This document shows, one piece after another, positions 1 through 64,000 of a DNA stretch of 64,000 bases (positions within the stretch are counted from its first letter, which is position 1; the number at the start of each line of letters is the position of its first letter). The notes beneath the pieces were generated by a model. The model worked only from the letters and a program-made list of their open reading frames with translations. It had not been told where the DNA came from and made no database searches. The DNA is from Melioribacteraceae bacterium. Lineage in GTDB: Bacteria > Bacteroidota > Ignavibacteria > Ignavibacteriales > Melioribacteraceae. The stretch lies in assembly GCA_024103215.1 (NCBI GenBank), contig JAGFIY010000127.1:1-64000 (forward strand), given 5' to 3'. The position numbers were made by a program, and so were the translations under genes.

Positions 1-219
1 TACCTTTGCCCAATTCGGTTCTTCCATTGTTTGCCAATGTCTAAAAGCTTTCAGTCGCCATTCGGTCATCCATTCAGGTTCTTCTTTCTTTGCAGAAATC
101 ATCCTAATAACATCTTCGTTCAATCCAATCGGGAAATCCTCAGCTTCGATGTCAGATACAAAACCCCATTTATAATCGGATTTCGTAACTTCATCGAGAA
201 CCTTTTTTTCGTCACTCAT
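1..219 (-). CDS. sufB: Fe-S cluster assembly protein SufB (N-terminal part, runs off the window)
   Basis: SufB is the scaffold subunit of the SufBCD complex, which builds iron-sulfur clusters in the cytoplasm. Only the first 73 codons are present, read on the minus strand from an ATG at 219; the rest lies before position 1. The visible residues match the SufB N-terminus: YKWGFVSDIE, then GLNEDVIRMISAKK, EPEWMTEWRLKAFRHW and TMEEPNWAKV. A weak Shine-Dalgarno (GGGTAG) precedes the start. I assign it by this motif string alone, but that block is highly specific to SufB rather than SufD. A TTGACA-type promoter lies about 40-65 bp upstream, so sufB appears to be the first gene of its operon. Confidence 0.93.
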   Translation of the reverse strand, partial: MSDEKKVLDEVTKSDYKWGFVSDIEAEDFPIGLNEDVIRMISAKKEEPEWMTEWRLKAFRHWQTMEEPNWAKV

Positions 220-529
220 ATTTAATCTACCCTTTTCTTTCTGATTTGAAAGTTAAACCTAATCAATCTGGAAAAAAATGTCAAGATTAAGTTTATACAC
301 CCGCTCATCTTTGTCGAATTCACAAAAAAGCTAATAATCGGAAAAAGTTAGGTTTCTATTTAATATCAAATACTAACTACTTGTAAAAGTAAATAATTAT
401 CTAACATTGTTAACTTTATGGCAAAAAATTAAATTGAATTCCATTATTTATTTTTTAATTAAGTCGCGGAAAAGAAATCGTATCAAAATCTGCTGCGGAA
501 TTGTAAAAAACAGAAATCGGAATTTTGGA
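220..529. other. Divergent intergenic region sufB / nuclease
   Basis: About 310 bp of AT-rich DNA separate the two divergent genes. Apart from the sufB promoter I see no RNA gene, terminator or strong repeat. An in-frame upstream extension of the nuclease ORF (from 407) exists, but it encodes a Lys/Arg-rich stretch before the signal peptide and is probably untranslated. Confidence 0.6.
256..284 (-). promoter_or_regulatory. Putative sigma-70-type promoter of sufB
   Basis: On the minus strand a perfect TTGACA (-35, positions 279-284) is followed after exactly 17 bp by TAGGTT (-10, 256-261). The -10 box is weak, as would suit a regulated promoter. The spacing matches the lexA, prs and feo promoters in this window. 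No IscR- or SufR-type operator could be recognised. Confidence 0.5.
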
Positions 530-1747
530 ATGAGAAAAATCTCGAAAAATATTATCAGCCTTTTATTACTCTTTATTCTTTCTTTGCAAGCACAGGAAAA
601 GGTGAAAATTATGACATACAATCTTCTCCAGTATCCCAACAATTATGCAAGCAGAAACGAATATTTCCAAACAGTAGTTGCCACAGTAAATCCGGACATA
701 ATAGTTGTTCAGGAAATGAAAACCAACGCAGGCTTCAATATGTTTGCGTCTCAAGTCTTGGATGGTTCATATTCCGCAGGCGATTTCAACGAAAACGATT
801 TTCTGAATAATGCAATCTATTATAAAACCAATATTTTTCAATTCATAAGTAATGTGGCGATACCAACTGTATTGCGTGATATTAATCAATTTACACTTGT
901 TCATAAAATCACTGCCGATACAATAATAATATATTCGGTACATCTTAAGTCGAGTCAAGGTTATGAACAACAGAGGTTGAGCGAAGTGAACAGTCTGAGA
1001 GAAGTAACCGATAGACTTCAAAGTGATGCAAATTATATTGTTCTTGGTGATTTTAACATCTACACATCAAATGAACCGGCTTTTCAAAGATTATTAGATC
1101 AATCTGCTGCAGGGTATTTTCTTGATCCTCTTAACGCTCCCGGTGATTGGAATAACAATCCGAACTTCGCCTATCTTCACACTCAATCAACTCGTTATAA
1201 TAATATAGGAGATGGCGGTGCGAGCGGAGGATTAGATGATAGATTTGATATGATTTTAATATCACAGTCTGTTTTGGATTATGGAGGAATAGATTACATT
1301 GAAGGGACCTATAAACCAATAGGTAATGATGGAGCACATTTTAATAAATCTATAAACGAGCTTCCTAATAATGCTGTATCCGCTGAGGTTGCGAATGCAT
1401 TGTTTTTTGCCTCAGATCATCTGCCCGTCGCTGCTGAGTTTTATTTTGGGGTATCAACATCGGTTGATGAATTTACAATTCCAACAGAAATAGAATTAAG
1501 TCAAAATTATCCGAATCCGTTCAACCCGGAGACAACTATTAATTTCACAATTCCAAAACCGGATTATATTAAATTGATTGTTTCGAATTTACTTGGTGAA
1601 ACAATAGAAATAATGCTTAATGATTACATTCAGCAAGGCAGCTATGATATAAGTTTTGACGGCGGGGAACTTTCGTCGGGAATTTACTTTTACTCACTTA
1701 TCTCTTCGGGAAGCGTTATCACCAAGAAAATGATGCTTATCAAATAG
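530..1747 (+). CDS. Secreted endonuclease/exonuclease/phosphatase-family protein with T9SS sorting domain
   Basis: This is a 405-residue exported hydrolase of the EEP superfamily (DNase I, sphingomyelinase, inositol phosphatase fold). The ATG at 530 is preferred over the upstream in-frame start at 407 because it gives a clean signal peptide (MRKISKN, hydrophobic core, cut near SLQAQ). Family motifs appear in order: TYN, VVQEM (catalytic Glu), SVHLKS, VLGDFNIY (Asp/Asn pair) and SDHLPV (Asp-His). Residues from about 325 to the end form a type A sorting domain with ELSQNYPNPFNPETTI and a terminal KKMMLIK. Such domains are removed on passage through the type IX system. The substrate could be nucleic acid or a phospho-ester; the sequence does not decide. 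It converges on the sugar transferase with a 4-bp gap. Confidence 0.85.
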   Translation: MRKISKNIISLLLLFILSLQAQEKVKIMTYNLLQYPNNYASRNEYFQTVVATVNPDIIVVQEMKTNAGFNMFASQVLDGSYSAGDFNENDFLNNAIYYKTNIFQFISNVAIPTVLRDINQFTLVHKITADTIIIYSVHLKSSQGYEQQRLSEVNSLREVTDRLQSDANYIVLGDFNIYTSNEPAFQRLLDQSAAGYFLDPLNAPGDWNNNPNFAYLHTQSTRYNNIGDGGASGGLDDRFDMILISQSVLDYGGIDYIEGTYKPIGNDGAHFNKSINELPNNAVSAEVANALFFASDHLPVAAEFYFGVSTSVDEFTIPTEIELSQNYPNPFNPETTINFTIPKPDYIKLIVSNLLGETIEIMLNDYIQQGSYDISFDGGELSSGIYFYSLISSGSVITKKMMLIK

Positions 1748-1751
1748 AGTA

Positions 1752-2606
1752 TCAACCGGTTTTACTTTCCTCTTCGTCTGATACCGGAGGAAGTTTGATA
1801 ATACGGACTGTTGATTGATCTTTGTCAACAGTTTTGTAAGTATCGCTAGCGTACCACCAACTCTCGGGTAAGTCAATCTTATAAATAAAACTTTTATCAT
1901 CATAATGATCGGAAAGAATATCTATCGAGAATGAGGAACCATCAGAAAAAATCTTGAAAGGATAATTTTTCCGAACGGAGTTAGTCAATTCAAGTGCATC
2001 GGATTTATTGGCTCCTAGGATAACCATTAAAGTTGAGAAAATTATTTTTAGGTCCAATCTAAAAGATTTAAGATGATCATACAAAAGGTCTAAGCCGACT
2101 AAATTTTCAACTCCTTCATTTCGATTACCGAATACTTGCCATAAACCTGTAATCCCGGGTTTGCATCTTATTTTATCTCTAAGCAAGTACCATTCTTCTT
2201 TTTCTCTTTTTATGAGTTCAAGTTCGTTGATCATTAACGGACGAGGTCCAATAAAATTCATTTGCCCAAGTATAATGTTTAACAACTGAGGCAGTTCATC
2301 CAAACCGGTTTTTCGAATAAATTTTAGCACTCCGTGAATTTGACTGTTCAATTCATCCTTCAAAAAGATATGCTTAAGTTCTTTTGTCTTTAGATGCTCT
2401 TCGGGATCTCTTTTTAAAGTTCGAAACTTAAAAATTCTAAATCGATATTTATCTAAAGATAATCCACGCTCTTGAAGAAAAATTGGAAACTGTTTAGTGT
2501 AGAAAAAGGACAAAACGGAAACAAAAATGAAAACCGGCATAAGTAAAGCTATAAGCAATAAAGCCGCAAACCTATCAACGATATTTTTTATTATTCCATG
2601 CATCAT
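1752..2606 (-). CDS. Bacterial sugar transferase (undecaprenyl-phosphate glycosyl-1-phosphate transferase family)
   Basis: This 284-residue protein belongs to the WcaJ/PglC-like polyprenyl-phosphate sugar-1-phosphate transferases. They put the first sugar phosphate on undecaprenyl phosphate at the inner membrane. An N-terminal hydrophobic segment (about residues 14-36) is followed by the catalytic core: FKFRTL, RKTGLDELPQL with the Asp-Glu pair, MNFIGPRPL, and CKPGITGLWQVFGN. The last 65 or so residues (acidic, Trp- and Asp-rich) do not belong to the core and are unrecognised. I chose the ATG at 2606 because it overlaps the stop of the upstream permease as TAATG, which implies translational coupling; a TTG at 2624 is also in frame. 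The sugar is unknown. Confidence 0.87.
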   Translation of the reverse strand: MMHGIIKNIVDRFAALLLIALLMPVFIFVSVLSFFYTKQFPIFLQERGLSLDKYRFRIFKFRTLKRDPEEHLKTKELKHIFLKDELNSQIHGVLKFIRKTGLDELPQLLNIILGQMNFIGPRPLMINELELIKREKEEWYLLRDKIRCKPGITGLWQVFGNRNEGVENLVGLDLLYDHLKSFRLDLKIIFSTLMVILGANKSDALELTNSVRKNYPFKIFSDGSSFSIDILSDHYDDKSFIYKIDLPESWWYASDTYKTVDKDQSTVRIIKLPPVSDEEESKTG

Positions 2607-3367
2607 TAAAAAGTAATTGTCCAAAGCAGATAATCGAATATAAGAATTAATGCTGCACTTAACACGAAAGATCTAATTGTTGATTTACCAACTCCTTCTG
2701 CACCACCTTCAGTTCTCAATCCTATATGACAGCCGAGAAGCGCTGTAATTCCACCGAAAATAATTCCTTTAGTGATTCCGAAAAATAAATCTCCAAGCAC
2801 AAAAAATCTTTGAACAGAATCAAAAAAAACAGCATAACTTATACCAAGAAAAAAATTAGAGATAAAATAAGCCCCTGCAACAGCAATTACATTGGCAAAT
2901 ATAACAAGAATTGGCATTGTAAATATTGATGCAAAAAACCTTGGCATTGCCAAATATCTGATTGGACTAATTCCCATTGTTTCCAATGCATCAATTTGCT
3001 CGGTTACTTTCATCGATCCCAATTCTGCGGCAATCGAAGCACCTACTCTTCCTGCAATTACAATAGCAGTAAGCACAGGGCCAAGTTCCGTGAAAATAGC
3101 TTTACTTGTAGCAGTTCCAATAAACGAAAGCGGGGCAACGCCTTTCAATTGATATGCAGCTTGCCAGGCAGCAACAGCTCCTGTAAAAACAGCTATTATA
3201 AAAACGAGTGGAATTGAATTAACACCGATATGTTCCATTTGGTAGAACAGAAGTTTTCTGCTTCGCACAATTGATGGGAAAAACTTAAATATCCTAAAAA
3301 ACAACGTGCTTACCTGACCGATTTCAGCAACAGTTTTTAACATTTTTCTGCCGATAAAACTTAGCAT
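2606..3367 (-). CDS. mlaE: MlaE/YrbE-family ABC transporter permease
   Basis: This 253-residue inner-membrane permease is of the type that moves phospholipids between inner and outer membranes (MlaE of MlaFEDB, Mce systems). The core signature is clear: GAVAAWQAAYQLKG, FTELGPVLTAIVIAGRVGAS, AAELGSMKVTEQIDALE and MGISPIRYL, with about five hydrophobic segments. The ATG at 3367 is preceded by AGGAAAG. The usual partner genes for the ATPase (mlaF) and the MCE-domain protein (mlaD) are not downstream; a coupled sugar transferase takes their place. They may lie elsewhere in the genome. The function is from family knowledge and the sugar-transferase link is inference. Confidence 0.9.
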   Translation of the reverse strand: MLSFIGRKMLKTVAEIGQVSTLFFRIFKFFPSIVRSRKLLFYQMEHIGVNSIPLVFIIAVFTGAVAAWQAAYQLKGVAPLSFIGTATSKAIFTELGPVLTAIVIAGRVGASIAAELGSMKVTEQIDALETMGISPIRYLAMPRFFASIFTMPILVIFANVIAVAGAYFISNFFLGISYAVFFDSVQRFFVLGDLFFGITKGIIFGGITALLGCHIGLRTEGGAEGVGKSTIRSFVLSAALILIFDYLLWTITF

Positions 3368-3486
3368 TTTGCTTTCCTAAAAAATTTTTCAAAGATACCA
3401 AATTGCAGATTTAATTGGGCAAATTTAATTCCTACATCCAACTCTTTTTTAATTGCATGGAATTATATATTTTAGAATAAATTATA

Positions 3487-3510
3487 AACAAACTGATGAA
3501 TATGTTTGTT
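3487..3510. repeat. Inverted repeat in the ilvE leader
   Basis: A 7-bp perfect inverted repeat, AACAAAC (3487-3493) and GTTTGTT (3504-3510), spaced by 10 nt, lies about 42 bp before the ilvE start. It could be an operator or an RNA hairpin. In such AT-rich DNA it may also be chance. Confidence 0.3.
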
Positions 3511-3551
3511 GGTTTGTACTATTTGATTAAAGAAATATGTAGAGGTAATTT

Positions 3552-4622
3552 ATGGCTGAAATTATAATTGCTCCAACAGTAGAAAAAGTAGATGTAAAAA
3601 TTCCCGATAAGTTAATATTCGGACGCACTTTCACTACTCACCTTTTTGAAATGACATATGATGAAGAACTGGGAGGATGGCAGAATCCTACAATCAAAAA
3701 ATTTTCAGAGTTGAGTATTAATCCCGCAGCACTTGTCTTCCACTATGGTCAGTCAATTTTTGAAGGACTAAAAGCTTACAAACAGGATGACGGAAGAATT
3801 GCCCTTTTCCGACCGGAAAAGAATTTTGAACGCCTGAACAGTTCTGCAAAACGAATGTGTATCCCAGAAATCGATATTGATTTTGTACTCAATGCACTTA
3901 AAGAATTGATAAGTCTTGATCGTGACTGGATTCCGACAAAACCCGGTCACTCGCTTTACATCCGCCCATTGGTTTTTGCTTATGACCCTTTCCTCGGCGT
4001 CAGACCTGGAGGCAAGTACAAATTCTTTATTATGCTTAGTCCAGTTGGTCCCTATTACCCTGAAGGTTTCAAACCGGTGCCTATACTCGCATCGGATAAG
4101 TATGTAAGAGCTGTGCGCGGTGGTGTTGGCGATTGTAAAACTGCAGGCAATTATGCGGCTAGTCTTCTTGCACAAGCCGAAGCAAAAAAAGAAGGATTCA
4201 CACAAGTGCTTTATCTGGATGCACTCGAAAGAAAATATCTCGAAGAAGTTGGAACAATGAATATTTTCGTTCACTTCGAAGATGAAGTAGCTACTCCCGG
4301 ATTAGGTGGTACAATACTTCCCGGAATTACAAGAATGTCCGTTCTTGAGATTCTAAAAGATTGGGGTTATAATGTGAATGAAAGAAATATTTCGATCGAT
4401 GAGGTTATTGAATCCCACAAAAATGGCAAATTAAAGGAACTATTTGGAACTGGTACTGCAGCCGTAATTTCTTCAGTAGGAAGATTAAAATATAAAGATT
4501 TCGAAGCTGTATTTAATAACGGCGAAGTTGGAGAACTTGGTCAAAAGCTCTATAAAGAACTAACAGACCTTCATTACGGAAGAAAAGAAGACCTTCGAGG
4601 CTGGCTCACATACATTGATTAG
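3552..4622 (+). CDS. ilvE: Branched-chain amino acid aminotransferase
   Basis: This 356-residue class IV PLP aminotransferase interconverts Leu, Ile and Val with their 2-oxo acids, using 2-oxoglutarate. It acts in the cytoplasm as the last step of branched-chain synthesis. The sequence follows the larger BCAT type: LVFHYGQSIFEGLKAY, LFRPEKNFERLNSSAKRM, LYIRPLVFA, GGVGDCKTAGNYAASLLAQA with the PLP lysine at K196, EEVGTMNIF, and the C-terminal GTGTAAVISSVGRL. Length and domain order are complete. The ATG is preceded by AGAGGT. It is monocistronic: it has its own leader with an inverted repeat and is followed directly by a strong terminator. Confidence 0.96.
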   Translation: MAEIIIAPTVEKVDVKIPDKLIFGRTFTTHLFEMTYDEELGGWQNPTIKKFSELSINPAALVFHYGQSIFEGLKAYKQDDGRIALFRPEKNFERLNSSAKRMCIPEIDIDFVLNALKELISLDRDWIPTKPGHSLYIRPLVFAYDPFLGVRPGGKYKFFIMLSPVGPYYPEGFKPVPILASDKYVRAVRGGVGDCKTAGNYAASLLAQAEAKKEGFTQVLYLDALERKYLEEVGTMNIFVHFEDEVATPGLGGTILPGITRMSVLEILKDWGYNVNERNISIDEVIESHKNGKLKELFGTGTAAVISSVGRLKYKDFEAVFNNGEVGELGQKLYKELTDLHYGRKEDLRGWLTYID

Positions 4623-4646
4623 ACTCAAGAACAACTTTTTTTTATG

Positions 4647-4671
4647 ACCCGCTCCGGCGGGTTATTTTTTT
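4647..4671 (+). terminator. Rho-independent terminator after ilvE
   Basis: The stem ACCCGC / GCGGGT (4647-4652 and 4657-4662) with a TCCG loop is followed by TATTTTTTT. It lies only 3 bp before the lexA -35 box and so separates the two units. Confidence 0.9.
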
Positions 4672-4673
4672 GC

Positions 4674-4702
4674 TTGACAAGTGTTCATATGTACACTATA
4701 TT
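4674..4702 (+). promoter_or_regulatory. lexA promoter with candidate LexA operator in the spacer
   Basis: TTGACA (4674-4679) and TATATT (4697-4702) are separated by 17 bp, a near-consensus sigma-70 promoter. Sixteen of the 17 spacer bases form the near-perfect palindrome GTGTTCATATGTACAC (4681-4696; one mismatched pair). Polymerase and a dimer bound there would exclude each other, as expected for LexA autorepression. Two direct copies of ACACTATATT (4693-4702, 4719-4728) and an inverted TGTTCA / TGAACA pair (4682-4687, 4708-4713) lie in the same 50 bp. The palindrome does not match the E. coli (CTGT-N8-ACAG) or Gram-positive (GAAC-N4-GTTC) LexA boxes. Confidence 0.7.
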
Positions 4703-4728
4703 TGTAGTGAACAAAAGGACACTATATT

Positions 4729-5367
4729 ATGAGCCGAGAATTAACAGACCGTCAAAAAGAAATATTAGAATTCATTGAAAGTTATTTGGAGTTAAACGGC
4801 TACCCTCCAACATATCGAGAAATAGGCAAACATTTCAATATTTCTTCGACTTTTGGTGTTAAAAGACATATAGACGCATTAATTAAGAAAGGTTATTTAA
4901 GCTCGGAACGGAATTCAAGCCGGGTTCTTTCGCTTGTTAATGCGGAAAAAATGCTGGAAAAACAATCAAACTCAAATTCCGTTGAAATACCAGTTGTAGG
5001 TCGCGTTGCGGCAGGCTATCCCATCTTTGCTCAAGAAAATATTGAAGGAATATTGAATATTGATTCTTCACTCGTGTATGGTAGGGATAAAGTGTTTGCC
5101 TTAAAAGTTCAAGGTGATAGTATGATAAACGCCGGAATTCTAGAAGGTGATCTTGTAATTGTTAAACAACAGAAAGAAGCCAAAGAAGGTGAAATTATTA
5201 TTGCCTTACTTGGTGATGAATCCACGGTAAAGAGATTTTCGCAGCCGGATGATTCTAAAATCAATTTGATTCCTGAAAACGAAAAATACAACGTTATTGA
5301 AGTAAAAGACTCTGACGATTTTTCGGTTGTCGGTAAAGTAATAGGTGTTTTCAGACATTATAATTAA
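4729..5367 (+). CDS. lexA: LexA repressor (SOS regulator, self-cleaving)
   Basis: LexA represses DNA-damage genes until RecA filaments trigger its self-cleavage. This 212-residue protein has the winged-helix DNA-binding domain (residues 1-70: LTDRQKEILEFIE, YPPTYREIGKHF, STFGVKRHIDALIKKGYL). A linker and the S24 peptidase domain follow. The cleavage site is Ala95-Gly96 within VGRVAAGYP, the nucleophile is Ser131 (GDSM) and the general base is Lys168 (STVKRF), so it should be fully active. The ATG is preceded by AGGA. Two small genes follow closely (10- and 11-bp gaps) before a terminator, so all three should be induced together if LexA controls its own promoter. Confidence 0.96.
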   Translation: MSRELTDRQKEILEFIESYLELNGYPPTYREIGKHFNISSTFGVKRHIDALIKKGYLSSERNSSRVLSLVNAEKMLEKQSNSNSVEIPVVGRVAAGYPIFAQENIEGILNIDSSLVYGRDKVFALKVQGDSMINAGILEGDLVIVKQQKEAKEGEIIIALLGDESTVKRFSQPDDSKINLIPENEKYNVIEVKDSDDFSVVGKVIGVFRHYN

Positions 5368-5377
5368 GAGAGAAAAA

Positions 5378-5626
5378 ATGAAGACCGAGATTTTTGAGAA
5401 AGCAATACGAAATAGAAATAGAATTAATTTCTTTTACGACACAAAAGAAGTTACACTTGAACCTTATTATATCGGATTCAATCATTCCGGTAAAAAAGTT
5501 GTGTTTGGCAGAGTTATAAGTTCAAGCCAAATAAAAATGTTTGAATTCGAAAAGATTTTTAATATTAAACTAATTGCCAAACCTCAGTTCTCACCTATTA
5601 TCCCGTTGATGGCAATGGTAAACTAA
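5378..5626 (+). CDS. Small WYL-like domain protein in the lexA operon
   Basis: This 82-residue protein resembles a stand-alone WYL domain. It has an N-terminal EKAIRNRNRINFFYD, then a LEPYYIGF strand, a central KKVVFGRVISS, and MFEFEKIFNIKLI. This follows the order of WYL domains: basic helix, 'YR' strand, 'P...' strand, then an 'F.ldRI' end. WYL domains are ligand- or nucleic-acid-sensing modules, common in regulators of DNA-damage responses and phage defence. No helix-turn-helix is attached here. I chose the ATG at 5378 (after AGAGAG) over an upstream in-frame start that would overlap lexA. The WYL assignment is by eye and needs a profile search. Confidence 0.6.
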   Translation: MKTEIFEKAIRNRNRINFFYDTKEVTLEPYYIGFNHSGKKVVFGRVISSSQIKMFEFEKIFNIKLIAKPQFSPIIPLMAMVN

Positions 5627-5637
5627 CGGGGGATGTT

Positions 5638-6030
5638 ATGAAAAAACAACTATCTCAAGAGCAAAAAGTAGACCAATTGATTAAGACATTCTGGAAAAAC
5701 GGATATTTAACACTAAGCAGAAAATATGGAACTTATTTGCCGGAACCTTCACCAATCGGGAATTACGAAGTAGATGTTGTCGGAAAAAAGGTTAAAAAAT
5801 ATGCTATCGGAATTACTTTAAATGAAAATGATTTGAATGACCCTAACCTTAGACGTAAAATCGAGTTCCTTGCCTCTCGACAAACTCGCAACACGAATAA
5901 CCGGGTTATGCTGTTCGTGGGGGTCGAAAACAATCTAATAAAACGGACACGCGGACTTATAAAATTAATTCCGGAAGAAATTAGAAAATTCATTAAAGTG
6001 GTACCACATTCCCACCAAAGATATAACTAA
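5638..6030 (+). CDS. Unknown 130-residue protein in the lexA operon (possible nuclease-like fold)
   Basis: I do not recognise this gene by name. It is 130 residues, basic, soluble, with a strong Shine-Dalgarno (GGGGG) before its ATG. The stretch NYEVDVVGKKVKKYAIGI resembles the Asp-containing strand of PD-(D/E)XK nuclease folds (a 'VDVV...' strand, then a second strand that normally carries E-x-K). A charged helix (LRRKIEFLASR) and another strand (RVMLFVGVE) follow. The canonical ExK is not obvious; the second strand reads YAIGIT, so activity cannot be claimed. Its position third in the lexA operon, directly before the terminator, suggests DNA-damage induction. That link is inference. Confidence 0.55.
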   Translation: MKKQLSQEQKVDQLIKTFWKNGYLTLSRKYGTYLPEPSPIGNYEVDVVGKKVKKYAIGITLNENDLNDPNLRRKIEFLASRQTRNTNNRVMLFVGVENNLIKRTRGLIKLIPEEIRKFIKVVPHSHQRYN

Positions 6031-6036
6031 AAACTC

Positions 6037-6061
6037 ACTCCCCTTGCGGGGAGTTTTTTTT
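6037..6061 (+). terminator. Rho-independent terminator of the lexA operon
   Basis: A perfect 7-bp stem ACTCCCC / GGGGAGT (6037-6043 and 6048-6054) with loop TTGC is followed by seven T residues. Confidence 0.95.
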
Positions 6062-6223
6062 GCCCGTTATTTTTTCTATTTAATTTCTTTTTTTTTGACA
6101 CCTTTTCAAATATGCTTTGTATAAGGTCAGTTGTTGGTTAAAAAGATATAGTATTTATGATTTCTTGAAATTGAGACAACCCTAAGGTATATTACGCAGT
6201 CGTATTAAAATAAATAATATTAA

Positions 6224-7045
6224 GTGCTCAAAAGAAAATTAAAGCAAAAAGAGATCAATTTACTTGAAAAGGTTCGTGATCAGGGAAACATTCCTCAGCA
6301 TATTGCTATAATCATGGACGGTAACGGCCGTTGGGCGAGAAAAAGAAAACTTCCCCGTGTCGCCGGACATCAATATGGAATTGAAACCGTAAGAAATGTA
6401 GTTGAGGCTTGCACTGTTCTTGGAGTGAAATATTTGACATTATACACATTTTCAACAGAGAATTGGAAACGCCCGGTAACAGAAGTTTCTACACTGATGA
6501 GATTGATAGTTAAAAGTCTCCAAAGCGAAACAAATGAACTACATGCGAATAACATTAAGTTAAAATCGATTGGTGAAACTTGTAATCTACCTGAAGATGT
6601 TCAAAAAGAATTATTAGATGCAGAAGAGAAAACCAAGGATAATGCTAAAATGGTATTAAATCTTGCTCTTAGTTACAGTGGGAGAAGGGAAATTACTGAA
6701 GCCGTAAAAAAGATTGCAGAAGATGCAAAAACTGGAAAATTAAAATCTGAAATTAATGAACAACTTATTTCAAATTATTTGTACACGAAGGATATACCCG
6801 ACCCTGATCTTGTAATACGAAGCGGCGGTGAACATCGGGTAAGCAACTTCTTGTTATGGCAGATCGCTTATTCGGAAATTTATGTAACTGACTTACTTTG
6901 GCCTGATTTTGGGACCGAAGCACTTATTGATGCAATTAAGGATTATAAAAATAGAGAAAGAAGATTCGGACTTGTAAGTGAACAAATATCGAAAAACTCC
7001 AAAAAAACTCATAATGTTGGATCACTCCCTAAATCGATTGCTTAA
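6224..7045 (+). CDS. uppS: Isoprenyl transferase (undecaprenyl diphosphate synthase)
   Basis: UppS condenses isopentenyl diphosphates in cis onto farnesyl diphosphate to make the C55 carrier for peptidoglycan and LPS sugars. The 273-residue protein has the family motifs in order: IAIIMDGNGRWARKR with catalytic Asp32, GHQYGIETVRNVVEAC, LTLYTFSTENWKRP, and LVIRSGGEHRVSNFLLWQ followed by AYSEIYVTDLLWPDF. A GTG at 6224 starts it; no better ATG lies nearby. The 3' end overlaps the bamA start by 32 bp, so the two are probably coupled. A TTGACA at 6095-6100 could belong to its promoter, but no well-spaced -10 is evident. Confidence 0.95.
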   Translation: MLKRKLKQKEINLLEKVRDQGNIPQHIAIIMDGNGRWARKRKLPRVAGHQYGIETVRNVVEACTVLGVKYLTLYTFSTENWKRPVTEVSTLMRLIVKSLQSETNELHANNIKLKSIGETCNLPEDVQKELLDAEEKTKDNAKMVLNLALSYSGRREITEAVKKIAEDAKTGKLKSEINEQLISNYLYTKDIPDPDLVIRSGGEHRVSNFLLWQIAYSEIYVTDLLWPDFGTEALIDAIKDYKNRERRFGLVSEQISKNSKKTHNVGSLPKSIA

Positions 7046-9512
7046 ATACAGCCTTCTAATTTTAGCTCTCTTTTCAGCTGATTTATATTCACAGACGGAA
7101 AGGGCTAACTACAGAATTTTGGGTATAAGAGTCGAAGGAAATGTAACTGCCGACGCTAACACGATTATTGCCAACAGCGGACTCAAAGTAAACGATGAGA
7201 TCGAGGTTCCCGGCGATGCCACAATTAACGCAATTAAAAGGTTGTGGGCTCTTAACATATTTACTGCAGACATTGAAATTGTCGTTGAACAGCAAGTGCA
7301 GGACGGTGTGTTCCTTCTTATAAAAGTGCAGGAACATCCTAGGATTGAAGACTTCGCGCTTTCCGGCAACGATGAAATTGATGATGATGATATTGAGGAG
7401 AAAATCCTTTTCCGCCGAGGCCATATACTAAAACCGCAGGATATATATAACTCAATAACCAAAATCAAAAAACTTTACGAAGAGGAAGGATTTCTTAATG
7501 CAGAGATTAAAGCATATAAATATTCCTTCTTCGAAACAGATACTTCTGATAACGAAATAACGGTTATTTGGAGAAACCAGGAAGATCTCTCGCAAGAATA
7601 CGAAACTGTGTATGATTACGATCCCGAAATTCCATCGGACCTTGTAAGAAAAATCAATGACCGTGTTCTTCTACTTTTTGAAATTGAGGAAGGGGAAGAA
7701 GTAAAGGTTAACAATATAAGTTTTATCGGCAACGAACAATTTGACGAAGATGACTTAAAAAGTGAATTTGACGAAACAGTTGAAAGCTCTTGGTGGAAAT
7801 TCTGGCGAAGTGCCGATTTCAACAAAGAAGAATTCGAGAAAGACAAAAATCTTCTTGTAGATTTTTACAGAAAAAACGGCTACCGGGATTTCGAGGTACT
7901 GGGTGATACTTTGTTGTTCAATAATGACAAATCGGAGGTTGATATTCTCGTTTCTGTCTACGAGGGTCCTCAATATAAAATTCGAAATATTAATTGGGAA
8001 GGCAACAGCGTCTTTACAGACAACCAGCTTACCGATAGACTGGGTTTTCTAAAAGGTGATGTTTACAATTTCGAGAAACTTAATCTAAATCTTTACTTTA
8101 ACGAAACTCAATCTGATATTTCTTCTATGTACCAAGATCTCGGTTATCTCACTTCGCGAGTCGAAGCCGGTGAGAAATTGATAGAACCAGACTCGGTCGA
8201 CTTAACTATTAGAATAACAGAAAACAACAGATACAAAATCAACGAAATAAATATTACCGGAAACGATAAGACAAAAGAAAAAGTAATCCGTCGAGAATTA
8301 TATTCAATCCCTGGTGATTATTACAGCAGAGCCGGAATTTTAAGGAGCATTCAGCAGCTTGCCAACCTGCAGTACTTCAACGTTGAAGGATTATATCAAA
8401 ACGGTGTGAACCCTCAACCTACAAGCGACAGCACAGTTGCAATAACTTACAACGTGGAAGAAAAATCAAGCGATTATCTTAATGCATCTGTTGGTTACAG
8501 CGGCGGGTTTGGCTTCAGCGGTTCGATAGGTGTTACTCTTTCCAATTTCTCGCTTGCCGAACCTTTTCAACTTGGCGGAGGACAAATACTAAATTTCAGT
8601 TGGATGTTTGGTGTTGGTAACTATTATAGAACTTTCACTTTCGGATTTACCGAACCTTGGTTTCTCGATACACCGACACTTGTTGGATTTGACGTTTTTG
8701 ATACCCGTCAAAGATATGTTTACGATCTCCGTCAGACCGGCGGTACTGTTAAAGTTGGTCGAAGATTAAAATGGCCCGATAACTATTTCTACATACAAGG
8801 ATTATTCAGATTTCAATATAATGATATCATAGACGGAAGAAATTTTTATGCCGAAGGTCAAACAAGACAATACACACTTGGTGCAACAATCTCAAGAACC
8901 GATATAGATAATCCGATTTTCCCCTCTACGGGTTCAAAATTTTCGTTGAATGGAGAATTATCAGGCGGTCCGCTGCTTCCGGGCGATGTTGATTATTATA
9001 AAATTAATTTCAAAACCGAATGGTATAAAAGATTATTTAATTCGAACCGACTAGCGTTTTATCTCGGAGCGGAAATCGGATATTTGGAAGAACTTAATCA
9101 AGGTACAATTATTCAGCCTTTTGAGTTTTTCTTTATGGGAGGAAACGGTTTGATCATTGCAACATCTCCTTTAAGAGGGTACGAAGATAGAAGCGTTGGC
9201 CCAAGAAACCAGTTCGGAGATATTATCGGTGGACGTGTGATGACAAAATATACCGCCGAGTTGCGAGCTGCTATTACATTGAATCCAATCCCCATTTATT
9301 TCTTGACTTTCCTAGAAGCAGGTAATACTTTTCTAAATCTTCCCAGCACGGATTTGTTCGATCTAAGAAGATCGGCAGGTGTGGGCGCTCGTTTGCTAAT
9401 AAATCCGCTTGGTTTAATAGGATTTGATTTCGGTTATGGTTTTGATAGAAAAATTGTTGACGGTATTGATCCGAAATGGATCTTTCACTTTCAATTTGGT
9501 AAAGGTTTCTAA
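7014..9512 (+). CDS. bamA: Outer membrane protein assembly factor BamA
   Basis: BamA inserts beta-barrel proteins into the outer membrane. From the ATG at 7014 it is 832 residues with a signal peptide (LLKYSLLILALFSADLYSQ). This start is preferred to an upstream GTG at 6978 because it puts the signal sequence at the N-terminus. Periplasmic POTRA repeats follow, with typical RILGIRVEGNVTAD, DFALSGNDEIDDDDIEEKI, NNISFIGNEQFDEDDL, IRNINWEGNSVFTDNQL and INEINITGNDKTKEKVIRREL, so five POTRAs. The Omp85 barrel occupies the last 400 residues or so, with SPLRGYEDR as the conserved L6 RGY motif and a C-terminal Phe. It sits in the classic uppS-bamA-ompH-lpxD order. Confidence 0.96.
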   Translation: MLDHSLNRLLKYSLLILALFSADLYSQTERANYRILGIRVEGNVTADANTIIANSGLKVNDEIEVPGDATINAIKRLWALNIFTADIEIVVEQQVQDGVFLLIKVQEHPRIEDFALSGNDEIDDDDIEEKILFRRGHILKPQDIYNSITKIKKLYEEEGFLNAEIKAYKYSFFETDTSDNEITVIWRNQEDLSQEYETVYDYDPEIPSDLVRKINDRVLLLFEIEEGEEVKVNNISFIGNEQFDEDDLKSEFDETVESSWWKFWRSADFNKEEFEKDKNLLVDFYRKNGYRDFEVLGDTLLFNNDKSEVDILVSVYEGPQYKIRNINWEGNSVFTDNQLTDRLGFLKGDVYNFEKLNLNLYFNETQSDISSMYQDLGYLTSRVEAGEKLIEPDSVDLTIRITENNRYKINEINITGNDKTKEKVIRRELYSIPGDYYSRAGILRSIQQLANLQYFNVEGLYQNGVNPQPTSDSTVAITYNVEEKSSDYLNASVGYSGGFGFSGSIGVTLSNFSLAEPFQLGGGQILNFSWMFGVGNYYRTFTFGFTEPWFLDTPTLVGFDVFDTRQRYVYDLRQTGGTVKVGRRLKWPDNYFYIQGLFRFQYNDIIDGRNFYAEGQTRQYTLGATISRTDIDNPIFPSTGSKFSLNGELSGGPLLPGDVDYYKINFKTEWYKRLFNSNRLAFYLGAEIGYLEELNQGTIIQPFEFFFMGGNGLIIATSPLRGYEDRSVGPRNQFGDIIGGRVMTKYTAELRAAITLNPIPIYFLTFLEAGNTFLNLPSTDLFDLRRSAGVGARLLINPLGLIGFDFGYGFDRKIVDGIDPKWIFHFQFGKGF

Positions 9513-9533
9513 AACAAAAATAAAAGAGGTAAC

Positions 9534-10055
9534 ATGAAAAAGTTAGTTGTTTTATTAGTTCTTTTAACAGCTTTCACAACCAGTTTTGCTCAGATGCAAC
9601 AAAAAATTGGCTTTGTCGATACACAAATTATTCTTACTCAATATCCCGCAGCAATAAAGGCATCAAGCGACCTTGAAAACATGGCTTCAAGATGGAGAGC
9701 TTCTATAGATAGTATGACCGTTGAAATACAGACTGAATATGAAAATTATCAAAAGCAACAAGCAACGATGACTCCGGAAAAACAGCGCGAAATTCAGCAG
9801 CAGCTTCTTGTTAAAGATCAAAGACTTCAGCAATTCAATCAACAGAAATTCGGTCAAGGCGGAGAACTTGCACTTAAGCAGGAAGAATTAATGGCACCCA
9901 TAAGAGAAAAAATTTATACAGCAATTGAAGCGGTTGGAGCCGATGAAGGGATGCAGTTTGTGTTTGATAAAGCCGGTGATGTTTTGCTTCTTTATGCAGA
10001 CCCTGCATATGATTTAACATTCAAAGTTTTGGATAAACTTAAAACACAAAAATAA
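9534..10055 (+). CDS. ompH: OmpH/Skp-family periplasmic chaperone (first copy)
   Basis: Skp-type trimeric chaperones hold unfolded outer-membrane proteins in the periplasm on the way to BamA. This 173-residue protein has a cleavable signal peptide (MKKLVVLLVLLTAFTTSFAQ), the opening strand KIGFVDTQIIL, and a long charged coiled-coil region (about residues 45-120, rich in Gln and Lys). It closes with the typical C-terminal block GMQFVFDKAGDVLLLYADPAYDLT. AGAGGT precedes the ATG. It lies 21 bp after bamA and 18 bp before a paralogue, so the two copies arose by tandem duplication or work as a mixed set. Confidence 0.93.
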   Translation: MKKLVVLLVLLTAFTTSFAQMQQKIGFVDTQIILTQYPAAIKASSDLENMASRWRASIDSMTVEIQTEYENYQKQQATMTPEKQREIQQQLLVKDQRLQQFNQQKFGQGGELALKQEELMAPIREKIYTAIEAVGADEGMQFVFDKAGDVLLLYADPAYDLTFKVLDKLKTQK

Positions 10056-10073
10056 TTCTAAAAGGTGTTTAAG

Positions 10074-10586
10074 ATGCAAAAGCTGAGTATATTAATTGTA
10101 TCGTTTTTTCTTATGGTAACCGGATCCGTCTCTGCACAAATTCAAATCGGTTACATTGATTCTGATGCGATTATGAAGGAACTTCCGGATGCACAAGACG
10201 CTCAAACAAGACTTGATGCGTTAATTCAGGAATGGAATGAAGAACTGAAAAAAATTGAGAATGAATGGAAAACAAAGTATGATGATTATGAAAATAGAAA
10301 GTTAATTATGAGCCAGCAACGTCGCGCAGAAGTTGAAAAAGAATTAGTTCAATTGGAAAATAATATTTCCGAATACCGGCAGAAAAAATTTGGTGTTAAC
10401 GGTGATCTTTTTAAGAATCAGGAAGAGTTGATGAAACCAGTTCAAAACAAAATATTTAATGCTATAAATGAAGTAGCTAAAGAGATGGACTTGGATTTTG
10501 TCTTTGATAGAAGCGGCGATATATTATTTTTATACGCTAAAGAAGAATATGACATAACACCGTTAGTCTTAGAAAAATTAAAATAA
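10074..10586 (+). CDS. ompH: OmpH/Skp-family periplasmic chaperone (second copy)
   Basis: This second Skp-like protein has the same architecture: a signal peptide ending near SVSAQ, IQIGYIDSDAIMKELPDAQ, a coiled coil, and the end block DLDFVFDRSGDILFLYAKEEYDITPLV. The ATG at 10074 gives 170 residues. A GTG at 10065 is in frame but lies inside the Shine-Dalgarno AAAGGTG that serves the ATG. The tip of the coiled coil is more acidic and less Gln-rich than in the first copy, so the two may prefer different clients; that is inference. Confidence 0.92.
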   Translation: MQKLSILIVSFFLMVTGSVSAQIQIGYIDSDAIMKELPDAQDAQTRLDALIQEWNEELKKIENEWKTKYDDYENRKLIMSQQRRAEVEKELVQLENNISEYRQKKFGVNGDLFKNQEELMKPVQNKIFNAINEVAKEMDLDFVFDRSGDILFLYAKEEYDITPLVLEKLK

Positions 10587-10589
10587 ATT

Positions 10590-11645
10590 ATGGAAATTAA
10601 AGTTTCTCAAGCCGCCGAGCTTATCGGCGGTAAAATTTTCGGCGATCCGGATGTTGTCTTCACCGGTCTAGCCGATATAAAAAATGCTGCTCCCACGGAT
10701 TTAACTTTTATTTACAATCCTGCTTATCAAAAATATTTAGAAACCACAAAAGCCTCGTCAATTATAGTAAATCCTAGCATCAAAAAAACAAGAACCGATT
10801 TAACATATATTGAAGTTGAAGATTCGGCAAAAGGTTTTTATAAGATACTAATTAAGTATTTTAATCCCACAATTACTTTGAATGGAATTGATGAAAGTGC
10901 TTTTATTCATCCAACTGCAAATATTGGGCAAAATACATCAATTGGAAAGAATGTCGTAATTGAAGAAAACTGCATCATAGGCAATAATACTACAATATTT
11001 CATAACACTGTTATTTTGAGAGATTGCAAAATTGGAAATTCAGTGTTGATTTATCCGAACGTTACAATCCGTGAGAATTCTGAAATTGGAGATAATGTAA
11101 TAATCCACAGCGGAACGGTGATTGGAGCAGATGGGTTTGGTTATTCTCCAGATAAAAATGGAGTATACACAAAAATACCGCAGATCGGAAAGGTTATTAT
11201 AGAGAACGATGTTGAACTTGGCGCAAACGTAACGATTGATAAAGCAGCACTTGGGGCAACAATAATTCAAAGCGGTACAAAAATCGATAATCTCGTTCAA
11301 GTAGGTCATAATGTTGAAATCGGAAAGCACACAGCTATTTCTGCACAAAGTGGAATATCGGGCAGCACAATTGTCGGGAACCATGTTGTGATGGGAGGTC
11401 AAGTTGGTTTAGCTGACCATTTAGAAATTGCGGACGGAGTTTTGTTGGGTGCTCAATCTGGAGTGGGTAAATCAATAAAAAAACCTGGAAAATACTTTGG
11501 TTCCCCCGCTCTTGATCTCTCTACTACTTTGAGGTTGATGACTCACTACAAATATCTCCCTGAGTATGCCGATAAAATTTCAAGACTTGAAAAAAAATTA
11601 AAATCTCTCGAAGAAAAACTCGCAAAACTTGATGAGGACAATTAA
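10590..11645 (+). CDS. lpxD: UDP-3-O-acylglucosamine N-acyltransferase
   Basis: LpxD adds the second hydroxyacyl chain to UDP-3-O-acyl-glucosamine from acyl-ACP, the third step of lipid A synthesis. The 351-residue protein has the N-terminal uridine-binding domain (residues 1-100, with ADIKNAAPTDLTFIYNP) and then a left-handed beta helix of hexapeptide repeats (about 100-310). The catalytic His240 is in DNLVQVGHNVEIG. A C-terminal helix is Lys/Glu-rich. It follows ompH by 3 bp, and its stop overlaps the next start as TAATG. Confidence 0.96.
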   Translation: MEIKVSQAAELIGGKIFGDPDVVFTGLADIKNAAPTDLTFIYNPAYQKYLETTKASSIIVNPSIKKTRTDLTYIEVEDSAKGFYKILIKYFNPTITLNGIDESAFIHPTANIGQNTSIGKNVVIEENCIIGNNTTIFHNTVILRDCKIGNSVLIYPNVTIRENSEIGDNVIIHSGTVIGADGFGYSPDKNGVYTKIPQIGKVIIENDVELGANVTIDKAALGATIIQSGTKIDNLVQVGHNVEIGKHTAISAQSGISGSTIVGNHVVMGGQVGLADHLEIADGVLLGAQSGVGKSIKKPGKYFGSPALDLSTTLRLMTHYKYLPEYADKISRLEKKLKSLEEKLAKLDEDN

Positions 11646-13057
11646 TGCTCGAACAACAAAGAACAATTAAAAAATCTGTATCAATAACAGGACTTGGTCT
11701 TCATACCGGCACAAAATGTAAGATGACATTTAAACCTGCGCCTGAAGGAGCCGGAATAAATTTCGTGAGAACTGATTTAGGCGGAAACCCAACTATTCCT
11801 GCCCTCGCTGAATATGTGATTGATATTTCAAGAGGAACAACACTGGGAATCGGTGAAGCAAAAGTTCACACTGTTGAACACGTTCTTGCGGCAATTATGG
11901 GACTTCAGATCGACAACATAACAATTGAACTCGAAGGAATTGAACCGCCAGTAGGCGACGGCAGTGCTATGCCGTATGTTGAAAAACTTCTCGAAGCCGG
12001 ATTCGTGGTTCAAGAAGCTCCAAAAGATTATCTAATAATTGATGAAACAGTGATGTATCACAACGAGGATGAACAGGTTGATATTGTTGCTCTTCCATTA
12101 GATGGATACAGAATTACTGTAATGGTCGACTACCAAAATCCTGCTTTAGGTAGTCAGCATAGTGGCTTATTTGATCTTGAAAAAGAATTTGTTGAAGAAT
12201 TTGCACCAGCAAGAACTTTCTGTTTTTTAAGTGAAGTCGAACTGTTAGCAGATCAAGGATTAATTAAAGGCGGCAATCTCGATAATGCTGTTGTTATTGT
12301 AGATCACGATCTAAACGAACAAGGATTGGATAAATTATCAAAAAAGCTTGGACTAAAACAAAAAATTAAAGTTGGTGAATCCGGATTCTTAAATGATAAA
12401 TCTTTACGATATAGAAATGAACCTGTAAGACATAAACTTTTGGATATGATCGGCGATCTTGCATTGATTGGTGCTCCGATAAAAGCTCAAATCCTTGCGG
12501 CTCGTCCAGGACATAAAGCGAATGTAGAGTTCGCAAAAAAAATTAGGAAATTATACCAACAGAAGAAACTGGTTAGAAAGTACCAACATGTTAAAAAGGA
12601 AGGTGTCGTTCTCGATATTGAAGCAATTCACAAGATACTTCCTCATAGATATCCGTTTTTGCTTGTAGACAAAATTACTGAACTGGAGCTTGATAAAAAA
12701 GTTGTTGGAATAAAATCAGTAACTGCAAACGAACCATTTTTCCAAGGTCATTTTCCCGGACAGCCAATAATGCCAGGAGTTCTAATCATTGAGGCGATGG
12801 CTCAAACAGGAGGAATTTTATTACTTAACTCGGTTGAAAATTCCGAGGATAAACTTGTTCTTTTTATGCAGATACGAAATGCAAAATTCAGAAAACAAGT
12901 TGTTCCCGGAGATCAGTTAAGAATTGAAGCTGAGTTTGTAAGTCAAAAAAGAAACATAGTGATTTTTAAAGCAGAGGCTTTTGTAAACAATGATATTGTA
13001 TGCGAAGCCGAACTAATGGCTGGCGTAGTCGATAGGCTGAATAAACAACCGGAATAA
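11645..13057 (+). CDS. lpxC-fabZ: Bifunctional UDP-3-O-acyl-N-acetylglucosamine deacetylase / 3-hydroxyacyl-ACP dehydratase
   Basis: This 470-residue fusion joins the committed step of lipid A synthesis to a fatty-acid elongation enzyme. Residues 1-305 are LpxC: VHTVEHVLA gives zinc ligand His79, VRHKLLDMIGD gives His263 and Asp267, and GHKANVEFA gives His290. Residues 325-470 are FabZ: LPHRYPFLLVD with catalytic His334, then GHFPGQPIMPGVLIIEAMAQ with Glu383. Both active sites look intact. The fusion is known from Bacteroidetes/Chlorobi relatives. Because FabZ and LpxA/LpxD use the same hydroxyacyl-ACP pool, the fusion may tie the two pathways together. Confidence 0.97.
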   Translation: MLEQQRTIKKSVSITGLGLHTGTKCKMTFKPAPEGAGINFVRTDLGGNPTIPALAEYVIDISRGTTLGIGEAKVHTVEHVLAAIMGLQIDNITIELEGIEPPVGDGSAMPYVEKLLEAGFVVQEAPKDYLIIDETVMYHNEDEQVDIVALPLDGYRITVMVDYQNPALGSQHSGLFDLEKEFVEEFAPARTFCFLSEVELLADQGLIKGGNLDNAVVIVDHDLNEQGLDKLSKKLGLKQKIKVGESGFLNDKSLRYRNEPVRHKLLDMIGDLALIGAPIKAQILAARPGHKANVEFAKKIRKLYQQKKLVRKYQHVKKEGVVLDIEAIHKILPHRYPFLLVDKITELELDKKVVGIKSVTANEPFFQGHFPGQPIMPGVLIIEAMAQTGGILLLNSVENSEDKLVLFMQIRNAKFRKQVVPGDQLRIEAEFVSQKRNIVIFKAEAFVNNDIVCEAELMAGVVDRLNKQPE

Positions 13058-13059
13058 AA

Positions 13060-13839
13060 ATGAGCACAAAAATCCATAAGACTGCTATAGTCAGCAGTAA
13101 AGCAAAATTAGGCAACGATGTTGAAGTCGGACCATTTTCAATAATTTACGACGATGTTCAAATTGGCGACGGATGTAAAATTCAACCCCATGCTGTTATT
13201 TACGACGGGGCAAGGCTAGGCAGTAATGTCCAAGTTTTTCAAGGCGCCTCCATTTCAAACGCACCACAAGATCTCAAGTACGCTGGCGAAAAAACTTATT
13301 TCTACATCGGTGAGAATACAATACTAAGAGAATTTGTCACATTGCATCGAGGAACGGTTGAAAGTGGAAAAACAGTTGTAGGCTCAAACTGTTTGATAAT
13401 GGCCTATACTCATGTAGGACATGATTGTATTATCGGCAATAATTGTATACTTGCGAACTCAGTCCAAATAGGAGGTCACGTTGAAATTGATGATTATGTT
13501 ATTGTCGGCGGGGATTCACCGATTCATCAATTTTGTAAAATTGGCAAACATGCCTTTATAGGAGGAGGTTTTAAGGTCGCTGCTGATGTACCACCGTATG
13601 TTTTAGCCGGAGATGCTCCGCTTAGATACAAAGGATTGAATGTGATTGGATTGAGAAGACGTGGATTTACAAGTGAACAAATTACAGTATTAAAATCTTC
13701 TTACGATATTCTTTATAACTCCGGATTGAATTTCAGTATGGCTAAAGAAAAGATTAAAGAAACTTATCCTCATGATCCTTTAGCACAGGATATTTTAGAC
13801 TTCCTAAACAGAAGCAACCGAGCTATAATTAGAAGATGA
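13060..13839 (+). CDS. lpxA: UDP-N-acetylglucosamine O-acyltransferase
   Basis: LpxA performs the first acylation of lipid A synthesis, moving a 3-hydroxyacyl chain from ACP to UDP-GlcNAc. The 259-residue protein is a left-handed beta helix followed by a C-terminal helical domain. The catalytic motif MAYTHVGHDCIIGN carries His118 and His121, the latter matching E. coli His125. The Q-I-GG-H motif QIGGHVEIDDYVIVGG and the C-terminal RYKGLNVIGLRRRGF are typical. It starts 2 bp after lpxC-fabZ and overlaps the next gene by 4 bp (ATGA). Confidence 0.97.
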   Translation: MSTKIHKTAIVSSKAKLGNDVEVGPFSIIYDDVQIGDGCKIQPHAVIYDGARLGSNVQVFQGASISNAPQDLKYAGEKTYFYIGENTILREFVTLHRGTVESGKTVVGSNCLIMAYTHVGHDCIIGNNCILANSVQIGGHVEIDDYVIVGGDSPIHQFCKIGKHAFIGGGFKVAADVPPYVLAGDAPLRYKGLNVIGLRRRGFTSEQITVLKSSYDILYNSGLNFSMAKEKIKETYPHDPLAQDILDFLNRSNRAIIRR

Positions 13840-14618
13840 GATGGAATCTAATTGAAAGCGGATTCAGAACCGGTGCTTTCAATATGGAATTGGATTTAGC
13901 GCTCGCACAGAACTGTCCCTCGGAAAACGGATATTTCAGAGTCTATAGATGGAAACCTTATTGCATTTCCCTCGGGGCAAATCAAAAACTTGAAGATGTG
14001 AACACTGACCTTGCCTCCCAAAACAAAATCGATATCGTAAAACGTCCTACCGGTGGTAGAGCAATTTTACATGCGGAAGAACTAACTTATTCTGTTGTTG
14101 TTCCACTTTCGATCGGACTAAAACCGAAAGAAATTTATGAAAAGATTTCAGACATACTCATCAAAGCAATTATTAACTACGATAATAGATTGAGCGGAAT
14201 GTTTGAACTCGAAAACAAGCAGCCAGACTTCCGCAATTTGCTAAAAGAAAATTCCGGAATGCTCTGTTTTGCAAGCACGGCAAAAAGTGAAGTTAAGCAC
14301 CAAGGGAAAAAAATAATAGGAAGCGCTCAGAGGAAAATTAAAAATGTCGTCTTGCAGCACGGCTCAATACTTATAGGTAATTATCACCGAAGACTGCCGG
14401 AATTCATTAATTCTTCGTATGATGAAAAAACGCTGCTAATTAAAGAAATGAACAAAAAAACAATTGAATTAGAGACAATTCTCTCAGAAAAAATAGATTA
14501 TGATAAATTAAGGAACATAATTATAGATACTTTTTTCTCTGAATTGAATGTCAATAATTACCAAACCATGTCCGACGAAGCTCTTATGCCGGTTGTTGCC
14601 GATCGAATTATCACCTAA
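13836..14618 (+). CDS. Lipoate/octanoyl transferase family protein (LipM/LplA type)
   Basis: This 260-residue member of the biotin/lipoate A/B ligase family either transfers octanoyl from ACP to a lipoyl domain (LipM) or ligates free lipoate (LplA). Seen in the sequence: KRPTGGRAILHAEELTYSVV (lipoyl-binding RRxTGG loop), a Cys144 in SGMLCFASTAK, then HQGKKIIGSAQRK with Lys159, and LQHGSILI. A Cys at this position followed by the GKKIxGSAQ loop is the pattern of octanoyltransferase LipM, so I favour that over LplA. The adenylate-forming C-terminal domain of bacterial LplA is not present. It overlaps lpxA by ATGA although lipoylation is unrelated to lipid A. Confidence 0.8.
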   Translation: MRWNLIESGFRTGAFNMELDLALAQNCPSENGYFRVYRWKPYCISLGANQKLEDVNTDLASQNKIDIVKRPTGGRAILHAEELTYSVVVPLSIGLKPKEIYEKISDILIKAIINYDNRLSGMFELENKQPDFRNLLKENSGMLCFASTAKSEVKHQGKKIIGSAQRKIKNVVLQHGSILIGNYHRRLPEFINSSYDEKTLLIKEMNKKTIELETILSEKIDYDKLRNIIIDTFFSELNVNNYQTMSDEALMPVVADRIIT

Positions 14619-14676
14619 CAATTATTCTTTTTTTTGGTTACTTTTTTTCTTTCGATTAATTTTATTTTAATAGATA

Positions 14677-15750
14677 ATGCAAATAAAACTATATATAGCA
14701 ATTTTTCTACTATCTCAGTTTTTCTCCGTATTAATTGCGCAGGAAAACACGTTGTTCGAGCATTTTCTGAAGGGGAAAAATGTAACTGATATAAGTTCCG
14801 ACGGTGAATCTATCTGGGTTGCGACAGACGGAAGTGGAATTTATAAATATTCATATACAAACAAAACGTGGAGTAATTATTCAACATCCGAAAACAACCT
14901 TTCTCACAATTTTTTTTACTGCATATCCTCAAGCGATAGATATGTTTGGGCAGGGTCTACAGATGGACTTTTTATTCTTGATAAAAGAAGAAATAGCTGG
15001 ACAAAAAGAAAGTTCGGGCTCGGCGGTCAACTTAGCAACTGGATTAGATCCTTAGCTTATGACAAATATGCAAATGTATTATGGATTGGAAGATTTAAAT
15101 TTTTGTCAGCATTTAACATATCAAGCAGAAGATTTTCCGATTACGATTTAACTACAGACGGAGAAGAAAAATCAAACACAATAACCGCAATTGCTGTTGA
15201 CGGCGATAGTTTGGTTTGGTTTGGAACCGAATCTGGAATACATAAATACAACAAACGTTTTGATATAGAAAATTCTTTGGGGAGACAATTCTATAATAAC
15301 TCGCACAATTATTTTAATAACGATAAAGCAGAAATTTCTGTTTCAGACTTTGCTTTTGAAAACAAAAATGTGTGGATTGGTTTAGATGAATTTTTAACGA
15401 GAGAAAACCCCGAGTACAATATCGGAGGAATTTACAAATTCGACAGACTTAATAAATGGCAACGATTTGATATAACTGATGGTTTAGCCGCAAACGGAAT
15501 TTATTCATTGGAAGTGACTGGAAAATATATTTGGGCATCTTTATACAAATTTGATCTTGAAAAGAAGGAACAATATGGTCAAGGAGTTGCTATTATTGAT
15601 CGAATGACAAATGAAATTCGGATGATAAATGACAGTAGTCTTGATTCCGATGTCCATAAACTATTCTTTGACGGAAAATTTTTATGGTTTGGCACAAGCG
15701 ACGGAGTTTATAATTTAGACCTCACAAATAGTTTTATACCAAATTTTTAA
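14677..15750 (+). CDS. Secreted beta-propeller protein of unknown role
   Basis: This 357-residue exported protein has a signal peptide (LYIAIFLLSQFFSVLIAQ) and at least six repeats of the two-component-regulator propeller kind: short strands with SIWVATDGSGIYKY, YVWAGSTDGLFIL, VLWIGRFK, LVWFGTESGIHKY, NVWIGLDE and FLWFGTSDGVYNL. Such W-x-G-T/x-x-G-(I/L) repeats form the sensor half of large Bacteroidetes hybrid kinases. Here they stand alone, with no kinase, transmembrane or sorting domain. The ligand and role are unknown. It sits inside the LPS cluster, 17 bp before the heptose kinase, so an envelope role is a guess from position. Confidence 0.75.
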   Translation: MQIKLYIAIFLLSQFFSVLIAQENTLFEHFLKGKNVTDISSDGESIWVATDGSGIYKYSYTNKTWSNYSTSENNLSHNFFYCISSSDRYVWAGSTDGLFILDKRRNSWTKRKFGLGGQLSNWIRSLAYDKYANVLWIGRFKFLSAFNISSRRFSDYDLTTDGEEKSNTITAIAVDGDSLVWFGTESGIHKYNKRFDIENSLGRQFYNNSHNYFNNDKAEISVSDFAFENKNVWIGLDEFLTRENPEYNIGGIYKFDRLNKWQRFDITDGLAANGIYSLEVTGKYIWASLYKFDLEKKEQYGQGVAIIDRMTNEIRMINDSSLDSDVHKLFFDGKFLWFGTSDGVYNLDLTNSFIPNF

Positions 15751-15767
15751 TAAAGCAAAGGAGAAAA

Positions 15768-16772
15768 ATGCCTCAGTTTACTGTTGAAAGATTGAATGAA
15801 CTGAAAAAAAATTTTAACGGGAAACAGATTGCCGTCGTAGGTGATTTAATGCTCGATAGTTATTATTGGGGAAAAGTTAAACGGATTTCCCCAGAAGCAC
15901 CCGTGCCTGTGGTTGAAGTAGCAGAGGAATTTTCAAGATTCGGCGGTGCGGCTAATGTTGCATACAATATTGTTACACTAGGTGCAATAGCTTTTCCGTT
16001 CGGTATAATTGGAAATGATCCGAATGCAGAGATTCTGAAAAATCTAATGAGCCAAAATAATATCGTAACTGAAGGTTTGATAGTTGACACAAGCCGTCCG
16101 ACAACAACCAAAACTAGAATAATAGCTGAAAAGCAACAGGTAGTTAGAATTGATAAAGAAAATCGTAGTGATATAAAGAAAGATATAGAAGAAGAAATTT
16201 TTGAAATGTTTTCAGCAAGAATTAAATCCTTTGATGCTGTTATCCTTCAAGACTATAATAAAGGTGTTCTTACACACTCACTCATCAGAAAAATCATTGA
16301 ACTTTGCAATAAAAACGAAATTATAGTAACCGTTGATCCTAAATTCGATAATTTTTTTGATTACCAAAATGCAACAGTCTTTAAACCTAACCGGAAAGAA
16401 ACAGAAGATGCTTTCGGAATTAGAATAATAAATGATGAGGATATAAGTTCTGCCGGTGAACTCTTAATGAAAGAATTGAAACCGCATTATGCATTGCTGA
16501 CTTTAGGCGAGGACGGAATTGCGCTTTTCGATAACGAAAATCTTGAACGCCGAATCCCTACAATAGCAAGAAAAGTCGCTGATGTATCCGGTGCGGGTGA
16601 TACTGTTATCTCAACATTAACTGTTGCGATGGCTGCCGGCGCAAATATACTTGAAGCATCTTATCTTGCAAACTATGCTGGAGGCTTGGTGTGTGAAGAA
16701 ATTGGAATTGTTCCAATTAATAAAGAAAAACTGTTCAAAACAATTTTAAGAGAACTTCATGACCCACAATAA
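15768..16772 (+). CDS. rfaE1: D-glycero-beta-D-manno-heptose-7-phosphate kinase
   Basis: This enzyme phosphorylates heptose 7-phosphate at C1 on the route to ADP-heptose for the LPS inner core. The 334-residue PfkB-family kinase has VVGDLMLDSYYWGKVKRISPEAPVPVVEV at its start, RFGGAANVAYN, and the ATP/catalytic motif DVSGAGDT with Asp278. In E. coli it is the N-terminal half of HldE; here it is a separate gene. It is preceded by AAGGAG and overlaps the adenylyltransferase gene by 14 bp. Confidence 0.95.
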   Translation: MPQFTVERLNELKKNFNGKQIAVVGDLMLDSYYWGKVKRISPEAPVPVVEVAEEFSRFGGAANVAYNIVTLGAIAFPFGIIGNDPNAEILKNLMSQNNIVTEGLIVDTSRPTTTKTRIIAEKQQVVRIDKENRSDIKKDIEEEIFEMFSARIKSFDAVILQDYNKGVLTHSLIRKIIELCNKNEIIVTVDPKFDNFFDYQNATVFKPNRKETEDAFGIRIINDEDISSAGELLMKELKPHYALLTLGEDGIALFDNENLERRIPTIARKVADVSGAGDTVISTLTVAMAAGANILEASYLANYAGGLVCEEIGIVPINKEKLFKTILRELHDPQ

Positions 16773-17241
16773 TATTCTTCCCCTCGAAGAACTAAAGAAG
16801 ATAAGAGAAAATCTGAAATCTGAAAACAAAAAAGTAGTTTTCACTAATGGATGCTTTGATATACTTCATGCAGGTCATGTCGATTACCTTAATAAAGCAA
16901 AGCTTCAAGGAGATGTTTTAATTGTAGCATTAAATTCCGATAAAAGTGTAAGAAAAATAAAAGGCGAAAAACGTCCTATCATTCCTGAAGACCAGAGAGG
17001 ATTTATTATTTCTAACTTAAAATGTGTTGACTATGTGACATTTTTTGATGATGACACACCCGGGGAAACTATACAAACCCTAATCCCCGACATTTTAGTA
17101 AAAGGTTCGGATTGGGAAATTGAGAATATCATAGGAAGAGAAATTGTAGAAGAAAACGGAGGGAGTGTAATAACAATTGATTTTGTAACAAACACTTCTT
17201 CAAGCGAAATAATTGAAACAATTTTAGAAAGATACAGATAA
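16759..17241 (+). CDS. rfaE2: D-glycero-beta-D-manno-heptose 1-phosphate adenylyltransferase
   Basis: This 160-residue nucleotidyltransferase makes ADP-heptose from heptose 1-phosphate and ATP. It has the cytidylyltransferase-like motif TNGCFDILHAGHVDYL with HxGH at 37-40 and the C-terminal TNTSSSEIIETI. It corresponds to the C-terminal half of E. coli HldE. Together with rfaE1 it shows that the LPS core contains heptose, although gmhA, gmhB and hldD are not in this window. Confidence 0.95.
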   Translation: MTHNNILPLEELKKIRENLKSENKKVVFTNGCFDILHAGHVDYLNKAKLQGDVLIVALNSDKSVRKIKGEKRPIIPEDQRGFIISNLKCVDYVTFFDDDTPGETIQTLIPDILVKGSDWEIENIIGREIVEENGGSVITIDFVTNTSSSEIIETILERYR

Positions 17242-17246
17242 ATTTT

Positions 17247-20200
17247 TTGAGTAAAGAAAAGAAAAAAATAAAACGCACCCTTGCGAGGAAAATTCTTAAT
17301 TCTATAATTGGGATTGTCGGTGTTCTCGTTATCTTGCTGATTCTTTTTATAGGATATATGCAAACATCCTCCTTTAGAAACTGGCTCCGCGAAGAAATTG
17401 TTGAAACCGTCAACTCATCAATTAACGGTAAGCTTTCAATCGGACAGATTAGAGGTACATTATTATCATCAGTATATTTGGACGACTTAAATCTAAGTTT
17501 TGAAAATGATACTGTTATATCTGCAAAAACGATAGGGATAAAAGCCAACCCATTTGAACTACTTTTCAGCCGCGTTTATCTCCGGGAAGTAATTATGTAC
17601 GATGTTAATCTTAAGATAGTTGAAGACAGTTTGGGGGCAACTAACTTTTCAAGATTATTTTCTGCGGACAGTACAAAAGAAGCTACGGAAGAAACAGACG
17701 AAAGTGAACCTTTTGCCTTCACTATCCTTGTCAACAATCTCGAATTCAGGAACTTAGACCTGATCCGGAAGACATATGAATACAGAAACACCAAAAAGAA
17801 TTATCTTCATTTTAATCCTGACGATTTGAGAATAACTGAGCTGAACATAAAAGCAAAACTTGTTGCCAACTTAAAGCAGCAAGAAGCCAGACTTGTAATT
17901 GATGATCTCACCGGAAATCCAAATTTAAGCAGATTCAAGCTCAATGAATTCAATGGTGGTTTCACCCTCACCCGCGATTTTGCTGAGGTGAATTATCTTA
18001 ATTTAAAAACTAATTTTGTCGATCTTTCGGTTAAAGCTAGAATGGACAGCTTAAATTTATTCGGTGATATTGACTTGTTAGGGTTCGAAAATTATCCCAT
18101 TAAGCTTGATTTCAGAGCTGAAAATTATAACTTTGCCGATCTTTCATCTTTTCTTGACGATACTGAGTTTTTAAAAGGTTCGGCTTCATTAAACTTGAAG
18201 GCAGAAGGCTACTTTGGGGATCTTGATATTAAAGAATTAAATCTCGACTATAATAACACTCACTTTGAAATTTTTGGCCATGTAAAAAATCTACATCAAC
18301 CGGATAAATTGTTTCTTGATGTCAATATTGTAAATTCACGAACTGACTACTCCGATGTGTTGGGACTTCTTCCTGAATTGGAATTGCCGCGATTCGACGA
18401 CATTCGTCTCGAGGATATGCATTTCTCATATAAAGGTGAGCCGACAAAATTCAAAACCGTCGGTTTTTCAAAGGTTGGAAAAGGTGAGATTATTTTCGAT
18501 TGTTATTTGGATTTGCAGCAGGATGATTTGGAATATGACATCACTTACGAAACAAAAAAAATTGATCTCTTCCCTGTTATAGGGGAAAAAAGCAGCGTTA
18601 CGGCAAAAGGGTCTTTAAAAGGAAAAGGTACTTCGGTGGAAATATTAGCTACCGATTTTCAAACTACTGTCTCAAATTCATTTATAAACGATTATAAAAT
18701 TGATCACCTTGAACTTTCGGCATCAGCTTTTGATAGACTAATTGATTTCAAAATGGAAGGAACAATAAACAACGCTATCTCCGACATTAAAGGAAATTTT
18801 GATTTTGCTGATTTAAAAAATCCCGGATATAAATTTGACGGAAAGCTAAATCAACTTAACCTGGAGGAATTCATTACTGATTCACTCTATAACACCAATT
18901 TAAATTTTGACTTTGTCGCAAATGGAAAATATTTAGATATTGATAAAATGATCGGAGAATTAAAAGTTGATCTTGATTCTTCATCTATCCGCAGCGAATA
19001 TATATATGGTGATAATTTAAACATCAGTCTGGCTCAAGATAGTGGAATAAGAACTATAACAATCGAATCTGATTTTCTGGATTTTATAATTTTCGGCGAT
19101 TATAAAATTTCGACTGTGATCGATCTTATTATGTACGAAAGTAAAACGATAAGCGAAATTATTTCAAATAAACTCCAAGATTTTACTCTGGCCGACGATT
19201 CATTGAAACTTGAAGAAACAATTCCGGAAATTGCAGAAAGTGAATTTGATCTTAACTTTACATTTAATTTTAAGGATTTTAGTCTATTTCGCACATTACT
19301 CAACAACAAAGAGCTTGATCTTGCCGGAAGCGGAAAAGGAGAAATAAAAAACAGCGCATCATCTTTTGAAATTACGACCGAACTAGATATTGAACATTTT
19401 CTTACCATCTCGGGCGAAGAACTTATCTATGTAAATGACCTTAAAACTGATTTTCATTTTACCCGGGATAATCGTCTCCGGAGTTTTGAAGCCCTGTTTG
19501 GTTCAGTTTCTCTCAGCACAGATAAAATTATTTATGGCAGCGAGTATCACGACATTTTTCTCGATCTCATTTTTAATGAAAGCAAACTTTACTATAATCT
19601 TTCCGCAGCTGTAAATGAAGATCTGAATGCTTCGGGTGAGGGAACAATCTCAATGACATCAAATTCTCAATCTGTTTTTGTAGATGCATTTAAAATTGAT
19701 TATAAAAATGTAATTTGGGAAAACCAAGAACAGCTTGTTATCGATTTTGATGCAAGCAAAATTTCTTTTGATTCATTCAAACTAATGCACCGTGAAGCAG
19801 AAGCGGCTGTCACTGGATTTATAATGGACACCGGACAAATAGACGTGGAAGTTGAGGTAAATAATATGCCTGGTATGCTTCTAACATTTCTTGCTACTGA
19901 TGTTTCAGATTCGGAAATTGGTGGTGATGTAAAACTTACCGCAAAAATTACCGGTACAACCGAAAGCCCGTTAATTGATTTTGATTTGAATATGGAAAAG
20001 ATGAGTTATTCCGGAGTTACTTTTGGAACGCTGATGTTTTCATCAGATTATTCAAATAGATTGATAACAACTAATGCTATCTTCGTAGACTCAACTCATT
20101 CATTCGAGAATCCGCTTCTTAAATTAATCGGAACAATTCCAATAGATCTAAAATTAGGAGACATTGAAAACAGAATTCCCGATGATTCTGAAATTGATAT

Positions 20201-21713
20201 GCAGCTTATCTCTAAAGGATTTGACTTCACCATTTTTGGAAACACGCTCCCCTTCATAACTGAACAAAGAGGAAATATTTTTGCAGATATAGCCATCAGC
20301 GGAGATTTGAGTAATATTATTACTAACGGCACATTTAAGTTGGAAAACGGTAATTTTAAGGTTAGAGACAATAATCTTTATTATAACGCTGAGTTTGAAA
20401 TTGAGGCTGAAGAATCTAATCTTAATTTCAAAAATATAACTATTCAAAATTCTTCGGGTTCGAATTACAGTGGAACGTTGCGAGGAAACGGAAATATTGA
20501 GTACTCAAACGAGGGTTTGGAGCAGATACAAATCATCATTCGGGGAGACCTTGCAGTTTTAAGTCCTAATTCTAAATCAGTCAGTCCTGAATTATTCGGT
20601 GATCTTGTTATAGATATCAATGACAAAGCAGAATTTACTTATGATGATGACAGATTCAATTTAATTGCTGATATTTTACTAAAGGAAGTAGATTTAACAT
20701 TTACTTTAAATCAAACTGGTGTAACGAGAAGCGGTGAAGGATTCGTTTACGAAATAATAGAAGATTCATTAAACATTGACAGAGCAGAAGCAGAAATTGA
20801 AAATCTCATTTCTGAATTCAGACTTGCAGCAGGTGCACCATCGAGAGTTACCGGCTCAATTCCATTTGACTATTCTTTATTGGTAACTATTGAAAATGAA
20901 GCTTCACTTATATTTATTTTAAATAAATCGATCGCCCAAAGACTTGTCGTAAAAGCTAACGGTGATTTACAAGTAAGAAGCAAGTATGGGCTGAGCGATG
21001 CACAAGGAGGTTTTACTCTGTTAGACGGATCACGCTTGGAATTTTTTAAATCCTTCGATGCAACCGGCTCAATTAGATTTGAGAGTAATTTATACGATCC
21101 CTATTTAAACATCAGTGCTAAATACATTGGGGATTATGTAGCGCCCAACAACGAAAATGAATCAGCAAAAAGAGTTGCGGTAAAACTTAGCTTAAACGGA
21201 ACTCTTTCATCGTTGAGCAAAAATTTGGCTCTTGACGAAAATCGTTTAACAGTTTACGTTGGCGAAAAAAATATTCAATCTGAGATTCCGTCAATGCAGT
21301 ATGATGCATCTGATGCGATGTCTTTTATCTTGGTAGGAAGGTTTAAAAACGATTTAACTTCGGGAGACAAAATAAGTGTTGCAGAACAAGCAGGTGCAGC
21401 AGCATCGTTTTTTGGTCCCGTTGTTTCAAGCTTTCTTAACAGTGCAGTCGGCAACATTATAGATGACGTTCAAATAAGTCAGTCCGGAAAATATACAAGA
21501 ATTGGAATTTCCGGCAGGCACAATAATTTCAGATATAAAATAGGCGGAACGACGGAAGCGTTTAATGATATGCGTAAAGCAAACATACTAATTCAATATT
21601 TATTTAACCGAAATATCTCTTTGAGATATGAAAGAAAAAACCCTGTCATCTATTATGAAGGCAATGACTTAAAAATAGATGAGCTCGGTTTAAGGTACAG
21701 GTTTGAATTCTAA
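17247..21713 (+). CDS. tamB: TamB/DUF490-family translocation and assembly protein
   Basis: This very long protein (1488 residues) is anchored by one N-terminal membrane helix (about 15-40, IIGIVGVLVILLILFIGYM). It then consists almost entirely of short beta strands with an AsmA/TamB-like start (GKLSIGQIRGTLLSSVYLDDL). It ends in the DUF490 domain, with FRYKIGGTTEAFNDM and a C-terminal ELGLRYRFEF. TamB-like proteins span the periplasm as a hydrophobic groove; they are linked to outer-membrane protein assembly with TamA/BamA and to phospholipid transport. The start appears to be TTG at 17247. The stop overlaps the rnr start (TAATG). No TamA gene is adjacent, but bamA and a second Omp85-like barrel lie within 8 kb on either side. 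Confidence 0.9.
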   Translation: MSKEKKKIKRTLARKILNSIIGIVGVLVILLILFIGYMQTSSFRNWLREEIVETVNSSINGKLSIGQIRGTLLSSVYLDDLNLSFENDTVISAKTIGIKANPFELLFSRVYLREVIMYDVNLKIVEDSLGATNFSRLFSADSTKEATEETDESEPFAFTILVNNLEFRNLDLIRKTYEYRNTKKNYLHFNPDDLRITELNIKAKLVANLKQQEARLVIDDLTGNPNLSRFKLNEFNGGFTLTRDFAEVNYLNLKTNFVDLSVKARMDSLNLFGDIDLLGFENYPIKLDFRAENYNFADLSSFLDDTEFLKGSASLNLKAEGYFGDLDIKELNLDYNNTHFEIFGHVKNLHQPDKLFLDVNIVNSRTDYSDVLGLLPELELPRFDDIRLEDMHFSYKGEPTKFKTVGFSKVGKGEIIFDCYLDLQQDDLEYDITYETKKIDLFPVIGEKSSVTAKGSLKGKGTSVEILATDFQTTVSNSFINDYKIDHLELSASAFDRLIDFKMEGTINNAISDIKGNFDFADLKNPGYKFDGKLNQLNLEEFITDSLYNTNLNFDFVANGKYLDIDKMIGELKVDLDSSSIRSEYIYGDNLNISLAQDSGIRTITIESDFLDFIIFGDYKISTVIDLIMYESKTISEIISNKLQDFTLADDSLKLEETIPEIAESEFDLNFTFNFKDFSLFRTLLNNKELDLAGSGKGEIKNSASSFEITTELDIEHFLTISGEELIYVNDLKTDFHFTRDNRLRSFEALFGSVSLSTDKIIYGSEYHDIFLDLIFNESKLYYNLSAAVNEDLNASGEGTISMTSNSQSVFVDAFKIDYKNVIWENQEQLVIDFDASKISFDSFKLMHREAEAAVTGFIMDTGQIDVEVEVNNMPGMLLTFLATDVSDSEIGGDVKLTAKITGTTESPLIDFDLNMEKMSYSGVTFGTLMFSSDYSNRLITTNAIFVDSTHSFENPLLKLIGTIPIDLKLGDIENRIPDDSEIDMQLISKGFDFTIFGNTLPFITEQRGNIFADIAISGDLSNIITNGTFKLENGNFKVRDNNLYYNAEFEIEAEESNLNFKNITIQNSSGSNYSGTLRGNGNIEYSNEGLEQIQIIIRGDLAVLSPNSKSVSPELFGDLVIDINDKAEFTYDDDRFNLIADILLKEVDLTFTLNQTGVTRSGEGFVYEIIEDSLNIDRAEAEIENLISEFRLAAGAPSRVTGSIPFDYSLLVTIENEASLIFILNKSIAQRLVVKANGDLQVRSKYGLSDAQGGFTLLDGSRLEFFKSFDATGSIRFESNLYDPYLNISAKYIGDYVAPNNENESAKRVAVKLSLNGTLSSLSKNLALDENRLTVYVGEKNIQSEIPSMQYDASDAMSFILVGRFKNDLTSGDKISVAEQAGAAASFFGPVVSSFLNSAVGNIIDDVQISQSGKYTRIGISGRHNNFRYKIGGTTEAFNDMRKANILIQYLFNRNISLRYERKNPVIYYEGNDLKIDELGLRYRFEF

Positions 21714-23806
21714 TGAAAGAAAAAATTAAATCTTTTTTTAAGAAATATCCCGCAAACAAAATTAAATCGAAAACTCTTGCTAAAAAACTCGGTTATTCCG
21801 AACCACATACTTATGCTCAAATGAAAGCCGTTCTTCACGATCTTTTTGACGAAGGTTATTTGGCAAGACAGGGCAAAAGATATTATCTAAACAAATTCAG
21901 TTCAAAAAATCTTGTCGGCAGAGTTCAGATGATCAAAGACGGCAGTTATGCTTTTGTTGAGTTGGAAGATAATGCTTTCGGAGATGTTTTTATACCGGAG
22001 AAATTTCTTAACACTGCATTAAATGGCGATATTGTTGAGGTTTCCCTTTTTGCAAAGCAGCGTGGTAAAAGCATCGAAGGTGAGATTATAAAAGTTATCG
22101 AAAGGAAAAGAACTGAGTACGTTGGTATCCTCTCAAAGGAAAAAGCTTTTTATTTTGTAGAGGTTGACGATTCAAACATTCATAGAGATTTTTATGTTCC
22201 TTCCGATGATTTAAACAGCGCAAAAAACGGCGACAAGGTAATCATTCATGAAATCGAATGGACAAATCCACAGCTCAATCCCACTGCTAAGGTTAAACAG
22301 GTCTTGGGAAAAGCAGGAAGCTATGATGCAGAAATTGCATCAATCGCTCATGAGAAGGGATTGAGGTTTATTTTCCCCGATGAAGTGATTCTCGAAGCCG
22401 AAAAAATTAAGCTCAATATTCCGCAATCTGAACTAGATTCAAGAATGGATTTAAGAGACGAAAAGATCTTTACGATTGATCCTGAAGATGCCAAGGACTT
22501 TGATGATGCCGTTTCTATTTCGAAACTTGATAACGGTAATTTTCGCGTAGGAATTCACATAGCCGATGTATCGCATTATGTTAATAAGGGCAATGCTATT
22601 TACACGGAAGCTGTTGAAAGAGCTACGAGCATATATTTTGTCGGGAAAGTAATACCAATGCTTCCCGAACATCTCTCAAACAAAATTTGTTCTTTGGTCC
22701 CGAACGAAGACAGGTTGACTTTCAGCGTAATCGCTGAAGTCTCACCGGATGGAAAACTTGTTGATTATAAAATTTCGAAATCGGTTATCAATAGCAAAAG
22801 AAGGTTCAACTATGATGAAGTGCAGGAAATTCTCGATTCAGGTAAAGGGGATTTTTTCGAAAAATTAACTGAGCTAAACAACCTTGCAAAAGTGCTTAGG
22901 AAAAAAAGAATGGATCAAGGGAGTATTAATTTCATAACTCCCGAAGTAAAATTTGAATTGGATGAAAACAATATTCCGGTTAACGTTAAAATAAAAAAAG
23001 TAAAAGACAGTCATCAACTGATTGAAGAATACATGCTTCTGGCAAATCAGATAGTTGCAAAATTTATAAACACCGATACCTCAGAACCTGAGCCTTTCAT
23101 TTACAGGGTTCATGATTTACCGGAACAAGAAAAGCTAGTTGAATTCTCAATCTTTGTTAGATCGCTTGGTTATTCATTTGATCCTGAATCCGGGAAAAGT
23201 TCAAAACAATTGAGCAAATTTTTGGATGAAATAAAAGATTCACCAGAGGAATCATTAATAAACGAAATTGCAATTAGATCTATGGCGAAAGCAATTTATT
23301 CAACTGACAATATTGGACATTACGGTCTAGGTTTCTCACATTACTCGCATTTTACTTCCCCCATTAGAAGACTTCCCGATTTAATAATTCATCAAATTTT
23401 ATTCAGCAAATTGAAGAATAAAAAAAGACCTTATACTTATAAAGAACTGGTTAAACTTTCGGAGCACAGTTCAAGACAGGAACGAGCTGCTGTTGATGCG
23501 GAAAGGTTATCGGTAAAAATTAAACAGATCGAATACTTGCAAAATAAAATCGGCGATGAGTTTGAAGCCGTTATTTCCGGTATCACAAATTTTGGTTTAT
23601 TTGTTGAATTGAAAGAAAGTCTCGCCGAAGGTTTGATTAAAATGAGAGATTTAGAAGACGATTATTATGTGTTCGATGAAAAAAATTATCTTCTACGAGG
23701 AAGAAGAAACGGGAAAAAATACAGATTAGGAGACAGTTTGAACGTCAAACTAATAAGAGTAGACAAAGAGAAAAGAGAGATTGATTTTGCACTTTTGTCT
23801 GATTGA
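21713..23806 (+). CDS. rnr: Ribonuclease R
   Basis: RNase R is a 3'-5' exoribonuclease that degrades structured RNA. The 697-residue protein has an N-terminal winged helix (residues 15-60, KIKSKTLAKKLGYSEPH), cold-shock OB domains (70-210), and the RNB catalytic domain starting near 240. There ITIDPEDAKDFDDAVS-like residues (TIDPEDAKDFDDAVSI) supply the metal-binding aspartates, and HYGLGFSHYSHFTSPIRRLPD follows. A C-terminal S1 domain reads AVISGITNFGLFVELKES. A basic tail is short. It is translationally coupled to tamB, which is unusual company for an RNase. Confidence 0.96.
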   Translation: MKEKIKSFFKKYPANKIKSKTLAKKLGYSEPHTYAQMKAVLHDLFDEGYLARQGKRYYLNKFSSKNLVGRVQMIKDGSYAFVELEDNAFGDVFIPEKFLNTALNGDIVEVSLFAKQRGKSIEGEIIKVIERKRTEYVGILSKEKAFYFVEVDDSNIHRDFYVPSDDLNSAKNGDKVIIHEIEWTNPQLNPTAKVKQVLGKAGSYDAEIASIAHEKGLRFIFPDEVILEAEKIKLNIPQSELDSRMDLRDEKIFTIDPEDAKDFDDAVSISKLDNGNFRVGIHIADVSHYVNKGNAIYTEAVERATSIYFVGKVIPMLPEHLSNKICSLVPNEDRLTFSVIAEVSPDGKLVDYKISKSVINSKRRFNYDEVQEILDSGKGDFFEKLTELNNLAKVLRKKRMDQGSINFITPEVKFELDENNIPVNVKIKKVKDSHQLIEEYMLLANQIVAKFINTDTSEPEPFIYRVHDLPEQEKLVEFSIFVRSLGYSFDPESGKSSKQLSKFLDEIKDSPEESLINEIAIRSMAKAIYSTDNIGHYGLGFSHYSHFTSPIRRLPDLIIHQILFSKLKNKKRPYTYKELVKLSEHSSRQERAAVDAERLSVKIKQIEYLQNKIGDEFEAVISGITNFGLFVELKESLAEGLIKMRDLEDDYYVFDEKNYLLRGRRNGKKYRLGDSLNVKLIRVDKEKREIDFALLSD

Positions 23807-23846
23807 AATTCTTATAAAATTGTAAACAAAAAACCGGGTATTTACG

Positions 23847-26800
23847 TTGATACGAAAATTAGTTTTCTTTTCCTTTTTTATTTTTACCACATCAAGCGTG
23901 GTTGCTCAGTTTGGAAAAAATAAAGTTCAATATAAAGATTTTGAGTGGATGTATATTCAAACCAACCACTTCGATATCTATTTTTCCGAAGAAGGAAGAG
24001 ACATAGCAGAGTTTACTGCAAATGTTGCCGAAGAAGCTCTTGAAAATATAATGAGCGATCTCAATTACGAGATAAACAATCGAATTTCTTTAATAGTTTA
24101 CAATTCACATAACGATTTTACAGAAACCAACACGACCCAGGGTTATCTTTCTCAAGGCATCGGGGGATTTACCGAACCTTTTAAGAACAGAGTAGTTTTT
24201 CCCTTTGAGGGAGATTACCAAAAATTTTGGCATGTTATTTCACATGAACTTGTTCACGCTGTAATGAGAGATATGCTTTACGGCGGAACCGTACAAAATA
24301 TTATCGCGAAAAACATTACTCTGCAACTCCCGCTTTGGTATCACGAAGGTATGGCTGAATTTTTAACAAGCGGCTGGGAAACCAATAGCGATATGTTTAT
24401 TCGCGACGCAATTATCAATACATACCTCCCCGATATACAAGGACTTTATGGTTATTTCGCATATCGAGGCGGACAAGCGTTGTTTTATTATATCTCAAAA
24501 ACATACGGAAGAAAAAAAATTGGGGAACTTCTAAACAAAACAAAAGGATTAGGAAGTTTAGAAGCTGGATTGAAATCATCAATTGGTTTAACGATCGAAG
24601 AGCTTAACAATAGATGGAAAAAATGGATCAAGAAAGAATACTGGCCCGAAATCGCATTAAGACAAGATCCTGATGAATTCGCTAAAAGATTGACCGATAA
24701 CAAAGAATCTGGTGGATTTTATAACACAAGCCCTGCTATTTCTCCACAAGGAGATAAAATTGCTTTTATTTCCGATCGTGATATTTTTCTTGATATCTTT
24801 GTTATGAATGCACTCGACGGCGAGATAGTAACCAAAATAGATGGTTTCGGAAGACAAAATGATCTTGAAGAGTTGAATCTTCTTTTCCCATCGGTATCTT
24901 GGGCACCGGATAACAATAGATTGGCTGTTTCAAAAAAAGGACAAGGTTATGATATTGTTGCAATTGTAGATGTTGCTGAAGATGAGTCCTATGAATTGCC
25001 CTTTGAACTGCAGGGTATCGAAACCACTGCATGGTCTCCAGACGGAAGATATATCGCCTTCAACGCACATAATGCGAGACAGTCTGACATCTATGTTTTT
25101 GATCTTGAAACTGAAGAATTAATAAACTTAACAAATGATATTTTCAGTGATTTTACTCCTGTTTGGTCCCCGGACGGAAGTTTATTAGTGTTTTCCTCCG
25201 ATAGAGATAAGTATATTGGTGAGGACAGATTTAAGTTCGACGGGTATAATATGATTTCTCACGACTACTCTAAAAGAGATATTTATTCAGTCACATTCCC
25301 CGAGGGAAAAATATCAAGGATAACAGATTGGGAATACAGTTCACAGAAATCTGCAGTTATTTCCGAAGACGGGAAGTCAATTTTGTTTGTGAGTGATAAA
25401 AATGGGATCGATAATATCTACAAAAAAAGAATTGAGATTGAACCGGCAGATACTGTTGATTCAATTGTTGATCTACCTGCTGTTCCGATTACGAATTCCC
25501 TAAACGGAATAAATCAGTTGAGTATTTCTGAAGATAGAAAAAAACTTGCTTTCACTTCCCTTTTTAATTCCGGCTACAACATATTCACAATTAATAATCC
25601 ATTTGAAATAGAATTGGAATCGGATACTCTTCAACTTACTCCTTTTATGGAGCGAGTTGCTTCCGGTGAAGAGTTTTCAGATGATACATTCAATTTACCT
25701 GACAGCGTACAGAGTACTGATAACGTCTTGAATCATTTTATTTCTGCTTCTGATTCGCAGGAGTCAGAAACCGACACATCAAATTCACGAAGAAAAATTT
25801 ATACAGGGAAATATGTTGGTGATAAAGATACAACAAGAACAGCCGATTATAGTAATTACATTTTCTCCCCCAACAGAAAAGTTGAATCGGATACAACTGC
25901 ATTAACAAAAAATATTTTTAATCAAAAATTGGATGACGATGGTAATTTTCTGGTTAATGAGTATAAAATAAACTTTACTCCCGATCTGGTTTATGCAAAC
26001 GCCTACGTAAGCACTTATTACGGGTTGTTGGGAACCACCGTGCTCTCATTCAGTGATATGCTTGGCAATCATCAGCTCGTCGGTATGACAGGACTTCAAG
26101 TTGATTTAAAAAATAGCGATTACGGTTTAGCATATTATTATTTACCCAAACGGATAAATTACGGAGTTGAATTATTCCATACTGCAAGATTTGTTTATCT
26201 TGCAGGTTTAAACCGAACTGAACTTTACAGATATAGAAATTTTGGCGCGGCTTTCTCGGCAAGTCTCCCTCTCGATACCTACAATCGATTTGATTTGAGT
26301 TTAAGCGTTATGCGAGTAACCTCTGAAAATTTGGATAACCAATTGGTCCCAATGGATAACGCTACTTTTATTATTCCCCAGCTTTCTTATGTATATGATG
26401 ACGTATTATTCGGTTACACCTCACCTATCCAGGGAAGCCGATATAAATTTACTCTTTTCGGAAATACTGGAATTGGCAGCAGCGAACCAAACAGTTTTTA
26501 TTCGCTTATCTTTGATGTGAGAAAGTATTTCAGATTTTTCTACGATAACTCATTTGTGTTTAGATTATCCGGTGGATATTCAGGCGGAGCTGCACCACAA
26601 AGGTTCTTCCTAGGAGGTGTCGATAATTGGATCAACAGATCCTTCGCTTCAGGAACAATTCCGCTTGAATCTCCGGCAGACTTTGCTTTCCTTACCCCTG
26701 CACTTCCGATGCGAGGCTACAATTATTCGGAAAAAATCGGAACTAAATATTCTTTGTTAAATATGGAATTTAGATTGCCATTAATTCGATATTTGCTGAC

Positions 26801-27062
26801 TGGTCCCCTTCCTCTTCTTTTTCAAAATGTTATTGGAACAGCTTTTCTTGATGCAGGTGCAGCCTGGTATGATAATTCAAAATTGCAATTGTTCGGCAGG
26901 AACGAAAACGGTAACGTAGTAACAAAAGATTTGCTTATGGGAATGGGATTCGGAGCAAGAATTTATTTTCTATTTCTTTGGAGATTTGATTGGGCTTGGA
27001 GTTATGATCTTAATAAATTTTCCAAACCCAAATTCTATATCTCGCTTGGCTACGATTTTTAA
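23847..27062 (+). CDS. Gluzincin metalloprotease / TolB propeller / Omp85-like barrel fusion
   Basis: This 1071-residue exported protein combines three modules. Residues 1-20 are a signal peptide. About 30-270 is a peptidase-MA-like zinc protease with HELVH (His133, Glu134, His137) and the downstream WYHEGMAEF that supplies the third ligand (Glu167 or Glu171). About 285-590 is a TolB/PD40 propeller with repeats such as WSPDGRYIAF and WSPDGSLLVFSSDRD. After an acidic Ser/Asp-rich linker, about 700-1071 reads as a beta-barrel with RFFLGGVDNW and LPMRGYNYSEK, the Omp85 'RGY' loop motif, and a C-terminal Phe. It is probably an outer-membrane protein with a periplasmic protease. The start is TTG at 23847. 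It is not named in any pathway I know; a role in outer-membrane protein quality control is inference. Confidence 0.8.
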   Translation: MIRKLVFFSFFIFTTSSVVAQFGKNKVQYKDFEWMYIQTNHFDIYFSEEGRDIAEFTANVAEEALENIMSDLNYEINNRISLIVYNSHNDFTETNTTQGYLSQGIGGFTEPFKNRVVFPFEGDYQKFWHVISHELVHAVMRDMLYGGTVQNIIAKNITLQLPLWYHEGMAEFLTSGWETNSDMFIRDAIINTYLPDIQGLYGYFAYRGGQALFYYISKTYGRKKIGELLNKTKGLGSLEAGLKSSIGLTIEELNNRWKKWIKKEYWPEIALRQDPDEFAKRLTDNKESGGFYNTSPAISPQGDKIAFISDRDIFLDIFVMNALDGEIVTKIDGFGRQNDLEELNLLFPSVSWAPDNNRLAVSKKGQGYDIVAIVDVAEDESYELPFELQGIETTAWSPDGRYIAFNAHNARQSDIYVFDLETEELINLTNDIFSDFTPVWSPDGSLLVFSSDRDKYIGEDRFKFDGYNMISHDYSKRDIYSVTFPEGKISRITDWEYSSQKSAVISEDGKSILFVSDKNGIDNIYKKRIEIEPADTVDSIVDLPAVPITNSLNGINQLSISEDRKKLAFTSLFNSGYNIFTINNPFEIELESDTLQLTPFMERVASGEEFSDDTFNLPDSVQSTDNVLNHFISASDSQESETDTSNSRRKIYTGKYVGDKDTTRTADYSNYIFSPNRKVESDTTALTKNIFNQKLDDDGNFLVNEYKINFTPDLVYANAYVSTYYGLLGTTVLSFSDMLGNHQLVGMTGLQVDLKNSDYGLAYYYLPKRINYGVELFHTARFVYLAGLNRTELYRYRNFGAAFSASLPLDTYNRFDLSLSVMRVTSENLDNQLVPMDNATFIIPQLSYVYDDVLFGYTSPIQGSRYKFTLFGNTGIGSSEPNSFYSLIFDVRKYFRFFYDNSFVFRLSGGYSGGAAPQRFFLGGVDNWINRSFASGTIPLESPADFAFLTPALPMRGYNYSEKIGTKYSLLNMEFRLPLIRYLLTGPLPLLFQNVIGTAFLDAGAAWYDNSKLQLFGRNENGNVVTKDLLMGMGFGARIYFLFLWRFDWAWSYDLNKFSKPKFYISLGYDF

Positions 27063-27065
27063 TAA

Positions 27066-27338
27066 CTAAGCTTCTTTTCCAGCAGAACTACCAACATCTT
27101 TAGTATAACTTTCACTTTGTTGGGATTCCGCTTTTAAACCTGATTTTGAATTGTTGTTGTTTTTATAGTCAGTCTGATAAAATCCATTTCCTTTAAAAAT
27201 CGGACCAGCACCGGTACCAATAAGTCTCTTTAATTCACCAGCGCATTTCCGACAAATCCTCAGCGGCTCATCAGTCATTTTTTGAAATTCATCGAATTCA
27301 TATCCGCATTTTTGACATTTATACTCGTATGTTGGCAT
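27066..27338 (-). CDS. FmdB-family zinc ribbon protein
   Basis: This 90-residue protein opens with the FmdB/CxxC zinc-ribbon signature: MPTYEYKCQKCGYEFDEFQK, then ICRKCAGELKR. Zinc ligands are Cys8, Cys11, Cys29 and Cys32. FKGNGFYQTDY follows and a Ser/Asn/Lys-rich disordered tail ends it. The family is widespread and of uncertain role, often called a regulatory protein. It ends only 3 bp from the preceding convergent gene and is transcribed divergently from the lipoprotein gene. Confidence 0.88.
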   Translation of the reverse strand: MPTYEYKCQKCGYEFDEFQKMTDEPLRICRKCAGELKRLIGTGAGPIFKGNGFYQTDYKNNNNSKSGLKAESQQSESYTKDVGSSAGKEA

Positions 27339-27435
27339 TTATTCCTCGATTGTAAAATATTATTGGTTGCAAAAATACTTATGAAAAATAAATTTTCAAA
27401 CATACTTAAGATTGCCATATTTTGTATTTTAGAAT

Positions 27436-28110
27436 ATGACTCTAAAAAAGAAATTACTACTTTTAGCAGCAATGACCGTTTTATTGTTCTTGAGTGGGTG
27501 CTTAAATTATACTCAGGTAACAACTCTTAAAACGGACGGCTCCGGAAGTATGTTCGTTCATTATTGGACTGAACTAGACAATCCCGAAGACTCACTCTTT
27601 ATCAATCGTCTAGGAATTTTTAATGCAGATTCAATCAGAAAAGAATTTCTATCAGATTATTTAACGATTGACGAGATTGAGGTTTATAGAGATTTCAGGG
27701 ACAGCACGATCCATGCAAAGGTAGAGTTAACTTTTGCCCACTTCGATTCACTTAATCTTTCACCGGTCTTTCGAGCTTCAAAATTTTCTATTTTAAACGG
27801 ACCCGAAGAAACAAAAATATTTTCACAGTTTATAATGCCTTTTGCAACGGGTTTTGGAATCAACCGAGAGGAGTTCAAAGTACGCTATATTTATTACCTC
27901 CCTGGTGAAATTCTCGAACATAATGCGGTTGATGTCTCAAGAAATAAACTGACTTGGGAATACAATCTCGAAGAAATCGGAAGCGGTAAAACAATAACCG
28001 CTGTGTATAGACCTTTTTTGCTAAAGGAAACCCCAAAATGGATTTATTTACTCTGCTTGTTGGTATTATTAATTGTTATAACCTTTCTTCTAAAAAAACG
28101 AAAAGCATAA
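27436..28110 (+). CDS. LppM-like lipoprotein with C-terminal membrane helix
   Basis: This 224-residue protein has a lipoprotein signal peptide with lipobox FLSGC (Cys22). An LppM/DUF3153-type domain begins LNYTQVTTLKTDGSGSMFVHY. A C-terminal membrane helix (about 202-219, WIYLLCLLVLLIVITFLL) ends in KKRKA. A lipid anchor at one end and a helix at the other suggest it is fixed at the inner membrane with a periplasmic domain between. LppM in mycobacteria affects phagosome arrest and lipid content; what the family does here is unknown. It precedes the prs promoter and is not in an obvious operon. Confidence 0.75.
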   Translation: MTLKKKLLLLAAMTVLLFLSGCLNYTQVTTLKTDGSGSMFVHYWTELDNPEDSLFINRLGIFNADSIRKEFLSDYLTIDEIEVYRDFRDSTIHAKVELTFAHFDSLNLSPVFRASKFSILNGPEETKIFSQFIMPFATGFGINREEFKVRYIYYLPGEILEHNAVDVSRNKLTWEYNLEEIGSGKTITAVYRPFLLKETPKWIYLLCLLVLLIVITFLLKKRKA

Positions 28111-28142
28111 AACAATCCGCTAAATCCTTTATTTACATATAT

Positions 28143-28171
28143 TTGACTTCACTTATACATTTATTTATATT
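28143..28171 (+). promoter_or_regulatory. Sigma-70-type promoter of prs
   Basis: TTGACT (28143-28148) and TATATT (28166-28171) are spaced by 17 bp, 45 bp before the prs start. It is nearly the same as the lexA promoter, which supports both calls. Confidence 0.75.
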
Positions 28172-28216
28172 TGTTTTCTTTGTGGAAAATAATTTTCCTA
28201 AACGGAAATAAAACTC

Positions 28217-29164
28217 ATGATCGAGCAAAGTCCAATAATTGTTTCCGGTCTATCCAACCCGGGCTTTACAAAAGAAGTTGTTAACTATCTTGGATTGGAA
28301 GAAGGACTGGTTGAACTTAAAAGATTCAGTGACGGTGAAATATGGGTTAAGTTTAAGGAAAATGTTCGCGGACGAGATATATTTATAATTCAATCGACGC
28401 ATCCTCCAGCTGAAAATTTGATGGAACTGCTGATAATGATTGATGCGGCAACTAGAGCCTCGGCAAAGAGAGTTACAGCCGTAATTCCATATTTTGGTTA
28501 TGCCCGTCAGGACAGAAAAGATCAGCCGCGAGTTGCTTTAACGGCAAAATTAGTAGCAAATTTGATTACAACGGCAGGTGCCGATCGTGTTATAACTATG
28601 GATCTTCACGCTGCTCAAATTCAAGGTTTCTTTGATATTCCGTTCGATCACTTGTATGCATCGCCTGTTTTCACTGGAATTTTGGCCAATGAAAATAAAA
28701 ATCTAGTTGTTGTCTCACCCGATGTTGGAGGAATTAAACTCGCAAGATCATACGCAAAAAGACTGCACGCTGATTTGGTTGTGATTGATAAAAGAAGATA
28801 CGACGCAAACAAATCTGAAGTGATGAACATAATTGGTAGCGTTGAAAATAGAGACGTTCTTTTAGTTGATGATTTGATTGATACCGGTGGAACTTTTGTT
28901 AATGCGGTAAATGCACTTAAACAAAACGGTGCACTTACAATTTACGGAGCAGTTACTCATCCACTGCTTTCCGGAAACGCAATTGAAAGGCTTGAAAAAT
29001 CTCCACTGGATAAATTGTTTGTTACCGACAGCATCCCCCTGCCGCACGGGACAAAATCACCAAAAATTGAAGTGAGAACAGCATCGGAACTTATAGCAGA
29101 AGCAATTATTCGTTCATACCAAAACGAATCAATAAGTTCTTTGTTTGAAATAGATAAAAGTTAG
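28217..29164 (+). CDS. prs: Ribose-phosphate pyrophosphokinase
   Basis: Prs makes PRPP from ribose 5-phosphate and ATP for nucleotide, His and Trp synthesis. The 315-residue protein is a standard class I enzyme: LKRFSDGEIWVKFKENVRG, IPYFGYARQDRKDQPR (ATP flag loop), TMDLHAAQIQGFFDIPFDHL, SPDVGGIKLARSYAKRL with DKRR, and the PRPP loop LLVDDLIDTGGTFVNA. It heads a run of housekeeping genes (prs, rplY, pth, hppA) behind its own promoter. Confidence 0.97.
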   Translation: MIEQSPIIVSGLSNPGFTKEVVNYLGLEEGLVELKRFSDGEIWVKFKENVRGRDIFIIQSTHPPAENLMELLIMIDAATRASAKRVTAVIPYFGYARQDRKDQPRVALTAKLVANLITTAGADRVITMDLHAAQIQGFFDIPFDHLYASPVFTGILANENKNLVVVSPDVGGIKLARSYAKRLHADLVVIDKRRYDANKSEVMNIIGSVENRDVLLVDDLIDTGGTFVNAVNALKQNGALTIYGAVTHPLLSGNAIERLEKSPLDKLFVTDSIPLPHGTKSPKIEVRTASELIAEAIIRSYQNESISSLFEIDKS

Positions 29165-29198
29165 AATTTAGAAAATATATTTTGGAGAACCCTTTAAA

Positions 29199-29849
29199 AT
29201 GTCAGAGATAATCGTAAAAGCCGAAAAAAGAAACACCAAAACCAAAGGTGAATTAAGCACTTTAAGAAATAACAAACGAGTACCAGGTGTTTACTATATA
29301 AAAGGTCAAGAGCCGATCTCAATAACAGTTGATGAATATGCTATAAACTCGTTAGTATTTACTTCCGAGCAGAAAGTTGTTAATCTTCAAATTGAAGAAA
29401 CCGAACACAAATGTATTGTTAAAGATGTACAGTTCGATCCTGTCAGCGATAAAGTTATTCATTTTGATCTTCTTGGATTAACTGCCGGACAAAAACTTCA
29501 ACTCGAAATTCCATTGCAGTTTGTAGGTAAGGCTCCCGGAATTAAAGAAGGCGGACACTTACAGCACTTTATGCACAAGCTTGATGTTGAATGTTTGCCC
29601 AGACATATTCCCAATACTCTTGAAGTCGATGTAAGCGGACTTCACATTGGTGATACAATCCACGTTGCAGATGTATCGTTTGAAAATATTGAAATTCTTA
29701 ATTCACCGGAATCTGTAATTGTTACAATGTTAAAACCTAGAGAGCTTGAAGAAGAAGCTGCTCCTGAACTTGAAGACGAGGAAGAAATGAAAGAGCCGGA
29801 AGTTATCGGTAAGGGTAAATCAGCAGAAGATTCTGAAGAAGACGAATAA
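29199..29849 (+). CDS. rplY: Large ribosomal subunit protein bL25 (Ctc form)
   Basis: This 216-residue bL25 is of the long CTC/TL5 type. The N-terminal 5S-rRNA-binding domain (residues 1-90, with GELSTLRNNKRVPGVYY and VQFDPVSDKVIHFDLL) is followed by the TL5 C-terminal domain (about 95-185: VGKAPGIKEGGHLQHFMHKLDVECLP-like block, HIPNTLEVDVSGLHIGDTIHV). A strongly acidic tail of about 30 residues ends it. GGAGAA precedes the ATG. prs-rplY-pth is a common bacterial gene order. Confidence 0.95.
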   Translation: MSEIIVKAEKRNTKTKGELSTLRNNKRVPGVYYIKGQEPISITVDEYAINSLVFTSEQKVVNLQIEETEHKCIVKDVQFDPVSDKVIHFDLLGLTAGQKLQLEIPLQFVGKAPGIKEGGHLQHFMHKLDVECLPRHIPNTLEVDVSGLHIGDTIHVADVSFENIEILNSPESVIVTMLKPRELEEEAAPELEDEEEMKEPEVIGKGKSAEDSEEDE

Positions 29850-29862
29850 TCTATAGATAATT

Positions 29863-30465
29863 GTGCGAATTATATTTGGAATCGGTAATCCCGGCAGCAA
29901 GTATAATAATACGAGACATAATATAGGATTTTTGATTTTAGACAGGCTTGCAAACAAGCTTGATATTGAGTTCCAACCATCTAAATACGATTATTATTTT
30001 GCGGGAAGCAGTTCATCGGCTTCCCCATTTTTTTTGGTAAAACCGACAACTTATGTCAATCTAAGCGGAAACGCTGCAGTTGATATTATTAATAATTACG
30101 ACGTTGACCCAAAAGATTTTCTTGTGGTAACCGACGATCTAAATTTAAAGCAAGGAAAAATAAGAATTCGCCAAGCCGGCGGAGACGGAGGGCATAACGG
30201 TATCAGTTCTATTATTTACAATTTGGGAGACGATAATTTTCCCAGACTGAGATTTGGTATCGGTCGCAAATTTAATCAAGGTGAAATGAAAAATTTTGTC
30301 CTAAGTAAATTCACTAAAGAGGAACTTGAATCACTTGAACCAAATTTAAATTTTGCCGAAAATTTGATTACTGAGTTCATTAAAGATGGTTTCCAAGCTA
30401 TGCTTGATTACAACAGCAAACACGCAAATTCATTAAACAATTCGAATAACAGCGAGGTTAAATAG
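29863..30465 (+). CDS. pth: Peptidyl-tRNA hydrolase
   Basis: Pth frees tRNA from peptidyl-tRNA dropped by ribosomes. The 200-residue protein has the catalytic set: GIGNPGSKYNNTRHNIGF (Asn10, His19), KPTTYVNLSG, TDDLNLKQGKIRIR (Asp about 93), and GGDGGHNGISSI. It begins with GTG at 29863, 14 bp after rplY, without a strong Shine-Dalgarno. The C-terminal tail is Asn/Ser-rich (NSLNNSNNSEVK) and longer than the core fold needs. Confidence 0.96.
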   Translation: MRIIFGIGNPGSKYNNTRHNIGFLILDRLANKLDIEFQPSKYDYYFAGSSSSASPFFLVKPTTYVNLSGNAAVDIINNYDVDPKDFLVVTDDLNLKQGKIRIRQAGGDGGHNGISSIIYNLGDDNFPRLRFGIGRKFNQGEMKNFVLSKFTKEELESLEPNLNFAENLITEFIKDGFQAMLDYNSKHANSLNNSNNSEVK

Positions 30466-30474
30466 GGAGCACTC

Positions 30475-32532
30475 ATGGATAATCTTATTTACATCATTCC
30501 ATTTTTAGGATTAGCTGCACTTCTTTATTCCTACATTAAAAGTGCCTGGATTAAGAAACAGAGTACCGGCAATGAAAAAATGACCAAAATTTCCGACAAC
30601 ATTAAAGCTGGTGCTATCGCATTCTTAAAAACTGAATACAGAGTTCTTATTTACTTTGTAATTATAGTAGCAGTATTGTTGGGTGTTTTTAACAGTACTA
30701 AAGAAGATTCTTCATGGCTTATTTCAGTTTCTTTTGTTGTAGGTGCTTTTTGTTCCGCACTTGCTGGATTTTTGGGAATGATTGCTGCAACAAGAGCTAA
30801 TGTTAGAACTACCGAAGCGGCAAGAACAGGTTTAAGTCCTGCACTTAATATTGCATTTGCGGGCGGTTCAATTATGGGAATGAATGTGGTCGGTCTTGGA
30901 ATACTCGGTTTAAGTGGACTTTTTCTATTTTATCAAGGAATGGATTGGGATATAAATAAAGTCATAAATGTTGTAACCGGATTTTCACTTGGGGCTTCTT
31001 CTATTGCCCTTTTTGCAAGAGTTGGGGGAGGAATATACACCAAAGCAGCTGACGTAGGCGCTGACCTTGCCGGGAAAGTTTATGAAGGAATTCCTGAGGA
31101 TGATCCAAGAAATCCCGCAACTATTGCAGATAATGTAGGTGATAATGTTGGCGACGTTGCCGGTATGGGAGCTGATCTCTTCGAATCATTTGTCGGGGCT
31201 ATCATCGGAACGATGGTTCTCGGGGCAGTGTTTGCTGGCACAGCCATGGAATTAGAAGCTGTGATACTTCCTCTTTTGATTGCCGGAGCCGGAATTGTTT
31301 TATCAATTATTGGTACATTTTTCGTAAAAGTTAAAGAAGGCGGTAATCCTCAAAGAGCATTAAATATGGGTGAGTTTGGCACAACGGGATTTATGATCGT
31401 TGCATCTTACTTTCTCATCGATTATGCCCTTCCATCTAACTGGTCACACGCAGGGGTTCAGTATTCAAGCATTGGAGTATTTTTCGCGACACTTATCGGT
31501 CTAATTGCCGGCACACTAATAGGATTAATTACAGAATATTACACAAGTACAACTGGCAAACCCGTAAGAGGAATTGCAAATCAGTCAATTACAGGATCTG
31601 CAACAAATATTATTGCGGGATTAGGGGTCGGAATGATGTCAACAGCTGCTCCTATAATAATTATTGCGGCAAGTATTATTTCCGCATATTCGTTGGCTAA
31701 CCTTTACGGAATTGCAATCGCTGCCCTCGGAATGCTTTCTATTACCGGTATCCAATTAGCTGTTGATGCATACGGTCCCATTTCTGATAATGCCGGTGGA
31801 ATTGCCGAAATGGCTGAACTCCCGAAAGAAGTAAGAGAAAGAACGGACAAACTCGATGCAGTCGGAAACACGACCGCTGCAATCGGGAAAGGTTTTGCAA
31901 TTGGCTCTGCTGCACTTACAGCTCTCGCATTGTTTGCTGCTTTTATGCAGCAAGCAGATATTACATCGATTGATATCGCAAACCCAGTTATTATGGGCGG
32001 ATTGTTTATTGGTGCTATGCTCCCTTTCTTGTTCTCTTCACTGGCAATGGGTGCTGTGGGAAGAGCCGCTAAAGAAATGATAATTGAAGTAGGACGTCAG
32101 TTCAAAGAAATTAAAGGTTTGCGCGAAGGTAAAGCTGAAGCCGATTACTCACGATGTGTGGAAATTTCAACAAAAGCAGCAATCCGCGAAATGATTGCTC
32201 CGGGACTAATGGCAGTCATTGTACCGGTTGTAATTGGCTTTTTCAGCAAAGAGATGCTTGCAGGAATGTTAGCCGGCGTAACCACAAGCGGTGTGTTAAT
32301 GGCAATTTTCCAATCCAATGCAGGCGGAGCATGGGACAATGCCAAGAAATTGATCGAAGGCGGAATAACAATTGACGGATTTAAATACGGAAAAGGTTCA
32401 GATGCTCATAAAGCCGCAGTTGTTGGCGATACGGTGGGGGACCCATTTAAGGATACTTCCGGGCCATCCCTTAACATTCTTATTAAGCTTATGTCTGTAG
32501 TTTCTTTAGTTATTGCGCCATTGATAAAATAA
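30475..32532 (+). CDS. hppA: Membrane-bound proton/sodium-pumping pyrophosphatase (K+-dependent type)
   Basis: This 685-residue integral membrane pump, with about 16 helices, uses pyrophosphate hydrolysis to export H+ or Na+. The catalytic signature [19 protein letters not shown], then [20 protein letters not shown], is intact. The later motif reads [19 protein letters not shown]: Ala where K+-independent enzymes have Lys (GNTTKA), so this is the K+-dependent subfamily, which includes Na+ pumps. Which ion it moves cannot be settled by eye. GGGAG precedes the ATG, 9 bp after pth. Confidence 0.95.
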
Positions 32533-32566
32533 TTCTATATTTGTTGACTTAATATTTATTAACCCT

Positions 32567-32592
32567 GCTCTCGAAACCTTCACTTCGAGGGC
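32567..32592 (+). promoter_or_regulatory. Leader hairpin of the rpsF operon, possible S6:S18 control element
   Basis: A 9-bp stem (GCTCTCGAA, 32567-32575, with TTCGAGGGC, 32584-32592; one G-U pair) holds an 8-nt loop ACCTTCAC. It ends about 16 nt before the Shine-Dalgarno GGGAGGTG of rpsF. In many bacteria the S6-S18 complex binds a leader hairpin here to repress its own operon. The position fits that; I cannot confirm the conserved bulge and CCG pattern of the published motif. Confidence 0.45.
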
Positions 32593-32623
32593 CATTAAAT
32601 GTCCAGAGGGAGGTGAAAATAGG

Positions 32624-33073
32624 ATGAAGAAAAATCACTACGAATGCGTAGTGATCATCAACGCTGCACTAGAAGATGATCAAATTGAAGCATCGCTTTC
32701 CAGAGTATCAGAAATAATAACAACGAACGGCGGCGAAATTTTCGATTTGGAAAAATGGGGAAGAAAACGTCTTGCCTACCCCATACAAAAATCCAAGTCC
32801 GGTTTCTATGCGATTTGCAGATACGTTGCTCCTACTGAAGCAATTTCAAAAATCGAAAGACTTCTTCGCTTAGATGAAACAGTTGTGCGGTATCTAACCG
32901 TAACGATGGATAAAGAAGCCTTGGAATATTTTGAAAAATCCAAAGTTGAACGCGAAACAGTTAAAACTGAGGAAACAGAAACTACTGAGCAGAGTGATGA
33001 GACGACGCAAGAAGCAGAACCTGCTGGTTCAGATGTAATAGATTCGAATGATTCAGATAGTGAGAATAACTAA
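32624..33073 (+). CDS. rpsF: Small ribosomal subunit protein bS6
   Basis: This 149-residue S6 contains the ferredoxin-like core (residues 1-100: YECVVIINAALEDDQIEA, GGEIFDLEKWGRKRLAYPIQKSKSGFY, IERLLRLDETVVRYLTV). A long acidic Glu/Thr/Ser-rich tail follows. The core binds helix 22/23 of 16S rRNA as a pair with S18. The Shine-Dalgarno GGGAGGTG is among the strongest in the window. It is first in rpsF-ssb-rpsR-rplI and follows a leader hairpin. Confidence 0.96.
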   Translation: MKKNHYECVVIINAALEDDQIEASLSRVSEIITTNGGEIFDLEKWGRKRLAYPIQKSKSGFYAICRYVAPTEAISKIERLLRLDETVVRYLTVTMDKEALEYFEKSKVERETVKTEETETTEQSDETTQEAEPAGSDVIDSNDSDSENN

Positions 33074-33103
33074 TTATTAAGATAAGATTTACGGAGGTTG
33101 CAA

Positions 33104-33574
33104 ATGGCAGACCTAAAAATGCCTGAATTAAATAGTGTTATTATCGCCGGGAACTTGACGAAGGATCCGGTTTTCAGAGAAACTTCTAACAACACCCCTG
33201 TGGTTAATTTTCATATTGCCGCAAACAGACGTTATAAAGACAGCAATAATCAGTGGCAGGAGGATGTTTGTTACGTTGGTGTTGTTGCTTGGAATAAATT
33301 AGCAGACAGCTGCAGAGACCGGCTAAAAAAAGGAAGTGCTGTTCTTGTTGATGGTGAATTACAAAGCAGAACTTTTAAAACAGAAGACGATAAAAATAGA
33401 ACAATCGTTGAAATAAAAGCTAAACGTATTCAGTTCCTCAATAAAAATTCGAAAAATCATTCTTCGGAGGAGGATTATGAATCTTCTTCTAACGAAGATT
33501 CGGATTACGAAGATAATTCATTCGATAAATTTTTATCAGACGACGAAGCCGATCTTATCAGCAACGATAAATAA
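33104..33574 (+). CDS. ssb: Single-stranded DNA-binding protein with atypical C-terminus
   Basis: SSB coats single-stranded DNA and recruits repair and replication proteins. From the ATG at 33104 (after ACGGAGG) it is 156 residues; an in-frame TTG at 33098 lies just past the Shine-Dalgarno and is unlikely to be used. The OB fold occupies residues 6-112: NSVIIAGNLTKDPVFRET, NFHIAANRRYKD, CYVGVVAWNKLADSC, KGSAVLVDGELQSRTF. The acidic linker ends in DDEADLISNDK, without the usual DDxPF tip that binds partner proteins. The location between rpsF and rpsR marks it as the main ssb. Confidence 0.95.
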   Translation: MADLKMPELNSVIIAGNLTKDPVFRETSNNTPVVNFHIAANRRYKDSNNQWQEDVCYVGVVAWNKLADSCRDRLKKGSAVLVDGELQSRTFKTEDDKNRTIVEIKAKRIQFLNKNSKNHSSEEDYESSSNEDSDYEDNSFDKFLSDDEADLISNDK

Positions 33575-33593
33575 GAACTGGAGTTAAACAAAA

Positions 33594-33803
33594 ATGAAAT
33601 CAAAAAGATCAAAAAGAGTTTTAGAAGAATACATCGATTATAAAGATGCTAAAAAACTCCAAAAATTCGTCACGGATCAAGGGAAAATTATTCCACGACG
33701 AATTACTGGACTAAGTGCTAAACAACATCGGGAATTGGTTACTGCAATTAAACGTGCTCGTCAAATTGCGATTATGCCTTACATTTCCGAAGCTGTTAAA
33801 TAG
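33594..33803 (+). CDS. rpsR: Small ribosomal subunit protein bS18
   Basis: This 69-residue S18 has the family core [53 protein letters not shown]. It lacks the N-terminal CxxC zinc motif seen in some species, which marks it as a zinc-independent (C-minus) form. It follows ssb by 19 bp with GGAG before the ATG. Confidence 0.96.
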
Positions 33804-33815
33804 GAGAGATTTGGT

Positions 33816-34259
33816 ATGAAAGTCATTTTAAGAAAAAATTACGATAAACTGGGAAAGATTGGCGATGTGGTCGAAGTTAAAAACGGCTTTGCCAGAAATT
33901 TTTTAATACCCAGACAAATTGCTTATACCGCAACAGCCGGTAACTTGAGAGCATTAGAAGAGGAAAAAGTTCAACTTGCCAAAAAGGAAGAAAAAGAACT
34001 TCAAAGTGCTCAATTGCTTTCAGCTGAACTTGAAAAAGTTTCGGTTACGATTCCGGTAAAAGTCGGTGAAGAAGACAGAATATTCGGAACAGTAACAACC
34101 CAAATGATTGCTGATTCCTTAAAGGAAAAAGGTTATGATATTGATAGAAGAAAAATTGAGATCAGCGAACCTATAAAATCCTTAGGAATTTATAGTGTAA
34201 ATGTAAAACTTCATCATGAAGTTACCGCAGTTGTTAAAACTTGGGTTGTTCGAGAATAG
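33816..34259 (+). CDS. rplI: Large ribosomal subunit protein bL9
   Basis: This 147-residue L9 is complete: the N-terminal rRNA-binding domain (MKVILRKNYDKLGKIGDVVEVKNGFARNFLIP-type sequence over residues 1-50), the long connecting helix rich in Glu and Lys, and the C-terminal domain with IFGTVTTQMIADSLKEKGYDIDRRKI and ending VNVKLHHEVTAVVKTWVV. GGAGA precedes the start. It closes the ribosomal run; 145 bp with two hairpins follow before secD. Confidence 0.96.
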   Translation: MKVILRKNYDKLGKIGDVVEVKNGFARNFLIPRQIAYTATAGNLRALEEEKVQLAKKEEKELQSAQLLSAELEKVSVTIPVKVGEEDRIFGTVTTQMIADSLKEKGYDIDRRKIEISEPIKSLGIYSVNVKLHHEVTAVVKTWVVRE

Positions 34260-34272
34260 TACAAAATAATAA

Positions 34273-34343
34273 AATGCTAAGTTAATTCAAAAATCAATTT
34301 AGTATTAAATGTCGATCAGATTTTTATTTGTAAAAATTGATCG
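34273..34343 (+). other. Two consecutive RNA hairpins between rplI and secD
   Basis: Hairpin 1 pairs 34273-34287 with 34292-34306 (15 positions, one mismatch, two G-U pairs, 4-nt loop). Hairpin 2 pairs CGATCA (34313-34318) with TGATCG (34338-34343) and ATTTTTA (34320-34326) with TAAAAAT (34331-34337), with one bulged G and loop TTTG. Neither is followed by a T-run, so they are not ordinary terminators. They may process or stabilise the transcript or be protein sites; secD starts 62 bp later. Confidence 0.5.
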
Positions 34344-34404
34344 TCTGTATATATTAGTTGCTAAATAAAAAATTAGAGTTTTTAACTAAGAACAAGACTA
34401 AATA

Positions 34405-36288
34405 ATGAAAGAATTTAGATTTAGAATAATTTTGATAGTAGCCGCAGTGGCTCTAGCTGTTTATCTCTTATATCCAACCTATGCGGATATGCAAAATACT
34501 CAAATGATAAATGAAAAATTGAGTAATGTTGAAGACAGCTTAAAACAACTAACACCACCGCCTACAGATGAACAAATAAGTACCTACCTGACTTTTATCG
34601 AAGACAGTATCATGGTTAGCGATCCCTCCATAAGAGATAATCGGGAAAAGAGAGTTAAATTAGGACTTGATCTTCAAGGCGGTATGTATCTTGTGATGGA
34701 AGTAAATACGGCTAAGCTTTTAGAAAGACTTGCGAGAGATCCCGATGAAACATATATGGAAATTCTTGCGCAAGCCGAAGAAATTGCTAAAAGATCAGAT
34801 GAAAACGTCGTTACTATATTAGCCAACCTTCTTCAGGAAAGAGGAATTAGATTGAGTCGTTATTTTGGTTCTATAAGAGAAGACGACGAAGTTATTATCG
34901 ATCGTCTTCTTGAACAAGAATCAGATGCAGTCACAAGAGCAATAGAAATCATCAGCAACCGTGTTAACCAATACGGTGTATCCGAACCGAACATTCAACC
35001 TCAAGGTTCGCGAAGAATTATTGTGGAACTTCCCGGCATATCAAAAGAAGAAGAAGCTAAAAGACTTCTACAGGGAAGAGCTGCACTCGAATTCCGTCTA
35101 GTTAAAGATCCTGAATTTACTATCCCGATCATGAACCGAATAGATGAAGTTCTTGCGGCTGATTTTAAGAAAGACTCAACCGAAATTCAAGATACAACCG
35201 CAACAGAGGAGTTATCTCAGCAAGAGATCGAAAAAGAACATCCATTCTTTGCAATTGCTTGGATAAACAATCAATCCCCCTACGCTGATGCATTCGTATC
35301 GGAAAAAAACAGAGCAAAACTTGATAATTATCTCGCTCGCCCGGATGTTCAAAAAGTTATACCGGATAATGTTGAATTCATTTATGGCGCTAAACCTGAA
35401 GCCACTCAAGACGGAGAAAACATTTACCGATTGTATCTAGTTAACAAGCAACCCGAACTAACCGGGGATGTAATCGTTGATGCGCGTGCTAATATTGATC
35501 CGACTACCACTCAACCTATCGTTCAGATGGAGATGAATAGTGACGGGGCAAGAGAATGGGCAAGAATTACAGGGTCCAACATTAATAAACGATGTGCGAT
35601 TATGTTGGATGGTTTTGTTTATGTTGCCCCGAATATTATAAATAAAATACCTTCCGGAAGTTCTCAAATTACAAACATGGGAACAATGGATGAAGCGAAG
35701 TTGATCGAAATCATCTTGAAAGCCGGTGCTTTACCAGCTCCGATTGATATCATTGAAGAACGAACAGTGGGTCCTTCCTTAGGACAGGATTCAATCAATC
35801 AAGGATTCCGATCAGTATTTATCGGTTTTATTATTGTTGCTATATTTATGGTTTTTTATTATCGCAAGGCGGGTACGATTGCAGACCTCGCATTATTTTC
35901 AACTATGTTATTTATTATGGGAATTCTTGCAGGATTTCATGCAACACTTACGCTGCCCGGTATTGCAGGTATAATTTTAACAATTGGTATGGCTGTTGAC
36001 GCCAACGTTATAATTTATGAGCGAATCCGAGAGGAGCTTGCAACAGGCAAAACCGTGAAAGCTGCAATTGCCAGCGGTTATTCCAACTCCTATTCAGCGA
36101 TTTTCGACTCGAACATAACAACATTCTTTACAGGAATTATTCTCTATCAATTTGGAAGCGGACCAGTTCAAGGTTTTGCTCTAACTTTAATGATAGGTAT
36201 AGTTTGTAGTTTGTTCAGTGCTCTTGTTATTACAAGGTTGGTATTTGACTATATGGTTTCTAAGGGAGCCAAAATTAACGTAGGTTAA
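34405..36288 (+). CDS. secD: Protein translocase subunit SecD
   Basis: SecD works with SecF to pull proteins out of the SecYEG channel using the proton or sodium gradient. The 627-residue protein has an N-terminal helix and the GLDLQGGMYLVMEV motif. A large periplasmic part includes NQYGVSEPNIQPQGSRRIIVELPG. Six-helix membrane domains carry GIILTIGMAVDANVIIYERIREEL and the final LMIGIVCSLFSALVITRLVFD. It is the separate-gene form and starts 27 bp before secF. Confidence 0.96.
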   Translation: MKEFRFRIILIVAAVALAVYLLYPTYADMQNTQMINEKLSNVEDSLKQLTPPPTDEQISTYLTFIEDSIMVSDPSIRDNREKRVKLGLDLQGGMYLVMEVNTAKLLERLARDPDETYMEILAQAEEIAKRSDENVVTILANLLQERGIRLSRYFGSIREDDEVIIDRLLEQESDAVTRAIEIISNRVNQYGVSEPNIQPQGSRRIIVELPGISKEEEAKRLLQGRAALEFRLVKDPEFTIPIMNRIDEVLAADFKKDSTEIQDTTATEELSQQEIEKEHPFFAIAWINNQSPYADAFVSEKNRAKLDNYLARPDVQKVIPDNVEFIYGAKPEATQDGENIYRLYLVNKQPELTGDVIVDARANIDPTTTQPIVQMEMNSDGAREWARITGSNINKRCAIMLDGFVYVAPNIINKIPSGSSQITNMGTMDEAKLIEIILKAGALPAPIDIIEERTVGPSLGQDSINQGFRSVFIGFIIVAIFMVFYYRKAGTIADLALFSTMLFIMGILAGFHATLTLPGIAGIILTIGMAVDANVIIYERIREELATGKTVKAAIASGYSNSYSAIFDSNITTFFTGIILYQFGSGPVQGFALTLMIGIVCSLFSALVITRLVFDYMVSKGAKINVG

Positions 36289-36314
36289 ATTGTTTTAAGG
36301 AGATTTATTAAAAA

Positions 36315-37457
36315 ATGCAAATATTTCAAAACTTAAACGTAGATTTCCTCAGTAAACGGAAAACAGCATATATAATTTCCGGAACTCTTCTCGTCCTAGG
36401 GCTGTTAAGCTTATTTATAAGAGGTCTCGAGTTGGGAATCGACTTCAAAGGCGGCTCTGAAATCGCACTTCAATTTGAACAACCGATTGATATAACTGAA
36501 ATAAGAGACATAACCACATCAATGAACTTAGGTAAGGTTGAGGTTAAGACTTTCGGCGGTGAAACCGGAGTCCTTATTAGAACCGATCTTCAAGAGATTC
36601 CGCAGGAAAGTTTCGATAAATATGTAAATGTCATAAACTCGGAAATCGATAAAATAATTCCAGGACTGGAAAAAAGGATTGTGGATAGATCCGGTTCTTC
36701 CATAACATATGCGTTTGAAAATGCCGATACAGTAAATACACTCAATGCCGAATTATTCAAACAGGGATTTCAAGTAAGTAAAGGCTCGCCAGACATTGAT
36801 AACACACATTTGATTGTGAGAGTTGGTTTCGCTGATATGATGCAGGAAGTATTAAGAGAAGAATTACCAGGCAATCGTTTTACGGTTCAAAAAGAGGATT
36901 TGGTCGGACCTAAAATTGGAGACGAATTAAAAGCAAATGCAATTATTGCAGTTGTGCTCGCTCTTATTGTAATTCTTATTTATTTGGGATTTCGATTCAA
37001 ATTTATCTTTGCTGCCGGCGCAGTTATTGCTTTGTTCCATGACGTTATGATAACTCTTGGTGCATTTTCATTGTTGTACGGATTGACTGATTTTCTTAAC
37101 CTGGAAATATCCATTAACGTTGTTGCCGCATTCTTAACACTTGTCGGTTATTCAATCAACGATACGGTAATTGTATTCGATAGAATTCGAGAGAATCTCA
37201 AAATTCATAAAACAGATGACTTAGCAAACAACATAAATAAAGCAATTAATAAAACTATGCCTCGTACAATTGTCACCTCGCTTACTACACTTGTTGTTAC
37301 TTTTGTACTTCTTGTGTTCGGCGGTGAAGTTCTAAGAGGATTTGCTTTCACTTTATCCTTCGGTATACTTATTGGTACTTATTCTTCGGTGTTTGTTGCA
37401 AGCCCTGTTGTTTACGAATACGCAATGAAAGCAAAATCGAAAATTCAATTCAGTTGA
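36315..37457 (+). CDS. secF: Protein translocase subunit SecF
   Basis: This 380-residue partner of SecD has the characteristic GIDFKGGSEIALQFEQP, VGPKIGDELKANAI, a membrane domain with GYSINDTVIVFDRIRENL, and the closing FGGEVLRGFAFTLSFGILIGTYSSVFVASPV. AAGGAG precedes the start. A terminator follows 21 bp after the stop. Confidence 0.96.
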   Translation: MQIFQNLNVDFLSKRKTAYIISGTLLVLGLLSLFIRGLELGIDFKGGSEIALQFEQPIDITEIRDITTSMNLGKVEVKTFGGETGVLIRTDLQEIPQESFDKYVNVINSEIDKIIPGLEKRIVDRSGSSITYAFENADTVNTLNAELFKQGFQVSKGSPDIDNTHLIVRVGFADMMQEVLREELPGNRFTVQKEDLVGPKIGDELKANAIIAVVLALIVILIYLGFRFKFIFAAGAVIALFHDVMITLGAFSLLYGLTDFLNLEISINVVAAFLTLVGYSINDTVIVFDRIRENLKIHKTDDLANNINKAINKTMPRTIVTSLTTLVVTFVLLVFGGEVLRGFAFTLSFGILIGTYSSVFVASPVVYEYAMKAKSKIQFS

Positions 37458-37478
37458 TAATTCAAATTACGGAATTTA

Positions 37479-37504
37479 AAGCCGGTCATTCGATCGGCTT
37501 TTTT
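37479..37504. terminator. Terminator after secF, between convergent operons
   Basis: The stem AAGCCGGTC / GATCGGCTT (9 bp, one G-U pair, loop ATTC) runs straight into a T-run. It overlaps the stop of the minus-strand YhhN gene, so it may also stop transcription coming the other way. Confidence 0.88.
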
Positions 37505-38141
37505 ATTTCAAAGAAAGTGCAAACAATAGTTGTGCAATAAAGTAAGAGTTAAGAATGATGTATTCGCATTTAGGATTATTATTCCGGAATTTTTTATAGG
37601 CAAGAAATGAATCCGATATAACAAAAAGTATTGCTCCGATGCTAATTAGCATGGATGCCTGATCTCTCATAAATAAATATCTATTAATTCCCACCCAAAA
37701 CATAACCGTTAAAACTCCGACATACAAAAGAACCACAAGTCTATATTTCCCGATTGAATTTCCAAGAATAACTAACATTATACTTGAGAAAAGTATGGCT
37801 GAAATCAACAAGTAAAAGTTAAATGCAAATACACCTTGAATAAAAGCAAATGAATAAGCAATGTGTGCAACTAAAAATGCAATCAATCCGTACTTAAACT
37901 TCGATTCTTTCAGCATCAAAAAAACATCCCCAACAAATGAAATTATTAGTGCTGATTTTATATAGAATGAAAATCTGCTTTCGGGATTTGAATCTATGGC
38001 AAAAGCAAGAACAATGATCGAAATAATTGTAATCGGTTTTAGAACCAAGAATAATTTACGCTTCGAATCAATGTTTACCCTTAGATGAGATGAAAAAATA
38101 GATAAAATTAAAATGAGAGCTATAGCGGAAGTAATAATCAT
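37503..38141 (-). CDS. YhhN-family membrane protein (lysoplasmalogenase-like)
   Basis: This 212-residue protein is almost all membrane helices (about seven to eight). It has the YhhN pattern: a LVLKPITIISIIVLAF start, LIISFVGDVFLML, FLVAHIAYSFAFIQGVFAF, and the ending GAILFVISDSFLAYKKF with FIAQLLFA. Family members hydrolyse the vinyl-ether bond of lysoplasmalogens (human TMEM86 group), and bacterial activity has been shown for Legionella. It is the last gene of the phosphatase/sigma operon and overlaps the preceding gene by 4 bp, so it is a possible output gene of that circuit. Confidence 0.82.
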   Translation of the reverse strand: MIITSAIALILILSIFSSHLRVNIDSKRKLFLVLKPITIISIIVLAFAIDSNPESRFSFYIKSALIISFVGDVFLMLKESKFKYGLIAFLVAHIAYSFAFIQGVFAFNFYLLISAILFSSIMLVILGNSIGKYRLVVLLYVGVLTVMFWVGINRYLFMRDQASMLISIGAILFVISDSFLAYKKFRNNNPKCEYIILNSYFIAQLLFALSLK

Positions 38142-40711
38142 TTCACTTTGACCAAAACCAAAGTGATATCATCGTTTTGGGATTCAACTGCACGAAATGT
38201 TTTTAATGAATTCATAATTTCATTTTCAACCTGCATGGCGGACCTGCTGCTCGATTGTTTTAAAATACTTTTAAATCTTCCATCTCCGAAAAATTCCTTT
38301 TCTTTATTCATCGCTTCTGTAATTCCATCAGAATAAAATGCAAACAGCTGACCCGTTTCCAATGGCAGTTCAATCTCTTCAATTGAATTGTCGAAAACAT
38401 CTTCAGTCTTCATTCCAATCCCAATTCCTTTCGGAACATATTCATCGATATGAAAATCTTTTGCAACTAGAAGCGGCGTATGACCAGCCCTACAGTAATT
38501 CATCTTTTTAGTTTCAGTATTAAAAAGAGCAATAGATACAGTTATGAACCAGTTTCGTTCAATTGTAGGTGTAATTTTTTTATTCACTTCCACGAGAACT
38601 TCTTTTGGAGTTCTTCCTTCTGAACAAAATAATTTTATCATAGTTTCCAGTTTGGACATATAGAAAGATGCAGCTAATCCTTTGCCAGACACATCTCCGA
38701 CTACTACGAACACTCTTTTTTCATCAAGCTTTATCAAATCATAATAATCTCCTCCAACTTGCATTGCCGGATGCATACTACCGCAAATATCTAAACCTTT
38801 TATATTTGGAATACTACTCGGAAGCAGGCTAATTTGAATTCGCTTAGCATTTTCCAAATCACGATCAATTTTAAGTTTTTCCGCTTCTGCCTCATACAAC
38901 CTTGCGTTCTCAATAGCGGCGGCTATCTGGTTGCAAACAGCAGTCAGAAGTTCCAAATCCTTTCCTGCAAATTGTGCCCCAGAATGCTTTAACCCAAACA
39001 AAACCGATCCGATGATTTTGTTTTTAATCATCAACGGTATAATTGTGTAAATCCCTTCATCTTTTAATTTTTCAGCACTTTCTGGATATATTTTTTTGAA
39101 ATCATTTTCTTCGATGACCGGGTTAAGTTTTAGTCTTTCTTTTTCTTTCAAAACTTCCCTAATCCTTGTTTCTCTATCCTCGAGTAAAATGGAAGACTTA
39201 TCAATTCCAACTGCTCTTAGAATTACACAAGTTTTATTACCACCGTTGGATTTAAGAAGTATTGCCACTTTCTTCAACTTTAGTGAATTTATGAAAGTAT
39301 CTACAACTGAATCTAATATGTTATCCATTCCAACGATTGTTGAGATGTCACTGCTAAACTTTACCAATACTTTTTGAAACGCAAATTGTTCGGGATAAAA
39401 TCTTGAAGTAATTACTTCTTGAAATCTGTCCTTGGTTGATTGAAAGATCAGTGCAAAACCTATGAAGATTATACCTGCAATAATCCCTTGATATTCAGTT
39501 CCTATGGCGCTGCTTATCGATTGCCCTAATACATAAATTACTACAAAGTATAGTGCTGCTAGTGTGATCGTTGCTGTAGTGTACATTATTGTGTTTTTAA
39601 TTACATCACTTACATCCATTAACGAATATTTGAAGATTGAGTAACCAAACGAGATTGGGAGAAGCACGATTAAAATAATCGGCATGAAATACTCAGGCGA
39701 ATTGAACTGTGTAACCGGCTGAGCAGTAACAATGGCTGTAGTATAATATATTATTGCTGCAACTCCGAGAGCATAGGTTATTAATATCACAAAAATTGCG
39801 TTTCTTTCATGCTGTGTCTTAAGTCTTTGATAACTTATAAACAAACTAATTAGTCCAACGACTATGGCTGCACTTGATAGCCAGGACATTAGATTGAAGT
39901 AAAGCGCAGCTTGAATAAAATTATCTCTCATATAAGCAGAGAAATAAAGCACCAAAACAAGCAGATATATTACACTAGGTCCTATATATAGAAACCTTTG
40001 AGTTACTTTTTTATCAATAAACTTGTTTGGTTTCGGAAACACCCAGAAAAAATGTATTAGCACAAACGGGAAAAAAGAAACTCCCAAAAGTGACATTAAA
40101 TCTATAATTACACTAAGCCAAATCGGGAAAGAATTTTCTATGTATGGATTGTTAAAGCTTCGGATAACAACCATATTAAATAGGATTAACATCACTGCAA
40201 CTCTGAAAAACAATCTCTGTGGAACGCCGTTTGGTTTTGCCATTACAACAACATACCCAACAATAAGCCAAATTAGCCCCAGAAGTGAAAATGCCACCCC
40301 TTGGAAGTTGAGTAGTTTTTTAACTTCAACTTTCGTTTCGAATACTCGCCCGTTTCTCTTGATCTTATAAAGCGCCGAATCCCCTCCTTCAACTCTGTTT
40401 AGAACACGCTGGGCGGTACTTAAATCACCGCTTACATCAACATTGTTGATGGCAAGAAGTTCGTCACCGTCCCGTATTCCGGCTTTCCAAGAAACACCCT
40501 CAAACTTTACAAAGGAAAAAAATGTGCCTACGCTGTCCTTGGATATTTTTTCATTTCTCCACAGACACTCATCGTTCGACATCGGGTTTACTTCAAACAA
40601 GAAATAAAGATTTATCAATGCAATAACAAACAAAATAAGCGAAACCGGTTTAATTAAAACCTTTTTTGCCTTATCGAACTTGTAGGTTATATTTAAGTTA
40701 GATTGGTTCAT
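38138..40711 (-). CDS. PDZ-7TM-GAF-PP2C (SpoIIE/RsbU-type) serine phosphatase
   Basis: This 857-residue membrane phosphatase probably removes phosphate from a STAS antagonist. Domain order: a first helix (about 17-38), then a PDZ-like extracytoplasmic domain (about 55-120, SWKAGIRDGDELLAINNVDV), several helices (about 125-390), a GAF domain (about 430-595), a linker helix, and a SpoIIE phosphatase (about 635-855) with VGGDYYDLIKLD, VVGDVSGKGLAASFYM and SDGITEAMNKE, then QNDDITLVLVKVK. The metal-binding aspartates are present. A PDZ domain between membrane segments could sense envelope proteins, as in DegS/RseP-type systems; that is inference. It overlaps the neighbours on both sides by 4 bp. 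Confidence 0.88.
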   Translation of the reverse strand: MNQSNLNITYKFDKAKKVLIKPVSLILFVIALINLYFLFEVNPMSNDECLWRNEKISKDSVGTFFSFVKFEGVSWKAGIRDGDELLAINNVDVSGDLSTAQRVLNRVEGGDSALYKIKRNGRVFETKVEVKKLLNFQGVAFSLLGLIWLIVGYVVVMAKPNGVPQRLFFRVAVMLILFNMVVIRSFNNPYIENSFPIWLSVIIDLMSLLGVSFFPFVLIHFFWVFPKPNKFIDKKVTQRFLYIGPSVIYLLVLVLYFSAYMRDNFIQAALYFNLMSWLSSAAIVVGLISLFISYQRLKTQHERNAIFVILITYALGVAAIIYYTTAIVTAQPVTQFNSPEYFMPIILIVLLPISFGYSIFKYSLMDVSDVIKNTIMYTTATITLAALYFVVIYVLGQSISSAIGTEYQGIIAGIIFIGFALIFQSTKDRFQEVITSRFYPEQFAFQKVLVKFSSDISTIVGMDNILDSVVDTFINSLKLKKVAILLKSNGGNKTCVILRAVGIDKSSILLEDRETRIREVLKEKERLKLNPVIEENDFKKIYPESAEKLKDEGIYTIIPLMIKNKIIGSVLFGLKHSGAQFAGKDLELLTAVCNQIAAAIENARLYEAEAEKLKIDRDLENAKRIQISLLPSSIPNIKGLDICGSMHPAMQVGGDYYDLIKLDEKRVFVVVGDVSGKGLAASFYMSKLETMIKLFCSEGRTPKEVLVEVNKKITPTIERNWFITVSIALFNTETKKMNYCRAGHTPLLVAKDFHIDEYVPKGIGIGMKTEDVFDNSIEEIELPLETGQLFAFYSDGITEAMNKEKEFFGDGRFKSILKQSSSRSAMQVENEIMNSLKTFRAVESQNDDITLVLVKVK

Positions 40712-42387
40712 TTAAATTTTATGATCATAAGTGTAATATCATCTGATTGTTCGGCTCCCATTGTGTGAGCTTGAACCGCAGAAATAACTGAATCCAATAT
40801 TTCGTTCGAGGATTTATCTGCATTCTTCTCGACTATACTTTCCAACTTCTTATCCCCAAATTCTTCAAACTCTTTGCTGAATGCTTCAGTAATTCCATCC
40901 GTAAATAAAACTATGCAGTCACTTTTGTCAAATTCTATTGTTGTTGAAATGTATGGTTCTAATGTCTCTATAACACCTAATATCATCCCTCCTTTTTTTA
41001 GGAATGACTTCTTTCCGTTTGATAAAAATATAGGCGGATTATGACCTGCGTTTACAAAAGTAAATGATTTTCTTCTTTCATCAATAATTCCCCAAAAGAA
41101 AGTAATGAAACTGCCTCCCACTGTATTTTCGGAGACAAGATCATTTATAAGATTAGACGCTTTATCTAATGAGATGTTTTGCTTACAAATTGACTTTAAA
41201 AAAGCTTGGAGGTTAGCCATTAAAAGTGCAGCCTGCACCCCCTTCCCTGAAACATCTGCAATTGCAATAAGCACCTTATCCTCACTTAAACGAATCACAT
41301 CGTAGTAATCTCCGCCAACTTGTTTTGCTGTTTTATTGTAAGTAGCAATTTCAAAAAAATCGGAATCCGGCAATTTTTTCGGAAGAAGATTCTGTTGAAT
41401 TGTCCTCGCGGTTTCCAGTTCTTTTTCAAGTTTTTGTTTCTCGATTGCTTCGTTGAATAATCTTGAATTCTCTATCGAAATAATCGCCAAACTTCCTACG
41501 GAAGCAGCAAATTCCAGATCCGAATTTGAGAATTCTTTATTATTTTTTCTTGATCCAAGAAGAATTAAACCTCGGTTAATTCCTTTTATCTGAAGCGGAA
41601 TAATTATTTTAACACCCAACTCTGCCAGTTGGGAAAAATCATTCGAGTTGGTATCAATTATAATTGTTTTATTAATCTTTTCAACAAATTCTTTTGATAT
41701 TAAATTTTTCAACTCTACAGTCGAAAACTTATTTTCAAGTAGATTAATTTCATCATCTAGAATTGTAACAAATGCAAATTTAGAAACAAGTAACTGTCCT
41801 ATAATAGAAAAGACGAGAAGCTTAATTACCATTTTTTCTTCAAGAATTCCGCTGAATTCCTTACTCAAATCGAAAAGCGAACTAAGCTGGTTAACTTTTG
41901 CATCAAGGTCCCTGTTAGCTTCATTTAATTTTCCAAACATCAGCGCATTATCTATTGCACTTCCTCCAAGATTTAGAAGAGTTTTTAGGAACTCCACATC
42001 TCTTTCAGAATATGGTTCTTTAGTTAGTCGTTGTCCAAGTATCAGAAGCCCGATAAAACCATTCGAAGTTAATATTTTTTGGCATATTGGAAGATTGTTT
42101 TTTTTCATATAATCATTGATTTTCCCCGGGTCATGTTCATATTCCTCAATTTTGATTTCCGGGAAATCGTCAAGCACACTTTTTAACAATCCTTTACTTG
42201 CTTTAATTCTTAAACTTCCGTTTTCCGAAAGTGCGATTAGCCCCTTTGATGTATGAAACTTTCCAAAACAAGTAAGCAATAAATTGTTGAGAGTGAAATC
42301 GATTTTAAGATTAGAATTGATAAGATTGCTGAACTCAACCAATGTGGAAAAATCTTTGAGCAGGTTGGTGTTTTCAAAGTTTTCCAT
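40708..42387 (-). CDS. Cytoplasmic GAF-PP2C (RsbU-type) serine phosphatase
   Basis: This 559-residue soluble protein has two GAF-like sensory regions (about 15-150 and 175-310) and a C-terminal SpoIIE phosphatase (about 345-557) with VGGDYYDVIRLS, IAIADVSGKGVQAALLMANLQ, FVNAGHNPPIFL and LFTDGITEAF. The final QSDDITLMIIKFK completes it. It lacks membrane helices, so it would answer to an internal signal while its two relatives in the operon answer at the membrane. Start ATG at 42387 lies 2 bp after the kinase gene. Confidence 0.88.
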   Translation of the reverse strand: MENFENTNLLKDFSTLVEFSNLINSNLKIDFTLNNLLLTCFGKFHTSKGLIALSENGSLRIKASKGLLKSVLDDFPEIKIEEYEHDPGKINDYMKKNNLPICQKILTSNGFIGLLILGQRLTKEPYSERDVEFLKTLLNLGGSAIDNALMFGKLNEANRDLDAKVNQLSSLFDLSKEFSGILEEKMVIKLLVFSIIGQLLVSKFAFVTILDDEINLLENKFSTVELKNLISKEFVEKINKTIIIDTNSNDFSQLAELGVKIIIPLQIKGINRGLILLGSRKNNKEFSNSDLEFAASVGSLAIISIENSRLFNEAIEKQKLEKELETARTIQQNLLPKKLPDSDFFEIATYNKTAKQVGGDYYDVIRLSEDKVLIAIADVSGKGVQAALLMANLQAFLKSICKQNISLDKASNLINDLVSENTVGGSFITFFWGIIDERRKSFTFVNAGHNPPIFLSNGKKSFLKKGGMILGVIETLEPYISTTIEFDKSDCIVLFTDGITEAFSKEFEEFGDKKLESIVEKNADKSSNEILDSVISAVQAHTMGAEQSDDITLMIIKFK

Positions 42388-42389
42388 CT

Positions 42390-42824
42390 TTAGGATACGT
42401 ATTTTACTAAGACAACTTGATTTTTATTGCTGGATATGGTGTTGTATCTAACTTCATCCATAAGTTTTTTCATCAAGAACATCCCTAATCCTCCCACTTT
42501 TCTTTGTTTATGAAATTCAACTATGTCGGGATCCGGCACTATGTTAGGATTAAAATGTTCTCCTTCGTCTGTTATTTTTATTTCAATTTTCTTTCTGTTG
42601 GCTTTCAGCGATAGAACTATTGTTCCTTCGGGTGAATATTTATAGGCATGCTTAATAATATTTGTACAGGCTTCATCCACAGCCAGGATTATCTTTCCGA
42701 TATTCTGCTCATCAATACCAGCATCTAATGCAGCTTCGCGAATGAAATTCCGAACTTGATGCAAATTTTCGGTTGTGCTTTTTATACTTAATTCGCGATT
42801 AATATTTTGGGAATTACCGGACAC
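42390..42824 (-). CDS. RsbW-like serine kinase / anti-sigma factor
   Basis: This 144-residue GHKL ATPase is of the anti-sigma kinase type. Its N-box is AVDEACTNIIKHAYK with Asn55, G1 is ITDEGEHFNPN, and G2 is GGLGMFLMKKLMDEV. Such kinases bind either a target or the STAS antagonist, and phosphorylate the latter on a serine. No SigB-type sigma gene is adjacent; the only sigma factor in the operon is ECF. The start is GTG at 42824 and overlaps the STAS stop (TAGTG), so kinase and antagonist are made together. Confidence 0.9.
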   Translation of the reverse strand: MSGNSQNINRELSIKSTTENLHQVRNFIREAALDAGIDEQNIGKIILAVDEACTNIIKHAYKYSPEGTIVLSLKANRKKIEIKITDEGEHFNPNIVPDPDIVEFHKQRKVGGLGMFLMKKLMDEVRYNTISSNKNQVVLVKYVS

Positions 42825-43180
42825 TATTTTCCCTTCTGATTAAATTTTTCTACTGCTTCTTTTTCGTCCTTATAGAACTCATAGAGCATAGGGAACCCCA
42901 ATAAATCAAAGATGTTATAGACGCTTTCATTCATGTTGGAGAATTTTATATCACCGTTATTCTCCCTCATTGTCTCCACATAAGCCATAAACACACCAAG
43001 CCCGGCACTGCTGATATAAGTAAGATCAGAGAAGTTGACGACAATCTGGAATTTTTTTTCATCAATCAGCTTGTTGAAAACACCCTCCAATTCCGGTGCT
43101 GTATGAGCGTCTAAATAACCTTTAACATCGATGATCTGGACGGGTTCTGAACCTCTAGTATCGACGCTGAAATCTACCAT
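42824..43180 (-). CDS. STAS-domain anti-sigma factor antagonist (RsbV-like)
   Basis: This 118-residue single STAS domain has the phospho-acceptor region LTYISSAGLGVFMAY, with Ser58 aligned to the phosphorylated serine of SpoIIAA. Unphosphorylated it should bind the RsbW-like kinase and free the kinase's partner. It is overlapped by a phosphatase gene upstream (TAATG) and the kinase gene downstream (TAGTG), the natural order of a partner switch. Confidence 0.92.
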   Translation of the reverse strand: MVDFSVDTRGSEPVQIIDVKGYLDAHTAPELEGVFNKLIDEKKFQIVVNFSDLTYISSAGLGVFMAYVETMRENNGDIKFSNMNESVYNIFDLLGFPMLYEFYKDEKEAVEKFNQKGK

Positions 43181-45249
43181 TAAATAACTCCATCCTTTTT
43201 GTTTTTAACTTTTTTAAATATAACCAAAGTTATATCATCGTGTTGAGAATTATCCTTCGCGAAAAGCGAAACTTGTTTCATAATTTCGTTTGTTATTTCC
43301 TGAATCGGTTTATCTGCTAATTCGATTATTATATTTTTCAATTTTTCGTATCCGAATTCCTCGCCGTTTAAGTTTTGTGATTCGGGAATTCCATCCGTAA
43401 ATAAAACAATAATATCGTTATAATTAAAACTAATTTCCATTTCCTTCAAAGTGGAAGAAAATAAGTCCCCATAATCAAGACCTAATCCTAAACCTTCTGG
43501 GGTGAGACTTTCCAATTCACCCTCGTGGAAATGATAAAGAGGCGTATGTCCAGCGCGGGCAAAAGTTAAATTGCCTTTGTTAAAATCGAAAACACCGTAA
43601 ATAGCTGTTACGAATGTTTTCCTTTCCAAACTGTTTTTCAGAACATCATTTGCCTTTACCAGCAATTCTTTAGGACTTTCGATCATCTTCGACAAAGAGG
43701 CAAATATTCCTTTTACCTCTGCCATAACAAATGAGGCTGAAATCCCCTTGCCACTCACATCAGCAATAACAAAACCTAGTTTGTTGTCTGGAAGTTCGAA
43801 AAAGTCGTAATAATCTCCTCCTACTTCAAAAGCGGGAACAAAGAAAAATGAAATATCAATATCTTTAAACTTAGGTGCGTTGTTTGGAATAATTTTATAC
43901 TGAACTTCGCGAGCGACATCCATTTCTTTTTCCAAACGTTCCTTCTCAAGTGATTTTTCAATAAGTTTCGCATTTTCAAGAGCAACAGATGCATAATCAG
44001 CAAAAGCTGAAATTGATTTTTGATCTTCTTCATCAAATTCAAAATCACTTTTCCTTCCGACAAACAAATAACCGTTTATTTCATTGTGAAGCATCAATGG
44101 GGCTGCCGCTATGGAACTAAAGTTTGCTGATTTCAAGTCGTCACTTGCCACAAATTTAATTTCCCTACTGCTTGTGATTTTTAATTCCGTTATGTCAGAT
44201 TCTCCGGGTCGCAAAATCGCTTCAGTTATTTTGTCAGCTTCAACAAAACCGATATTATTTACTGAAATAAGTTCAAACTCATTGTTGTTTTTGGTTACAA
44301 GCCAGGATGATTCGGAATTACAGACTTTATTTGTAACTGTCGTTACGGTATCAGCAAGTTCTTTAAAATCAAAAACTTCCGTGATAAGTTTGCTTAAATC
44401 CATCAACGAAGAAACTTCTTCAGCCTTTCTATCAAATGCTTCTGCAGTCGGTAGATGAAAAAGAGTTGTGAAGAAAATAACACCAAAATAAATCGTTCCG
44501 TAAATCATAATCAGCGAGAAAAACATTTGCAGCCCATAAGAGAAATTAAGAATTACTTGATTTACCAGCATTGATTCAAAAGTAAGATAAAAATTTATTC
44601 CAAATAGAATAGAAAGTACTACTGAGATTATCAACAGATACAATTTTTGTCTTTTTGTAAGAAATGCAATCCAAGCAACTCTCAACGAGTTAACTGTTAT
44701 TAATACAATTGATACCACAAAAAAAGTGTCGGTTAAGAAATCCAGAGAATCGTTAAGTTTTTCGAGGACTTGTGCTATGAAAGCCAATGCAATGAACAAA
44801 CTCATAACATTAAAATAACTTCGCGGATCGCGTTTCTGTTTAAGGAAAAACAATTCCCTAAATGCGGCAAAAATGTAAACGTTTCCGGCAATGAAAACAA
44901 ATGAAACCAGCGATGAGATTAAAACATACAAAAATCCTGTCCCTGGTGAAAATGCCGGGTCCTCGGTTAAAACCGAAGACGAAACGGCAATAATAAAAAA
45001 GAGAAGCGCATTTAATATTCCAGCATTTAAGACAATTGCAAGCGGTGATTTTACTTTAAATTCAATAATAGATACGATATAAAGCAGCCAAAAGTAAACT
45101 GCGAGAAATGCGAAAGTCTCGTTAATTAGAATAATTATTGTAGAATCTTGCAGCGGGAAAAATATTTTAAAAATGAAAAATAAAATTGAGACTAGGAGAG
45201 CATTCTCAAGTTTCTGTGTTGCAGCTAATTTTGTAAAAGGAAGATTCAT
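43180..45249 (-). CDS. 7TM-GAF-PP2C (RsbU-type) serine phosphatase
   Basis: This 689-residue membrane protein has about eight hydrophobic segments (about 15-265) with no large loop. A GAF domain follows (about 285-425), then a coiled linker (EKERLEKEMDVAREVQYKI) and the SpoIIE phosphatase (about 460-685) with VGGDYYDFFELPDN, IADVSGKGISASFVMAEVK, FARAGHTPLYHF, LFTDGIPESQN and QHDDITLVIFKKV. It is the third phosphatase of the operon. The membrane part resembles the sensor of 7TM histidine kinases; the ligand is unknown. Confidence 0.88.
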   Translation of the reverse strand: MNLPFTKLAATQKLENALLVSILFFIFKIFFPLQDSTIIILINETFAFLAVYFWLLYIVSIIEFKVKSPLAIVLNAGILNALLFFIIAVSSSVLTEDPAFSPGTGFLYVLISSLVSFVFIAGNVYIFAAFRELFFLKQKRDPRSYFNVMSLFIALAFIAQVLEKLNDSLDFLTDTFFVVSIVLITVNSLRVAWIAFLTKRQKLYLLIISVVLSILFGINFYLTFESMLVNQVILNFSYGLQMFFSLIMIYGTIYFGVIFFTTLFHLPTAEAFDRKAEEVSSLMDLSKLITEVFDFKELADTVTTVTNKVCNSESSWLVTKNNNEFELISVNNIGFVEADKITEAILRPGESDITELKITSSREIKFVASDDLKSANFSSIAAAPLMLHNEINGYLFVGRKSDFEFDEEDQKSISAFADYASVALENAKLIEKSLEKERLEKEMDVAREVQYKIIPNNAPKFKDIDISFFFVPAFEVGGDYYDFFELPDNKLGFVIADVSGKGISASFVMAEVKGIFASLSKMIESPKELLVKANDVLKNSLERKTFVTAIYGVFDFNKGNLTFARAGHTPLYHFHEGELESLTPEGLGLGLDYGDLFSSTLKEMEISFNYNDIIVLFTDGIPESQNLNGEEFGYEKLKNIIIELADKPIQEITNEIMKQVSLFAKDNSQHDDITLVIFKKVKNKKDGVI

Positions 45250-45285
45250 ATTTTCAAATTATATCACGAACAGACTATTATTATA

Positions 45286-46572
45286 TTACTTCTTTTTTTT
45301 CTGTTGTTTGATTGCTTCTTTTAAGCTGTCTATATTCAATCTAAACATTTGCTCTTCAAATCTCATTAATGAATCGTAACGGGAGGCTTCCTCTTCAATA
45401 AGTAAGCCTAATGAATCAAACTTTACACCAAGTTCTTCCCATTCATTCCATTTCATATTATTTAAAGATTTTTCAACACTTTCGGAAATTAACTTATTCA
45501 ATGAACCTAAATTAAAATTAAGGTTCAAATTTTCGAGTGAATCCAAGTTATCTGTGTTGAACTCTATTTTTAAACTTTCAGCATCGTCCTGCAGAGCAAA
45601 TGCGAAATTAAATGTATAGATTCTTTCAGTTAGGCTATCTATATTTTTCATTAATGCATCAAATTGAGGACTTTCCGGGAAATTATTACTTGCCATAACT
45701 TGTGTATTGAAATTCCAAGTCGGAGCCTCAGGCATATCAGGAATTCTAATTTTCCTTAGATTGACCGTAGCGCCTTGCCTCGATTGATTGTTTTCATAAG
45801 TGATATAATTACTTTCTTTTGATTCTTCTTGCGAAAAAGTAAGATTTTTGTTTAAGTCTTTAACTAGATCGACATTAACTTTCAGTTTTGTTGCAAAAAC
45901 TGTGTCCGGAGCAAATACAATAAAATCTTCCAAAGGTTGATTTTTCGCTAGAGAAGTAAAATCATATACATTTTCAAAATCATTTAAAAAATGAGTTTCG
46001 CCAGCCATGGCAAGCCACATCTCATGGTTGGATTCTTTTACGGCCAGCATCAAGTCAGCAAAAAGTGCATCTCTAACACTCTTCAACCTCGGACTTACAG
46101 CTATTGTACTATCGGAAGAATATATAGATTCATAAATCGGTTCTTTATAAGATTCTAAAATTGAATCTATTTTAGCTCTTCCGTCTTCATTAAGGTGAAG
46201 ACTTGAAATAAAATTTTCGTAATTGTGTTTCTCAATCATATCCCCGGCAGGCTGTACCGAATAGAAAGTTTCATCACCGTTTCCTTGTGAAAGATTACTA
46301 AGAACCAAATTTTTATTCTGATTCTTATCCAGCGGAAGTTTTTGATACATCGCAAAATTAAACACATCTTCGTTAGATAGAGTTGTTTCAAGAAGCAGAG
46401 GTTTTAAGTTTGAAGTATAAAAATCCATCAAACTTTTTTTACCATCTCTATAAATATTATCAACGTCGCGATTTTTAAAAAACAACATCAGCGCTGCGGT
46501 AAGAATAAACAAAGCAACAGCGGGAAGAAACTTTTGTATGCTGGGCATATTTGCTGATAAAAATTTTTTCAT
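45286..46572 (-). CDS. Unknown membrane-anchored protein paired with the ECF sigma factor
   Basis: I do not recognise this 428-residue protein. It has one membrane helix near the N-terminus (about 14-32, FLPAVALFILTAALMLFF) and a short cytoplasmic part. A long periplasmic region follows, rich in Asp, Asn, Leu and Ser, ending in a Lys-rich tail (KEAIKQQKKKK). The periplasmic half contains helical heptad-like segments but no cysteines forming a zinc finger, so it is not a ZAS-type anti-sigma factor. Its ATG lies 1 bp after the sigma factor stop, the slot where anti-sigma factors normally sit. The cytoplasmic segment (12-13 residues) is short for binding a sigma factor, so it may instead be a periplasmic sensor. 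Confidence 0.6.
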   Translation of the reverse strand: MKKFLSANMPSIQKFLPAVALFILTAALMLFFKNRDVDNIYRDGKKSLMDFYTSNLKPLLLETTLSNEDVFNFAMYQKLPLDKNQNKNLVLSNLSQGNGDETFYSVQPAGDMIEKHNYENFISSLHLNEDGRAKIDSILESYKEPIYESIYSSDSTIAVSPRLKSVRDALFADLMLAVKESNHEMWLAMAGETHFLNDFENVYDFTSLAKNQPLEDFIVFAPDTVFATKLKVNVDLVKDLNKNLTFSQEESKESNYITYENNQSRQGATVNLRKIRIPDMPEAPTWNFNTQVMASNNFPESPQFDALMKNIDSLTERIYTFNFAFALQDDAESLKIEFNTDNLDSLENLNLNFNLGSLNKLISESVEKSLNNMKWNEWEELGVKFDSLGLLIEEEASRYDSLMRFEEQMFRLNIDSLKEAIKQQKKKK

Positions 46573-46573
46573 T

Positions 46574-47182
46574 TTACATATTCAATTCTTTTTGATACGG
46601 TTCTAAAATTATTTTTAAACTTTCGCGCGCTCTAAAAATTCTCGATTTAACGGTTCCAACCTCACAATTCAACTGCTCAGCTATTTCTTTATAACTAAAT
46701 CCATCAATATCTCTTAACATCAAAGGTATCTTCAACTTATCCGGCAATTTGTTAATGGCTTTTCTAACAAGCTGCGGGATATCAATCCCCTCAACTCTTA
46801 TACGTGTCGTGGCAGAATGTTCCTGATTCTCCAAAGGTACAAAAATGCTTCGTACTTTTTTCTTTCTTAAATAATCCCGGCATTTATTAACCGTGATTCT
46901 GTAAAGCCAAGTGGTGAACTTAGATTCAAATCTGAAAGTATCAAGTTTATGATAAATACTTATAAAAACATCCTGTGAAATATCATCGACAAATTCTGCA
47001 TCACCGAGTGTTAGAAAAATAAGGTTTCTCACTTTGTCTTTATGTTTGTGTACAAGTTTGCTGTAAGAACCTTCGTTACCACTGTTAAATTCTTCAATAA
47101 GGCGGTAATCTTCTTCGTCACTCAACTGAGCGTTTGATTTTTCCTCAAACTTTTCGTTTTCTTCGCTCATTTTAGACGTCAT
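46574..47182 (-). CDS. ECF RNA polymerase sigma factor
   Basis: This 202-residue sigma-70 family protein contains only regions 2 and 4. Region 2 (about 30-105) has FVDDISQDVFISIYHKLDTF and FTTWLYRITVNKCRDYLRKK. Region 4 (about 138-190) has INKLPDKLKIPLMLRD, then GFSYKEIAEQLNCEVGTVKSRIFRARESLK. An acidic N-terminal extension of about 30 residues precedes region 2. The start may be ATG 47182 or ATG 47170; neither has a clear Shine-Dalgarno. It heads the eight-gene minus-strand operon. Its target promoters, and whether it reads its own operon, are unknown. Confidence 0.92.
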   Translation of the reverse strand: MTSKMSEENEKFEEKSNAQLSDEEDYRLIEEFNSGNEGSYSKLVHKHKDKVRNLIFLTLGDAEFVDDISQDVFISIYHKLDTFRFESKFTTWLYRITVNKCRDYLRKKKVRSIFVPLENQEHSATTRIRVEGIDIPQLVRKAINKLPDKLKIPLMLRDIDGFSYKEIAEQLNCEVGTVKSRIFRARESLKIILEPYQKELNM

Positions 47183-47388
47183 TTACAATTTTTATGTTCC
47201 ATAATCAGATTTTTTATCCCACCGTTGAAATTTGAGATTAAATTACTTTCCTTTTATAAGTCATTTCTATAACTTATCTAATATAATTAATAATGTCCAT
47301 TATTTGTATTTGCTCGAAAATGAATGATATTTGCTTGATATAATATCATCAGAATATTAAATTGATAATCAAACATTTGGGAGAATTT

Positions 47389-47727
47389 ATGAAGATTAAA
47401 ACTCGAGAACAATATAATGCGGTTGTTGTTGAGCTTAAGGGTAATGTTATGGGCGGTCCTGAGGCACAAGAATTTCAAGATCTCCTTCACAAATTTATCG
47501 ATGAAGATAAAAAAAATATTGTAATCGATTTAGCAAGCGTAAAATTCATGAACAGTTCGGGTTTAGGAATGTTGATTAGCGGTTTCACTACCGTCAAAAA
47601 TAACGGCGGATCAATGAAACTGGCTAACGCTACCGAAAAGATCGAAAGCTTACTGGTAATTACCAAATTGATAACGATTTTTGAGCACTTTGAATCGGTT
47701 GATGAAGCAGTAAAAAGTTTTAACTAG
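47389..47727 (+). CDS. STAS-domain anti-sigma factor antagonist (second copy)
   Basis: This 112-residue STAS protein is divergent from the sigma operon. The ATG at 47389 follows GGGAGA and is preferred over an in-frame TTG at 47362. The acceptor motif is VKFMNSSGLGMLISGF, with Ser57 in the phospho-acceptor position. It differs enough from the operon copy to suggest a second input to the same kinase, or a separate partner. Confidence 0.9.
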   Translation: MKIKTREQYNAVVVELKGNVMGGPEAQEFQDLLHKFIDEDKKNIVIDLASVKFMNSSGLGMLISGFTTVKNNGGSMKLANATEKIESLLVITKLITIFEHFESVDEAVKSFN

Positions 47728-47754
47728 ATTTCACATCAAATTACTTCAGTAAAT

Positions 47755-49079
<1,325 letters not shown>

Positions 49080-49099
49080 GTCACTCGAATTAAGACTGA

Positions 49100-49140
49100 T
49101 TGACGAATAATTTATTTGTAAATTATTTTCCAAATAAATT
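49100..49140 (+). promoter_or_regulatory. Histidine kinase leader with overlapping inverted repeats
   Basis: A TTGACG (49100-49105) is followed by two mutually exclusive inverted repeats: AATAATTTA / TAAATTATT (49106-49114, 49119-49127, loop TTTG) and AATTTATTTG / CAAATAAATT (49109-49118, 49131-49140). A plausible -10 (TATTTT, 49124-49129) falls between. The second repeat is a perfect 10-bp arm. Confidence 0.4.
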
Positions 49141-49155
49141 CACAAATTGGGAATT

Positions 49156-50355
49156 ATGGCTTCCGGTCCGAAATCATTTAATTTAAAAATTGTACTTCTG
49201 ATAATTGCATTTGCAATTGCTCTAGGAACATTATACTACACACAGAATATTGTTCAAAAACTTCAACTGCGTGAAAAAAACATTGTTGAACTTTATGCAA
49301 ATAGTCTCCAGTACCTCGCGACTTCAGACGAACAGAGCGAAGATTATACTTTTATTTTCGACGTAATTAGAAGAATTGATTTTCCTCTTATCTTAACTGA
49401 TCCAAATGATAAAGTAAACCTGAGCGGAATGGCGTTTGGAATACGTAACGTCGAATACGACTCAACCCTTACTCAAGAAGAACTGATATCATTTATAGAC
49501 GAAAAAATAGTTGAACTTAGTAAGGAACACTCGCCCATTCCAGTAACAATCGACGATACATTAGTTGTTCAAAAAATTTACTACGGAAATTCAGACCTTA
49601 TTAAACAGCTTATTTACTATCCCTATTTGCAGATATTATCAGCAATTATTTTTATCCTGATTAGTTATGTAAGTTTCAGTTACATGAAAAAAACGGAACA
49701 AAGCAATATTTGGGTTGGAATGGCTAAGGAAACAGCCCACCAACTAGGAACCCCCATTTCAAGTTTAATGGGTTGGAGTGAAATGCTTAAATTAAATTAC
49801 AATTACCCTGATAAAGTTTCCGACGTTGCAGATGAAATGGATAATGATTTGACTCGCTTGAATAAAATCGCAAAAAGATTTTCTAAAATAGGTTCAAATC
49901 CGGAATTAAAAGAAAACAACATTTACGAAATTATTAACGGTGTTGCCGATTATTTTAAACGCAGACTGCCGCAATTCGGTCATTTAGTTCAAATTTTGAT
50001 AACCGGTAATAAAAACATAGTATCAAAAGTTAATGCTGATCTTTTTGAATGGGTACTAGAGAACCTGATAAAAAATTCACTAGATGCAATAGAAAATAAA
50101 GAAGGAAAAATTGAAATAGATATTAGTGAACTTCCCAAAACAATTGAAATTTCAGTTACGGATAATGGCAAAGGCATAGATATCAAGCGAAGAAAAGATA
50201 TTTTCAGACCAGGTTACAGCACAAAAAAACGTGGATGGGGTTTGGGCTTGAGTCTTTCAAAGAGGATCATAAGCGACTATCACAAGGGTAAAATTTTCGT
50301 GAGCCGCTCCGAAATCGACAACGGAACAACAATTAAAATTATACTTCCAAAATAA
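49156..50355 (+). CDS. Membrane sensor histidine kinase
   Basis: This 399-residue kinase has two membrane helices (about 12-30 and 156-176) around a periplasmic domain of about 125 residues. It has no HAMP; the second helix leads into a DHp helix with KETAHQLGTPISSLMGW and phospho-acceptor His195. The ATPase has NLIKNSLDAIE (N-box), VTDNGKGID and GWGLGLSLSKRI. The HQLGTP form of the H-box is seen in a Bacteroidetes/Chlorobi kinase group. The ATG at 49156 (after GGGA) is preferred over an in-frame TTG at 49147. No response regulator is adjacent, so it is an orphan kinase. Confidence 0.92.
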   Translation: MASGPKSFNLKIVLLIIAFAIALGTLYYTQNIVQKLQLREKNIVELYANSLQYLATSDEQSEDYTFIFDVIRRIDFPLILTDPNDKVNLSGMAFGIRNVEYDSTLTQEELISFIDEKIVELSKEHSPIPVTIDDTLVVQKIYYGNSDLIKQLIYYPYLQILSAIIFILISYVSFSYMKKTEQSNIWVGMAKETAHQLGTPISSLMGWSEMLKLNYNYPDKVSDVADEMDNDLTRLNKIAKRFSKIGSNPELKENNIYEIINGVADYFKRRLPQFGHLVQILITGNKNIVSKVNADLFEWVLENLIKNSLDAIENKEGKIEIDISELPKTIEISVTDNGKGIDIKRRKDIFRPGYSTKKRGWGLGLSLSKRIISDYHKGKIFVSRSEIDNGTTIKIILPK

Positions 50356-50500
50356 TAACTTACTTAAACTAATAAGAACTTTAATTAGTGGATAATTGGA
50401 TAATAATTCTTATTCACGAGAATTAAGTAGTTTTCTTTTCTCAAATTTAGGTCATCATAATCCACAGTGTCCGATTCTGCAATATAATCAAACTCTAAAA

Positions 50501-50517
50501 TTGGCACGTAGATTGTT
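50501..50517 (+). promoter_or_regulatory. Sigma-54 (RpoN)-type promoter
   Basis: TTGGCACG-TAGA-TTGTT matches the sigma-54 consensus TTGGCACG-N4-TTGCW at every defined base except one (T for C at -12). GG (50503-50504) and GT (50515-50516) have the required 10-bp spacing. The predicted start is near 50528. It lies in an intergenic region with no protein gene downstream on this strand. Upstream, an AATAAGAA / TTCTTATT inverted pair (50371-50378, 50407-50414) could be an activator site. Confidence 0.6.
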
Positions 50518-50527
50518 ATATATTGTA

Positions 50528-50601
50528 AAGCAGAACGACCCTCCTTTAATTAGCAATCCAAGCCGTTGCGGAGTGCCCTCTTCCTCAACGGCTTTCTTCC
50601 T
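50528..50601 (+). ncRNA. Candidate sigma-54-dependent small RNA with anti-Shine-Dalgarno stretches
   Basis: Between the sigma-54-type promoter (start about 50528) and the terminator ending at about 50601 lies a 74-nt stretch that would form a compact RNA. Its 5' part is unstructured by eye and contains ACCCTCCTTT (50537-50546), complementary to Shine-Dalgarno sequences. Its 3' part is the terminator hairpin, whose loop holds a second pyrimidine run (TTCCT). This layout (single-strand C-rich seed plus terminator) is typical of sRNAs acting on mRNA translation starts. No known family was recognised. Boundaries are inferred from the promoter and hairpin only. Confidence 0.42.
50560..50600 (+). 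terminator. Terminator-like hairpin between kinase and amidohydrolase genes
   Basis: A perfect 9-bp stem AAGCCGTTG / CAACGGCTT (50560-50568, 50586-50594) has an inner GAG/CTC hairpin and is followed by a T-rich but interrupted tail (TTTCTTCCTTT). It lies 3' of the convergent minus gene as well. On that strand the tail is A-poor, so it mainly fits the plus strand. Confidence 0.7.
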
Positions 50602-50606
50602 TTAAA

Positions 50607-52190
50607 TCATTGTTTTGCGTAAACTAATTCACCGTTAAAATATGTCGATATAACTTCAATTGAAGAAATCTCATTTAATGGTATTTTAAATATATTTTCT
50701 GATAGGATAACGAAATCTGCAAGTTTACCCGGAGTGATGCTGCCTTTTATATTCTCCTCAAATGAAGCGAAAGCCGGAGAAATTGTATATGCATCGATTG
50801 CTTCCTTTACCGAGATACACTGCGAAGCAAGCCAATGTTTTTTGCCGACTCTGGTATTTCGATTTACTGCCGCATCAATACCTTTTATCACGGAAGGTTC
50901 AACCACCGTCCAATCACTTCCGAAAGCTAATTTGATTTGCGAATCAAGTAAAGTTCTTAATGAATAGGATTCATTAATCACGTCAGGAGAAAGTCGGGAG
51001 TCTATCTGATCAGCATCGGTTACAAGATGTAAAGGCTGCACGGATGCAATTATTTTCTCCTTTCGCACACGTTCAATATCTGATCTACGAATATGCTGTA
51101 AATGTTCGATTCTAAATCGTCTGTCCCTTATTCCGAATTTCTGATTAAGTGATTCACATAGAGAGATAACTTCGCTGTTTGCTCGATTTCCAATTGCATG
51201 AATCGCAAGTTGAATCCCTTTTTCATCGGCAAATTGGACTAACTCTTTAATATAACCGGTTTGAAAAATTTCAGTGGGAAGTCCGAAATTCCCGAGTTCG
51301 TTTAAGTACTCTTCAAAAAACCAAGCGGTAGACGAACCAAGAGATCCGTCCGAAAATGCTTTCACGGTTTTACAACGAAACAATTCGGGGTATTTAGATT
51401 CTACAAACAATTCAGAGTGAATTTCCATCTTTTGAATACTGGGGATTGAGTTAATTCGTAAATTTAGTTTTCCTTTTTCCGCTAGCGATTCATAAAAACT
51501 ATAATCACCTATATTTGAAATATCATGAACACTTGTTATTCCGTTTCTGTGAAGATACTGTACCGCTTTTTCAAAATCAGTTTCTTTACTGTTTTTAGAA
51601 TCTTGCTTAAAAATTTTCTTTACTAAATCCATTGCAGAATCTTTAAGAATTCCCGTTGGATTACCCTTATTATCCCTTTGAATAGACCCGCCGATCGGAT
51701 CAGTTGTATTTGAATCAATCCCTGCAGCAATTAAAGCTTCGCTGTTTACAAGTGCCATATGAATATCCATACGTGTGGCATAGAAAGGCACTTTGCCCGT
51801 TAAGTCATCAATCCATTCTTTTGTTGGAATACCATCTTGAAGAAATAAATTTTCGTCCCAGCCGAAACCGATGATTTGGTTTTTATTTTTATTTTCCTCT
51901 AAATATTTTATTACTTCGGCTCTAAACTTCGCTTTTGAATTTACTTTTGAGAGATCCAATTGAGTCAATGATTCAGCACCGTACATTAGATGTAGATGTG
52001 AGTCAGTAAATCCAGGAAGCATCAACTTTCCTTTGAGGTCAATAATTTCATCCGATGATTTTATTTCTTCCCTCAAATCGTCGCAGATTCCAACCGCCGA
52101 GATCTTTCTTCCATCAATTATAACTGCTTCTGCAAATGGAAGGTTTTTATCCGAGGTATATATAATTCCGTTAATGAAAGATTTTTTCAA
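50607..52190 (-). CDS. Amidohydrolase family protein (YtcJ-like)
   Basis: This 527-residue metal-dependent hydrolase of the amidohydrolase 3 group has the N-terminal metal motif MLPGFTDSHLHLMYG. Also present are IGFGWDENLF, RMDIHMALVNSEAL, TSVHDIS, KAFSDGSLGSSTAWF, LAIHAIGNRANSEVI, RIEHLQHI and LAFGSDWTVVEPS. The closing ITPGKLADFVILSENIF is characteristic. All expected His and Asp ligands are present. Family members act on amide or related bonds of small molecules; no substrate can be named. It has no signal peptide and no operon partner. Confidence 0.9.
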   Translation of the reverse strand: MKKSFINGIIYTSDKNLPFAEAVIIDGRKISAVGICDDLREEIKSSDEIIDLKGKLMLPGFTDSHLHLMYGAESLTQLDLSKVNSKAKFRAEVIKYLEENKNKNQIIGFGWDENLFLQDGIPTKEWIDDLTGKVPFYATRMDIHMALVNSEALIAAGIDSNTTDPIGGSIQRDNKGNPTGILKDSAMDLVKKIFKQDSKNSKETDFEKAVQYLHRNGITSVHDISNIGDYSFYESLAEKGKLNLRINSIPSIQKMEIHSELFVESKYPELFRCKTVKAFSDGSLGSSTAWFFEEYLNELGNFGLPTEIFQTGYIKELVQFADEKGIQLAIHAIGNRANSEVISLCESLNQKFGIRDRRFRIEHLQHIRRSDIERVRKEKIIASVQPLHLVTDADQIDSRLSPDVINESYSLRTLLDSQIKLAFGSDWTVVEPSVIKGIDAAVNRNTRVGKKHWLASQCISVKEAIDAYTISPAFASFEENIKGSITPGKLADFVILSENIFKIPLNEISSIEVISTYFNGELVYAKQ

Positions 52191-52257
52191 ATCGTAAGCG
52201 AGGATTTTTAATAATTAATTTATAGTTTCGAAAGAACAAAATAATATAGGTAATAAA

Positions 52258-52758
52258 ATGGAATCGAAAAAATCTGTTTCGCATAGGCCATCGTGGGACA
52301 CATATTTCTTGAAAGTCGCAATGCTTGTTTCCGAAAGAGCAACTTGCCCAAGAATGCATTGTGGCTGTGTGTTGGTAAAAGACAAACAAATTTTGGCAAC
52401 CGGATATAACGGATCGATTCCGGGTGATGATCATTGCGAGGATGTAGGCTGTATGATAGAAGATAATCATTGTATAAGAACTATTCATGCTGAAATGAAC
52501 GCAATTCTTCAGTGCTCGGCTCACGGTGTAAGCACACAAGGAGCAACCGCCTATGTTACAAATATGCCTTGTACAAACTGTGCTAAAGCATTGATAACAG
52601 CCGGCATAAAAGAAGTAATAATTTTTTCCGATTATCACGACACGAAAGCCGAGGAATTTTTTAAAATCGCAAAAGTTCCGCTAATTCGACTCGAAAAACC
52701 ATCAAACGAAATCAATTACGATCTCAGTAGTTTTACTTCCGCAGTAATAATAAAGTAA
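52258..52758 (+). CDS. Deoxycytidylate/cytidine deaminase family protein
   Basis: This 166-residue zinc deaminase matches dCMP deaminases (ComEB type). The catalytic zinc motif is IHAEMNAI (His77, Glu79) with PCTNC (Cys105, Cys108). An upstream set (Cys30, His35/Cys36, Cys60, Cys65) resembles the second, structural zinc site of dCMP deaminases. DRPSWDTYFLKVA-like opening and ATGYNGSIPG are also typical. It would convert dCMP to dUMP for thymidylate synthesis. ATG at 52258 is preceded by TAGGT. It is monocistronic. Confidence 0.9.
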   Translation: MESKKSVSHRPSWDTYFLKVAMLVSERATCPRMHCGCVLVKDKQILATGYNGSIPGDDHCEDVGCMIEDNHCIRTIHAEMNAILQCSAHGVSTQGATAYVTNMPCTNCAKALITAGIKEVIIFSDYHDTKAEEFFKIAKVPLIRLEKPSNEINYDLSSFTSAVIIK

Positions 52759-52806
52759 TCTCAGATTTCAAATGTAATTCTTAACCGTTATGGTTATATT
52801 TGCAAT

Positions 52807-52832
52807 CCCCAATCAAAACGGGGGTACGGGGC
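52807..52832 (+). promoter_or_regulatory. Possible translation-controlling hairpin at the ppk start
   Basis: CCCC at 52807-52810 can pair with GGGG at 52820-52824, or with the GGGG of the ppk Shine-Dalgarno (52828-52831). Outer TTTGC/GCAAA arms favour a closed form next to the ATG at 52837. The choice between the two pairings could control polyphosphate kinase translation. Confidence 0.3.
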
Positions 52833-52836
52833 AAAA

Positions 52837-54975
52837 ATGATCGACGAAAAAGAATTACAGATTAAATATTTTCACAAACAGAATTTTATAAACCGAGATT
52901 TAAGCTGGCTTGAATTCAACCGCAGAGTTCTGCAAGAAGCTTTAGATAAGAACCTTCCGATACTAGAGCGGGTAAAATTCATCTCAATCTTTTTCTCAAA
53001 TCTTGATGAATTTTATATGATTCGCGTGGCTGGATTAAAAGAACAGGTTTTAGCCGATGTAATTGAACCTACTATTGACGGACTTACACCAAGAGAACAG
53101 TTAATCGAAATTCGAGAAATAGTTAACGAAATGCTCAACCAAATAAATGCTCTTTGGGAAGATGAAATTATTCCGGAGCTTGAAAAATCGGGGATTTATT
53201 TTAAAGCATACAACGATTTAAATGAACACGAAAAAAAATCGGTAGATGAATTTTTCAATAAAGAAATTTATCCGGTACTAACTCCGCTTGCCTTCGATCC
53301 AGGAAGACCTTTTCCTTACATTTCAAACCTTAGTTTGAGTGTTGCTGTTTTCATAAAAAAGGCAGGTGGGGAAAATCATTTTGCAAGGGTTAAAATTCCT
53401 GGAATTCTGCCGCGTGTATTGAAACTTGACTCAATCCTAAAACCCGAAAACGGATCAGCATCCACCCAACAGATCCAATATATTTGGATTGATGATATAA
53501 TCAAAAACAATTTGAACACATTATTCCCCGGGCTCGAAATTCAACATGCTCATCTCTTTCGTTTAACGCGAGATACCGATATTGAAATTCAAGAAGATGA
53601 AGCAGATGATTTGCTGGAAGAAATTCAAGAAAATATAAGAAGAAGGAAATTCGGTAAAGTTGTTAGGCTCGAAGTTGAGAGAACAATGCCCGATTTTATG
53701 CTTGATGTGTTGATAGAAAATTTGGAAATAACAAAATTCGATCTTCAAATAATTAATGGGCAATTGGGTCTAAGCGATTTAATAAAAATCTACGAACTGC
53801 CATTTCACCATCTAAAGGAAAAACCACTGCATCCTTTTACGTTGCCAACAATTGAAGAAGATGAGAATATTTTTTCTTTAATTAAAAAGAATGATATTCT
53901 GCTTCATCATCCATACGATTCGTTTTCTCCGGTTATCGATTTTATTAAAACCGCTTCGGAAGATCCTGATGTTCTGGCTATCAAACAAACTCTGTATAGA
54001 GTTGGTCCTAATTCTCCTATAATAAAATATTTGATTGAAGCCGCTGAAAGAAAAAAGCAGGTTGCCGTTCTCGTTGAACTTAAAGCAAGATTCGATGAGG
54101 AAAACAATATTTTTTGGGCTCGCGAGTTGGAAAAATCTGGGGTCCATGTGGTTTATGGATTGGTTGGTTTAAAAACGCATGCTAAAATGTCTCTTGTTGT
54201 CAGGAAAGAAATCGACGGTGTTAAAAGGTATGTCCATCTCGGAACGGGAAATTATAATGCACAAACAGCAAAACTATATACTGATCTAGGTTTGTTCACC
54301 TCCGACCCGGATTTGTGTGCAGATGTTTCGGAGGTTTTTAATTATCTAACCGGCTATTCACAGCAGAATAATTTTAGGAAATTAATTGTTGCCCCGATTA
54401 ACACTCGCCAAAAGTTTCTTGAAATGATTTACCGGGAAATCGAAAATGTAAAACAAGGTTTTAAGGGACATTTAATTTTTAAAATGAACTCACTCGTCGA
54501 TCCGACAATTATATCTGCTCTGTATGATGCAAGCGAGGCTGGAGTTAGAATTGATTTGATAGTAAGAGGAATCTGCTGTCTGATTCCGCAAAAAAACGGA
54601 TTAAGTGATAAAATATTTGTTAAAAGCATTGTCGGTAGATTTTTGGAGCACAGTAGAATTTACTACTTCTATAACAAAGACGAAGAAGAAGTATATCTTA
54701 GTTCGGCGGATTTGATGCAGCGAAATCTTGACAGAAGAGTAGAAACTACTTTCCCAATTCACAATAAAGAAATTAAAGAAAGAATCATCAATGAAATTCT
54801 AAATAATTATTTGAAGGACGATATCAAATCAAGAGTATTGCTTCCTACCGGGAAATATGTTTTTAATCAAGGTATAAACGGAAACGAAGCATTTAATGTT
54901 CAAGAATTTTTAATGCAGAGAGAAACTCCAAAAGAAACAGCAACAATAAAACATCGCGAAAAATCTATTAGCTGA
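52837..54975 (+). CDS. ppk: Polyphosphate kinase 1
   Basis: PPK1 builds polyphosphate from ATP through a phospho-histidine. The 712-residue protein has the N domain opening [19 protein letters not shown], the H domain, and catalytic domains C1 and C2: [35 protein letters not shown] with phospho-acceptor His448, [19 protein letters not shown] with His467, and [27 protein letters not shown] follows near the end. It is complete. Its 3' end overlaps the convergent feoB gene by 8 bp. Confidence 0.97.
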
Positions 54976-56383
54976 AAATTCTCCACAATTGAGTAACAAC
55001 AAAACAGACAAAAAAGCCCATCACAAGGGGCAGAATCGCTGAAACAATTGTCCATTTCATGCTTCCGGTCTCTTTATAAATTGTATAAATGGTTGTAGAA
55101 CAAGGATTATGAATAAGGCTGAACAACATAACATTGATTCCTGTTAAAACAGTCCAGCCTCCGGCTGTTAAAATAGAAGCCGTATCTTGTAAAGAATCCA
55201 TTTCAAACATAACTCCCGTTCCTTGTCCCAATTCCGCTAAACCGGTCGTAAGCACAGTCAGCATTAGTATTGTAGGAATGACAATTTCATTTGCGGGAAT
55301 CGCAATAACGTATGCAAGTATTATTACCCCGTTTAAACCGATAAAAATTGCCACCGGATCAACAGCGAAAATAAAATGTTCCGCTAAACTTAAATCGTTT
55401 AGTGAAATGTTAGAAATCGACCAAATAACTAATCCCGCCGGAATAGCAAATACAATTGCACGCCACAAAACTATCAAAGTTCGATCGATCAACGACGTGT
55501 ACAGAGTTTGTAAAACTCTCGGCGGTCTGTAAGGTGGCAATTCTAAGGTAAAAGTTGATGCTTCGCCTTTTAGGACAGACTTTGAAAGAAACCAAGACAC
55601 GAGTAAACTTAGAACAATTCCCAATAATGCAACAGCCACAACAGATAAAGCCGCAGCCATTCCGGCAATTTCTGAAGGAACTAAAGCGCCTATAAAAATT
55701 GTAGCTATGAGAATTTGTGTGGGCCATCTTCCATTGCACAACGAAAAGTTGTTTGTGATAATTGCAATCAATCGTTCTCGAGGACTATCGATAATTCTTG
55801 CTGCCACAACTCCTGCTGCATTGCAGCCAAATCCCATACTCATAGTTAAAGCTTGTTTTCCGTGTGCACCGGCAGCTTTAAAAAACCGATCCAAATTGAA
55901 CGCAACGCGGGGAAGGTATCCTAAATCTTCGAGCAAAGTAAAGATCGGGAAAAATATTGCCATAGGAGGAAGCATCACACTTATAACCCAAGCCATTGCG
56001 AGATATGCACCGTCGATCAATAAACCATCCAACCACCAAACAAGTCCGATATCGGCAGAGAATGATTTCAGAACAGGGTGAACTGTATCCAGAAGTAAAT
56101 AAGAGAGCCATTGCGAAGGATAATTAGATCCTTCGATTGTGACCCATAAAACTAGGGAAAGTATAAGAAACATCAGTGGAAATCCCCAGATTTTACTTGT
56201 TACAATTCTGTCGATAAATCTATCAAGATCAAATTTTGATTTTCTGTCTTGTAAGACTATTGATTTATTAGCTATTTCCGAAGCTTCTGTATAGAGAGAT
56301 TCCATCAGCGAATCGTGGAAGTTCTCCCCCATTTCCCAACGCAGGTTATTTACTGCAGCAATTATTTTGTCTTTATTTTTCAT
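54968..56383 (-). CDS. feoB: Ferrous iron transporter FeoB, membrane (C-terminal) part
   Basis: This 471-residue protein is the permease half of a split FeoB. It carries gate motifs with [16 protein letters not shown] and [16 protein letters not shown] (gate 1), and [19 protein letters not shown] (gate 2). About eight to nine membrane helices are present. In most bacteria it is joined to the GTPase domain; here a 13-bp gap and separate start separate the two. Fe(II) enters through this part under G-domain control. It is the last gene of a four-gene iron operon. Confidence 0.93.
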
Positions 56384-56396
56384 TTTAACCGAAATT

Positions 56397-57200
56397 TTAT
56401 ATTAGTTCATTGTTAACCGTCAGTTTATCTTTTATTGTAAGCGAGCTTAATTCCCCGGAATTAACCGCATCAATGATACTTTGATCACCTTCGAGAAGTC
56501 TCATTGCAACCCATCTTAAGTTCGGTGTATCGGGGAATTCTTCTTTTAATACTTCAATCAATTTATCCAGCGCTTTTGAAATTTTAGGATCGAGAGCTTT
56601 TATTTTTTTCGGTCTTCCTTTGTATCTGCCCAGTGCAACCTCTTCAATAGCAGCTAATAAATTGTTTATACCTTGCTTTTCTCTTGCTATGGTTGCAACT
56701 ACAGGTACTCCTAATTCTTTCGCGAGACGTTTTTCATCAATATGGACCCCTCTACGTTCAGCCTCGTCCACAAGATTGAGACAAACAACAGTTTTGTCGG
56801 TTATCTCCAACACTTGGAGAACTAAATTTAAATTTCTTTCCAATCTTGTTGCATCGACCACAACGACAGTTACATTCGGTTTGCCGAAGAGAATAAAATT
56901 TCGTGCGACTTCCTCATCGGCACTTGTTGAAAGCAGAGAATATGTACCGGGAAGATCAACGAGCTTATAAAATTTGTTGTTGTACTCAAATCCACCCTCT
57001 GCTCTGGTGACGGTTTTCCCTGGCCAATTTCCCGTATGCTGTTTCAAGCCGGTTAAACTGTTGAAGACCGTACTTTTCCCTGTGTTCGGATTTCCGGCTA
57101 ATGCTACAACATAATCGAAGTTATCCATCTTAATACCTAATTTTTTAAGATGGGCTTCGTTATACACTGGACAGTTTTCACATTTAGACTGCATATTCAT
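56397..57200 (-). CDS. feoB: FeoB GTPase (N-terminal) part
   Basis: This 267-residue protein contains the FeoB G domain and helical GDI domain as a stand-alone subunit. G motifs are [15 protein letters not shown] (G1), a [13 protein letters not shown] switch [11 protein letters not shown] (G3), [14 protein letters not shown] (G4, NxxD) and [15 protein letters not shown]. The N-terminus has CENCPVY, a CxxC not found in the E. coli protein. No membrane helix is present. It overlaps the regulator-FeoA gene by 17 bp. Confidence 0.94.
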
Positions 57201-58227
57201 CTTCTGTCGTTTTTATTTTTTCTATGTAAATCATTTCTGCTTGGTTTTTTCTGATCGCAAGCATTGTTCCACGGACTCGATAACCTAACGGATCGCCCAG
57301 GGGATTTTCCATTTCAATTTCAATAGTAGTTCCGGGAATGATTCCAAAATCCATCAGCCTTCTTCGCTGACTTCCTCTGCAGTTCGAAGCCAATCCAATC
57401 ACTTTTGCTTTTTCGCCAGGTTTTAAATTGGAGAGATTTAATCTATTAGTTACCGGAGTATATTCTTGTTCCTGCTTTTTTACCGTGATGTTTTCAGCAA
57501 CGATCGGACTGATTTTTACTTCTTCTCCGTCTGCCTCGATAACGATTCTGTCATCAGATTTTCTTAAAACAGTAAAATCCATGCCCAAGTAAAAACCAAA
57601 GGCTAAAATTTGTGAATAGACTGCTTTCGGTTCGTCCTCGATGTGCACTATTGTTCCAACATCTCCTTGAGTAAGTTTGTTTAGTGTTATACCACTCATC
57701 TTCGGAATTGTACCGTCTGCTAGAGGAATTGGATCTCCGTGAGGATCAAGCACCGGATTTCCTATTCTCGCAGCTAGTTTGTCGGTTTCTTCTTTGCTGA
57801 GAAAATGTTCAACAATTTCTGCTCTGTCGTGCCAATCAAGTTGATGAACGCTCGTTTCGTCGGCAAGATATCTTTCCCATAATCTATGAACTCGTATAAC
57901 TTTTAGTGCGTATGATCTTCCTTCATCGGTTAGAGTAATCTTTTCATTTTCCATTTTAACCAAATTCATTTCATCCATCTGCTCAAAAATTTTTGCTGCC
58001 TCATCGGCATTAATCCCCAAATTTCCCGCGAGTGCATTGAGTGTGCAGATAAGGTGTTTGTATTCACAGTCATATATAAACTTCAATCCATTTTCTATAA
58101 GCATTTTTCTGCTGTCGATACGGCGTTTTTTCCAACGGTTGTACATTCCGTTTTCCGGCAAAAAGATAAACGCCAATAAACCGGCAAAAATTAAAGCAAA
58201 TGCAAGGGCAATAATTTGATCAATCAT
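57184..58227 (-). CDS. Membrane-anchored DtxR-like / FeoA fusion protein
   Basis: This 347-residue protein has an unusual order. An N-terminal membrane helix (about 4-24, IIALAFALIFAGLLAFIFL) and a basic stretch (RWKKRRIDSRK) lead into a DtxR-type winged helix (about 45-110). The metal/dimer domain (VHRLWERYL, RAEIVEHFLSKEE, DPHGDPIP) is next, then an SH3/FeoA-like domain (about 180-255) and a second FeoA domain (about 265-345, SNLKPGEKAKVIGL, RRRLMDFGIIPGTTIEI). FeoA normally supports FeoB at the membrane. The metal site retains Glu-x-x-Glu-His but has Asn where soluble relatives have Asp/Met. It may be a membrane iron sensor for FeoB rather than a DNA-binding repressor; that is inference. 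Confidence 0.85.
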   Translation of the reverse strand: MIDQIIALAFALIFAGLLAFIFLPENGMYNRWKKRRIDSRKMLIENGLKFIYDCEYKHLICTLNALAGNLGINADEAAKIFEQMDEMNLVKMENEKITLTDEGRSYALKVIRVHRLWERYLADETSVHQLDWHDRAEIVEHFLSKEETDKLAARIGNPVLDPHGDPIPLADGTIPKMSGITLNKLTQGDVGTIVHIEDEPKAVYSQILAFGFYLGMDFTVLRKSDDRIVIEADGEEVKISPIVAENITVKKQEQEYTPVTNRLNLSNLKPGEKAKVIGLASNCRGSQRRRLMDFGIIPGTTIEIEMENPLGDPLGYRVRGTMLAIRKNQAEMIYIEKIKTTEDEYAV

Positions 58228-58894
58228 CCTTAGCCTCCAATTCCGTCACAAAAATCCTTTCTGCAATTTTACTGCTTAAAGCCTGTGTTCTACCTGCAAC
58301 TTCAACAAAAACCGAATCGTCAAATTCCAATCTATCACTTAAATAAATTTCCGAATAGAGCGAAATTCCAAGTCTGCTGAAATACTTCATCAACTCGAAG
58401 CTTTCATCATCAAATCTTACAATCCGATATTTTTTCTTAATTTGACTCTCTTTTAACGAAACAACCGCTGGAGTATGAGGAAACTCACCTAATTTATTTG
58501 GAATCGGATGTCCGTGCGGATCGAACTTCGGATAGTGAAGATATTTATCAATTGCATCTATTAATTTCTCTGAAGTTAAATGCTCAAGTTTTTCCGCTTC
58601 TTCGTGAACTTCTCCCCAATCAAGTTTTAGAACATCCATCAAAAATACTTCCCACAAACGATGTCGTCTCAAAAGATTCAAGGCAAGCTTTTCGCCTTTT
58701 TTTGTAATTGTTGCACCCCTATAAGCTTCGTATTTAATAAAACCTTGGTTAGCAAGTTTTTTCCCCATATCGCTAACAGCAGCTTTGGATACGTTTAATT
58801 TTCCGGCAAGATAAGTAGCCGAAACATTTTTGCCATTCCGCTGCTGATCTGTATAAATGGCTTTTATATAATCTTCTTTTGAGATAGTTGACAT
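58220..58894 (-). CDS. DtxR/MntR-family metal-dependent transcriptional regulator
   Basis: This 224-residue repressor has a winged helix (about 1-70: EDYIKAIYTDQQR, VSATYLAGKLNVSKAAVSDM), a metal/dimer domain (HRLWEVFL, WGEVHEEAEKLEHLTSE) and an FeoA/SH3 C-terminal domain (about 150-224). The metal ligands (Asp in EDY, His in RRHRLW, then Glu-x-x-Glu-His) follow the MntR pattern; DtxR has Met and Cys at two of these. It heads an operon with FeoB, so iron is still the likely signal. The ATG at 58894 is preferred to an in-frame TTG at 58921, which lies at the operator. Confidence 0.9.
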   Translation of the reverse strand: MSTISKEDYIKAIYTDQQRNGKNVSATYLAGKLNVSKAAVSDMGKKLANQGFIKYEAYRGATITKKGEKLALNLLRRHRLWEVFLMDVLKLDWGEVHEEAEKLEHLTSEKLIDAIDKYLHYPKFDPHGHPIPNKLGEFPHTPAVVSLKESQIKKKYRIVRFDDESFELMKYFSRLGISLYSEIYLSDRLEFDDSVFVEVAGRTQALSSKIAERIFVTELEAKDD

Positions 58895-58921
58895 TTTCTG
58901 ACATATATTTTGACCAAGCAA

Positions 58922-58950
58922 ATTTAAGTATACTTAAATTATTTGTCAAG
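58922..58950 (-). promoter_or_regulatory. Promoter and 20-bp palindromic operator of the feo operon
   Basis: On the minus strand TTGACA (plus positions 58945-58950) and TAAATT (58922-58927) are spaced by 17 bp. A perfect 20-bp palindrome, half-sites AATTTAAGTA and TACTTAAATT (58922-58941), covers the -10 box and most of the spacer. This is the expected geometry of a DtxR-family operator, and the regulator gene starts 28 bp away, so autoregulation is likely. Confidence 0.8.
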
Positions 58951-59083
58951 ATACTTATATATTTTTATTAAACGCACTAACTGGTTTGGTGTAAAGGTTA
59001 ATGGGATGTTAATCAGAGTTTTTTTTTGTAGGTTTGTTTATTATAGTATACAAAAAATATCGTTTTGAAAGGAAGGATTAAAG

Positions 59084-60175
59084 ATGATCGTAAGTAAAAA
59101 TGTAATAATAGAATCTTTAAGTAATGTGATGGATCCTGATCTTAATAAGGATTTAGTAACATTAAATATGGTAAAAGACGTTAAAATTGAGGGTAATAAA
59201 ATCGACGTAATTATTGAACTAACTACTCCAGCCTGTCCATTGAAGGATAAAATAAAGGATGACTGCATCACAGCTATAAAATCGAAAGTTGATAACAATT
59301 TCCAAATCAATGTTAATATGACAGCAAAAGTTTCGACGAGCCGGGATCCTTTGAAGAATGCCGTTCTGCCGGGAGTAAAAAACACGATAGCTGTTGCTTC
59401 GGGTAAAGGTGGAGTTGGTAAAAGTACGGTTGCAGTGAATTTAGCAGTTGCCCTTGCAAAGGAAGGCGCAAAAGTAGGTTTGATTGATGCAGATATTTAC
59501 GGACCAAGTATTCCATTGATGCTAGGAGTAAGCGGCAAACCTAAAATGTCGCAAGTAGGCAACGAAAATAAGATTGAACCTCTTACAAATTTCGGATTAA
59601 AACTTATGTCTATTGGATTTTTAATTGACGATGATAATCCGGTAATTTGGCGCGGACCAATGGCAAGCGGTGCTATAAAACAATTTATGAGTGATGTCAA
59701 TTGGGGTGAATTAGATTATTTAATTTTTGATCTTCCCCCGGGAACGGGCGATATACAATTGACACTCGTTCAAACTATTCCGCTTACCGGAGCAATAATT
59801 GTGACAACTCCTCAGGATGTATCTTTAATCGATGCAAGAAAAGGATTGAAAATGTTTGAACGAGTTAATGTTCCGGTTTTCGGGATCGTTGAAAACATGA
59901 GTTATTTTATCGCTCCGGACACACAGAAACGTTATGACATTTTTGGGTCTGGAGGTGGAGAAAAACTTGCTGCGGAACTAAATAGCAGATTCCTGGGTGA
60001 AATTCCAATTGATCCTCGAATTAGAGAGGGCGGAGATACCGGGAAACCGATTGTTGAACTGATGCCCGATTCAGAGAACACACAAAAGATTTTTGAGATA
60101 GCTAGAAACCTTGCTTCTCAAATAAGTATAGTAAACGAAGAAAATACATCCTCGGATGTAGAAATTGAGATTTAA
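59084..60175 (+). CDS. mrp: Mrp/NBP35-family Fe-S carrier ATPase
   Basis: This 363-residue cytoplasmic P-loop ATPase carries Fe-S clusters to targets. An N-terminal MIP18/DUF59 domain (about 5-85) is followed by the ATPase: TIAVASGKGGVGKSTVAVNL (deviant Walker A), GLIDADIYGPSIPLMLG, FDLPPGTGDIQLT and VENMSYF. After VENMSYF most Mrp proteins have CPxC; here IAPDTQKRYDIFG lacks both cysteines, as in some other Bacteroidetes-group proteins. AAGGAAGG precedes the ATG. It is followed 16 bp later by an Nfu-type gene. Confidence 0.94.
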   Translation: MIVSKNVIIESLSNVMDPDLNKDLVTLNMVKDVKIEGNKIDVIIELTTPACPLKDKIKDDCITAIKSKVDNNFQINVNMTAKVSTSRDPLKNAVLPGVKNTIAVASGKGGVGKSTVAVNLAVALAKEGAKVGLIDADIYGPSIPLMLGVSGKPKMSQVGNENKIEPLTNFGLKLMSIGFLIDDDNPVIWRGPMASGAIKQFMSDVNWGELDYLIFDLPPGTGDIQLTLVQTIPLTGAIIVTTPQDVSLIDARKGLKMFERVNVPVFGIVENMSYFIAPDTQKRYDIFGSGGGEKLAAELNSRFLGEIPIDPRIREGGDTGKPIVELMPDSENTQKIFEIARNLASQISIVNEENTSSDVEIEI

Positions 60176-60191
60176 TTTTTTTGGAGCAATA

Positions 60192-60425
60192 ATGAACGAC
60201 ATGAAACAAAAAGTTGAGTCAGCTCTTGAAACAATCCGCCCGTATCTGAAGGCAGACGGCGGAGATGTTGAGCTGATCAATATTAGCGAAGATGGTGTAG
60301 TTGAGGTAAGATTAACCGGAGCATGTGTTGGATGCCCAATGTCGCAAATGACATTAAGAGCCGGGGTCGAACGAGCAGTTATTCGTGAAGTTCCCGGAAT
60401 TAGAAGAGTTGAAGCAGTTAATTAA
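60192..60425 (+). CDS. nfuA: NifU-like (Nfu) Fe-S carrier domain protein
   Basis: This 77-residue protein is a single NifU C-terminal domain that carries a [4Fe-4S] cluster on GACVGCPMSQMTL (Cys45, Cys48). It opens VESALETIRPYLKADGGDVEL. The ATG at 60192 follows GGAG and is preferred over an in-frame start at 60165 inside mrp. Its pairing with mrp, and the nearby sufB, suggest one Fe-S pathway, and this small scaffold may load Mrp. Confidence 0.93.
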   Translation: MNDMKQKVESALETIRPYLKADGGDVELINISEDGVVEVRLTGACVGCPMSQMTLRAGVERAVIREVPGIRRVEAVN

Positions 60426-60443
60426 AAAACTTATAGGATCTAA

Positions 60444-61199
60444 ATGAGAAGAAAAGTTATTGCAGGTAACTGGAAGATGAATAATGACCTTTCAGGGTCA
60501 ATCTCTTTAATTTCCGCTATTAAAAACGGGTTATCGGAGAAAGGCACAGATAATTTGGTCATCATAGCACCCCCATATACTTCATTGGAAACAGCATGTG
60601 CTTTGATTAAAGATACTGAGATAAAGCTCTCTGCACAAAATATGCATTTTGAAGAAAGCGGAGCTTTTACCGGTGAAATTTCAGCTGGCATGTTGAAAAG
60701 TGCGGGTTGTGAGTATGTAATTCTGGGTCATTCCGAAAGAAGGACAATTTTCAGTGAAACAGACGAAATCATCAATAAGAAACTAAAAAAAGCCCTTTCA
60801 TCGGAATTACTTCCGATTTTCTGTATCGGCGAAACTTTGGAAGAAAGAGAGAGCGGTAAAACTAATTCAATAGTTGAGAGACAAATTAGCTCCGGATTGG
60901 ACGGAATTTCTGAATCTGATTTTAATAAGATAATAATAGCTTACGAACCTGTTTGGGCAATTGGAACCGGAAAAACTGCCACACCAGATCAGGCACAGGA
61001 AGTTCATAAATTTATTAGAAATCTTATAGAAAAAATTTATTCCAAAAATTCGGCAGAAAAATGCATTATTCTATACGGCGGCAGCGTAAAACCGGATAAT
61101 TCTGCGGAATTGCTGTCTCAAAATGATATTGATGGGGCTTTAGTCGGCGGTGCATGTTTAAAATCATATTCTTTTCTCGAAATAATTTACTCAGTTTAA
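60444..61199 (+). CDS. tpiA: Triosephosphate isomerase
   Basis: TpiA interconverts dihydroxyacetone phosphate and glyceraldehyde 3-phosphate in glycolysis. The 251-residue barrel has GNWKMN with Lys11, ILGHSERR with His96, AYEPVWAIGTGKTATP with Glu168, and LYGGSVKPDN and GALVGGACL for phosphate binding. It is 18 bp after nfuA and ends at a terminator. Confidence 0.97.
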   Translation: MRRKVIAGNWKMNNDLSGSISLISAIKNGLSEKGTDNLVIIAPPYTSLETACALIKDTEIKLSAQNMHFEESGAFTGEISAGMLKSAGCEYVILGHSERRTIFSETDEIINKKLKKALSSELLPIFCIGETLEERESGKTNSIVERQISSGLDGISESDFNKIIIAYEPVWAIGTGKTATPDQAQEVHKFIRNLIEKIYSKNSAEKCIILYGGSVKPDNSAELLSQNDIDGALVGGACLKSYSFLEIIYSV

Positions 61200-61205
61200 G
61201 GTTTG

Positions 61206-61245
61206 GGCGAGCGTAAATTTTCGTTCGCCTAAGTTTTTGTTTTTT
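61206..61245 (+). terminator. Terminator after tpiA
   Basis: An 8-bp stem (GGCGAGCG / CGTTCGCC, one G-U pair) with loop TAAATTTT is followed by TTTTTGTTTTTT. Confidence 0.85.
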
Positions 61246-61338
61246 AATAAGTTAGCAAGATTTCGTCTCAAAAAATCAATTGATTTCCCCTCCTTTTTTT
61301 ATTATCTTAAATGTCTTTATTTTTTACTTTCATACAGA

Positions 61339-63906
61339 ATGATAAATAACAAAAATCTTTTAGCCGCGCTTTTTTTCATATTATCAGCTTCATTTTTATG
61401 TGCTCAAGTAAAAATAATTGAAGCTCCCCCGGAAAATTATTCAGTATTCGATTCGGTTTTCTTTGATCAATCTTCAAAACGGGTGGCAATTCCGTTTAAT
61501 ACTGATTGGAAAGTTTATGAAGCGGAAACTCCGGAATCTGCCGTAAATGTTGTTGTTCCATCTGTCTTTGAAGGCACAACCGAAATGGTTTATGAGAAGA
61601 CCTTTTCTTTAACCGATCAACAGATTATCGAATACAAGCATAAGTTAAATTTTCTTGGGATAAATTACTCGACTGAAATTCTTCTGAACGAGGTTGTAAT
61701 TTACAAACATCCTGGTGGTACGATTCCATTTAATGTAGAATTAAACAAAGATCTTCTGATTTTTGGCGGTAAAAATAAATTAGTTGTCAAAATTGGGCAC
61801 GCACTAGATTCAGAATCAACCATTCCTGTTAATCAACGATTTTTATTTCCACGAAATCTTGGCGGAATTTTTAGACCGGTTTACTTAAGCCTAATACCTG
61901 AAAACGGAATTAGAAATTTTGTTCATTCAATTTCATTGAACGAGAAAAACGATAGAGCCGCAGTCACTTTTAACAGCGAAGTCACATTTTCGTTTTTTGA
62001 TGATTCACTTTCCGGATCTGATAAATCAAGAAGCTTTGTAAAAACCTATCTCTTTTCGCCAAACGGAAGCATCATCGATTCTTCGGATTATCAAGTTAAT
62101 TCTTCTGGAGATGTCGAAAAAAGTTTTGTTATTCAGAACCCTTTGCTGTGGTCACCCAAAACACCTGCAATTTATAAGGTGGTTCAAAAACTTTTCCGCA
62201 ACGATATTTTATATGATGAGCTAATACGCGACTTTGCGATTTATAAACTTTTGCCCGATGATAATGGTTACCGCTTAAACAATAATGTTTTTCATTTTAA
62301 GGGAACTGCTTACTTCTTCAACAAACCGGGAAGCGGAAATTTATTAACGTTGAAACAGATTGAGGACGATTTTATTAAAATAAAGGAGTTGGGTTTCAAC
62401 TCAATTCGTTTTCCCAAAAGTGTTCCACATCCATATGCGCTTAAGGTATGCGAAAAACTTGGCTTGTTCGCATTTATAGAAGTGCCCATAAATTCGATCC
62501 CGGATGAATTTGCTTCAAGCGAAAGTTTTGAAATTCGAGCAGTCGGATTCCTAAAAAATATGATTGAATATTATGCAGATTTCAAATCAGTTGTTGCGAT
62601 AGGTTTAGGTGCTTCATACATAGGAACTTCGGTATCTCAATTAGATTTTGTTAATAAGCTTGGAAGATTAGTAAAAGATCAAAGTAGTTTGTTTACATAC
62701 GCCTCTTTCGTAAATCTCCCCGAGAAGGAATTGCATAACGTTGACCTAATCGGTTTGGAGATTTTCGCCGATGAAACGGAAGAATTCAAACACAAAATTG
62801 AATCTGGTTTTAATTACAATGCGCAAAACAAAATCTTCATAAGCGAGGCGACCTATCCTACATTCAAACGGAGTACAAACGGCTACTTGAATAAATTTTC
62901 TTTTGAAGGTCAAGCCAAATTTTTTGAGGATATAATTGAAATTTCGGAAAACACGGGGATAAGCGGTTTTTTTCTAAACTCATTTTTTGATTTTAGCGGG
63001 GATTTTGCTTCCCTCTTTTCCGGATATTCAAAAAATAATATTTATCATATCGGAATTTTGGACAGCAGCGGAAATCCGGGAAGACTTTCCTACAAAGTAA
63101 TCAAATCCCACTTAAACGATGGCGAAAGAACAACTATTCCCATTGGTTCAAAAAAAGATGATTCTCCGATATTGTTCATATTAGTTGGCGTACTTCTTTC
63201 TATTATTGTTGCGTTGCTGATAAATTCAAAAAGAAAATTTAGAGAAGATGCAACAAGAGCTTTGGTAAGACCATATAATTTTTTCGCGGATATCAGAGAC
63301 CATAGAATACTTTCCGGTATTCATTCAACAATTTTAATGCTTTGTTTGTCGGGTTCTTTCTCTCTTCTGCTTACAACGATTTTAACATATCTCCAATCAA
63401 ATATTCTTCTCGATAAAATTTTACTATCATTCGGCTGGGTTTGGTTGAGCGAAACGGTAAGTTATCTGGCTTGGCATCCGGTAGAATCTCTTTTATATCT
63501 TTTTCTATTGTCGGTCTCACTGTTCCTCATCCATAGCATTGTAATAAAAGCCGCTTCATTTTTTATTAAAACAAAAATTTTATTTACAAGCGTTTTCTTT
63601 ACGGTTGTTTGGGCATTCTTGCCGTTGGCTCTGCTTCTTCCGCTCGAGATTGTTTTGCATAGAATTTTAGCAGCTGAAATAGCAAACCTCTACATTTATG
63701 GTTTTATTCTGCTTTTTGTTTTCTGGTTAACCCAAAGAATGTTGAAAGGGATTTACGTGATTTTCGACGTAAGAGCGAGTGCTGTTTATTTTTATAGTTT
63801 CCTTCTGTTTCTAGTGGTGTTCGGAGGATTTCTGCTTTATTTTCAACTTTCCGAATCAACGATTTACTATATAATTAATTCCATAAAACAATACACTGTG
63901 CTGTAG
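61339..63906 (+). CDS. Glycoside hydrolase 2-like protein with C-terminal membrane domain, active site degenerate
   Basis: This 855-residue protein has a signal peptide (NLLAALFFILSASFLCAQ) chosen by the ATG at 61339. A GH2-like N-terminal jelly roll (RNLGGIFRPVYL) and Ig domain follow. Next is a TIM barrel with FHFKGTAYFFN, FNSIRFPKSVPHPY and a degenerate acid/base site: YYADFKSVVAIGLGAS stands where GH2 enzymes have NHPS...GNE, so the Glu is lost. A Glu remains in IFISEATYPT. After about 620 there are about six membrane helices. It is probably not an active glycosidase; it could bind sugar or protein at the membrane. The DNA run upstream (61237-61338) encodes an unlikely extension. Confidence 0.7.
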   Translation: MINNKNLLAALFFILSASFLCAQVKIIEAPPENYSVFDSVFFDQSSKRVAIPFNTDWKVYEAETPESAVNVVVPSVFEGTTEMVYEKTFSLTDQQIIEYKHKLNFLGINYSTEILLNEVVIYKHPGGTIPFNVELNKDLLIFGGKNKLVVKIGHALDSESTIPVNQRFLFPRNLGGIFRPVYLSLIPENGIRNFVHSISLNEKNDRAAVTFNSEVTFSFFDDSLSGSDKSRSFVKTYLFSPNGSIIDSSDYQVNSSGDVEKSFVIQNPLLWSPKTPAIYKVVQKLFRNDILYDELIRDFAIYKLLPDDNGYRLNNNVFHFKGTAYFFNKPGSGNLLTLKQIEDDFIKIKELGFNSIRFPKSVPHPYALKVCEKLGLFAFIEVPINSIPDEFASSESFEIRAVGFLKNMIEYYADFKSVVAIGLGASYIGTSVSQLDFVNKLGRLVKDQSSLFTYASFVNLPEKELHNVDLIGLEIFADETEEFKHKIESGFNYNAQNKIFISEATYPTFKRSTNGYLNKFSFEGQAKFFEDIIEISENTGISGFFLNSFFDFSGDFASLFSGYSKNNIYHIGILDSSGNPGRLSYKVIKSHLNDGERTTIPIGSKKDDSPILFILVGVLLSIIVALLINSKRKFREDATRALVRPYNFFADIRDHRILSGIHSTILMLCLSGSFSLLLTTILTYLQSNILLDKILLSFGWVWLSETVSYLAWHPVESLLYLFLLSVSLFLIHSIVIKAASFFIKTKILFTSVFFTVVWAFLPLALLLPLEIVLHRILAAEIANLYIYGFILLFVFWLTQRMLKGIYVIFDVRASAVYFYSFLLFLVVFGGFLLYFQLSESTIYYIINSIKQYTVL

Positions 63907-63914
63907 GGGAATAA

Positions 63915-64000
63915 TTGTATTTATCAAAACTTGAAATATTTGGTTTTAAGTCCTTTGCAAATAGAACTCAGATAAATTTTACAAAAGGTATAACAGGAAT
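63915..64000 (+). CDS. smc: Chromosome segregation protein SMC (N-terminal start, truncated by window end)
   Basis: Only the first 28 codons are present. They read YLSKLEIFGFKSFANRTQ, then INFTKGITGI, the hallmark N-terminus of bacterial SMC just before the Walker A motif. The start is TTG at 63915 with GGGGA at 63906-63910 before it. It follows the GH2-like gene by 8 bp. SMC with ScpAB organises and segregates the chromosome. Confidence 0.92.
   Translation, partial: MYLSKLEIFGFKSFANRTQINFTKGITG

Follow-up and report, generated by a model that had tools for sequence, protein, structure and literature searches.

The window, the whole 64,000-nucleotide stretch of Melioribacteraceae DNA analysed here, contains a run of plus-strand genes that begins at bamA and ends with a gene for a peptidase-propeller-barrel protein. 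After bamA, the run comprises two ompH genes, lpxD, lpxC-fabZ, lpxA, a lipoate ligase-like gene and a gene for a PorZ-like propeller, and continues with hldE in two parts, a tamB-like gene and rnr up to the terminal gene. The intergenic gaps in the run are -14 to 58 bases from position 9534 on. The terminal open reading frame starts with TTG and encodes 1071 amino acids. The features of the locus are as follows.

6978..9512, plus strand: bamA, first gene of the same-strand run (TIGR03303, 432.8 bits, cut-off 297.15)
17247..21713, plus strand: tamB-like gene (weak TamB match, 48 bits, cut-off 825)
21713..23806, plus strand: rnr (RNase R-type), directly upstream of the terminal gene (Pfam)
23847..27062, plus strand: coding sequence, 1071 aa, peptidase, propeller and Omp85 barrel (open reading frame, Pfam, AlphaFold2 model)
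23847..23906, plus strand: signal-peptide-like N terminus, residues 1-20 (VVA before QFG, read by eye; low confidence; helical in the model)
23910..24662, plus strand: gluzincin-type peptidase domain, residues 22-272 (Pfam, model, structure matches)
24243..24257, plus strand: predicted zinc-binding motif HELVH, residues 133-137 (54 of 54 aligned orthologues)
24336..24362, plus strand: WYHEGMAEF, residues 164-172, with Glu167 as the presumed third ligand (54 of 54; partly ascertained by the scan pattern)
24672..25598, plus strand: TolB-like beta-propeller, residues 276-584 (Pfam, NCBIfam, PDB search, model, structure match)
25677..25913, plus strand: disordered linker of ~80 residues, residues 611-689 (pLDDT <50)
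25977..27059, plus strand: 16-strand Omp85 barrel, residues 711-1071 (model, structure match, profile comparison)
26712..26720, plus strand: RGY motif, residues 956-958 (in register with the LRGY of BamA; conservation)
27066-27338: FmdB-type open reading frame of 90 aa, facing the putative protease gene downstream

Peptidase, propeller and barrel

The AlphaFold2 model of the whole protein, built from an alignment of 54 sequences, has a mean pLDDT of 84.6 and a pTM of 0.83. It shows the peptidase domain, the propeller, the disordered linker and the barrel in order from the N to the C terminus. The preliminary description had placed HELVH, a propeller and an RGY-bearing barrel in a single 1071-residue chain, which Pfam, the model and the structure and profile comparisons confirm; its suggested structure prediction gives a C terminus that is a 16-strand barrel. 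No POTRA domain of the protein was matched by Pfam, and the disordered linker precedes the barrel instead.

The Pfam model Peptidase_MA_2 matches residues 61-262 (38.3 bits, cut-off 32.4), a region that includes HELVH. Modelled alone, the peptidase domain reached a pLDDT of 86.1. The AlphaFold2 models place HELVH in one helix and Glu167 in another further along the chain, which is the gluzincin layout. Structural comparisons using VIA-align (best 50 rows) placed an M9 collagenase at the top of the solved folds (8jt1_A, Z 17.2, an r.m.s.d. of 3.6 over 226 residues), with M30 lugdulysin at Z 15.9 (an r.m.s.d. of 4.5 over 233 residues) and M1 aminopeptidases at Z of about 13-14. These three families share the gluzincin-type fold with the domain. 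However, the kinship is distant, because the best E in Foldseek is only 2.6e-4 and a PDB sequence search with the peptidase-domain profile found no chain at E<=10. With HExxH and the downstream glutamate in 54 of 54 aligned orthologues and the fold matched over 226 aligned residues of the M9 enzyme, the domain looks like a gluzincin-type zinc peptidase that would bind zinc and may be active.

BepA belongs to the M48 family and is not known to carry a barrel. The M48 model PF01435 is absent from the Pfam matches of the protein, under filters that drop most matches above E 0.1, and M48 is also absent among the best 50 VIA-align rows for the peptidase domain, which alone excludes nothing. Elsewhere, the genome contains three strong matches to M48, separate from this protein. 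With the fold nearest to M9, M30 and M1, the term 'BepA-like' in the preliminary description was rejected as a statement of kinship. What the protein shares with BepA, described as a zinc protease acting on LptD intermediates at the outer membrane (PMC8423444), is the HExxH motif.

The propeller carries repeats of the PD40/TolB type (PD40 E 3.7e-23, Pfam). It superimposes on a TolB-like protein (2ojh, Z 26.3, an r.m.s.d. of 2.8 over 251 residues) and on TolB (1crz, Z 25.7) in VIA-align, and a PDB sequence search with the window protein itself returned propeller matches only. The fold and the repeat sequence are common to TolB and the present protein, which differs in its other domains and in a score to the TolB equivalog TIGR02800 (99.5 bits) below the cut-off of 343.15.

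The barrel consists of 16 long strands between residues 711 and 1067 in the AlphaFold2 model, with RGY within it. The Pfam Omp85 model PF01103 gave no match for the protein or for the barrel alone at E up to 10, and matched a shorter paralogue directly (43.4 bits, cut-off 24). Foldseek matches the whole model best to BamA, TamA, TolB and an S9 peptidase. In VIA-align, BamA of F. johnsoniae (9n2d_A) aligns with Z 23.2 and an r.m.s.d. of 4.2 over 307 residues, all inside residues 711-1071. Comparison of the barrel profile with that of the BamA barrel from the same genome using hhalign gave an E of 5.6e-11 and 97.1% over 289 columns, where the BamA profile comprised the window copy and 25 sequences, one of them the window copy again. 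The motifs FFxGG, PLRGY, ExR and D/E-AG are in register with BamA in this alignment, and the controls fail (E 0.26 for reversed BamA, E 0.23 for the peptidase domain against BamA). In a search of PDB sequences, the last ~80 residues of the barrel profile matched a POTRA-domain protein at E 3.1e-12 and chains of BamA at E of about 7e-6. Because of the BamA structure match, the BamA profile comparison with its failing controls and the direct PF01103 match of the shorter paralogue, the C-terminal domain as modelled is called an Omp85-superfamily barrel of the BamA type. It shares with BamA and TamA the 16-strand barrel with the RG[FY] hairpin, and their POTRA domains are replaced by the peptidase and the propeller.

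The present protein, missed by PF01103, would be the ninth Omp85 protein of its genome. The eight places found by that model are BamA, a TamA/TamL-like protein, a patatin-Omp85 protein, a POTRA form, two proteins with no POTRA matches, a 937-aa paralogue and a third peptidase-propeller-barrel protein of 1032 aa with HEFTH. The TamA/TamL-like protein has POTRA and scores 134.4 bits to TamL, under the cut-off.

Conservation and the clade without the zinc motif

Peptidase-propeller-Omp85 fusions are widespread. A match at E<=1e-10 is present in 37 of the 38 genomes of close relatives, and H133, E134, H137, E167, R956 and G957 are invariant in all 30 aligned close orthologues, the own copies being included in both counts. 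A wider scan of genome contigs found the protein in 80 of 389 relatives among the matches listed, with contig titles from Ignavibacteria, Kapabacteria, Balneolota, Rhodothermota, KSB1, Calditrichota, Marinimicrobia and Delongbacteria. The 54-sequence alignment comprises the window and 53 of these 80 loci, with truncated or split loci and some of the nearer relatives left out. All 54 sequences keep the same six residues and, in the barrel, also E974, P978 and D1002, so the conservation of HExxH and RG that the preliminary description had proposed as a check holds throughout the alignment. The retention of E167 and E171 is partly ascertained, since one of the two scan patterns contains W[FY]xEG..AE; HExxH is in neither. 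In a survey of the phylum, 134 of 198 genomes match at E<=1e-50 when paralogues are counted, which places the fusion architecture far beyond chance. A repeat search of nine match-less genomes at E<=1e-8 left two without a match and gave short matches in the other seven, nearly all in the propeller.

Across 103 orthologue rows, the peptidase has the highest mean pairwise identity (0.55), followed by the barrel (0.48) and the propeller (0.44). Peptidase and barrel are equally conserved in 14 short paralogues (0.65 and 0.64).

The zinc motif is not kept by the whole family. Among the 159 rows of orthologues and paralogues in the family, 135 were scored as having HExxH and 22 as lacking it; of the other two, one reads HELVH in an open frame (L071) and one comes from a contig that starts past the motif (L098). 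Each motif-less row, fetched as a divergent match of the 198-genome survey, comes from a different genome; these 22 genomes fall into six other families of the same phylum, which probably belong to the class Bacteroidia. Both histidines are gone in all 22 proteins and a glutamate stands at the E167 position in four, whereas RG[FY] is kept in 20. The preliminary description had regarded homologues losing HELVH as a refutation; these 22 rows are homologues of that kind, whereas the aligned orthologues all keep the motif. In a FastTree phylogeny of 158 rows with the motif columns removed and the root at the midpoint, the 22 proteins form one clade (support 100). As the fold of the domain is that of active peptidases, this clade appears to have lost a zinc site rather than the others having gained one.

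The peptidase domain is also less conserved in this clade at low barrel identity. In barrel-identity bins of 0.25, 0.30, 0.35 and 0.40, peptidase identity is 0.45, 0.46, 0.48 and 0.51 among orthologues with the motif, compared with 0.26, 0.31, 0.36 and 0.43 in the motif-less clade; the pairs are not independent. However, there is little or no contrast from the 0.45 bin on (0.51 against 0.56, then 0.63 against 0.59), where motif-less pairs are few (7 in each bin). The conserved peptidase domain suggests that selection acts on the enzyme in proteins with the motif, and the retention of the motif-less proteins suggests a use that does not depend on the protease site.

Gene neighbourhood and known proteins

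An rnr homologue lies directly upstream in 41 of the 70 relatives' loci with more than 2.3 kb upstream, and a tamB-like gene together with rnr in 30 of the 54 loci with more than 7.5 kb upstream, counts that TamB homologues too divergent for BLAST may escape. Three loci with Balneolaceae or Fodinibius in their titles (L108, L120 and L126) also show the tamB-like - rnr order. No BAM, TAM or lipid A gene was found among ten neighbours scanned in other lineages. One peptidoglycan-type peptidase and one TonB-receptor-like protein were seen among the same ten. The cluster is thus lineage-bound evidence. The gene was previously placed in an outer-membrane protein biogenesis cluster with tamB and bamA; the run with bamA, lpx genes and rnr bears this out, whereas the 'tamB' is a weak match and the tamB/rnr linkage occurs in only part of the relatives.

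No description of a peptidase-propeller-Omp85 protein was found in the titles and abstract openings of the open-access papers listed by the literature searches. The model PF00149 is presumably a phosphoesterase domain. It defines a separate 'Metallo' group, termed metalloprotease, in the Omp85 survey of Heinz and Lithgow 2014 (PMC4104836). The same survey named propeller-Omp85 fusions WD40-Omp85 and likened their cluster to a BamA-BamB fusion; its section 10 describes only the propeller for them, and 'peptidase' is not a word of its main text. The present protein shares with WD40-Omp85 the TolB-like propeller N-terminal to an Omp85 barrel and the lack of POTRA, and the WD40-Omp85 cluster and the present family are likely the same proteins. 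WD40-like Omp85 proteins are counted elsewhere as 'not well characterized' (PMC11116518). What seems new here is the zinc-peptidase domain, a feature of the present protein that the main text of PMC4104836 does not describe for WD40-Omp85; the propeller-Omp85 fusion itself was already known. The earlier remark that no named pathway exists is therefore right for the function, whereas the fusion type already had a name.

Proposed function

We tentatively propose, with a probability of about 0.45, that the protein is an outer-membrane-anchored periplasmic zinc protease for envelope-protein quality control. The barrel with its RGY hairpin would sit in the outer membrane as an anchor, and the peptidase and the propeller would hang into the periplasm on the flexible linker, in the position of POTRA in other Omp85 proteins. 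Substrates or partners would bind to the propeller, and the peptidase would cleave envelope proteins; its likeliest targets would be outer-membrane proteins close to BAM/TAM that are stalled, misfolded or immature. In the motif-less clade, the scaffold would only bind after loss of the catalytic site, as a pseudoprotease adaptor. The placement of the barrel as an anchor with periplasmic N-terminal modules follows the analogy with PlpD, a patatin-Omp85 protein with an enzyme domain N-terminal to the barrel, for which surface presentation was proposed first and whose enzyme domain proved periplasmic when tested (PMC11116518). However, PlpD is a patatin-type lipase with a POTRA domain between enzyme and barrel and no propeller, whereas the protein here is protease-like and has no POTRA.

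The anchored protease is favored by the predicted folds and solved matches of all three parts, by the HExxH and Glu167 in every aligned orthologue, by the peptidase being the most conserved domain among orthologues and less conserved in proteins lacking the motif at low barrel identity, by the retained RG hairpin and downstream acidic residues of a barrel akin to BamA, and by the position of the gene at the end of a run with bamA, lpx genes, the tamB-like gene and rnr. Against it, the motif-less clade keeps the protein with no such protease site, the two groups no longer differ in conservation once barrel identity exceeds about 0.45, and the ten neighbours in other lineages include no BAM/TAM gene. 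Furthermore, the three other strong M48 matches indicate that quality control would not be left empty if this protein were missing.

It is less probable, while still worth weighing, that the protein is an assembly factor first and a protease second, with a barrel that inserts proteins as BamA/TamA do, N-terminal domains that bind clients where POTRAs otherwise would, and catalysis as an extra that one clade dropped. The BamA-like barrel and the RG[FY] of nearly all motif-less proteins agree with this, as does protein assembly being the conservative guess of Heinz and Lithgow for unknown Omp85 subfamilies (PMC4104836, section 10). However, the strong conservation of the peptidase in motif-bearing orthologues indicates that catalysis there is more than decoration, the protein lacks POTRA, and the genome already encodes BamA and a TamA/TamL-like protein. 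A variant that we consider improbable joins both activities in an assembly protease with its own Omp85 barrel, in which clients would dock at the propeller and the barrel seam and be folded or cut; with the zinc site lost, one clade would act as a chaperone only.

A role in the type IX secretion system, such as cutting or handling cargo at the outer membrane, would fit the distribution of SprA, which is present in 154 of the 198 genomes: 133 have both SprA and a family member, one has the member only and 43 have neither. Of 11 motif-less loci, 4 also have porU within the sequence retrieved. However, 21 genomes have SprA and no family match at E<=1e-50, the co-occurrence follows a few whole families and may reflect ancestry, and most loci have no adjoining type IX gene as far as scanned, making the role a long shot. 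We regard as similarly doubtful a pairing with the neighbouring TamB-like protein, in which the present protein would be the outer-membrane component of a route that carries lipids or proteins through the periplasm: the tamB-like and rnr genes directly upstream suggest such a pair, whereas the rnr linkage is absent in 20 of the 54 loci with more than 7.5 kb upstream, the TamB match is weak and the genome has a TamA/TamL-like protein with POTRA at another locus. It is also quite unlikely that the barrel presents or secretes the peptidase on the outside of the cell, for surface shaving or the digestion of extracellular material, since the PlpD enzyme domain is periplasmic (PMC11116518) and a fold shared with secreted collagenases and lugdulysin shows no function, even if the 80-residue linker could allow passage.

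The zinc-peptidase domain in a WD40-like Omp85 protein, together with a sister clade lacking the motif, gives a concrete hypothesis for poorly characterised proteins. If the assembly protease were true, the family would contain a natural protease-to-foldase switch. The motif-bearing and motif-less proteins provide a natural control, active-looking and inactive-looking versions of one outer-membrane machine.

The main protein and further proteins of the same genome

The segment QFGxNKVQY (window 23907-23933), which directly follows the presumed signal peptide of the main protein, is strongly conserved. The same genome also encodes the following proteins (coordinates are those of the loci L038, L225 and L222).

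L038:7226-10039 (C172), 937-aa paralogue of the main protein
L225:1977-5075 (C155), third peptidase-propeller-barrel protein, 1032 aa
L222:1890-4589 (C119), PlpD-like patatin-POTRA-Omp85 protein

The 937-aa paralogue has HELVH together with a barrel bearing RGW, and shorter forms resembling it are present in many genomes of the order. The 1032-aa protein contains both HEFTH and WFAEG, and shows GMKSYPF at the place where RGY might be expected.

Other genes in the window

14677-15750, PorZ-like propeller of the Reg_prop type
38138-40711, SpoIIE phosphatase whose single chain also matches GAF and PDZ

The PorZ-like propeller gene sits within the run of lipid A and outer-membrane genes. The match of its product to PorZ was below the cut-off, and NCBIfam yielded no such match.

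Neighbours of the motif-less loci

Among the neighbours scanned at 11 loci whose family members lack HExxH, a gene for a metallo-beta-lactamase-fold hydrolase lies at most two genes away in nine (L139-L142 and L144-L148), and porU was found within the examined stretch of four.

What the first reader, a model, noticed from the sequence alone, without database searches (positions are those of the whole stretch)
37503..47182. Eight-gene operon joining an ECF sigma factor to a full partner-switching module
Gaps and overlaps of 1-4 bp (36 bp once) link an ECF sigma factor, an unknown membrane protein, three PP2C phosphatases, STAS, an RsbW-like kinase and a YhhN membrane enzyme. RsbW-type kinases classically hold SigB/SigF, not ECF factors, and no SigB is present. 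Either the kinase controls this ECF sigma, or a different partner is used. Three phosphatases with three input types (7TM, soluble GAF, PDZ-7TM) would make it an integrator of several signals.
Basis: partly seen in the sequence, partly recalled or inferred. Interest (0 to 1): 0.68.

Follow-up and report, generated by a model that had tools for sequence, protein, structure and literature searches.

The report
Sigma factor stripped of its brake
In one bacterial family a self-activating gene switch sits in the same operon as a phosphorylation relay and has lost the protein domain that held it in check in related families, so the relay's kinase is the most likely replacement brake, which would be a new way to control this class of switch.

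Summary
The eight-gene row is real. Comparative genomics changes its meaning. In the window's family f1 and in f2 that domain is missing (0 of 57 sigma+membrane-protein loci), and nine f1 loci lack the whole gene but keep the sigma factor. (2) PP1-STAS-kinase-PP2 is an older module; outside the order I found it and the sigma pair only apart. (3) The sigma gene follows a conserved GGAAC-N16-CGTCTAA promoter, unique in the window's genome at that stringency, so it probably drives its own operon. (4) Where the domain is present, sigma and anti-sigma overlap and the module is >=120 bp away (48 of 48). Where it is absent, the row closes up (<=105 bp, 56 of 58). An active, self-amplifying sigma without its brake, welded to an RsbW-type kinase, suggests that the kinase replaced the brake. 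That step is inferred: co-variation was inconclusive.

The parts
47196..47200 (-). -35 element GGAAC of the ECF auto-regulatory promoter
   Evidence: conserved bipartite motif; single exact pattern in the genome
47173..47178 (-). -10 element CGTCTA of the same promoter (17-bp spacer in the window)
46574..47182 (-). ECF sigma factor (202 aa as listed; start more likely 47170)
   Evidence: Pfam Sigma70_r2 and r4_2
45286..46572 (-). UNK: TM-periplasmic relic of the ECF's anti-sigma factor, N-terminal anti-sigma domain missing
43180..45249 (-). PP1: multi-TM + GAF + PP2C phosphatase
42824..43180 (-). STAS anti-anti-sigma-type protein, phospho-acceptor Ser57/Ser58 region
42390..42824 (-). KIN: RsbW/SpoIIAB-like serine kinase
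40708..42387 (-). PP2: soluble GAF + PP2C phosphatase
38138..40711 (-). PP3: PDZ-like + multi-TM + GAF + PP2C phosphatase
37503..38141 (-). YhhN family membrane protein; in the row here but not conserved with it
47389..47727 (+). STAS2: divergent second STAS protein, syntenic across the order

Best explanation
The row is a captured and rewired ECF circuit. An auto-regulated ECF sigma factor and its membrane anti-sigma factor (ASD-TM-periplasmic), a stand-alone pair outside the order, came to lie upstream of an older RsbU/V/W-type module (PP1-STAS-KIN-PP2) in the ancestor of the order. In the window's family (f1, probably Melioribacteraceae) and in f2 the anti-sigma domain was then deleted, leaving only a TM-periplasmic stub or nothing, and the row became one tight operon. 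Proposed working: the ECF transcribes its own operon from the GGAAC-N16/17-CGTCTAA promoter. The RsbW-like kinase holds the ECF while the STAS protein is phosphorylated. Any of the three phosphatases (multi-TM/GAF, soluble GAF, PDZ-like/multi-TM/GAF) dephosphorylates STAS on its own signal, STAS takes the kinase, and the ECF is freed. Shown here: module completeness, promoter conservation, domain loss, change of gene coupling. Inferred: that the kinase binds the ECF, that the operon is one transcript, and what the signals are.
For: Anti-sigma identity of UNK: f3 orthologues have an extra ~80-aa N-terminal domain; profile best PDB match RsiW, RseA and MucA also listed; four-helix model, 11 of 12 Foldseek hits anti-sigma domains; present in 20 of 20 outgroup loci with ECF directly upstream. 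Domain loss: 0 of 57 f1+f2 ECF+UNK loci have it, 49 of 49 f3 ECF+UNK loci do; no remnant in the gaps; in the window's genome four of the five weak domain matches lie about 300 bp from other sigma genes, the fifth scores 16.4 bits. Coupling: ECF-UNK overlap in 49 of 49 f3 but 8 of 52 f1 and 0 of 5 f2; gap to PP1 >=120 bp in 48 of 48 f3 but <=105 bp in 56 of 58 f1+f2. Losses: nine f1 loci (five genera) lost UNK alone, four f3 loci (three genera) lost ECF and UNK together. Auto-regulation. Kinase, STAS and phosphatase active sites conserved. No SigB/F/G for the kinase.
Against: The module is found without the ECF outside the order and at four f3 loci, so the kinase has, or had, another job. Co-variation between ECF and kinase is not above controls. 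No striking kinase change accompanies the domain loss: three conservative differences. RsbW-like proteins served as negative controls for ECF partners in PMC7406223 (passages). Two RpoD-like and one FliA-like sigma are alternative kinase targets. Branch order of f1, f2, f3 is unresolved. Positive auto-regulation is predicted from sequence only.
Confidence: 0.42

Rival explanations
1. One-way wiring: the ECF is only the transcriptional driver of the operon. The kinase/STAS switch has another target, inherited from the module's ECF-free past (an RpoD-like or FliA-like sigma, or a non-sigma effector bound by STAS). After domain loss the ECF is limited by its synthesis rate or by proteolysis.
For: Module without ECF in other lineages and at four f3 loci; only clear promoter target is the operon itself; Chlamydia RsbW targets the primary sigma (PMC4552016).
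Against: Leaves a self-amplifying ECF without a brake in f1; does not explain why sigma and module became tightly joined exactly where the domain was lost, nor why f1 drops UNK but not ECF.
Confidence: 0.38
2. The ECF is now held by an unlinked anti-sigma domain protein elsewhere in the genome, or is controlled by regulated proteolysis.
For: Other anti-sigma domain-like proteins exist in f1 genomes.
Against: In the window's genome four of five such matches sit about 300 bp from other sigma genes and score 17-22 bits, the fifth 16.4 bits; G001 has none.
Confidence: 0.12
3. The stub UNK still restrains the ECF through its short cytoplasmic tail.
For: UNK is kept in 52 of the 61 f1 loci with ECF and in all five f2 loci.
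Against: Only 4-26 residues precede the TM helix in f1 and 11-18 in f2, against 80-137 in f3; nine f1 loci have no UNK at all; in f1 UNK overlaps the sigma gene in only 8 of 52 loci.
Confidence: 0.06

Closest known systems
RsbU/RsbV/RsbW-SigB and SpoIIE/SpoIIAA/SpoIIAB-SigF (Bacillus subtilis)
   Same: PP2C phosphatase, STAS antagonist and GHKL serine kinase in one operon; kinase closest in the PDB to RsbW and SpoIIAB
   Different: the linked sigma is an ECF (no region 3), three phosphatases, no SigB/F/G in the genome
ECF sigma / class I anti-sigma pairs (RpoE-RseA, SigW-RsiW, AlgU-MucA)
   Same: f3 and outgroup loci: ECF directly followed by an ASD-TM-periplasmic protein, GGAAC-type -35, auto-regulation predicted
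   Different: in the window's family the anti-sigma domain is missing and the pair is welded to a partner-switching module
Bordetella btr locus (BtrS ECF, BtrA, BtrU/V/W)
   Same: an ECF and a phosphatase/STAS/kinase set in one locus
   Different: BtrA is the anti-sigma there and BtrU/V/W act on secretion by an unknown route, not on BtrS (PMC7498569, passages)
EcfG-NepR-PhyR (Alphaproteobacteria)
   Same: an ECF released by a partner switch
   Different: sigma mimicry by a response regulator; no STAS, no serine kinase (PMC8103513 and PMC8999054, passages)
RbaV/RbaW/RbaY (Rhodobacter capsulatus)
   Same: a Gram-negative Rsb-like switch without SigB
   Different: no sigma gene nearby; RbaW showed no two-hybrid interaction with four sigmas tested, two of them ECFs (PMC3999984, passages)

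Membership tests
RsbU/V/W-type partner-switching module | SpoIIE-type PP2C with catalytic Asp motifs | tested here: met
   all four motifs in PP1, PP2 and PP3 of the window
RsbU/V/W-type partner-switching module | STAS protein with phospho-acceptor Ser | tested here: met
   SSAGLG; Ser58 in 144 of 144 aligned rows
RsbU/V/W-type partner-switching module | GHKL serine kinase with N, G1 and G2 boxes | tested here: met
   seven key columns invariant in 129 of 129 order rows
RsbU/V/W-type partner-switching module | kinase binds STAS and a sigma factor in exchange | not testable with these tools
   co-variation inconclusive
SigB/SigF general stress or sporulation system | SigB/F/G-type sigma as target | tested here: not met
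   best SigBFG score 128.9 against a cut-off of 234.35 among the four longest sigma frames
Class I anti-sigma factor (window's UNK) | N-terminal cytoplasmic four-helix anti-sigma domain | tested here: not met
   absent in the window and in 57 of 57 f1+f2 ECF+UNK loci
Class I anti-sigma factor (f3 and outgroup UNK) | N-terminal cytoplasmic four-helix anti-sigma domain | tested here: met
Class I anti-sigma factor (f3 and outgroup UNK) | gene next to its ECF | tested here: met
   overlap in 49 of 49 f3 loci; 20 of 20 outgroup loci adjacent
EcfG-NepR-PhyR partner switch | NepR and PhyR homologues at the locus | tested here: not met
   no such family among the Pfam and NCBIfam matches listed for the ten proteins scanned

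The most novel reading that the evidence does not exclude
An RsbW-type serine kinase has replaced the native anti-sigma factor of an ECF sigma factor: possibly the first ECF governed by an RsbU/V/W switch, with the evolutionary steps (pair joined to module, anti-sigma domain deleted, operon closed up, stub lost) still visible across living families.
Probability: 0.4. Interest if true: 0.82.

Novelty: new variant of a known kind. Interest (0 to 1): 0.62.

Why it matters
ECF sigma factors and RsbW-type switches are treated as separate worlds; one coevolution study used RsbW as its negative control for ECF partners (PMC7406223, passages). If the kinase is the new brake, a sigma factor has changed its class of inhibitor, and the before and after states survive in sister families. 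That would make 'how does a sigma factor swap its inhibitor?' directly testable. Even if it is not, the locus shows an anti-sigma factor shedding its sigma-binding domain while its sensor part is kept, and gives a clean promoter for reporter experiments.

Tried and rejected
Residue co-variation (mean-field DCA): 95 paired sequences, Neff 56; control and test pairs had similar tails, so it says nothing. Distance covariation: in f1, ECF-kinase equals kinase-STAS (0.51 each), but neighbours outside the operon are nearly as high (HK 0.43-0.54). The STAS2 figures are invalid, because my scripts took the window's STAS2 from 47391, out of frame (true start 47389); the one bad row also sits in the STAS2 profile and. 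A wider regulon: the relaxed pattern gives 32 sites against 36 for the reversed control in the window's genome. The strict pattern in 58 relatives plus the window's genome gives 120 sites against 294 for the control (my sums). A degenerate regulon is not excluded. Anti-sigma domain remnants in f1/f2 ECF-UNK gaps: none. Fold of the full-length f3 protein: mean pLDDT 62, no Foldseek hit at E<=0.001, periplasmic part unidentified. Rfam at the locus: nothing. Kinase differences between f1/f2 and f3: three conservative ones. The regular expression for the kinase G1 box was too strict (53 of 143) and was replaced by column counts. Considered and dropped: that YhhN belongs to the system; that the module was born with the ECF.

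Rows left out: the genome-contig loci L120-L137 (they repeat genomes already counted, at least in part) and L372-L380 (short contig ends); 3 of the 7 f3 loci without ECF and UNK are cut contigs (L339, L344, L350). One search prints no anti-sigma domain for the 20 outgroup loci because that table was not searched there; their 20 of 20 is. Whole-genome absence of the ECF was tested only for G050, not for G579, G581 and G582.

Papers: PMC3999984, PMC7498569, PMC7406223, PMC8103513, PMC8999054, PMC4552016: passages only. Listings and abstract starts. The main ECF classification paper (10.1093/nar/gkaa1229) is not held, so the ECF group of this protein is not assigned. Searches that showed me no ECF controlled by an RsbW-type kinase.
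Full report
WHAT IS THERE. Pfam gives an ECF sigma factor, a 428-aa protein with no family over its cut-off, three SpoIIE/PP2C phosphatases, a STAS protein, an HATPase_c_2 kinase and YhhN. I call them ECF, UNK, PP1, STAS, KIN, PP2, PP3, YhhN; transcription order is ECF, UNK, PP1, STAS, KIN, PP2, PP3, YhhN. Catalytic motifs are intact in the window, and seven ATP-site residues of KIN are invariant in 129 of 129 rows from the order. Diverging from ECF is a second STAS gene (47389-47727), followed by adenylosuccinate synthase and a histidine kinase. The window's genome (3.2 Mb, 186 contigs) has 12 Sigma70_r2 matches. The four longest reading frames were classed: two RpoD-like, one ECF-type, one FliA/WhiG-like, and none near the SigB/F/G cut-off; the others are ECF-sized. 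Four small stand-alone RsbW-like kinases exist in the genome, this one included.

WHO THE RELATIVES ARE. The tools hide the organism. So f1 is probably Melioribacteraceae and f3 Ignavibacteriaceae, in one order (recalled: Ignavibacteriales); f2 is a third family without a name here.

SYNTENY. UNK is found in 52 of 58 relatives, and around it the order AdSS< STAS2< | ECF> UNK> PP1> STAS> KIN> PP2> PP3> repeats, apart from contig ends and occasional missing genes at the margins. In five of the six relatives without UNK the gene is cleanly missing while ECF sits 2-29 bp from PP1; the sixth (G050) has neither ECF nor UNK at the locus, and no ECF orthologue elsewhere (best 73.7 bits, 30 % identity).

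THE UNKNOWN PROTEIN IS A TRUNCATED ANTI-SIGMA FACTOR. In f3 the orthologue carries about 80 extra N-terminal residues (LSAYIDGEL...) before the TM helix. Singly they match zf-HC2 or RseA_N weakly (one of nine proteins scanned over a cut-off). As a profile their best PDB match is RsiW (E 0.01), with RseA (0.14) and MucA (1.5) also listed among unrelated hits. The predicted structure has four helices (mean pLDDT 70), and 11 of 12 Foldseek hits are anti-sigma domains (RsiW, MucA, RseA, RslA; E-values all above 0.1, RsiW probability 0.99). The four-helix layout is how PMC7406223 defines a class I anti-sigma domain (passages).

WHICH STATE IS OLD. A class-level search found UNK in 69 of 197 genomes. 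I fetched 20 loci outside f1-f3: 20 of 20 have ECF directly upstream, 20 of 20 UNK proteins carry the domain, and none has the module in the fetched stretch. Conversely, the module was found without ECF-UNK in 20 of 20 fetched PP2 loci of the class and phylum (15 with all of PP1-STAS-KIN-PP2) and in named records from Calditrichota, KSB1, Balneolales and other Ignavibacteria. So two separate units came together in the ancestor of f1+f2+f3 (clade support 1.0 in both trees), and the domain was lost later, once or twice, because the branching of f1, f2 and f3 is unresolved (support 0.21 and 0.06).

HOW CLEAN THE PATTERN IS (one locus per genome, window not counted). f1, 63 loci: 52 ECF+UNK without the domain, 9 ECF without UNK, 2 cut, none with the domain. 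f2: 5 of 5 ECF+UNK without it. f3, 60 loci: 49 ECF+UNK with it, 3 UNK with it but no ECF in the stretch, 1 cut, 7 without both (4 real, 3 cut contigs). Residues before the TM helix: 4-26 (f1), 11-18 (f2), 80-137 (f3), 79-122 (outgroups). ECF and UNK overlap in 49 of 49 f3 loci, 8 of 52 f1, 0 of 5 f2. The gap from UNK to PP1 is >=120 bp in 48 of 48 f3 loci, and <=105 bp in 51 of 53 f1 and 5 of 5 f2. Remnants of the domain in the f1/f2 ECF-UNK gaps: none. In the window's genome the five weak matches to the domain profile are four about 300 bp from other sigma genes and one of 16.4 bits.

THE SIGMA PROBABLY DRIVES ITS OWN OPERON. Upstream of ECF a bipartite motif GGAAC-N16-CGTC(TAA) stands out (31 of 47, 17 of 23 and 10 of 20 loci at exact spacing in f1/f2, f3 and outgroups; shuffled maxima 8, 5, 3; this set includes duplicate genomes). 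With spacing 15-18 it is at 44 of 61 f1, 5 of 5 f2, 47 of 49 f3 and 17 of 20 outgroup ECF genes. The exact pattern occurs once in the window's genome, at this gene. In 58 relatives it is not more frequent than its reversed control, and the relaxed pattern is not enriched either (32 against 36). So by sequence the only clear target is the operon itself; degenerate targets remain possible. The -10 box overlaps the first ATG of the listed ECF frame, so the start is probably the ATG at 47170 and the transcript nearly leaderless (inference).

MECHANISM. Shown: a complete, intact partner switch; a conserved promoter of the auto-regulatory type; loss of the sigma-binding domain; closure of the gene row where it is lost; loss of UNK alone in f1 (nine loci, five genera) against loss of ECF and UNK together in f3 (four loci, three genera). 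Inferred: an active, self-amplifying ECF needs a brake. In f1 the only protein in the operon from a family known to hold sigma factors is KIN, so KIN probably sequesters ECF, and STAS, dephosphorylated by any of three phosphatases with different sensor parts, releases it. The main rival is one-way wiring: ECF drives the module, and KIN keeps an older target. The module's wide ECF-free distribution favours that rival; the domain loss and closure favour mine. Co-variation had no power to decide.

KNOWN SYSTEMS. Bordetella encodes an ECF with BtrU/V/W in one locus, but there BtrA is the anti-sigma and the switch acts elsewhere (PMC7498569). RbaW of Rhodobacter bound none of four sigmas tested (PMC3999984). 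A review of non-canonical ECFs gives EcfG/NepR/PhyR as its partner-switch case and has no occurrence of RsbW (PMC8999054). RsbW can hold sigmas other than SigB: sigma66 in Chlamydia (PMC4552016). I found no report of an ECF held by an RsbW-type kinase, in an open-access library that lacks the main ECF classification paper.

VERDICT.

Noticed in passing
L230, L232, L144: In family f10 and a related record the PP1-STAS-KIN-PP2 module lies beside SecD-SecF and a STAS2-like gene; in the window too SecD-SecF flank the row, so this neighbourhood may be older than the joining of the ECF.
   Followed up: no
f3 UNK-PP1 gaps (122-377 bp in most f3 loci): TCTTTAC occurs in 17 of 51 f3 gaps and TCC-N15-CTTTA in 21; possibly a second promoter for the module where the anti-sigma domain is kept.
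   Followed up: no
L091 (G000:C60): A second cluster in the window's genome with a kinase, a STAS-like protein and two PP2C-type proteins (one 1267 codons long), so cross-talk between switches is possible.
   Followed up: no
window 49147-50355: A histidine kinase follows adenylosuccinate synthase next to STAS2 in most of the order; its partner was not looked for.
   Followed up: no
window 37478-37501 and 47755-47781: Clear terminator-like hairpins between SecF and YhhN and after STAS2 bracket the region.
   Followed up: partly

What the first reader, a model, noticed from the sequence alone, without database searches (positions are those of the whole stretch)
50501..50601. Sigma-54-type promoter driving a candidate orphan small RNA with CCUCC
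The plus strand carries TTGGCACG-N4-TTGTT with exact GG-N10-G spacing, a rare match to the sigma-54 consensus, in a noncoding gap. A start near 50528 and a terminator ending near 50601 delimit a 74-nt RNA. It holds ACCCTCCTTT and a second pyrimidine run, both complementary to Shine-Dalgarno sequences. This combination of nitrogen/stress-type promoter and anti-SD seed looks like a translation-repressing sRNA of no family I know. Promoter and hairpin are seen; transcription is inferred.
Basis: partly seen in the sequence, partly recalled or inferred. Interest (0 to 1): 0.7.

Follow-up and report, generated by a model that had tools for sequence, protein, structure and literature searches.

The report
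Sigma-54-driven small RNA of Ignavibacteriales
A short gap between two genes holds a previously undescribed small regulatory RNA gene, switched on from a sigma-54 promoter and conserved across most of its bacterial order, whose two unpaired C-rich stretches probably stick to ribosome-binding sites of messenger RNAs.

Summary
Alone, the promoter match is unremarkable (0.45 expected by chance in the window), but the same unit recurs across the order: TGGCAY-N5-TTG, a short leader, unpaired CCCTCC, and a hairpin with GCCCTC in its loop. A covariance model finds it in at least 107 of 164 genomes at E<=1e-4, and in a second family of the class; a sample of the phylum gave no convincing hit outside the class. 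The stem covaries (10 of 11 pairs), while both C-rich motifs are nearly invariant. Of 89 hits not used as seed, 66 carry a sigma-54 promoter upstream, against 2.7% of shuffled sequences. Enhancer-like inverted repeats lie about 64-97 bp further upstream. rpoN and about 21 activators are in this genome; Hfq and CsrA were not found. Neighbouring genes change and often point the other way, so it is neither a UTR nor a leader. Rfam has no match and I found no description of it. It resembles RsaE/RoxS and alpha-r14 RNAs in likely mode of action but fits neither family. Transcription, signal and targets remain unproven; pairing with Shine-Dalgarno regions is the best inference (about 0.6), protein titration the main rival.

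The parts
50405..50424 (+). candidate enhancer (upstream activator) site AATTCT-N8-AGAATT, its TTCT starting 95 bp upstream of the TGGCAC box
   Evidence: TTCT-N8-(A/G)(G/A)AA occurs in 14 of 56 non-redundant upstream regions against 4.1 expected, mostly clustered near -85, -95 and -64; exploratory, motif found in the same data
50502..50516 (+). sigma-54 promoter, -24/-12 elements TGGCAC-N5-TTGT
   Evidence: exact pattern; equivalent promoter in front of 66 of 89 non-seed relatives against 2.7% of shuffles; per-column frequencies
50528..50602 (+). small RNA gene (predicted ends; start about 12 nt after the -12 element)
   Evidence: covariance model hit at 50536-50602, E = 7e-13 against its genome, though the window was one of the model's nine seed sequences; fold z = -2.5; ends inferred
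50538..50546 (+). unpaired C-rich seed 1, ACCCTCCTT
   Evidence: CCCTCC columns carry 1.4-2.0 bits in 50 non-redundant relatives; predicted 88% unpaired on average
50560..50594 (+). 3' hairpin, presumed intrinsic terminator
   Evidence: 10 of 11 pairs with changes on both sides, 98% of cells paired over 76 distinct sequences
50575..50580 (+). C-rich seed 2, GCCCTC in the apical loop
   Evidence: 1.8-2.0 bits per column although the stem around it varies; it was not part of the pattern used to find the seed sequences
50595..50605 (+). pyrimidine tail TTCTTCCTTTA after the hairpin
   Evidence: U/C-rich tail followed by TTTAAA is common in relatives
49147..50355 (+). upstream neighbour: orphan membrane sensor histidine kinase (context, not part of the RNA)
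   Evidence: HATPase_c 3.8e-20, weak HisKA; a homologous kinase is the upstream neighbour in about 60 of the hits examined

Best explanation
Positions 50528 to about 50602 (+) are a trans-acting small RNA gene. Shown by comparison: a sigma-54 promoter, a conserved RNA with two exposed C-rich motifs (CCCUCC in the linear part, GCCCUC in the terminator loop), and independence from both flanking genes. Inferred: an enhancer-binding protein bound about 70-100 bp upstream switches on sigma-54 polymerase when it senses its signal; the 75-90 nt RNA then pairs through the C-rich motifs with G-rich ribosome-binding regions (GGAGGG/GAGGGC-like) of a subset of mRNAs, blocking initiation, without Hfq. The signal and the targets are not known.
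For: Promoter plus seed pattern: 12 of 164 genomes, against a single match of the reversed control pattern. Covariation of the hairpin. Order-wide hits: 130 of 164 genomes at E<=1, 107 at E<=1e-4, 58 of 68 genera; a second family of the class. Sigma-54 promoter upstream of 66 of 89 hits not used as seed, and of 92 of 120 after adding further loci. Motif columns near-invariant while the stem varies; motifs predicted 88% and 93% unpaired. Enhancer-like repeats at preferred distances. rpoN in this genome and in 158 of 164 of the order; about 21 strong sigma-54 activators here. Hfq not found (best 11.4 bits, cut-off 27). Neighbours differ: kinase or divergent nadA upstream; co-oriented dCMP deaminase, or opposing amidohydrolase or aroB, downstream (gene names other than the kinase read from the sequences, not searched). 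Known RNAs work this way: RsaE (PMC6435200), NfeR1 (PMC10746234).
Against: No RNA data were available. Target search was inconclusive: strong Shine-Dalgarno sites are few, and AAGGAGG-N4-10-ATG in this genome is no commoner than its reversed control (39 against 44); AAGGAGGGT-N3-9-ATG gave 0 here. Some lineages keep the RNA but show no sigma-54 promoter (28 of 120 hits), so sigma-54 control is not universal. Repeated CCCUC loops would also suit protein binding.
Confidence: 0.65

Rival explanations
1. The RNA mainly binds and titrates a protein (as CsrB/RsmZ does, but with CCCUC motifs) rather than pairing with mRNAs.
For: Some lineages multiply the motif: genus g7 has two hairpins that each expose GCCCUC plus linear copies; genus g19 has tandem arrays of the loop hairpin that lost the linear CCCUCC; a second family has several ACCCTTA/CCCTCC repeats. 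Almost identical loops on changing stems are typical of protein-bound decoys.
Against: CsrA, the classic target of such decoys, was not found and would need GGA, which the plus strand lacks as a repeated motif. Multiplied identical C-rich loops are also the architecture of alpha-r14 RNAs, which pair with mRNAs (PMC10746234).
Confidence: 0.2
2. It is only a conserved transcription terminator or 3' UTR of the upstream kinase gene, or a leader of the downstream gene.
For: In family f1 the kinase lies on the same strand 80-320 nt upstream in most cases, and the downstream gene is often co-oriented.
Against: In 25 hits the upstream gene is divergent nadA, and in many (the window included) the downstream gene faces the RNA; a sigma-54 promoter sits between the upstream gene and the RNA; terminators do not conserve loop sequence and a linear CCCUCC.
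Confidence: 0.06
3. The functional RNA is read from the minus strand, as a GGA-rich RNA.
For: The reverse complement carries several GGA motifs (such as AAGGAGGGT), and the hairpin is nearly palindromic (weak reverse-strand model hits).
Against: The sigma-54 promoter and the U-rich tail are on the plus side only; the sequence on the other side of the hairpin is CA-rich in relatives, so the minus strand has no T tract there; CsrA not found.
Confidence: 0.03
4. A chance promoter match and a chance hairpin in an AT-rich gap.
For: Within this window alone the promoter pattern is expected 0.45 times.
Against: Order-wide conservation with covariation and an independently recurring promoter.
Confidence: 0.01

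Closest known systems
RsaE/RoxS small RNA of Staphylococcus and Bacillus (PMC6435200, PMC5419742)
   Same: Short (about 100 nt) RNA with exposed C-rich motifs that bind ribosome-binding sites.
   Different: Unrelated lineage and sequence; RsaE has two stem-loops with a long unpaired stretch between; no Rfam family matches here.
alpha-r14 / 'cuckoo' RNAs (NfeR1) of alphaproteobacteria (PMC10746234)
   Same: Identical anti-Shine-Dalgarno motif on stems of varying sequence; Hfq-independent; repeated motifs in some lineages here.
   Different: Three hairpins each with CCUCCUCCC; NfeR1 is activated by LsrB and repressed by NtrC. Here usually one linear CCCUCC plus one loop GCCCUC, with a sigma-54 promoter.
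Sigma-54-dependent small RNAs GlmY/GlmZ (PMC3844500) and Qrr (PMC3352281)
   Same: Stand-alone small RNA genes under sigma-54 with enhancer control; a TTGT -12 element as here occurs in Salmonella pspA, TGGCACGCAAATTGTATT (PMC3844500).
   Different: GlmY/Z act through RapZ (PMC7073468), and Qrr is part of Vibrio quorum sensing and pairs with Hfq's help (the Hfq point from general knowledge); no Rfam match links them to this RNA.
CsrB/RsmZ protein-titrating RNAs (general knowledge)
   Same: Repeated identical loop motifs in some lineages.
   Different: The motif is CCCUC, not GGA; CsrA not found in this genome.

Membership tests
trans-encoded sigma-54-dependent small RNA gene | -24/-12 promoter (GG-N10-G) upstream of the RNA and conserved | tested here: met
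   66 of 89 non-seed relatives
trans-encoded sigma-54-dependent small RNA gene | rpoN and enhancer-binding proteins in the genome | tested here: met
trans-encoded sigma-54-dependent small RNA gene | enhancer site 70-150 bp upstream | tested here: inconclusive
   positionally clustered inverted repeats, motif derived from the same data
trans-encoded sigma-54-dependent small RNA gene | transcript seen and lost without RpoN | not testable with these tools
   needs RNA-seq or Northern blot and a mutant
RsaE/RoxS | sequence/structure match to the Rfam library | tested here: not met
   no Rfam match at gathering score for the window or 20 homologous loci, nor any bacterial small RNA at E<=10 for the window gap
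RsaE/RoxS | unpaired C-rich motifs that target ribosome-binding sites | tested here: inconclusive
   motifs present and predicted unpaired; target pairing not demonstrated
alpha-r14 / cuckoo RNA | three hairpins each carrying CCUCCUCCC | tested here: not met
   one hairpin with GCCCUC in the window; two such hairpins only seen in genus g7
CsrB/RsmZ | CsrA in the genome and GGA loop motifs on the transcribed strand | tested here: not met
   and sequence
Hfq-dependent small RNA | Hfq encoded in the genome | tested here: not met
   best match 11.4 bits, cut-off 27; genome 99.9% complete

The most novel reading that the evidence does not exclude
An order-wide RNA in a lineage without recognisable Hfq or CsrA that uses a single C-rich motif, multiplied in loops in some genera, as a global switch under sigma-54: either a broad anti-Shine-Dalgarno repressor that is selective because only a minority of genes have a strong Shine-Dalgarno, or a decoy for an unknown C-rich-RNA-binding protein.
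Probability: 0.25. Interest if true: 0.8.

Novelty: new member of a known kind. Interest (0 to 1): 0.62.

Why it matters
I found no published small RNA for Ignavibacteria in the papers that could be searched. This would be a core-genome regulatory RNA for an order known largely from metagenomes, tied to sigma-54 and apparently independent of Hfq and CsrA. It gives a clear test case for how base-pairing RNAs work without known chaperones and in organisms where only a minority of genes carry a strong Shine-Dalgarno. The repeated replacement of its promoter and multiplication of its loop motif also make its evolution traceable.

Tried and rejected
Rfam at gathering score and at E<=10: only chance snoRNA matches. 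Genome-wide target search by extended complementarity: AAGGAGGGT-N3-9-ATG gave 0-5 per genome and no recurrent target on inspection; AAGGAGG-N4-10-ATG in the own genome equals its control; a duplex ranking puts an exported protein first (L195, -22.9 kcal/mol), no more than a guess. Coding RNA: only scattered ORFs of about 10-28 residues within the predicted RNAs. Homologues outside the class: three genomes at E 5e-4 to 7e-3, treated as noise. Class hit L141: a plain terminator without the CCCTC motifs, rejected. Minus-strand CsrB-like RNA: CsrA not found. Copies without sigma-54 promoter explained by loss of rpoN: rejected, nearly all those genomes have rpoN. The first pattern hit L011 lies in apparent coding sequence and was left out of the seed.

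Full report
The thing. The gap 50356-50606 lies between a membrane sensor kinase gene (49147-50355, +) and an amidohydrolase gene (50607-52190, -). On the plus strand it contains TGGCAC-N5-TTGT (50502-50516), ACCCTCCTT (50538-50546) and a hairpin (50560-50594) with GCCCTC in the loop and a U/C-rich tail. Taken alone the promoter is not significant (0.45 expected per window), the tail is not a textbook terminator, and Rfam has nothing.

Conservation. A BLAST of the gap against 38 genomes (this one and relatives) gave one clearly significant match elsewhere (G010, 77% identity). There the same three elements lie behind an orthologous kinase, but with a different downstream gene. A pattern combining promoter and seed 1 (TGGCAY-N5-TTG-N15-40-ACCCTCCTT) hit 12 of 164 genomes of the order, against a single control match. 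Ten or eleven of these hits share the whole architecture, including a GCCCTC-type loop that was not part of the pattern. From nine sequences I built a covariance model; its 11-pair helix has 8 pairs with changes on both sides, above nearly all shuffles and all slid controls.

Spread. The model finds the RNA in 130 of 164 genomes of the order at E<=1, of which I count 107 at E<=1e-4, covering 58 of 68 genera at the looser limit. A second model from 77 sequences (helix: 10 of 11 pairs with double changes, 98% of cells paired) also finds it in six genomes of another family of the class. In a sample of the phylum no hit outside the class was better than 4.6e-4. Named records with the full pattern are mostly Ignavibacteriales, Melioribacteraceae and Ignavibacteriaceae MAGs. 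Twenty homologous loci also have no Rfam match.

Promoter, tested independently. The model does not include the promoter. Of 89 hits that were not in the promoter-selected seed, 66 have a sigma-54 match of at least 8 of 11 positions with GG and G required, within 110 nt upstream, against 2.7% of shuffled upstream sequences. The leader between predicted start and core is 8-55 nt, median 22.5. The -12 element is mostly TTGT or TTGA; the same variant occurs in Salmonella pspA (PMC3844500). Upstream of the promoters, two inverted repeats recur at preferred distances: TTCT-N8-RRAA-like (14 of 56 regions, 4.1 expected, mostly near -85, -95 and -64; in the window AATTCT-N8-AGAATT at 50405-50424) and GTAA-N3-TTAC (9 of 56, 0.18 expected, mostly -71 to -75). 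Published enhancer distances are about 70-150 bp (PMC3844500). These motifs were found by looking at the same sequences, so they count as leads. The genome has rpoN and about 21 strong sigma-54 activator domains; rpoN is found in 158 of 164 genomes of the order.

Which unit is conserved. In 28 of 120 hits no sigma-54 promoter is seen, although nearly all those genomes in the order have rpoN. Several show TTGACA or Bacteroidota-type TTTG/TAnnTTTG elements instead (the second reading by eye). Genus g19 carries tandem arrays of the loop hairpin without the linear CCCTCC; genus g7 has an extra hairpin with the same GCCCTC loop; the second family has a longer leader with ACCCTTA repeats and paralogues with CCTCCTCCTTAGACCTCC. 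So the C-rich loop is the core of the RNA, and promoters and copies turn over around it. Column information shows the same: GCCCTC 1.8-2.0 bits, CCCTCC 1.4-2.0 bits, stem positions mostly lower but paired. A caution: CCCTCC was part of the seed pattern, so its conservation among the seed sequences is partly by construction; the loop and the stem were not.

Not a UTR. The upstream neighbour is the kinase in about 60 hits and a divergent gene that reads as nadA in 25; downstream are genes that read as dCMP deaminase or a ferredoxin-type reductase on the same strand, or as aroB, amidohydrolase and others facing the RNA. An RNA kept through these changes, with its own promoter, is an independent gene.

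How it works (inferred). The two motifs are predicted unpaired (88% and 93% on average) and complementary to GGAGGG / GAGGGC. Only about a fifth of the genes sampled have an AGGA-type Shine-Dalgarno and about 3% have AGGAGG, so such an RNA could be selective. Searches for strong complementary sites ahead of ATG gave nothing above control, and the duplex ranking only provides guesses. Hfq and CsrA were not found in the genome. Precedents with C-rich motifs on ribosome-binding sites are RsaE (PMC6435200) and the Hfq-independent NfeR1/alpha-r14 RNAs, whose identical anti-Shine-Dalgarno motifs sit on stems of varying sequence and which silence ntrB (PMC10746234). The repeated loops in some lineages leave protein titration as the main rival.

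Verdict. A real, order-wide small RNA family under (mostly) sigma-54 control: about 0.95. Action by pairing of the C-rich motifs with ribosome-binding regions: about 0.6. Signal and targets: open. New as a family in Rfam and in the literature I could search, ordinary in kind.

Noticed in passing
L088, L103, L084, L085, L111 (genus g19): Tandem copies of the loop hairpin, about 105-115 bp apart, that lost the linear CCCTCC and the sigma-54 promoter; G107 has 7 model hits in all.
   Followed up: partly
L052, L047, L049 (genus g7), upstream of the core: An extra 5' hairpin with the same GCCCTC loop, giving four CCCTC copies in L052, and a promoter that looks like the Bacteroidota housekeeping type.
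   Followed up: partly
L125-L128 upstream of the core; L130-L132: The second family has a longer leader with ACCCTTA repeats, and paralogues with CCTCCTCCTTAGACCTCC and no sigma-54 promoter.
   Followed up: no
L080, L091, L093, L094, L095, L100, L102, L134, L142, upstream of the promoter: GTAA-N3-TTAC palindrome mostly at -71 to -75 from the TGGCA box: candidate site of an enhancer-binding protein different from the one in the window's group.
   Followed up: partly
window 49147-50355: Orphan membrane histidine kinase without an adjacent response regulator, kept next to the RNA across family f1; may belong to the same circuit.
   Followed up: no
L203, L187 (own genome): Genes that look like ftsZ and recA are among the few with a strong AAGGAGG site ahead of the start codon; names judged from the sequence, not searched.
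   Followed up: no
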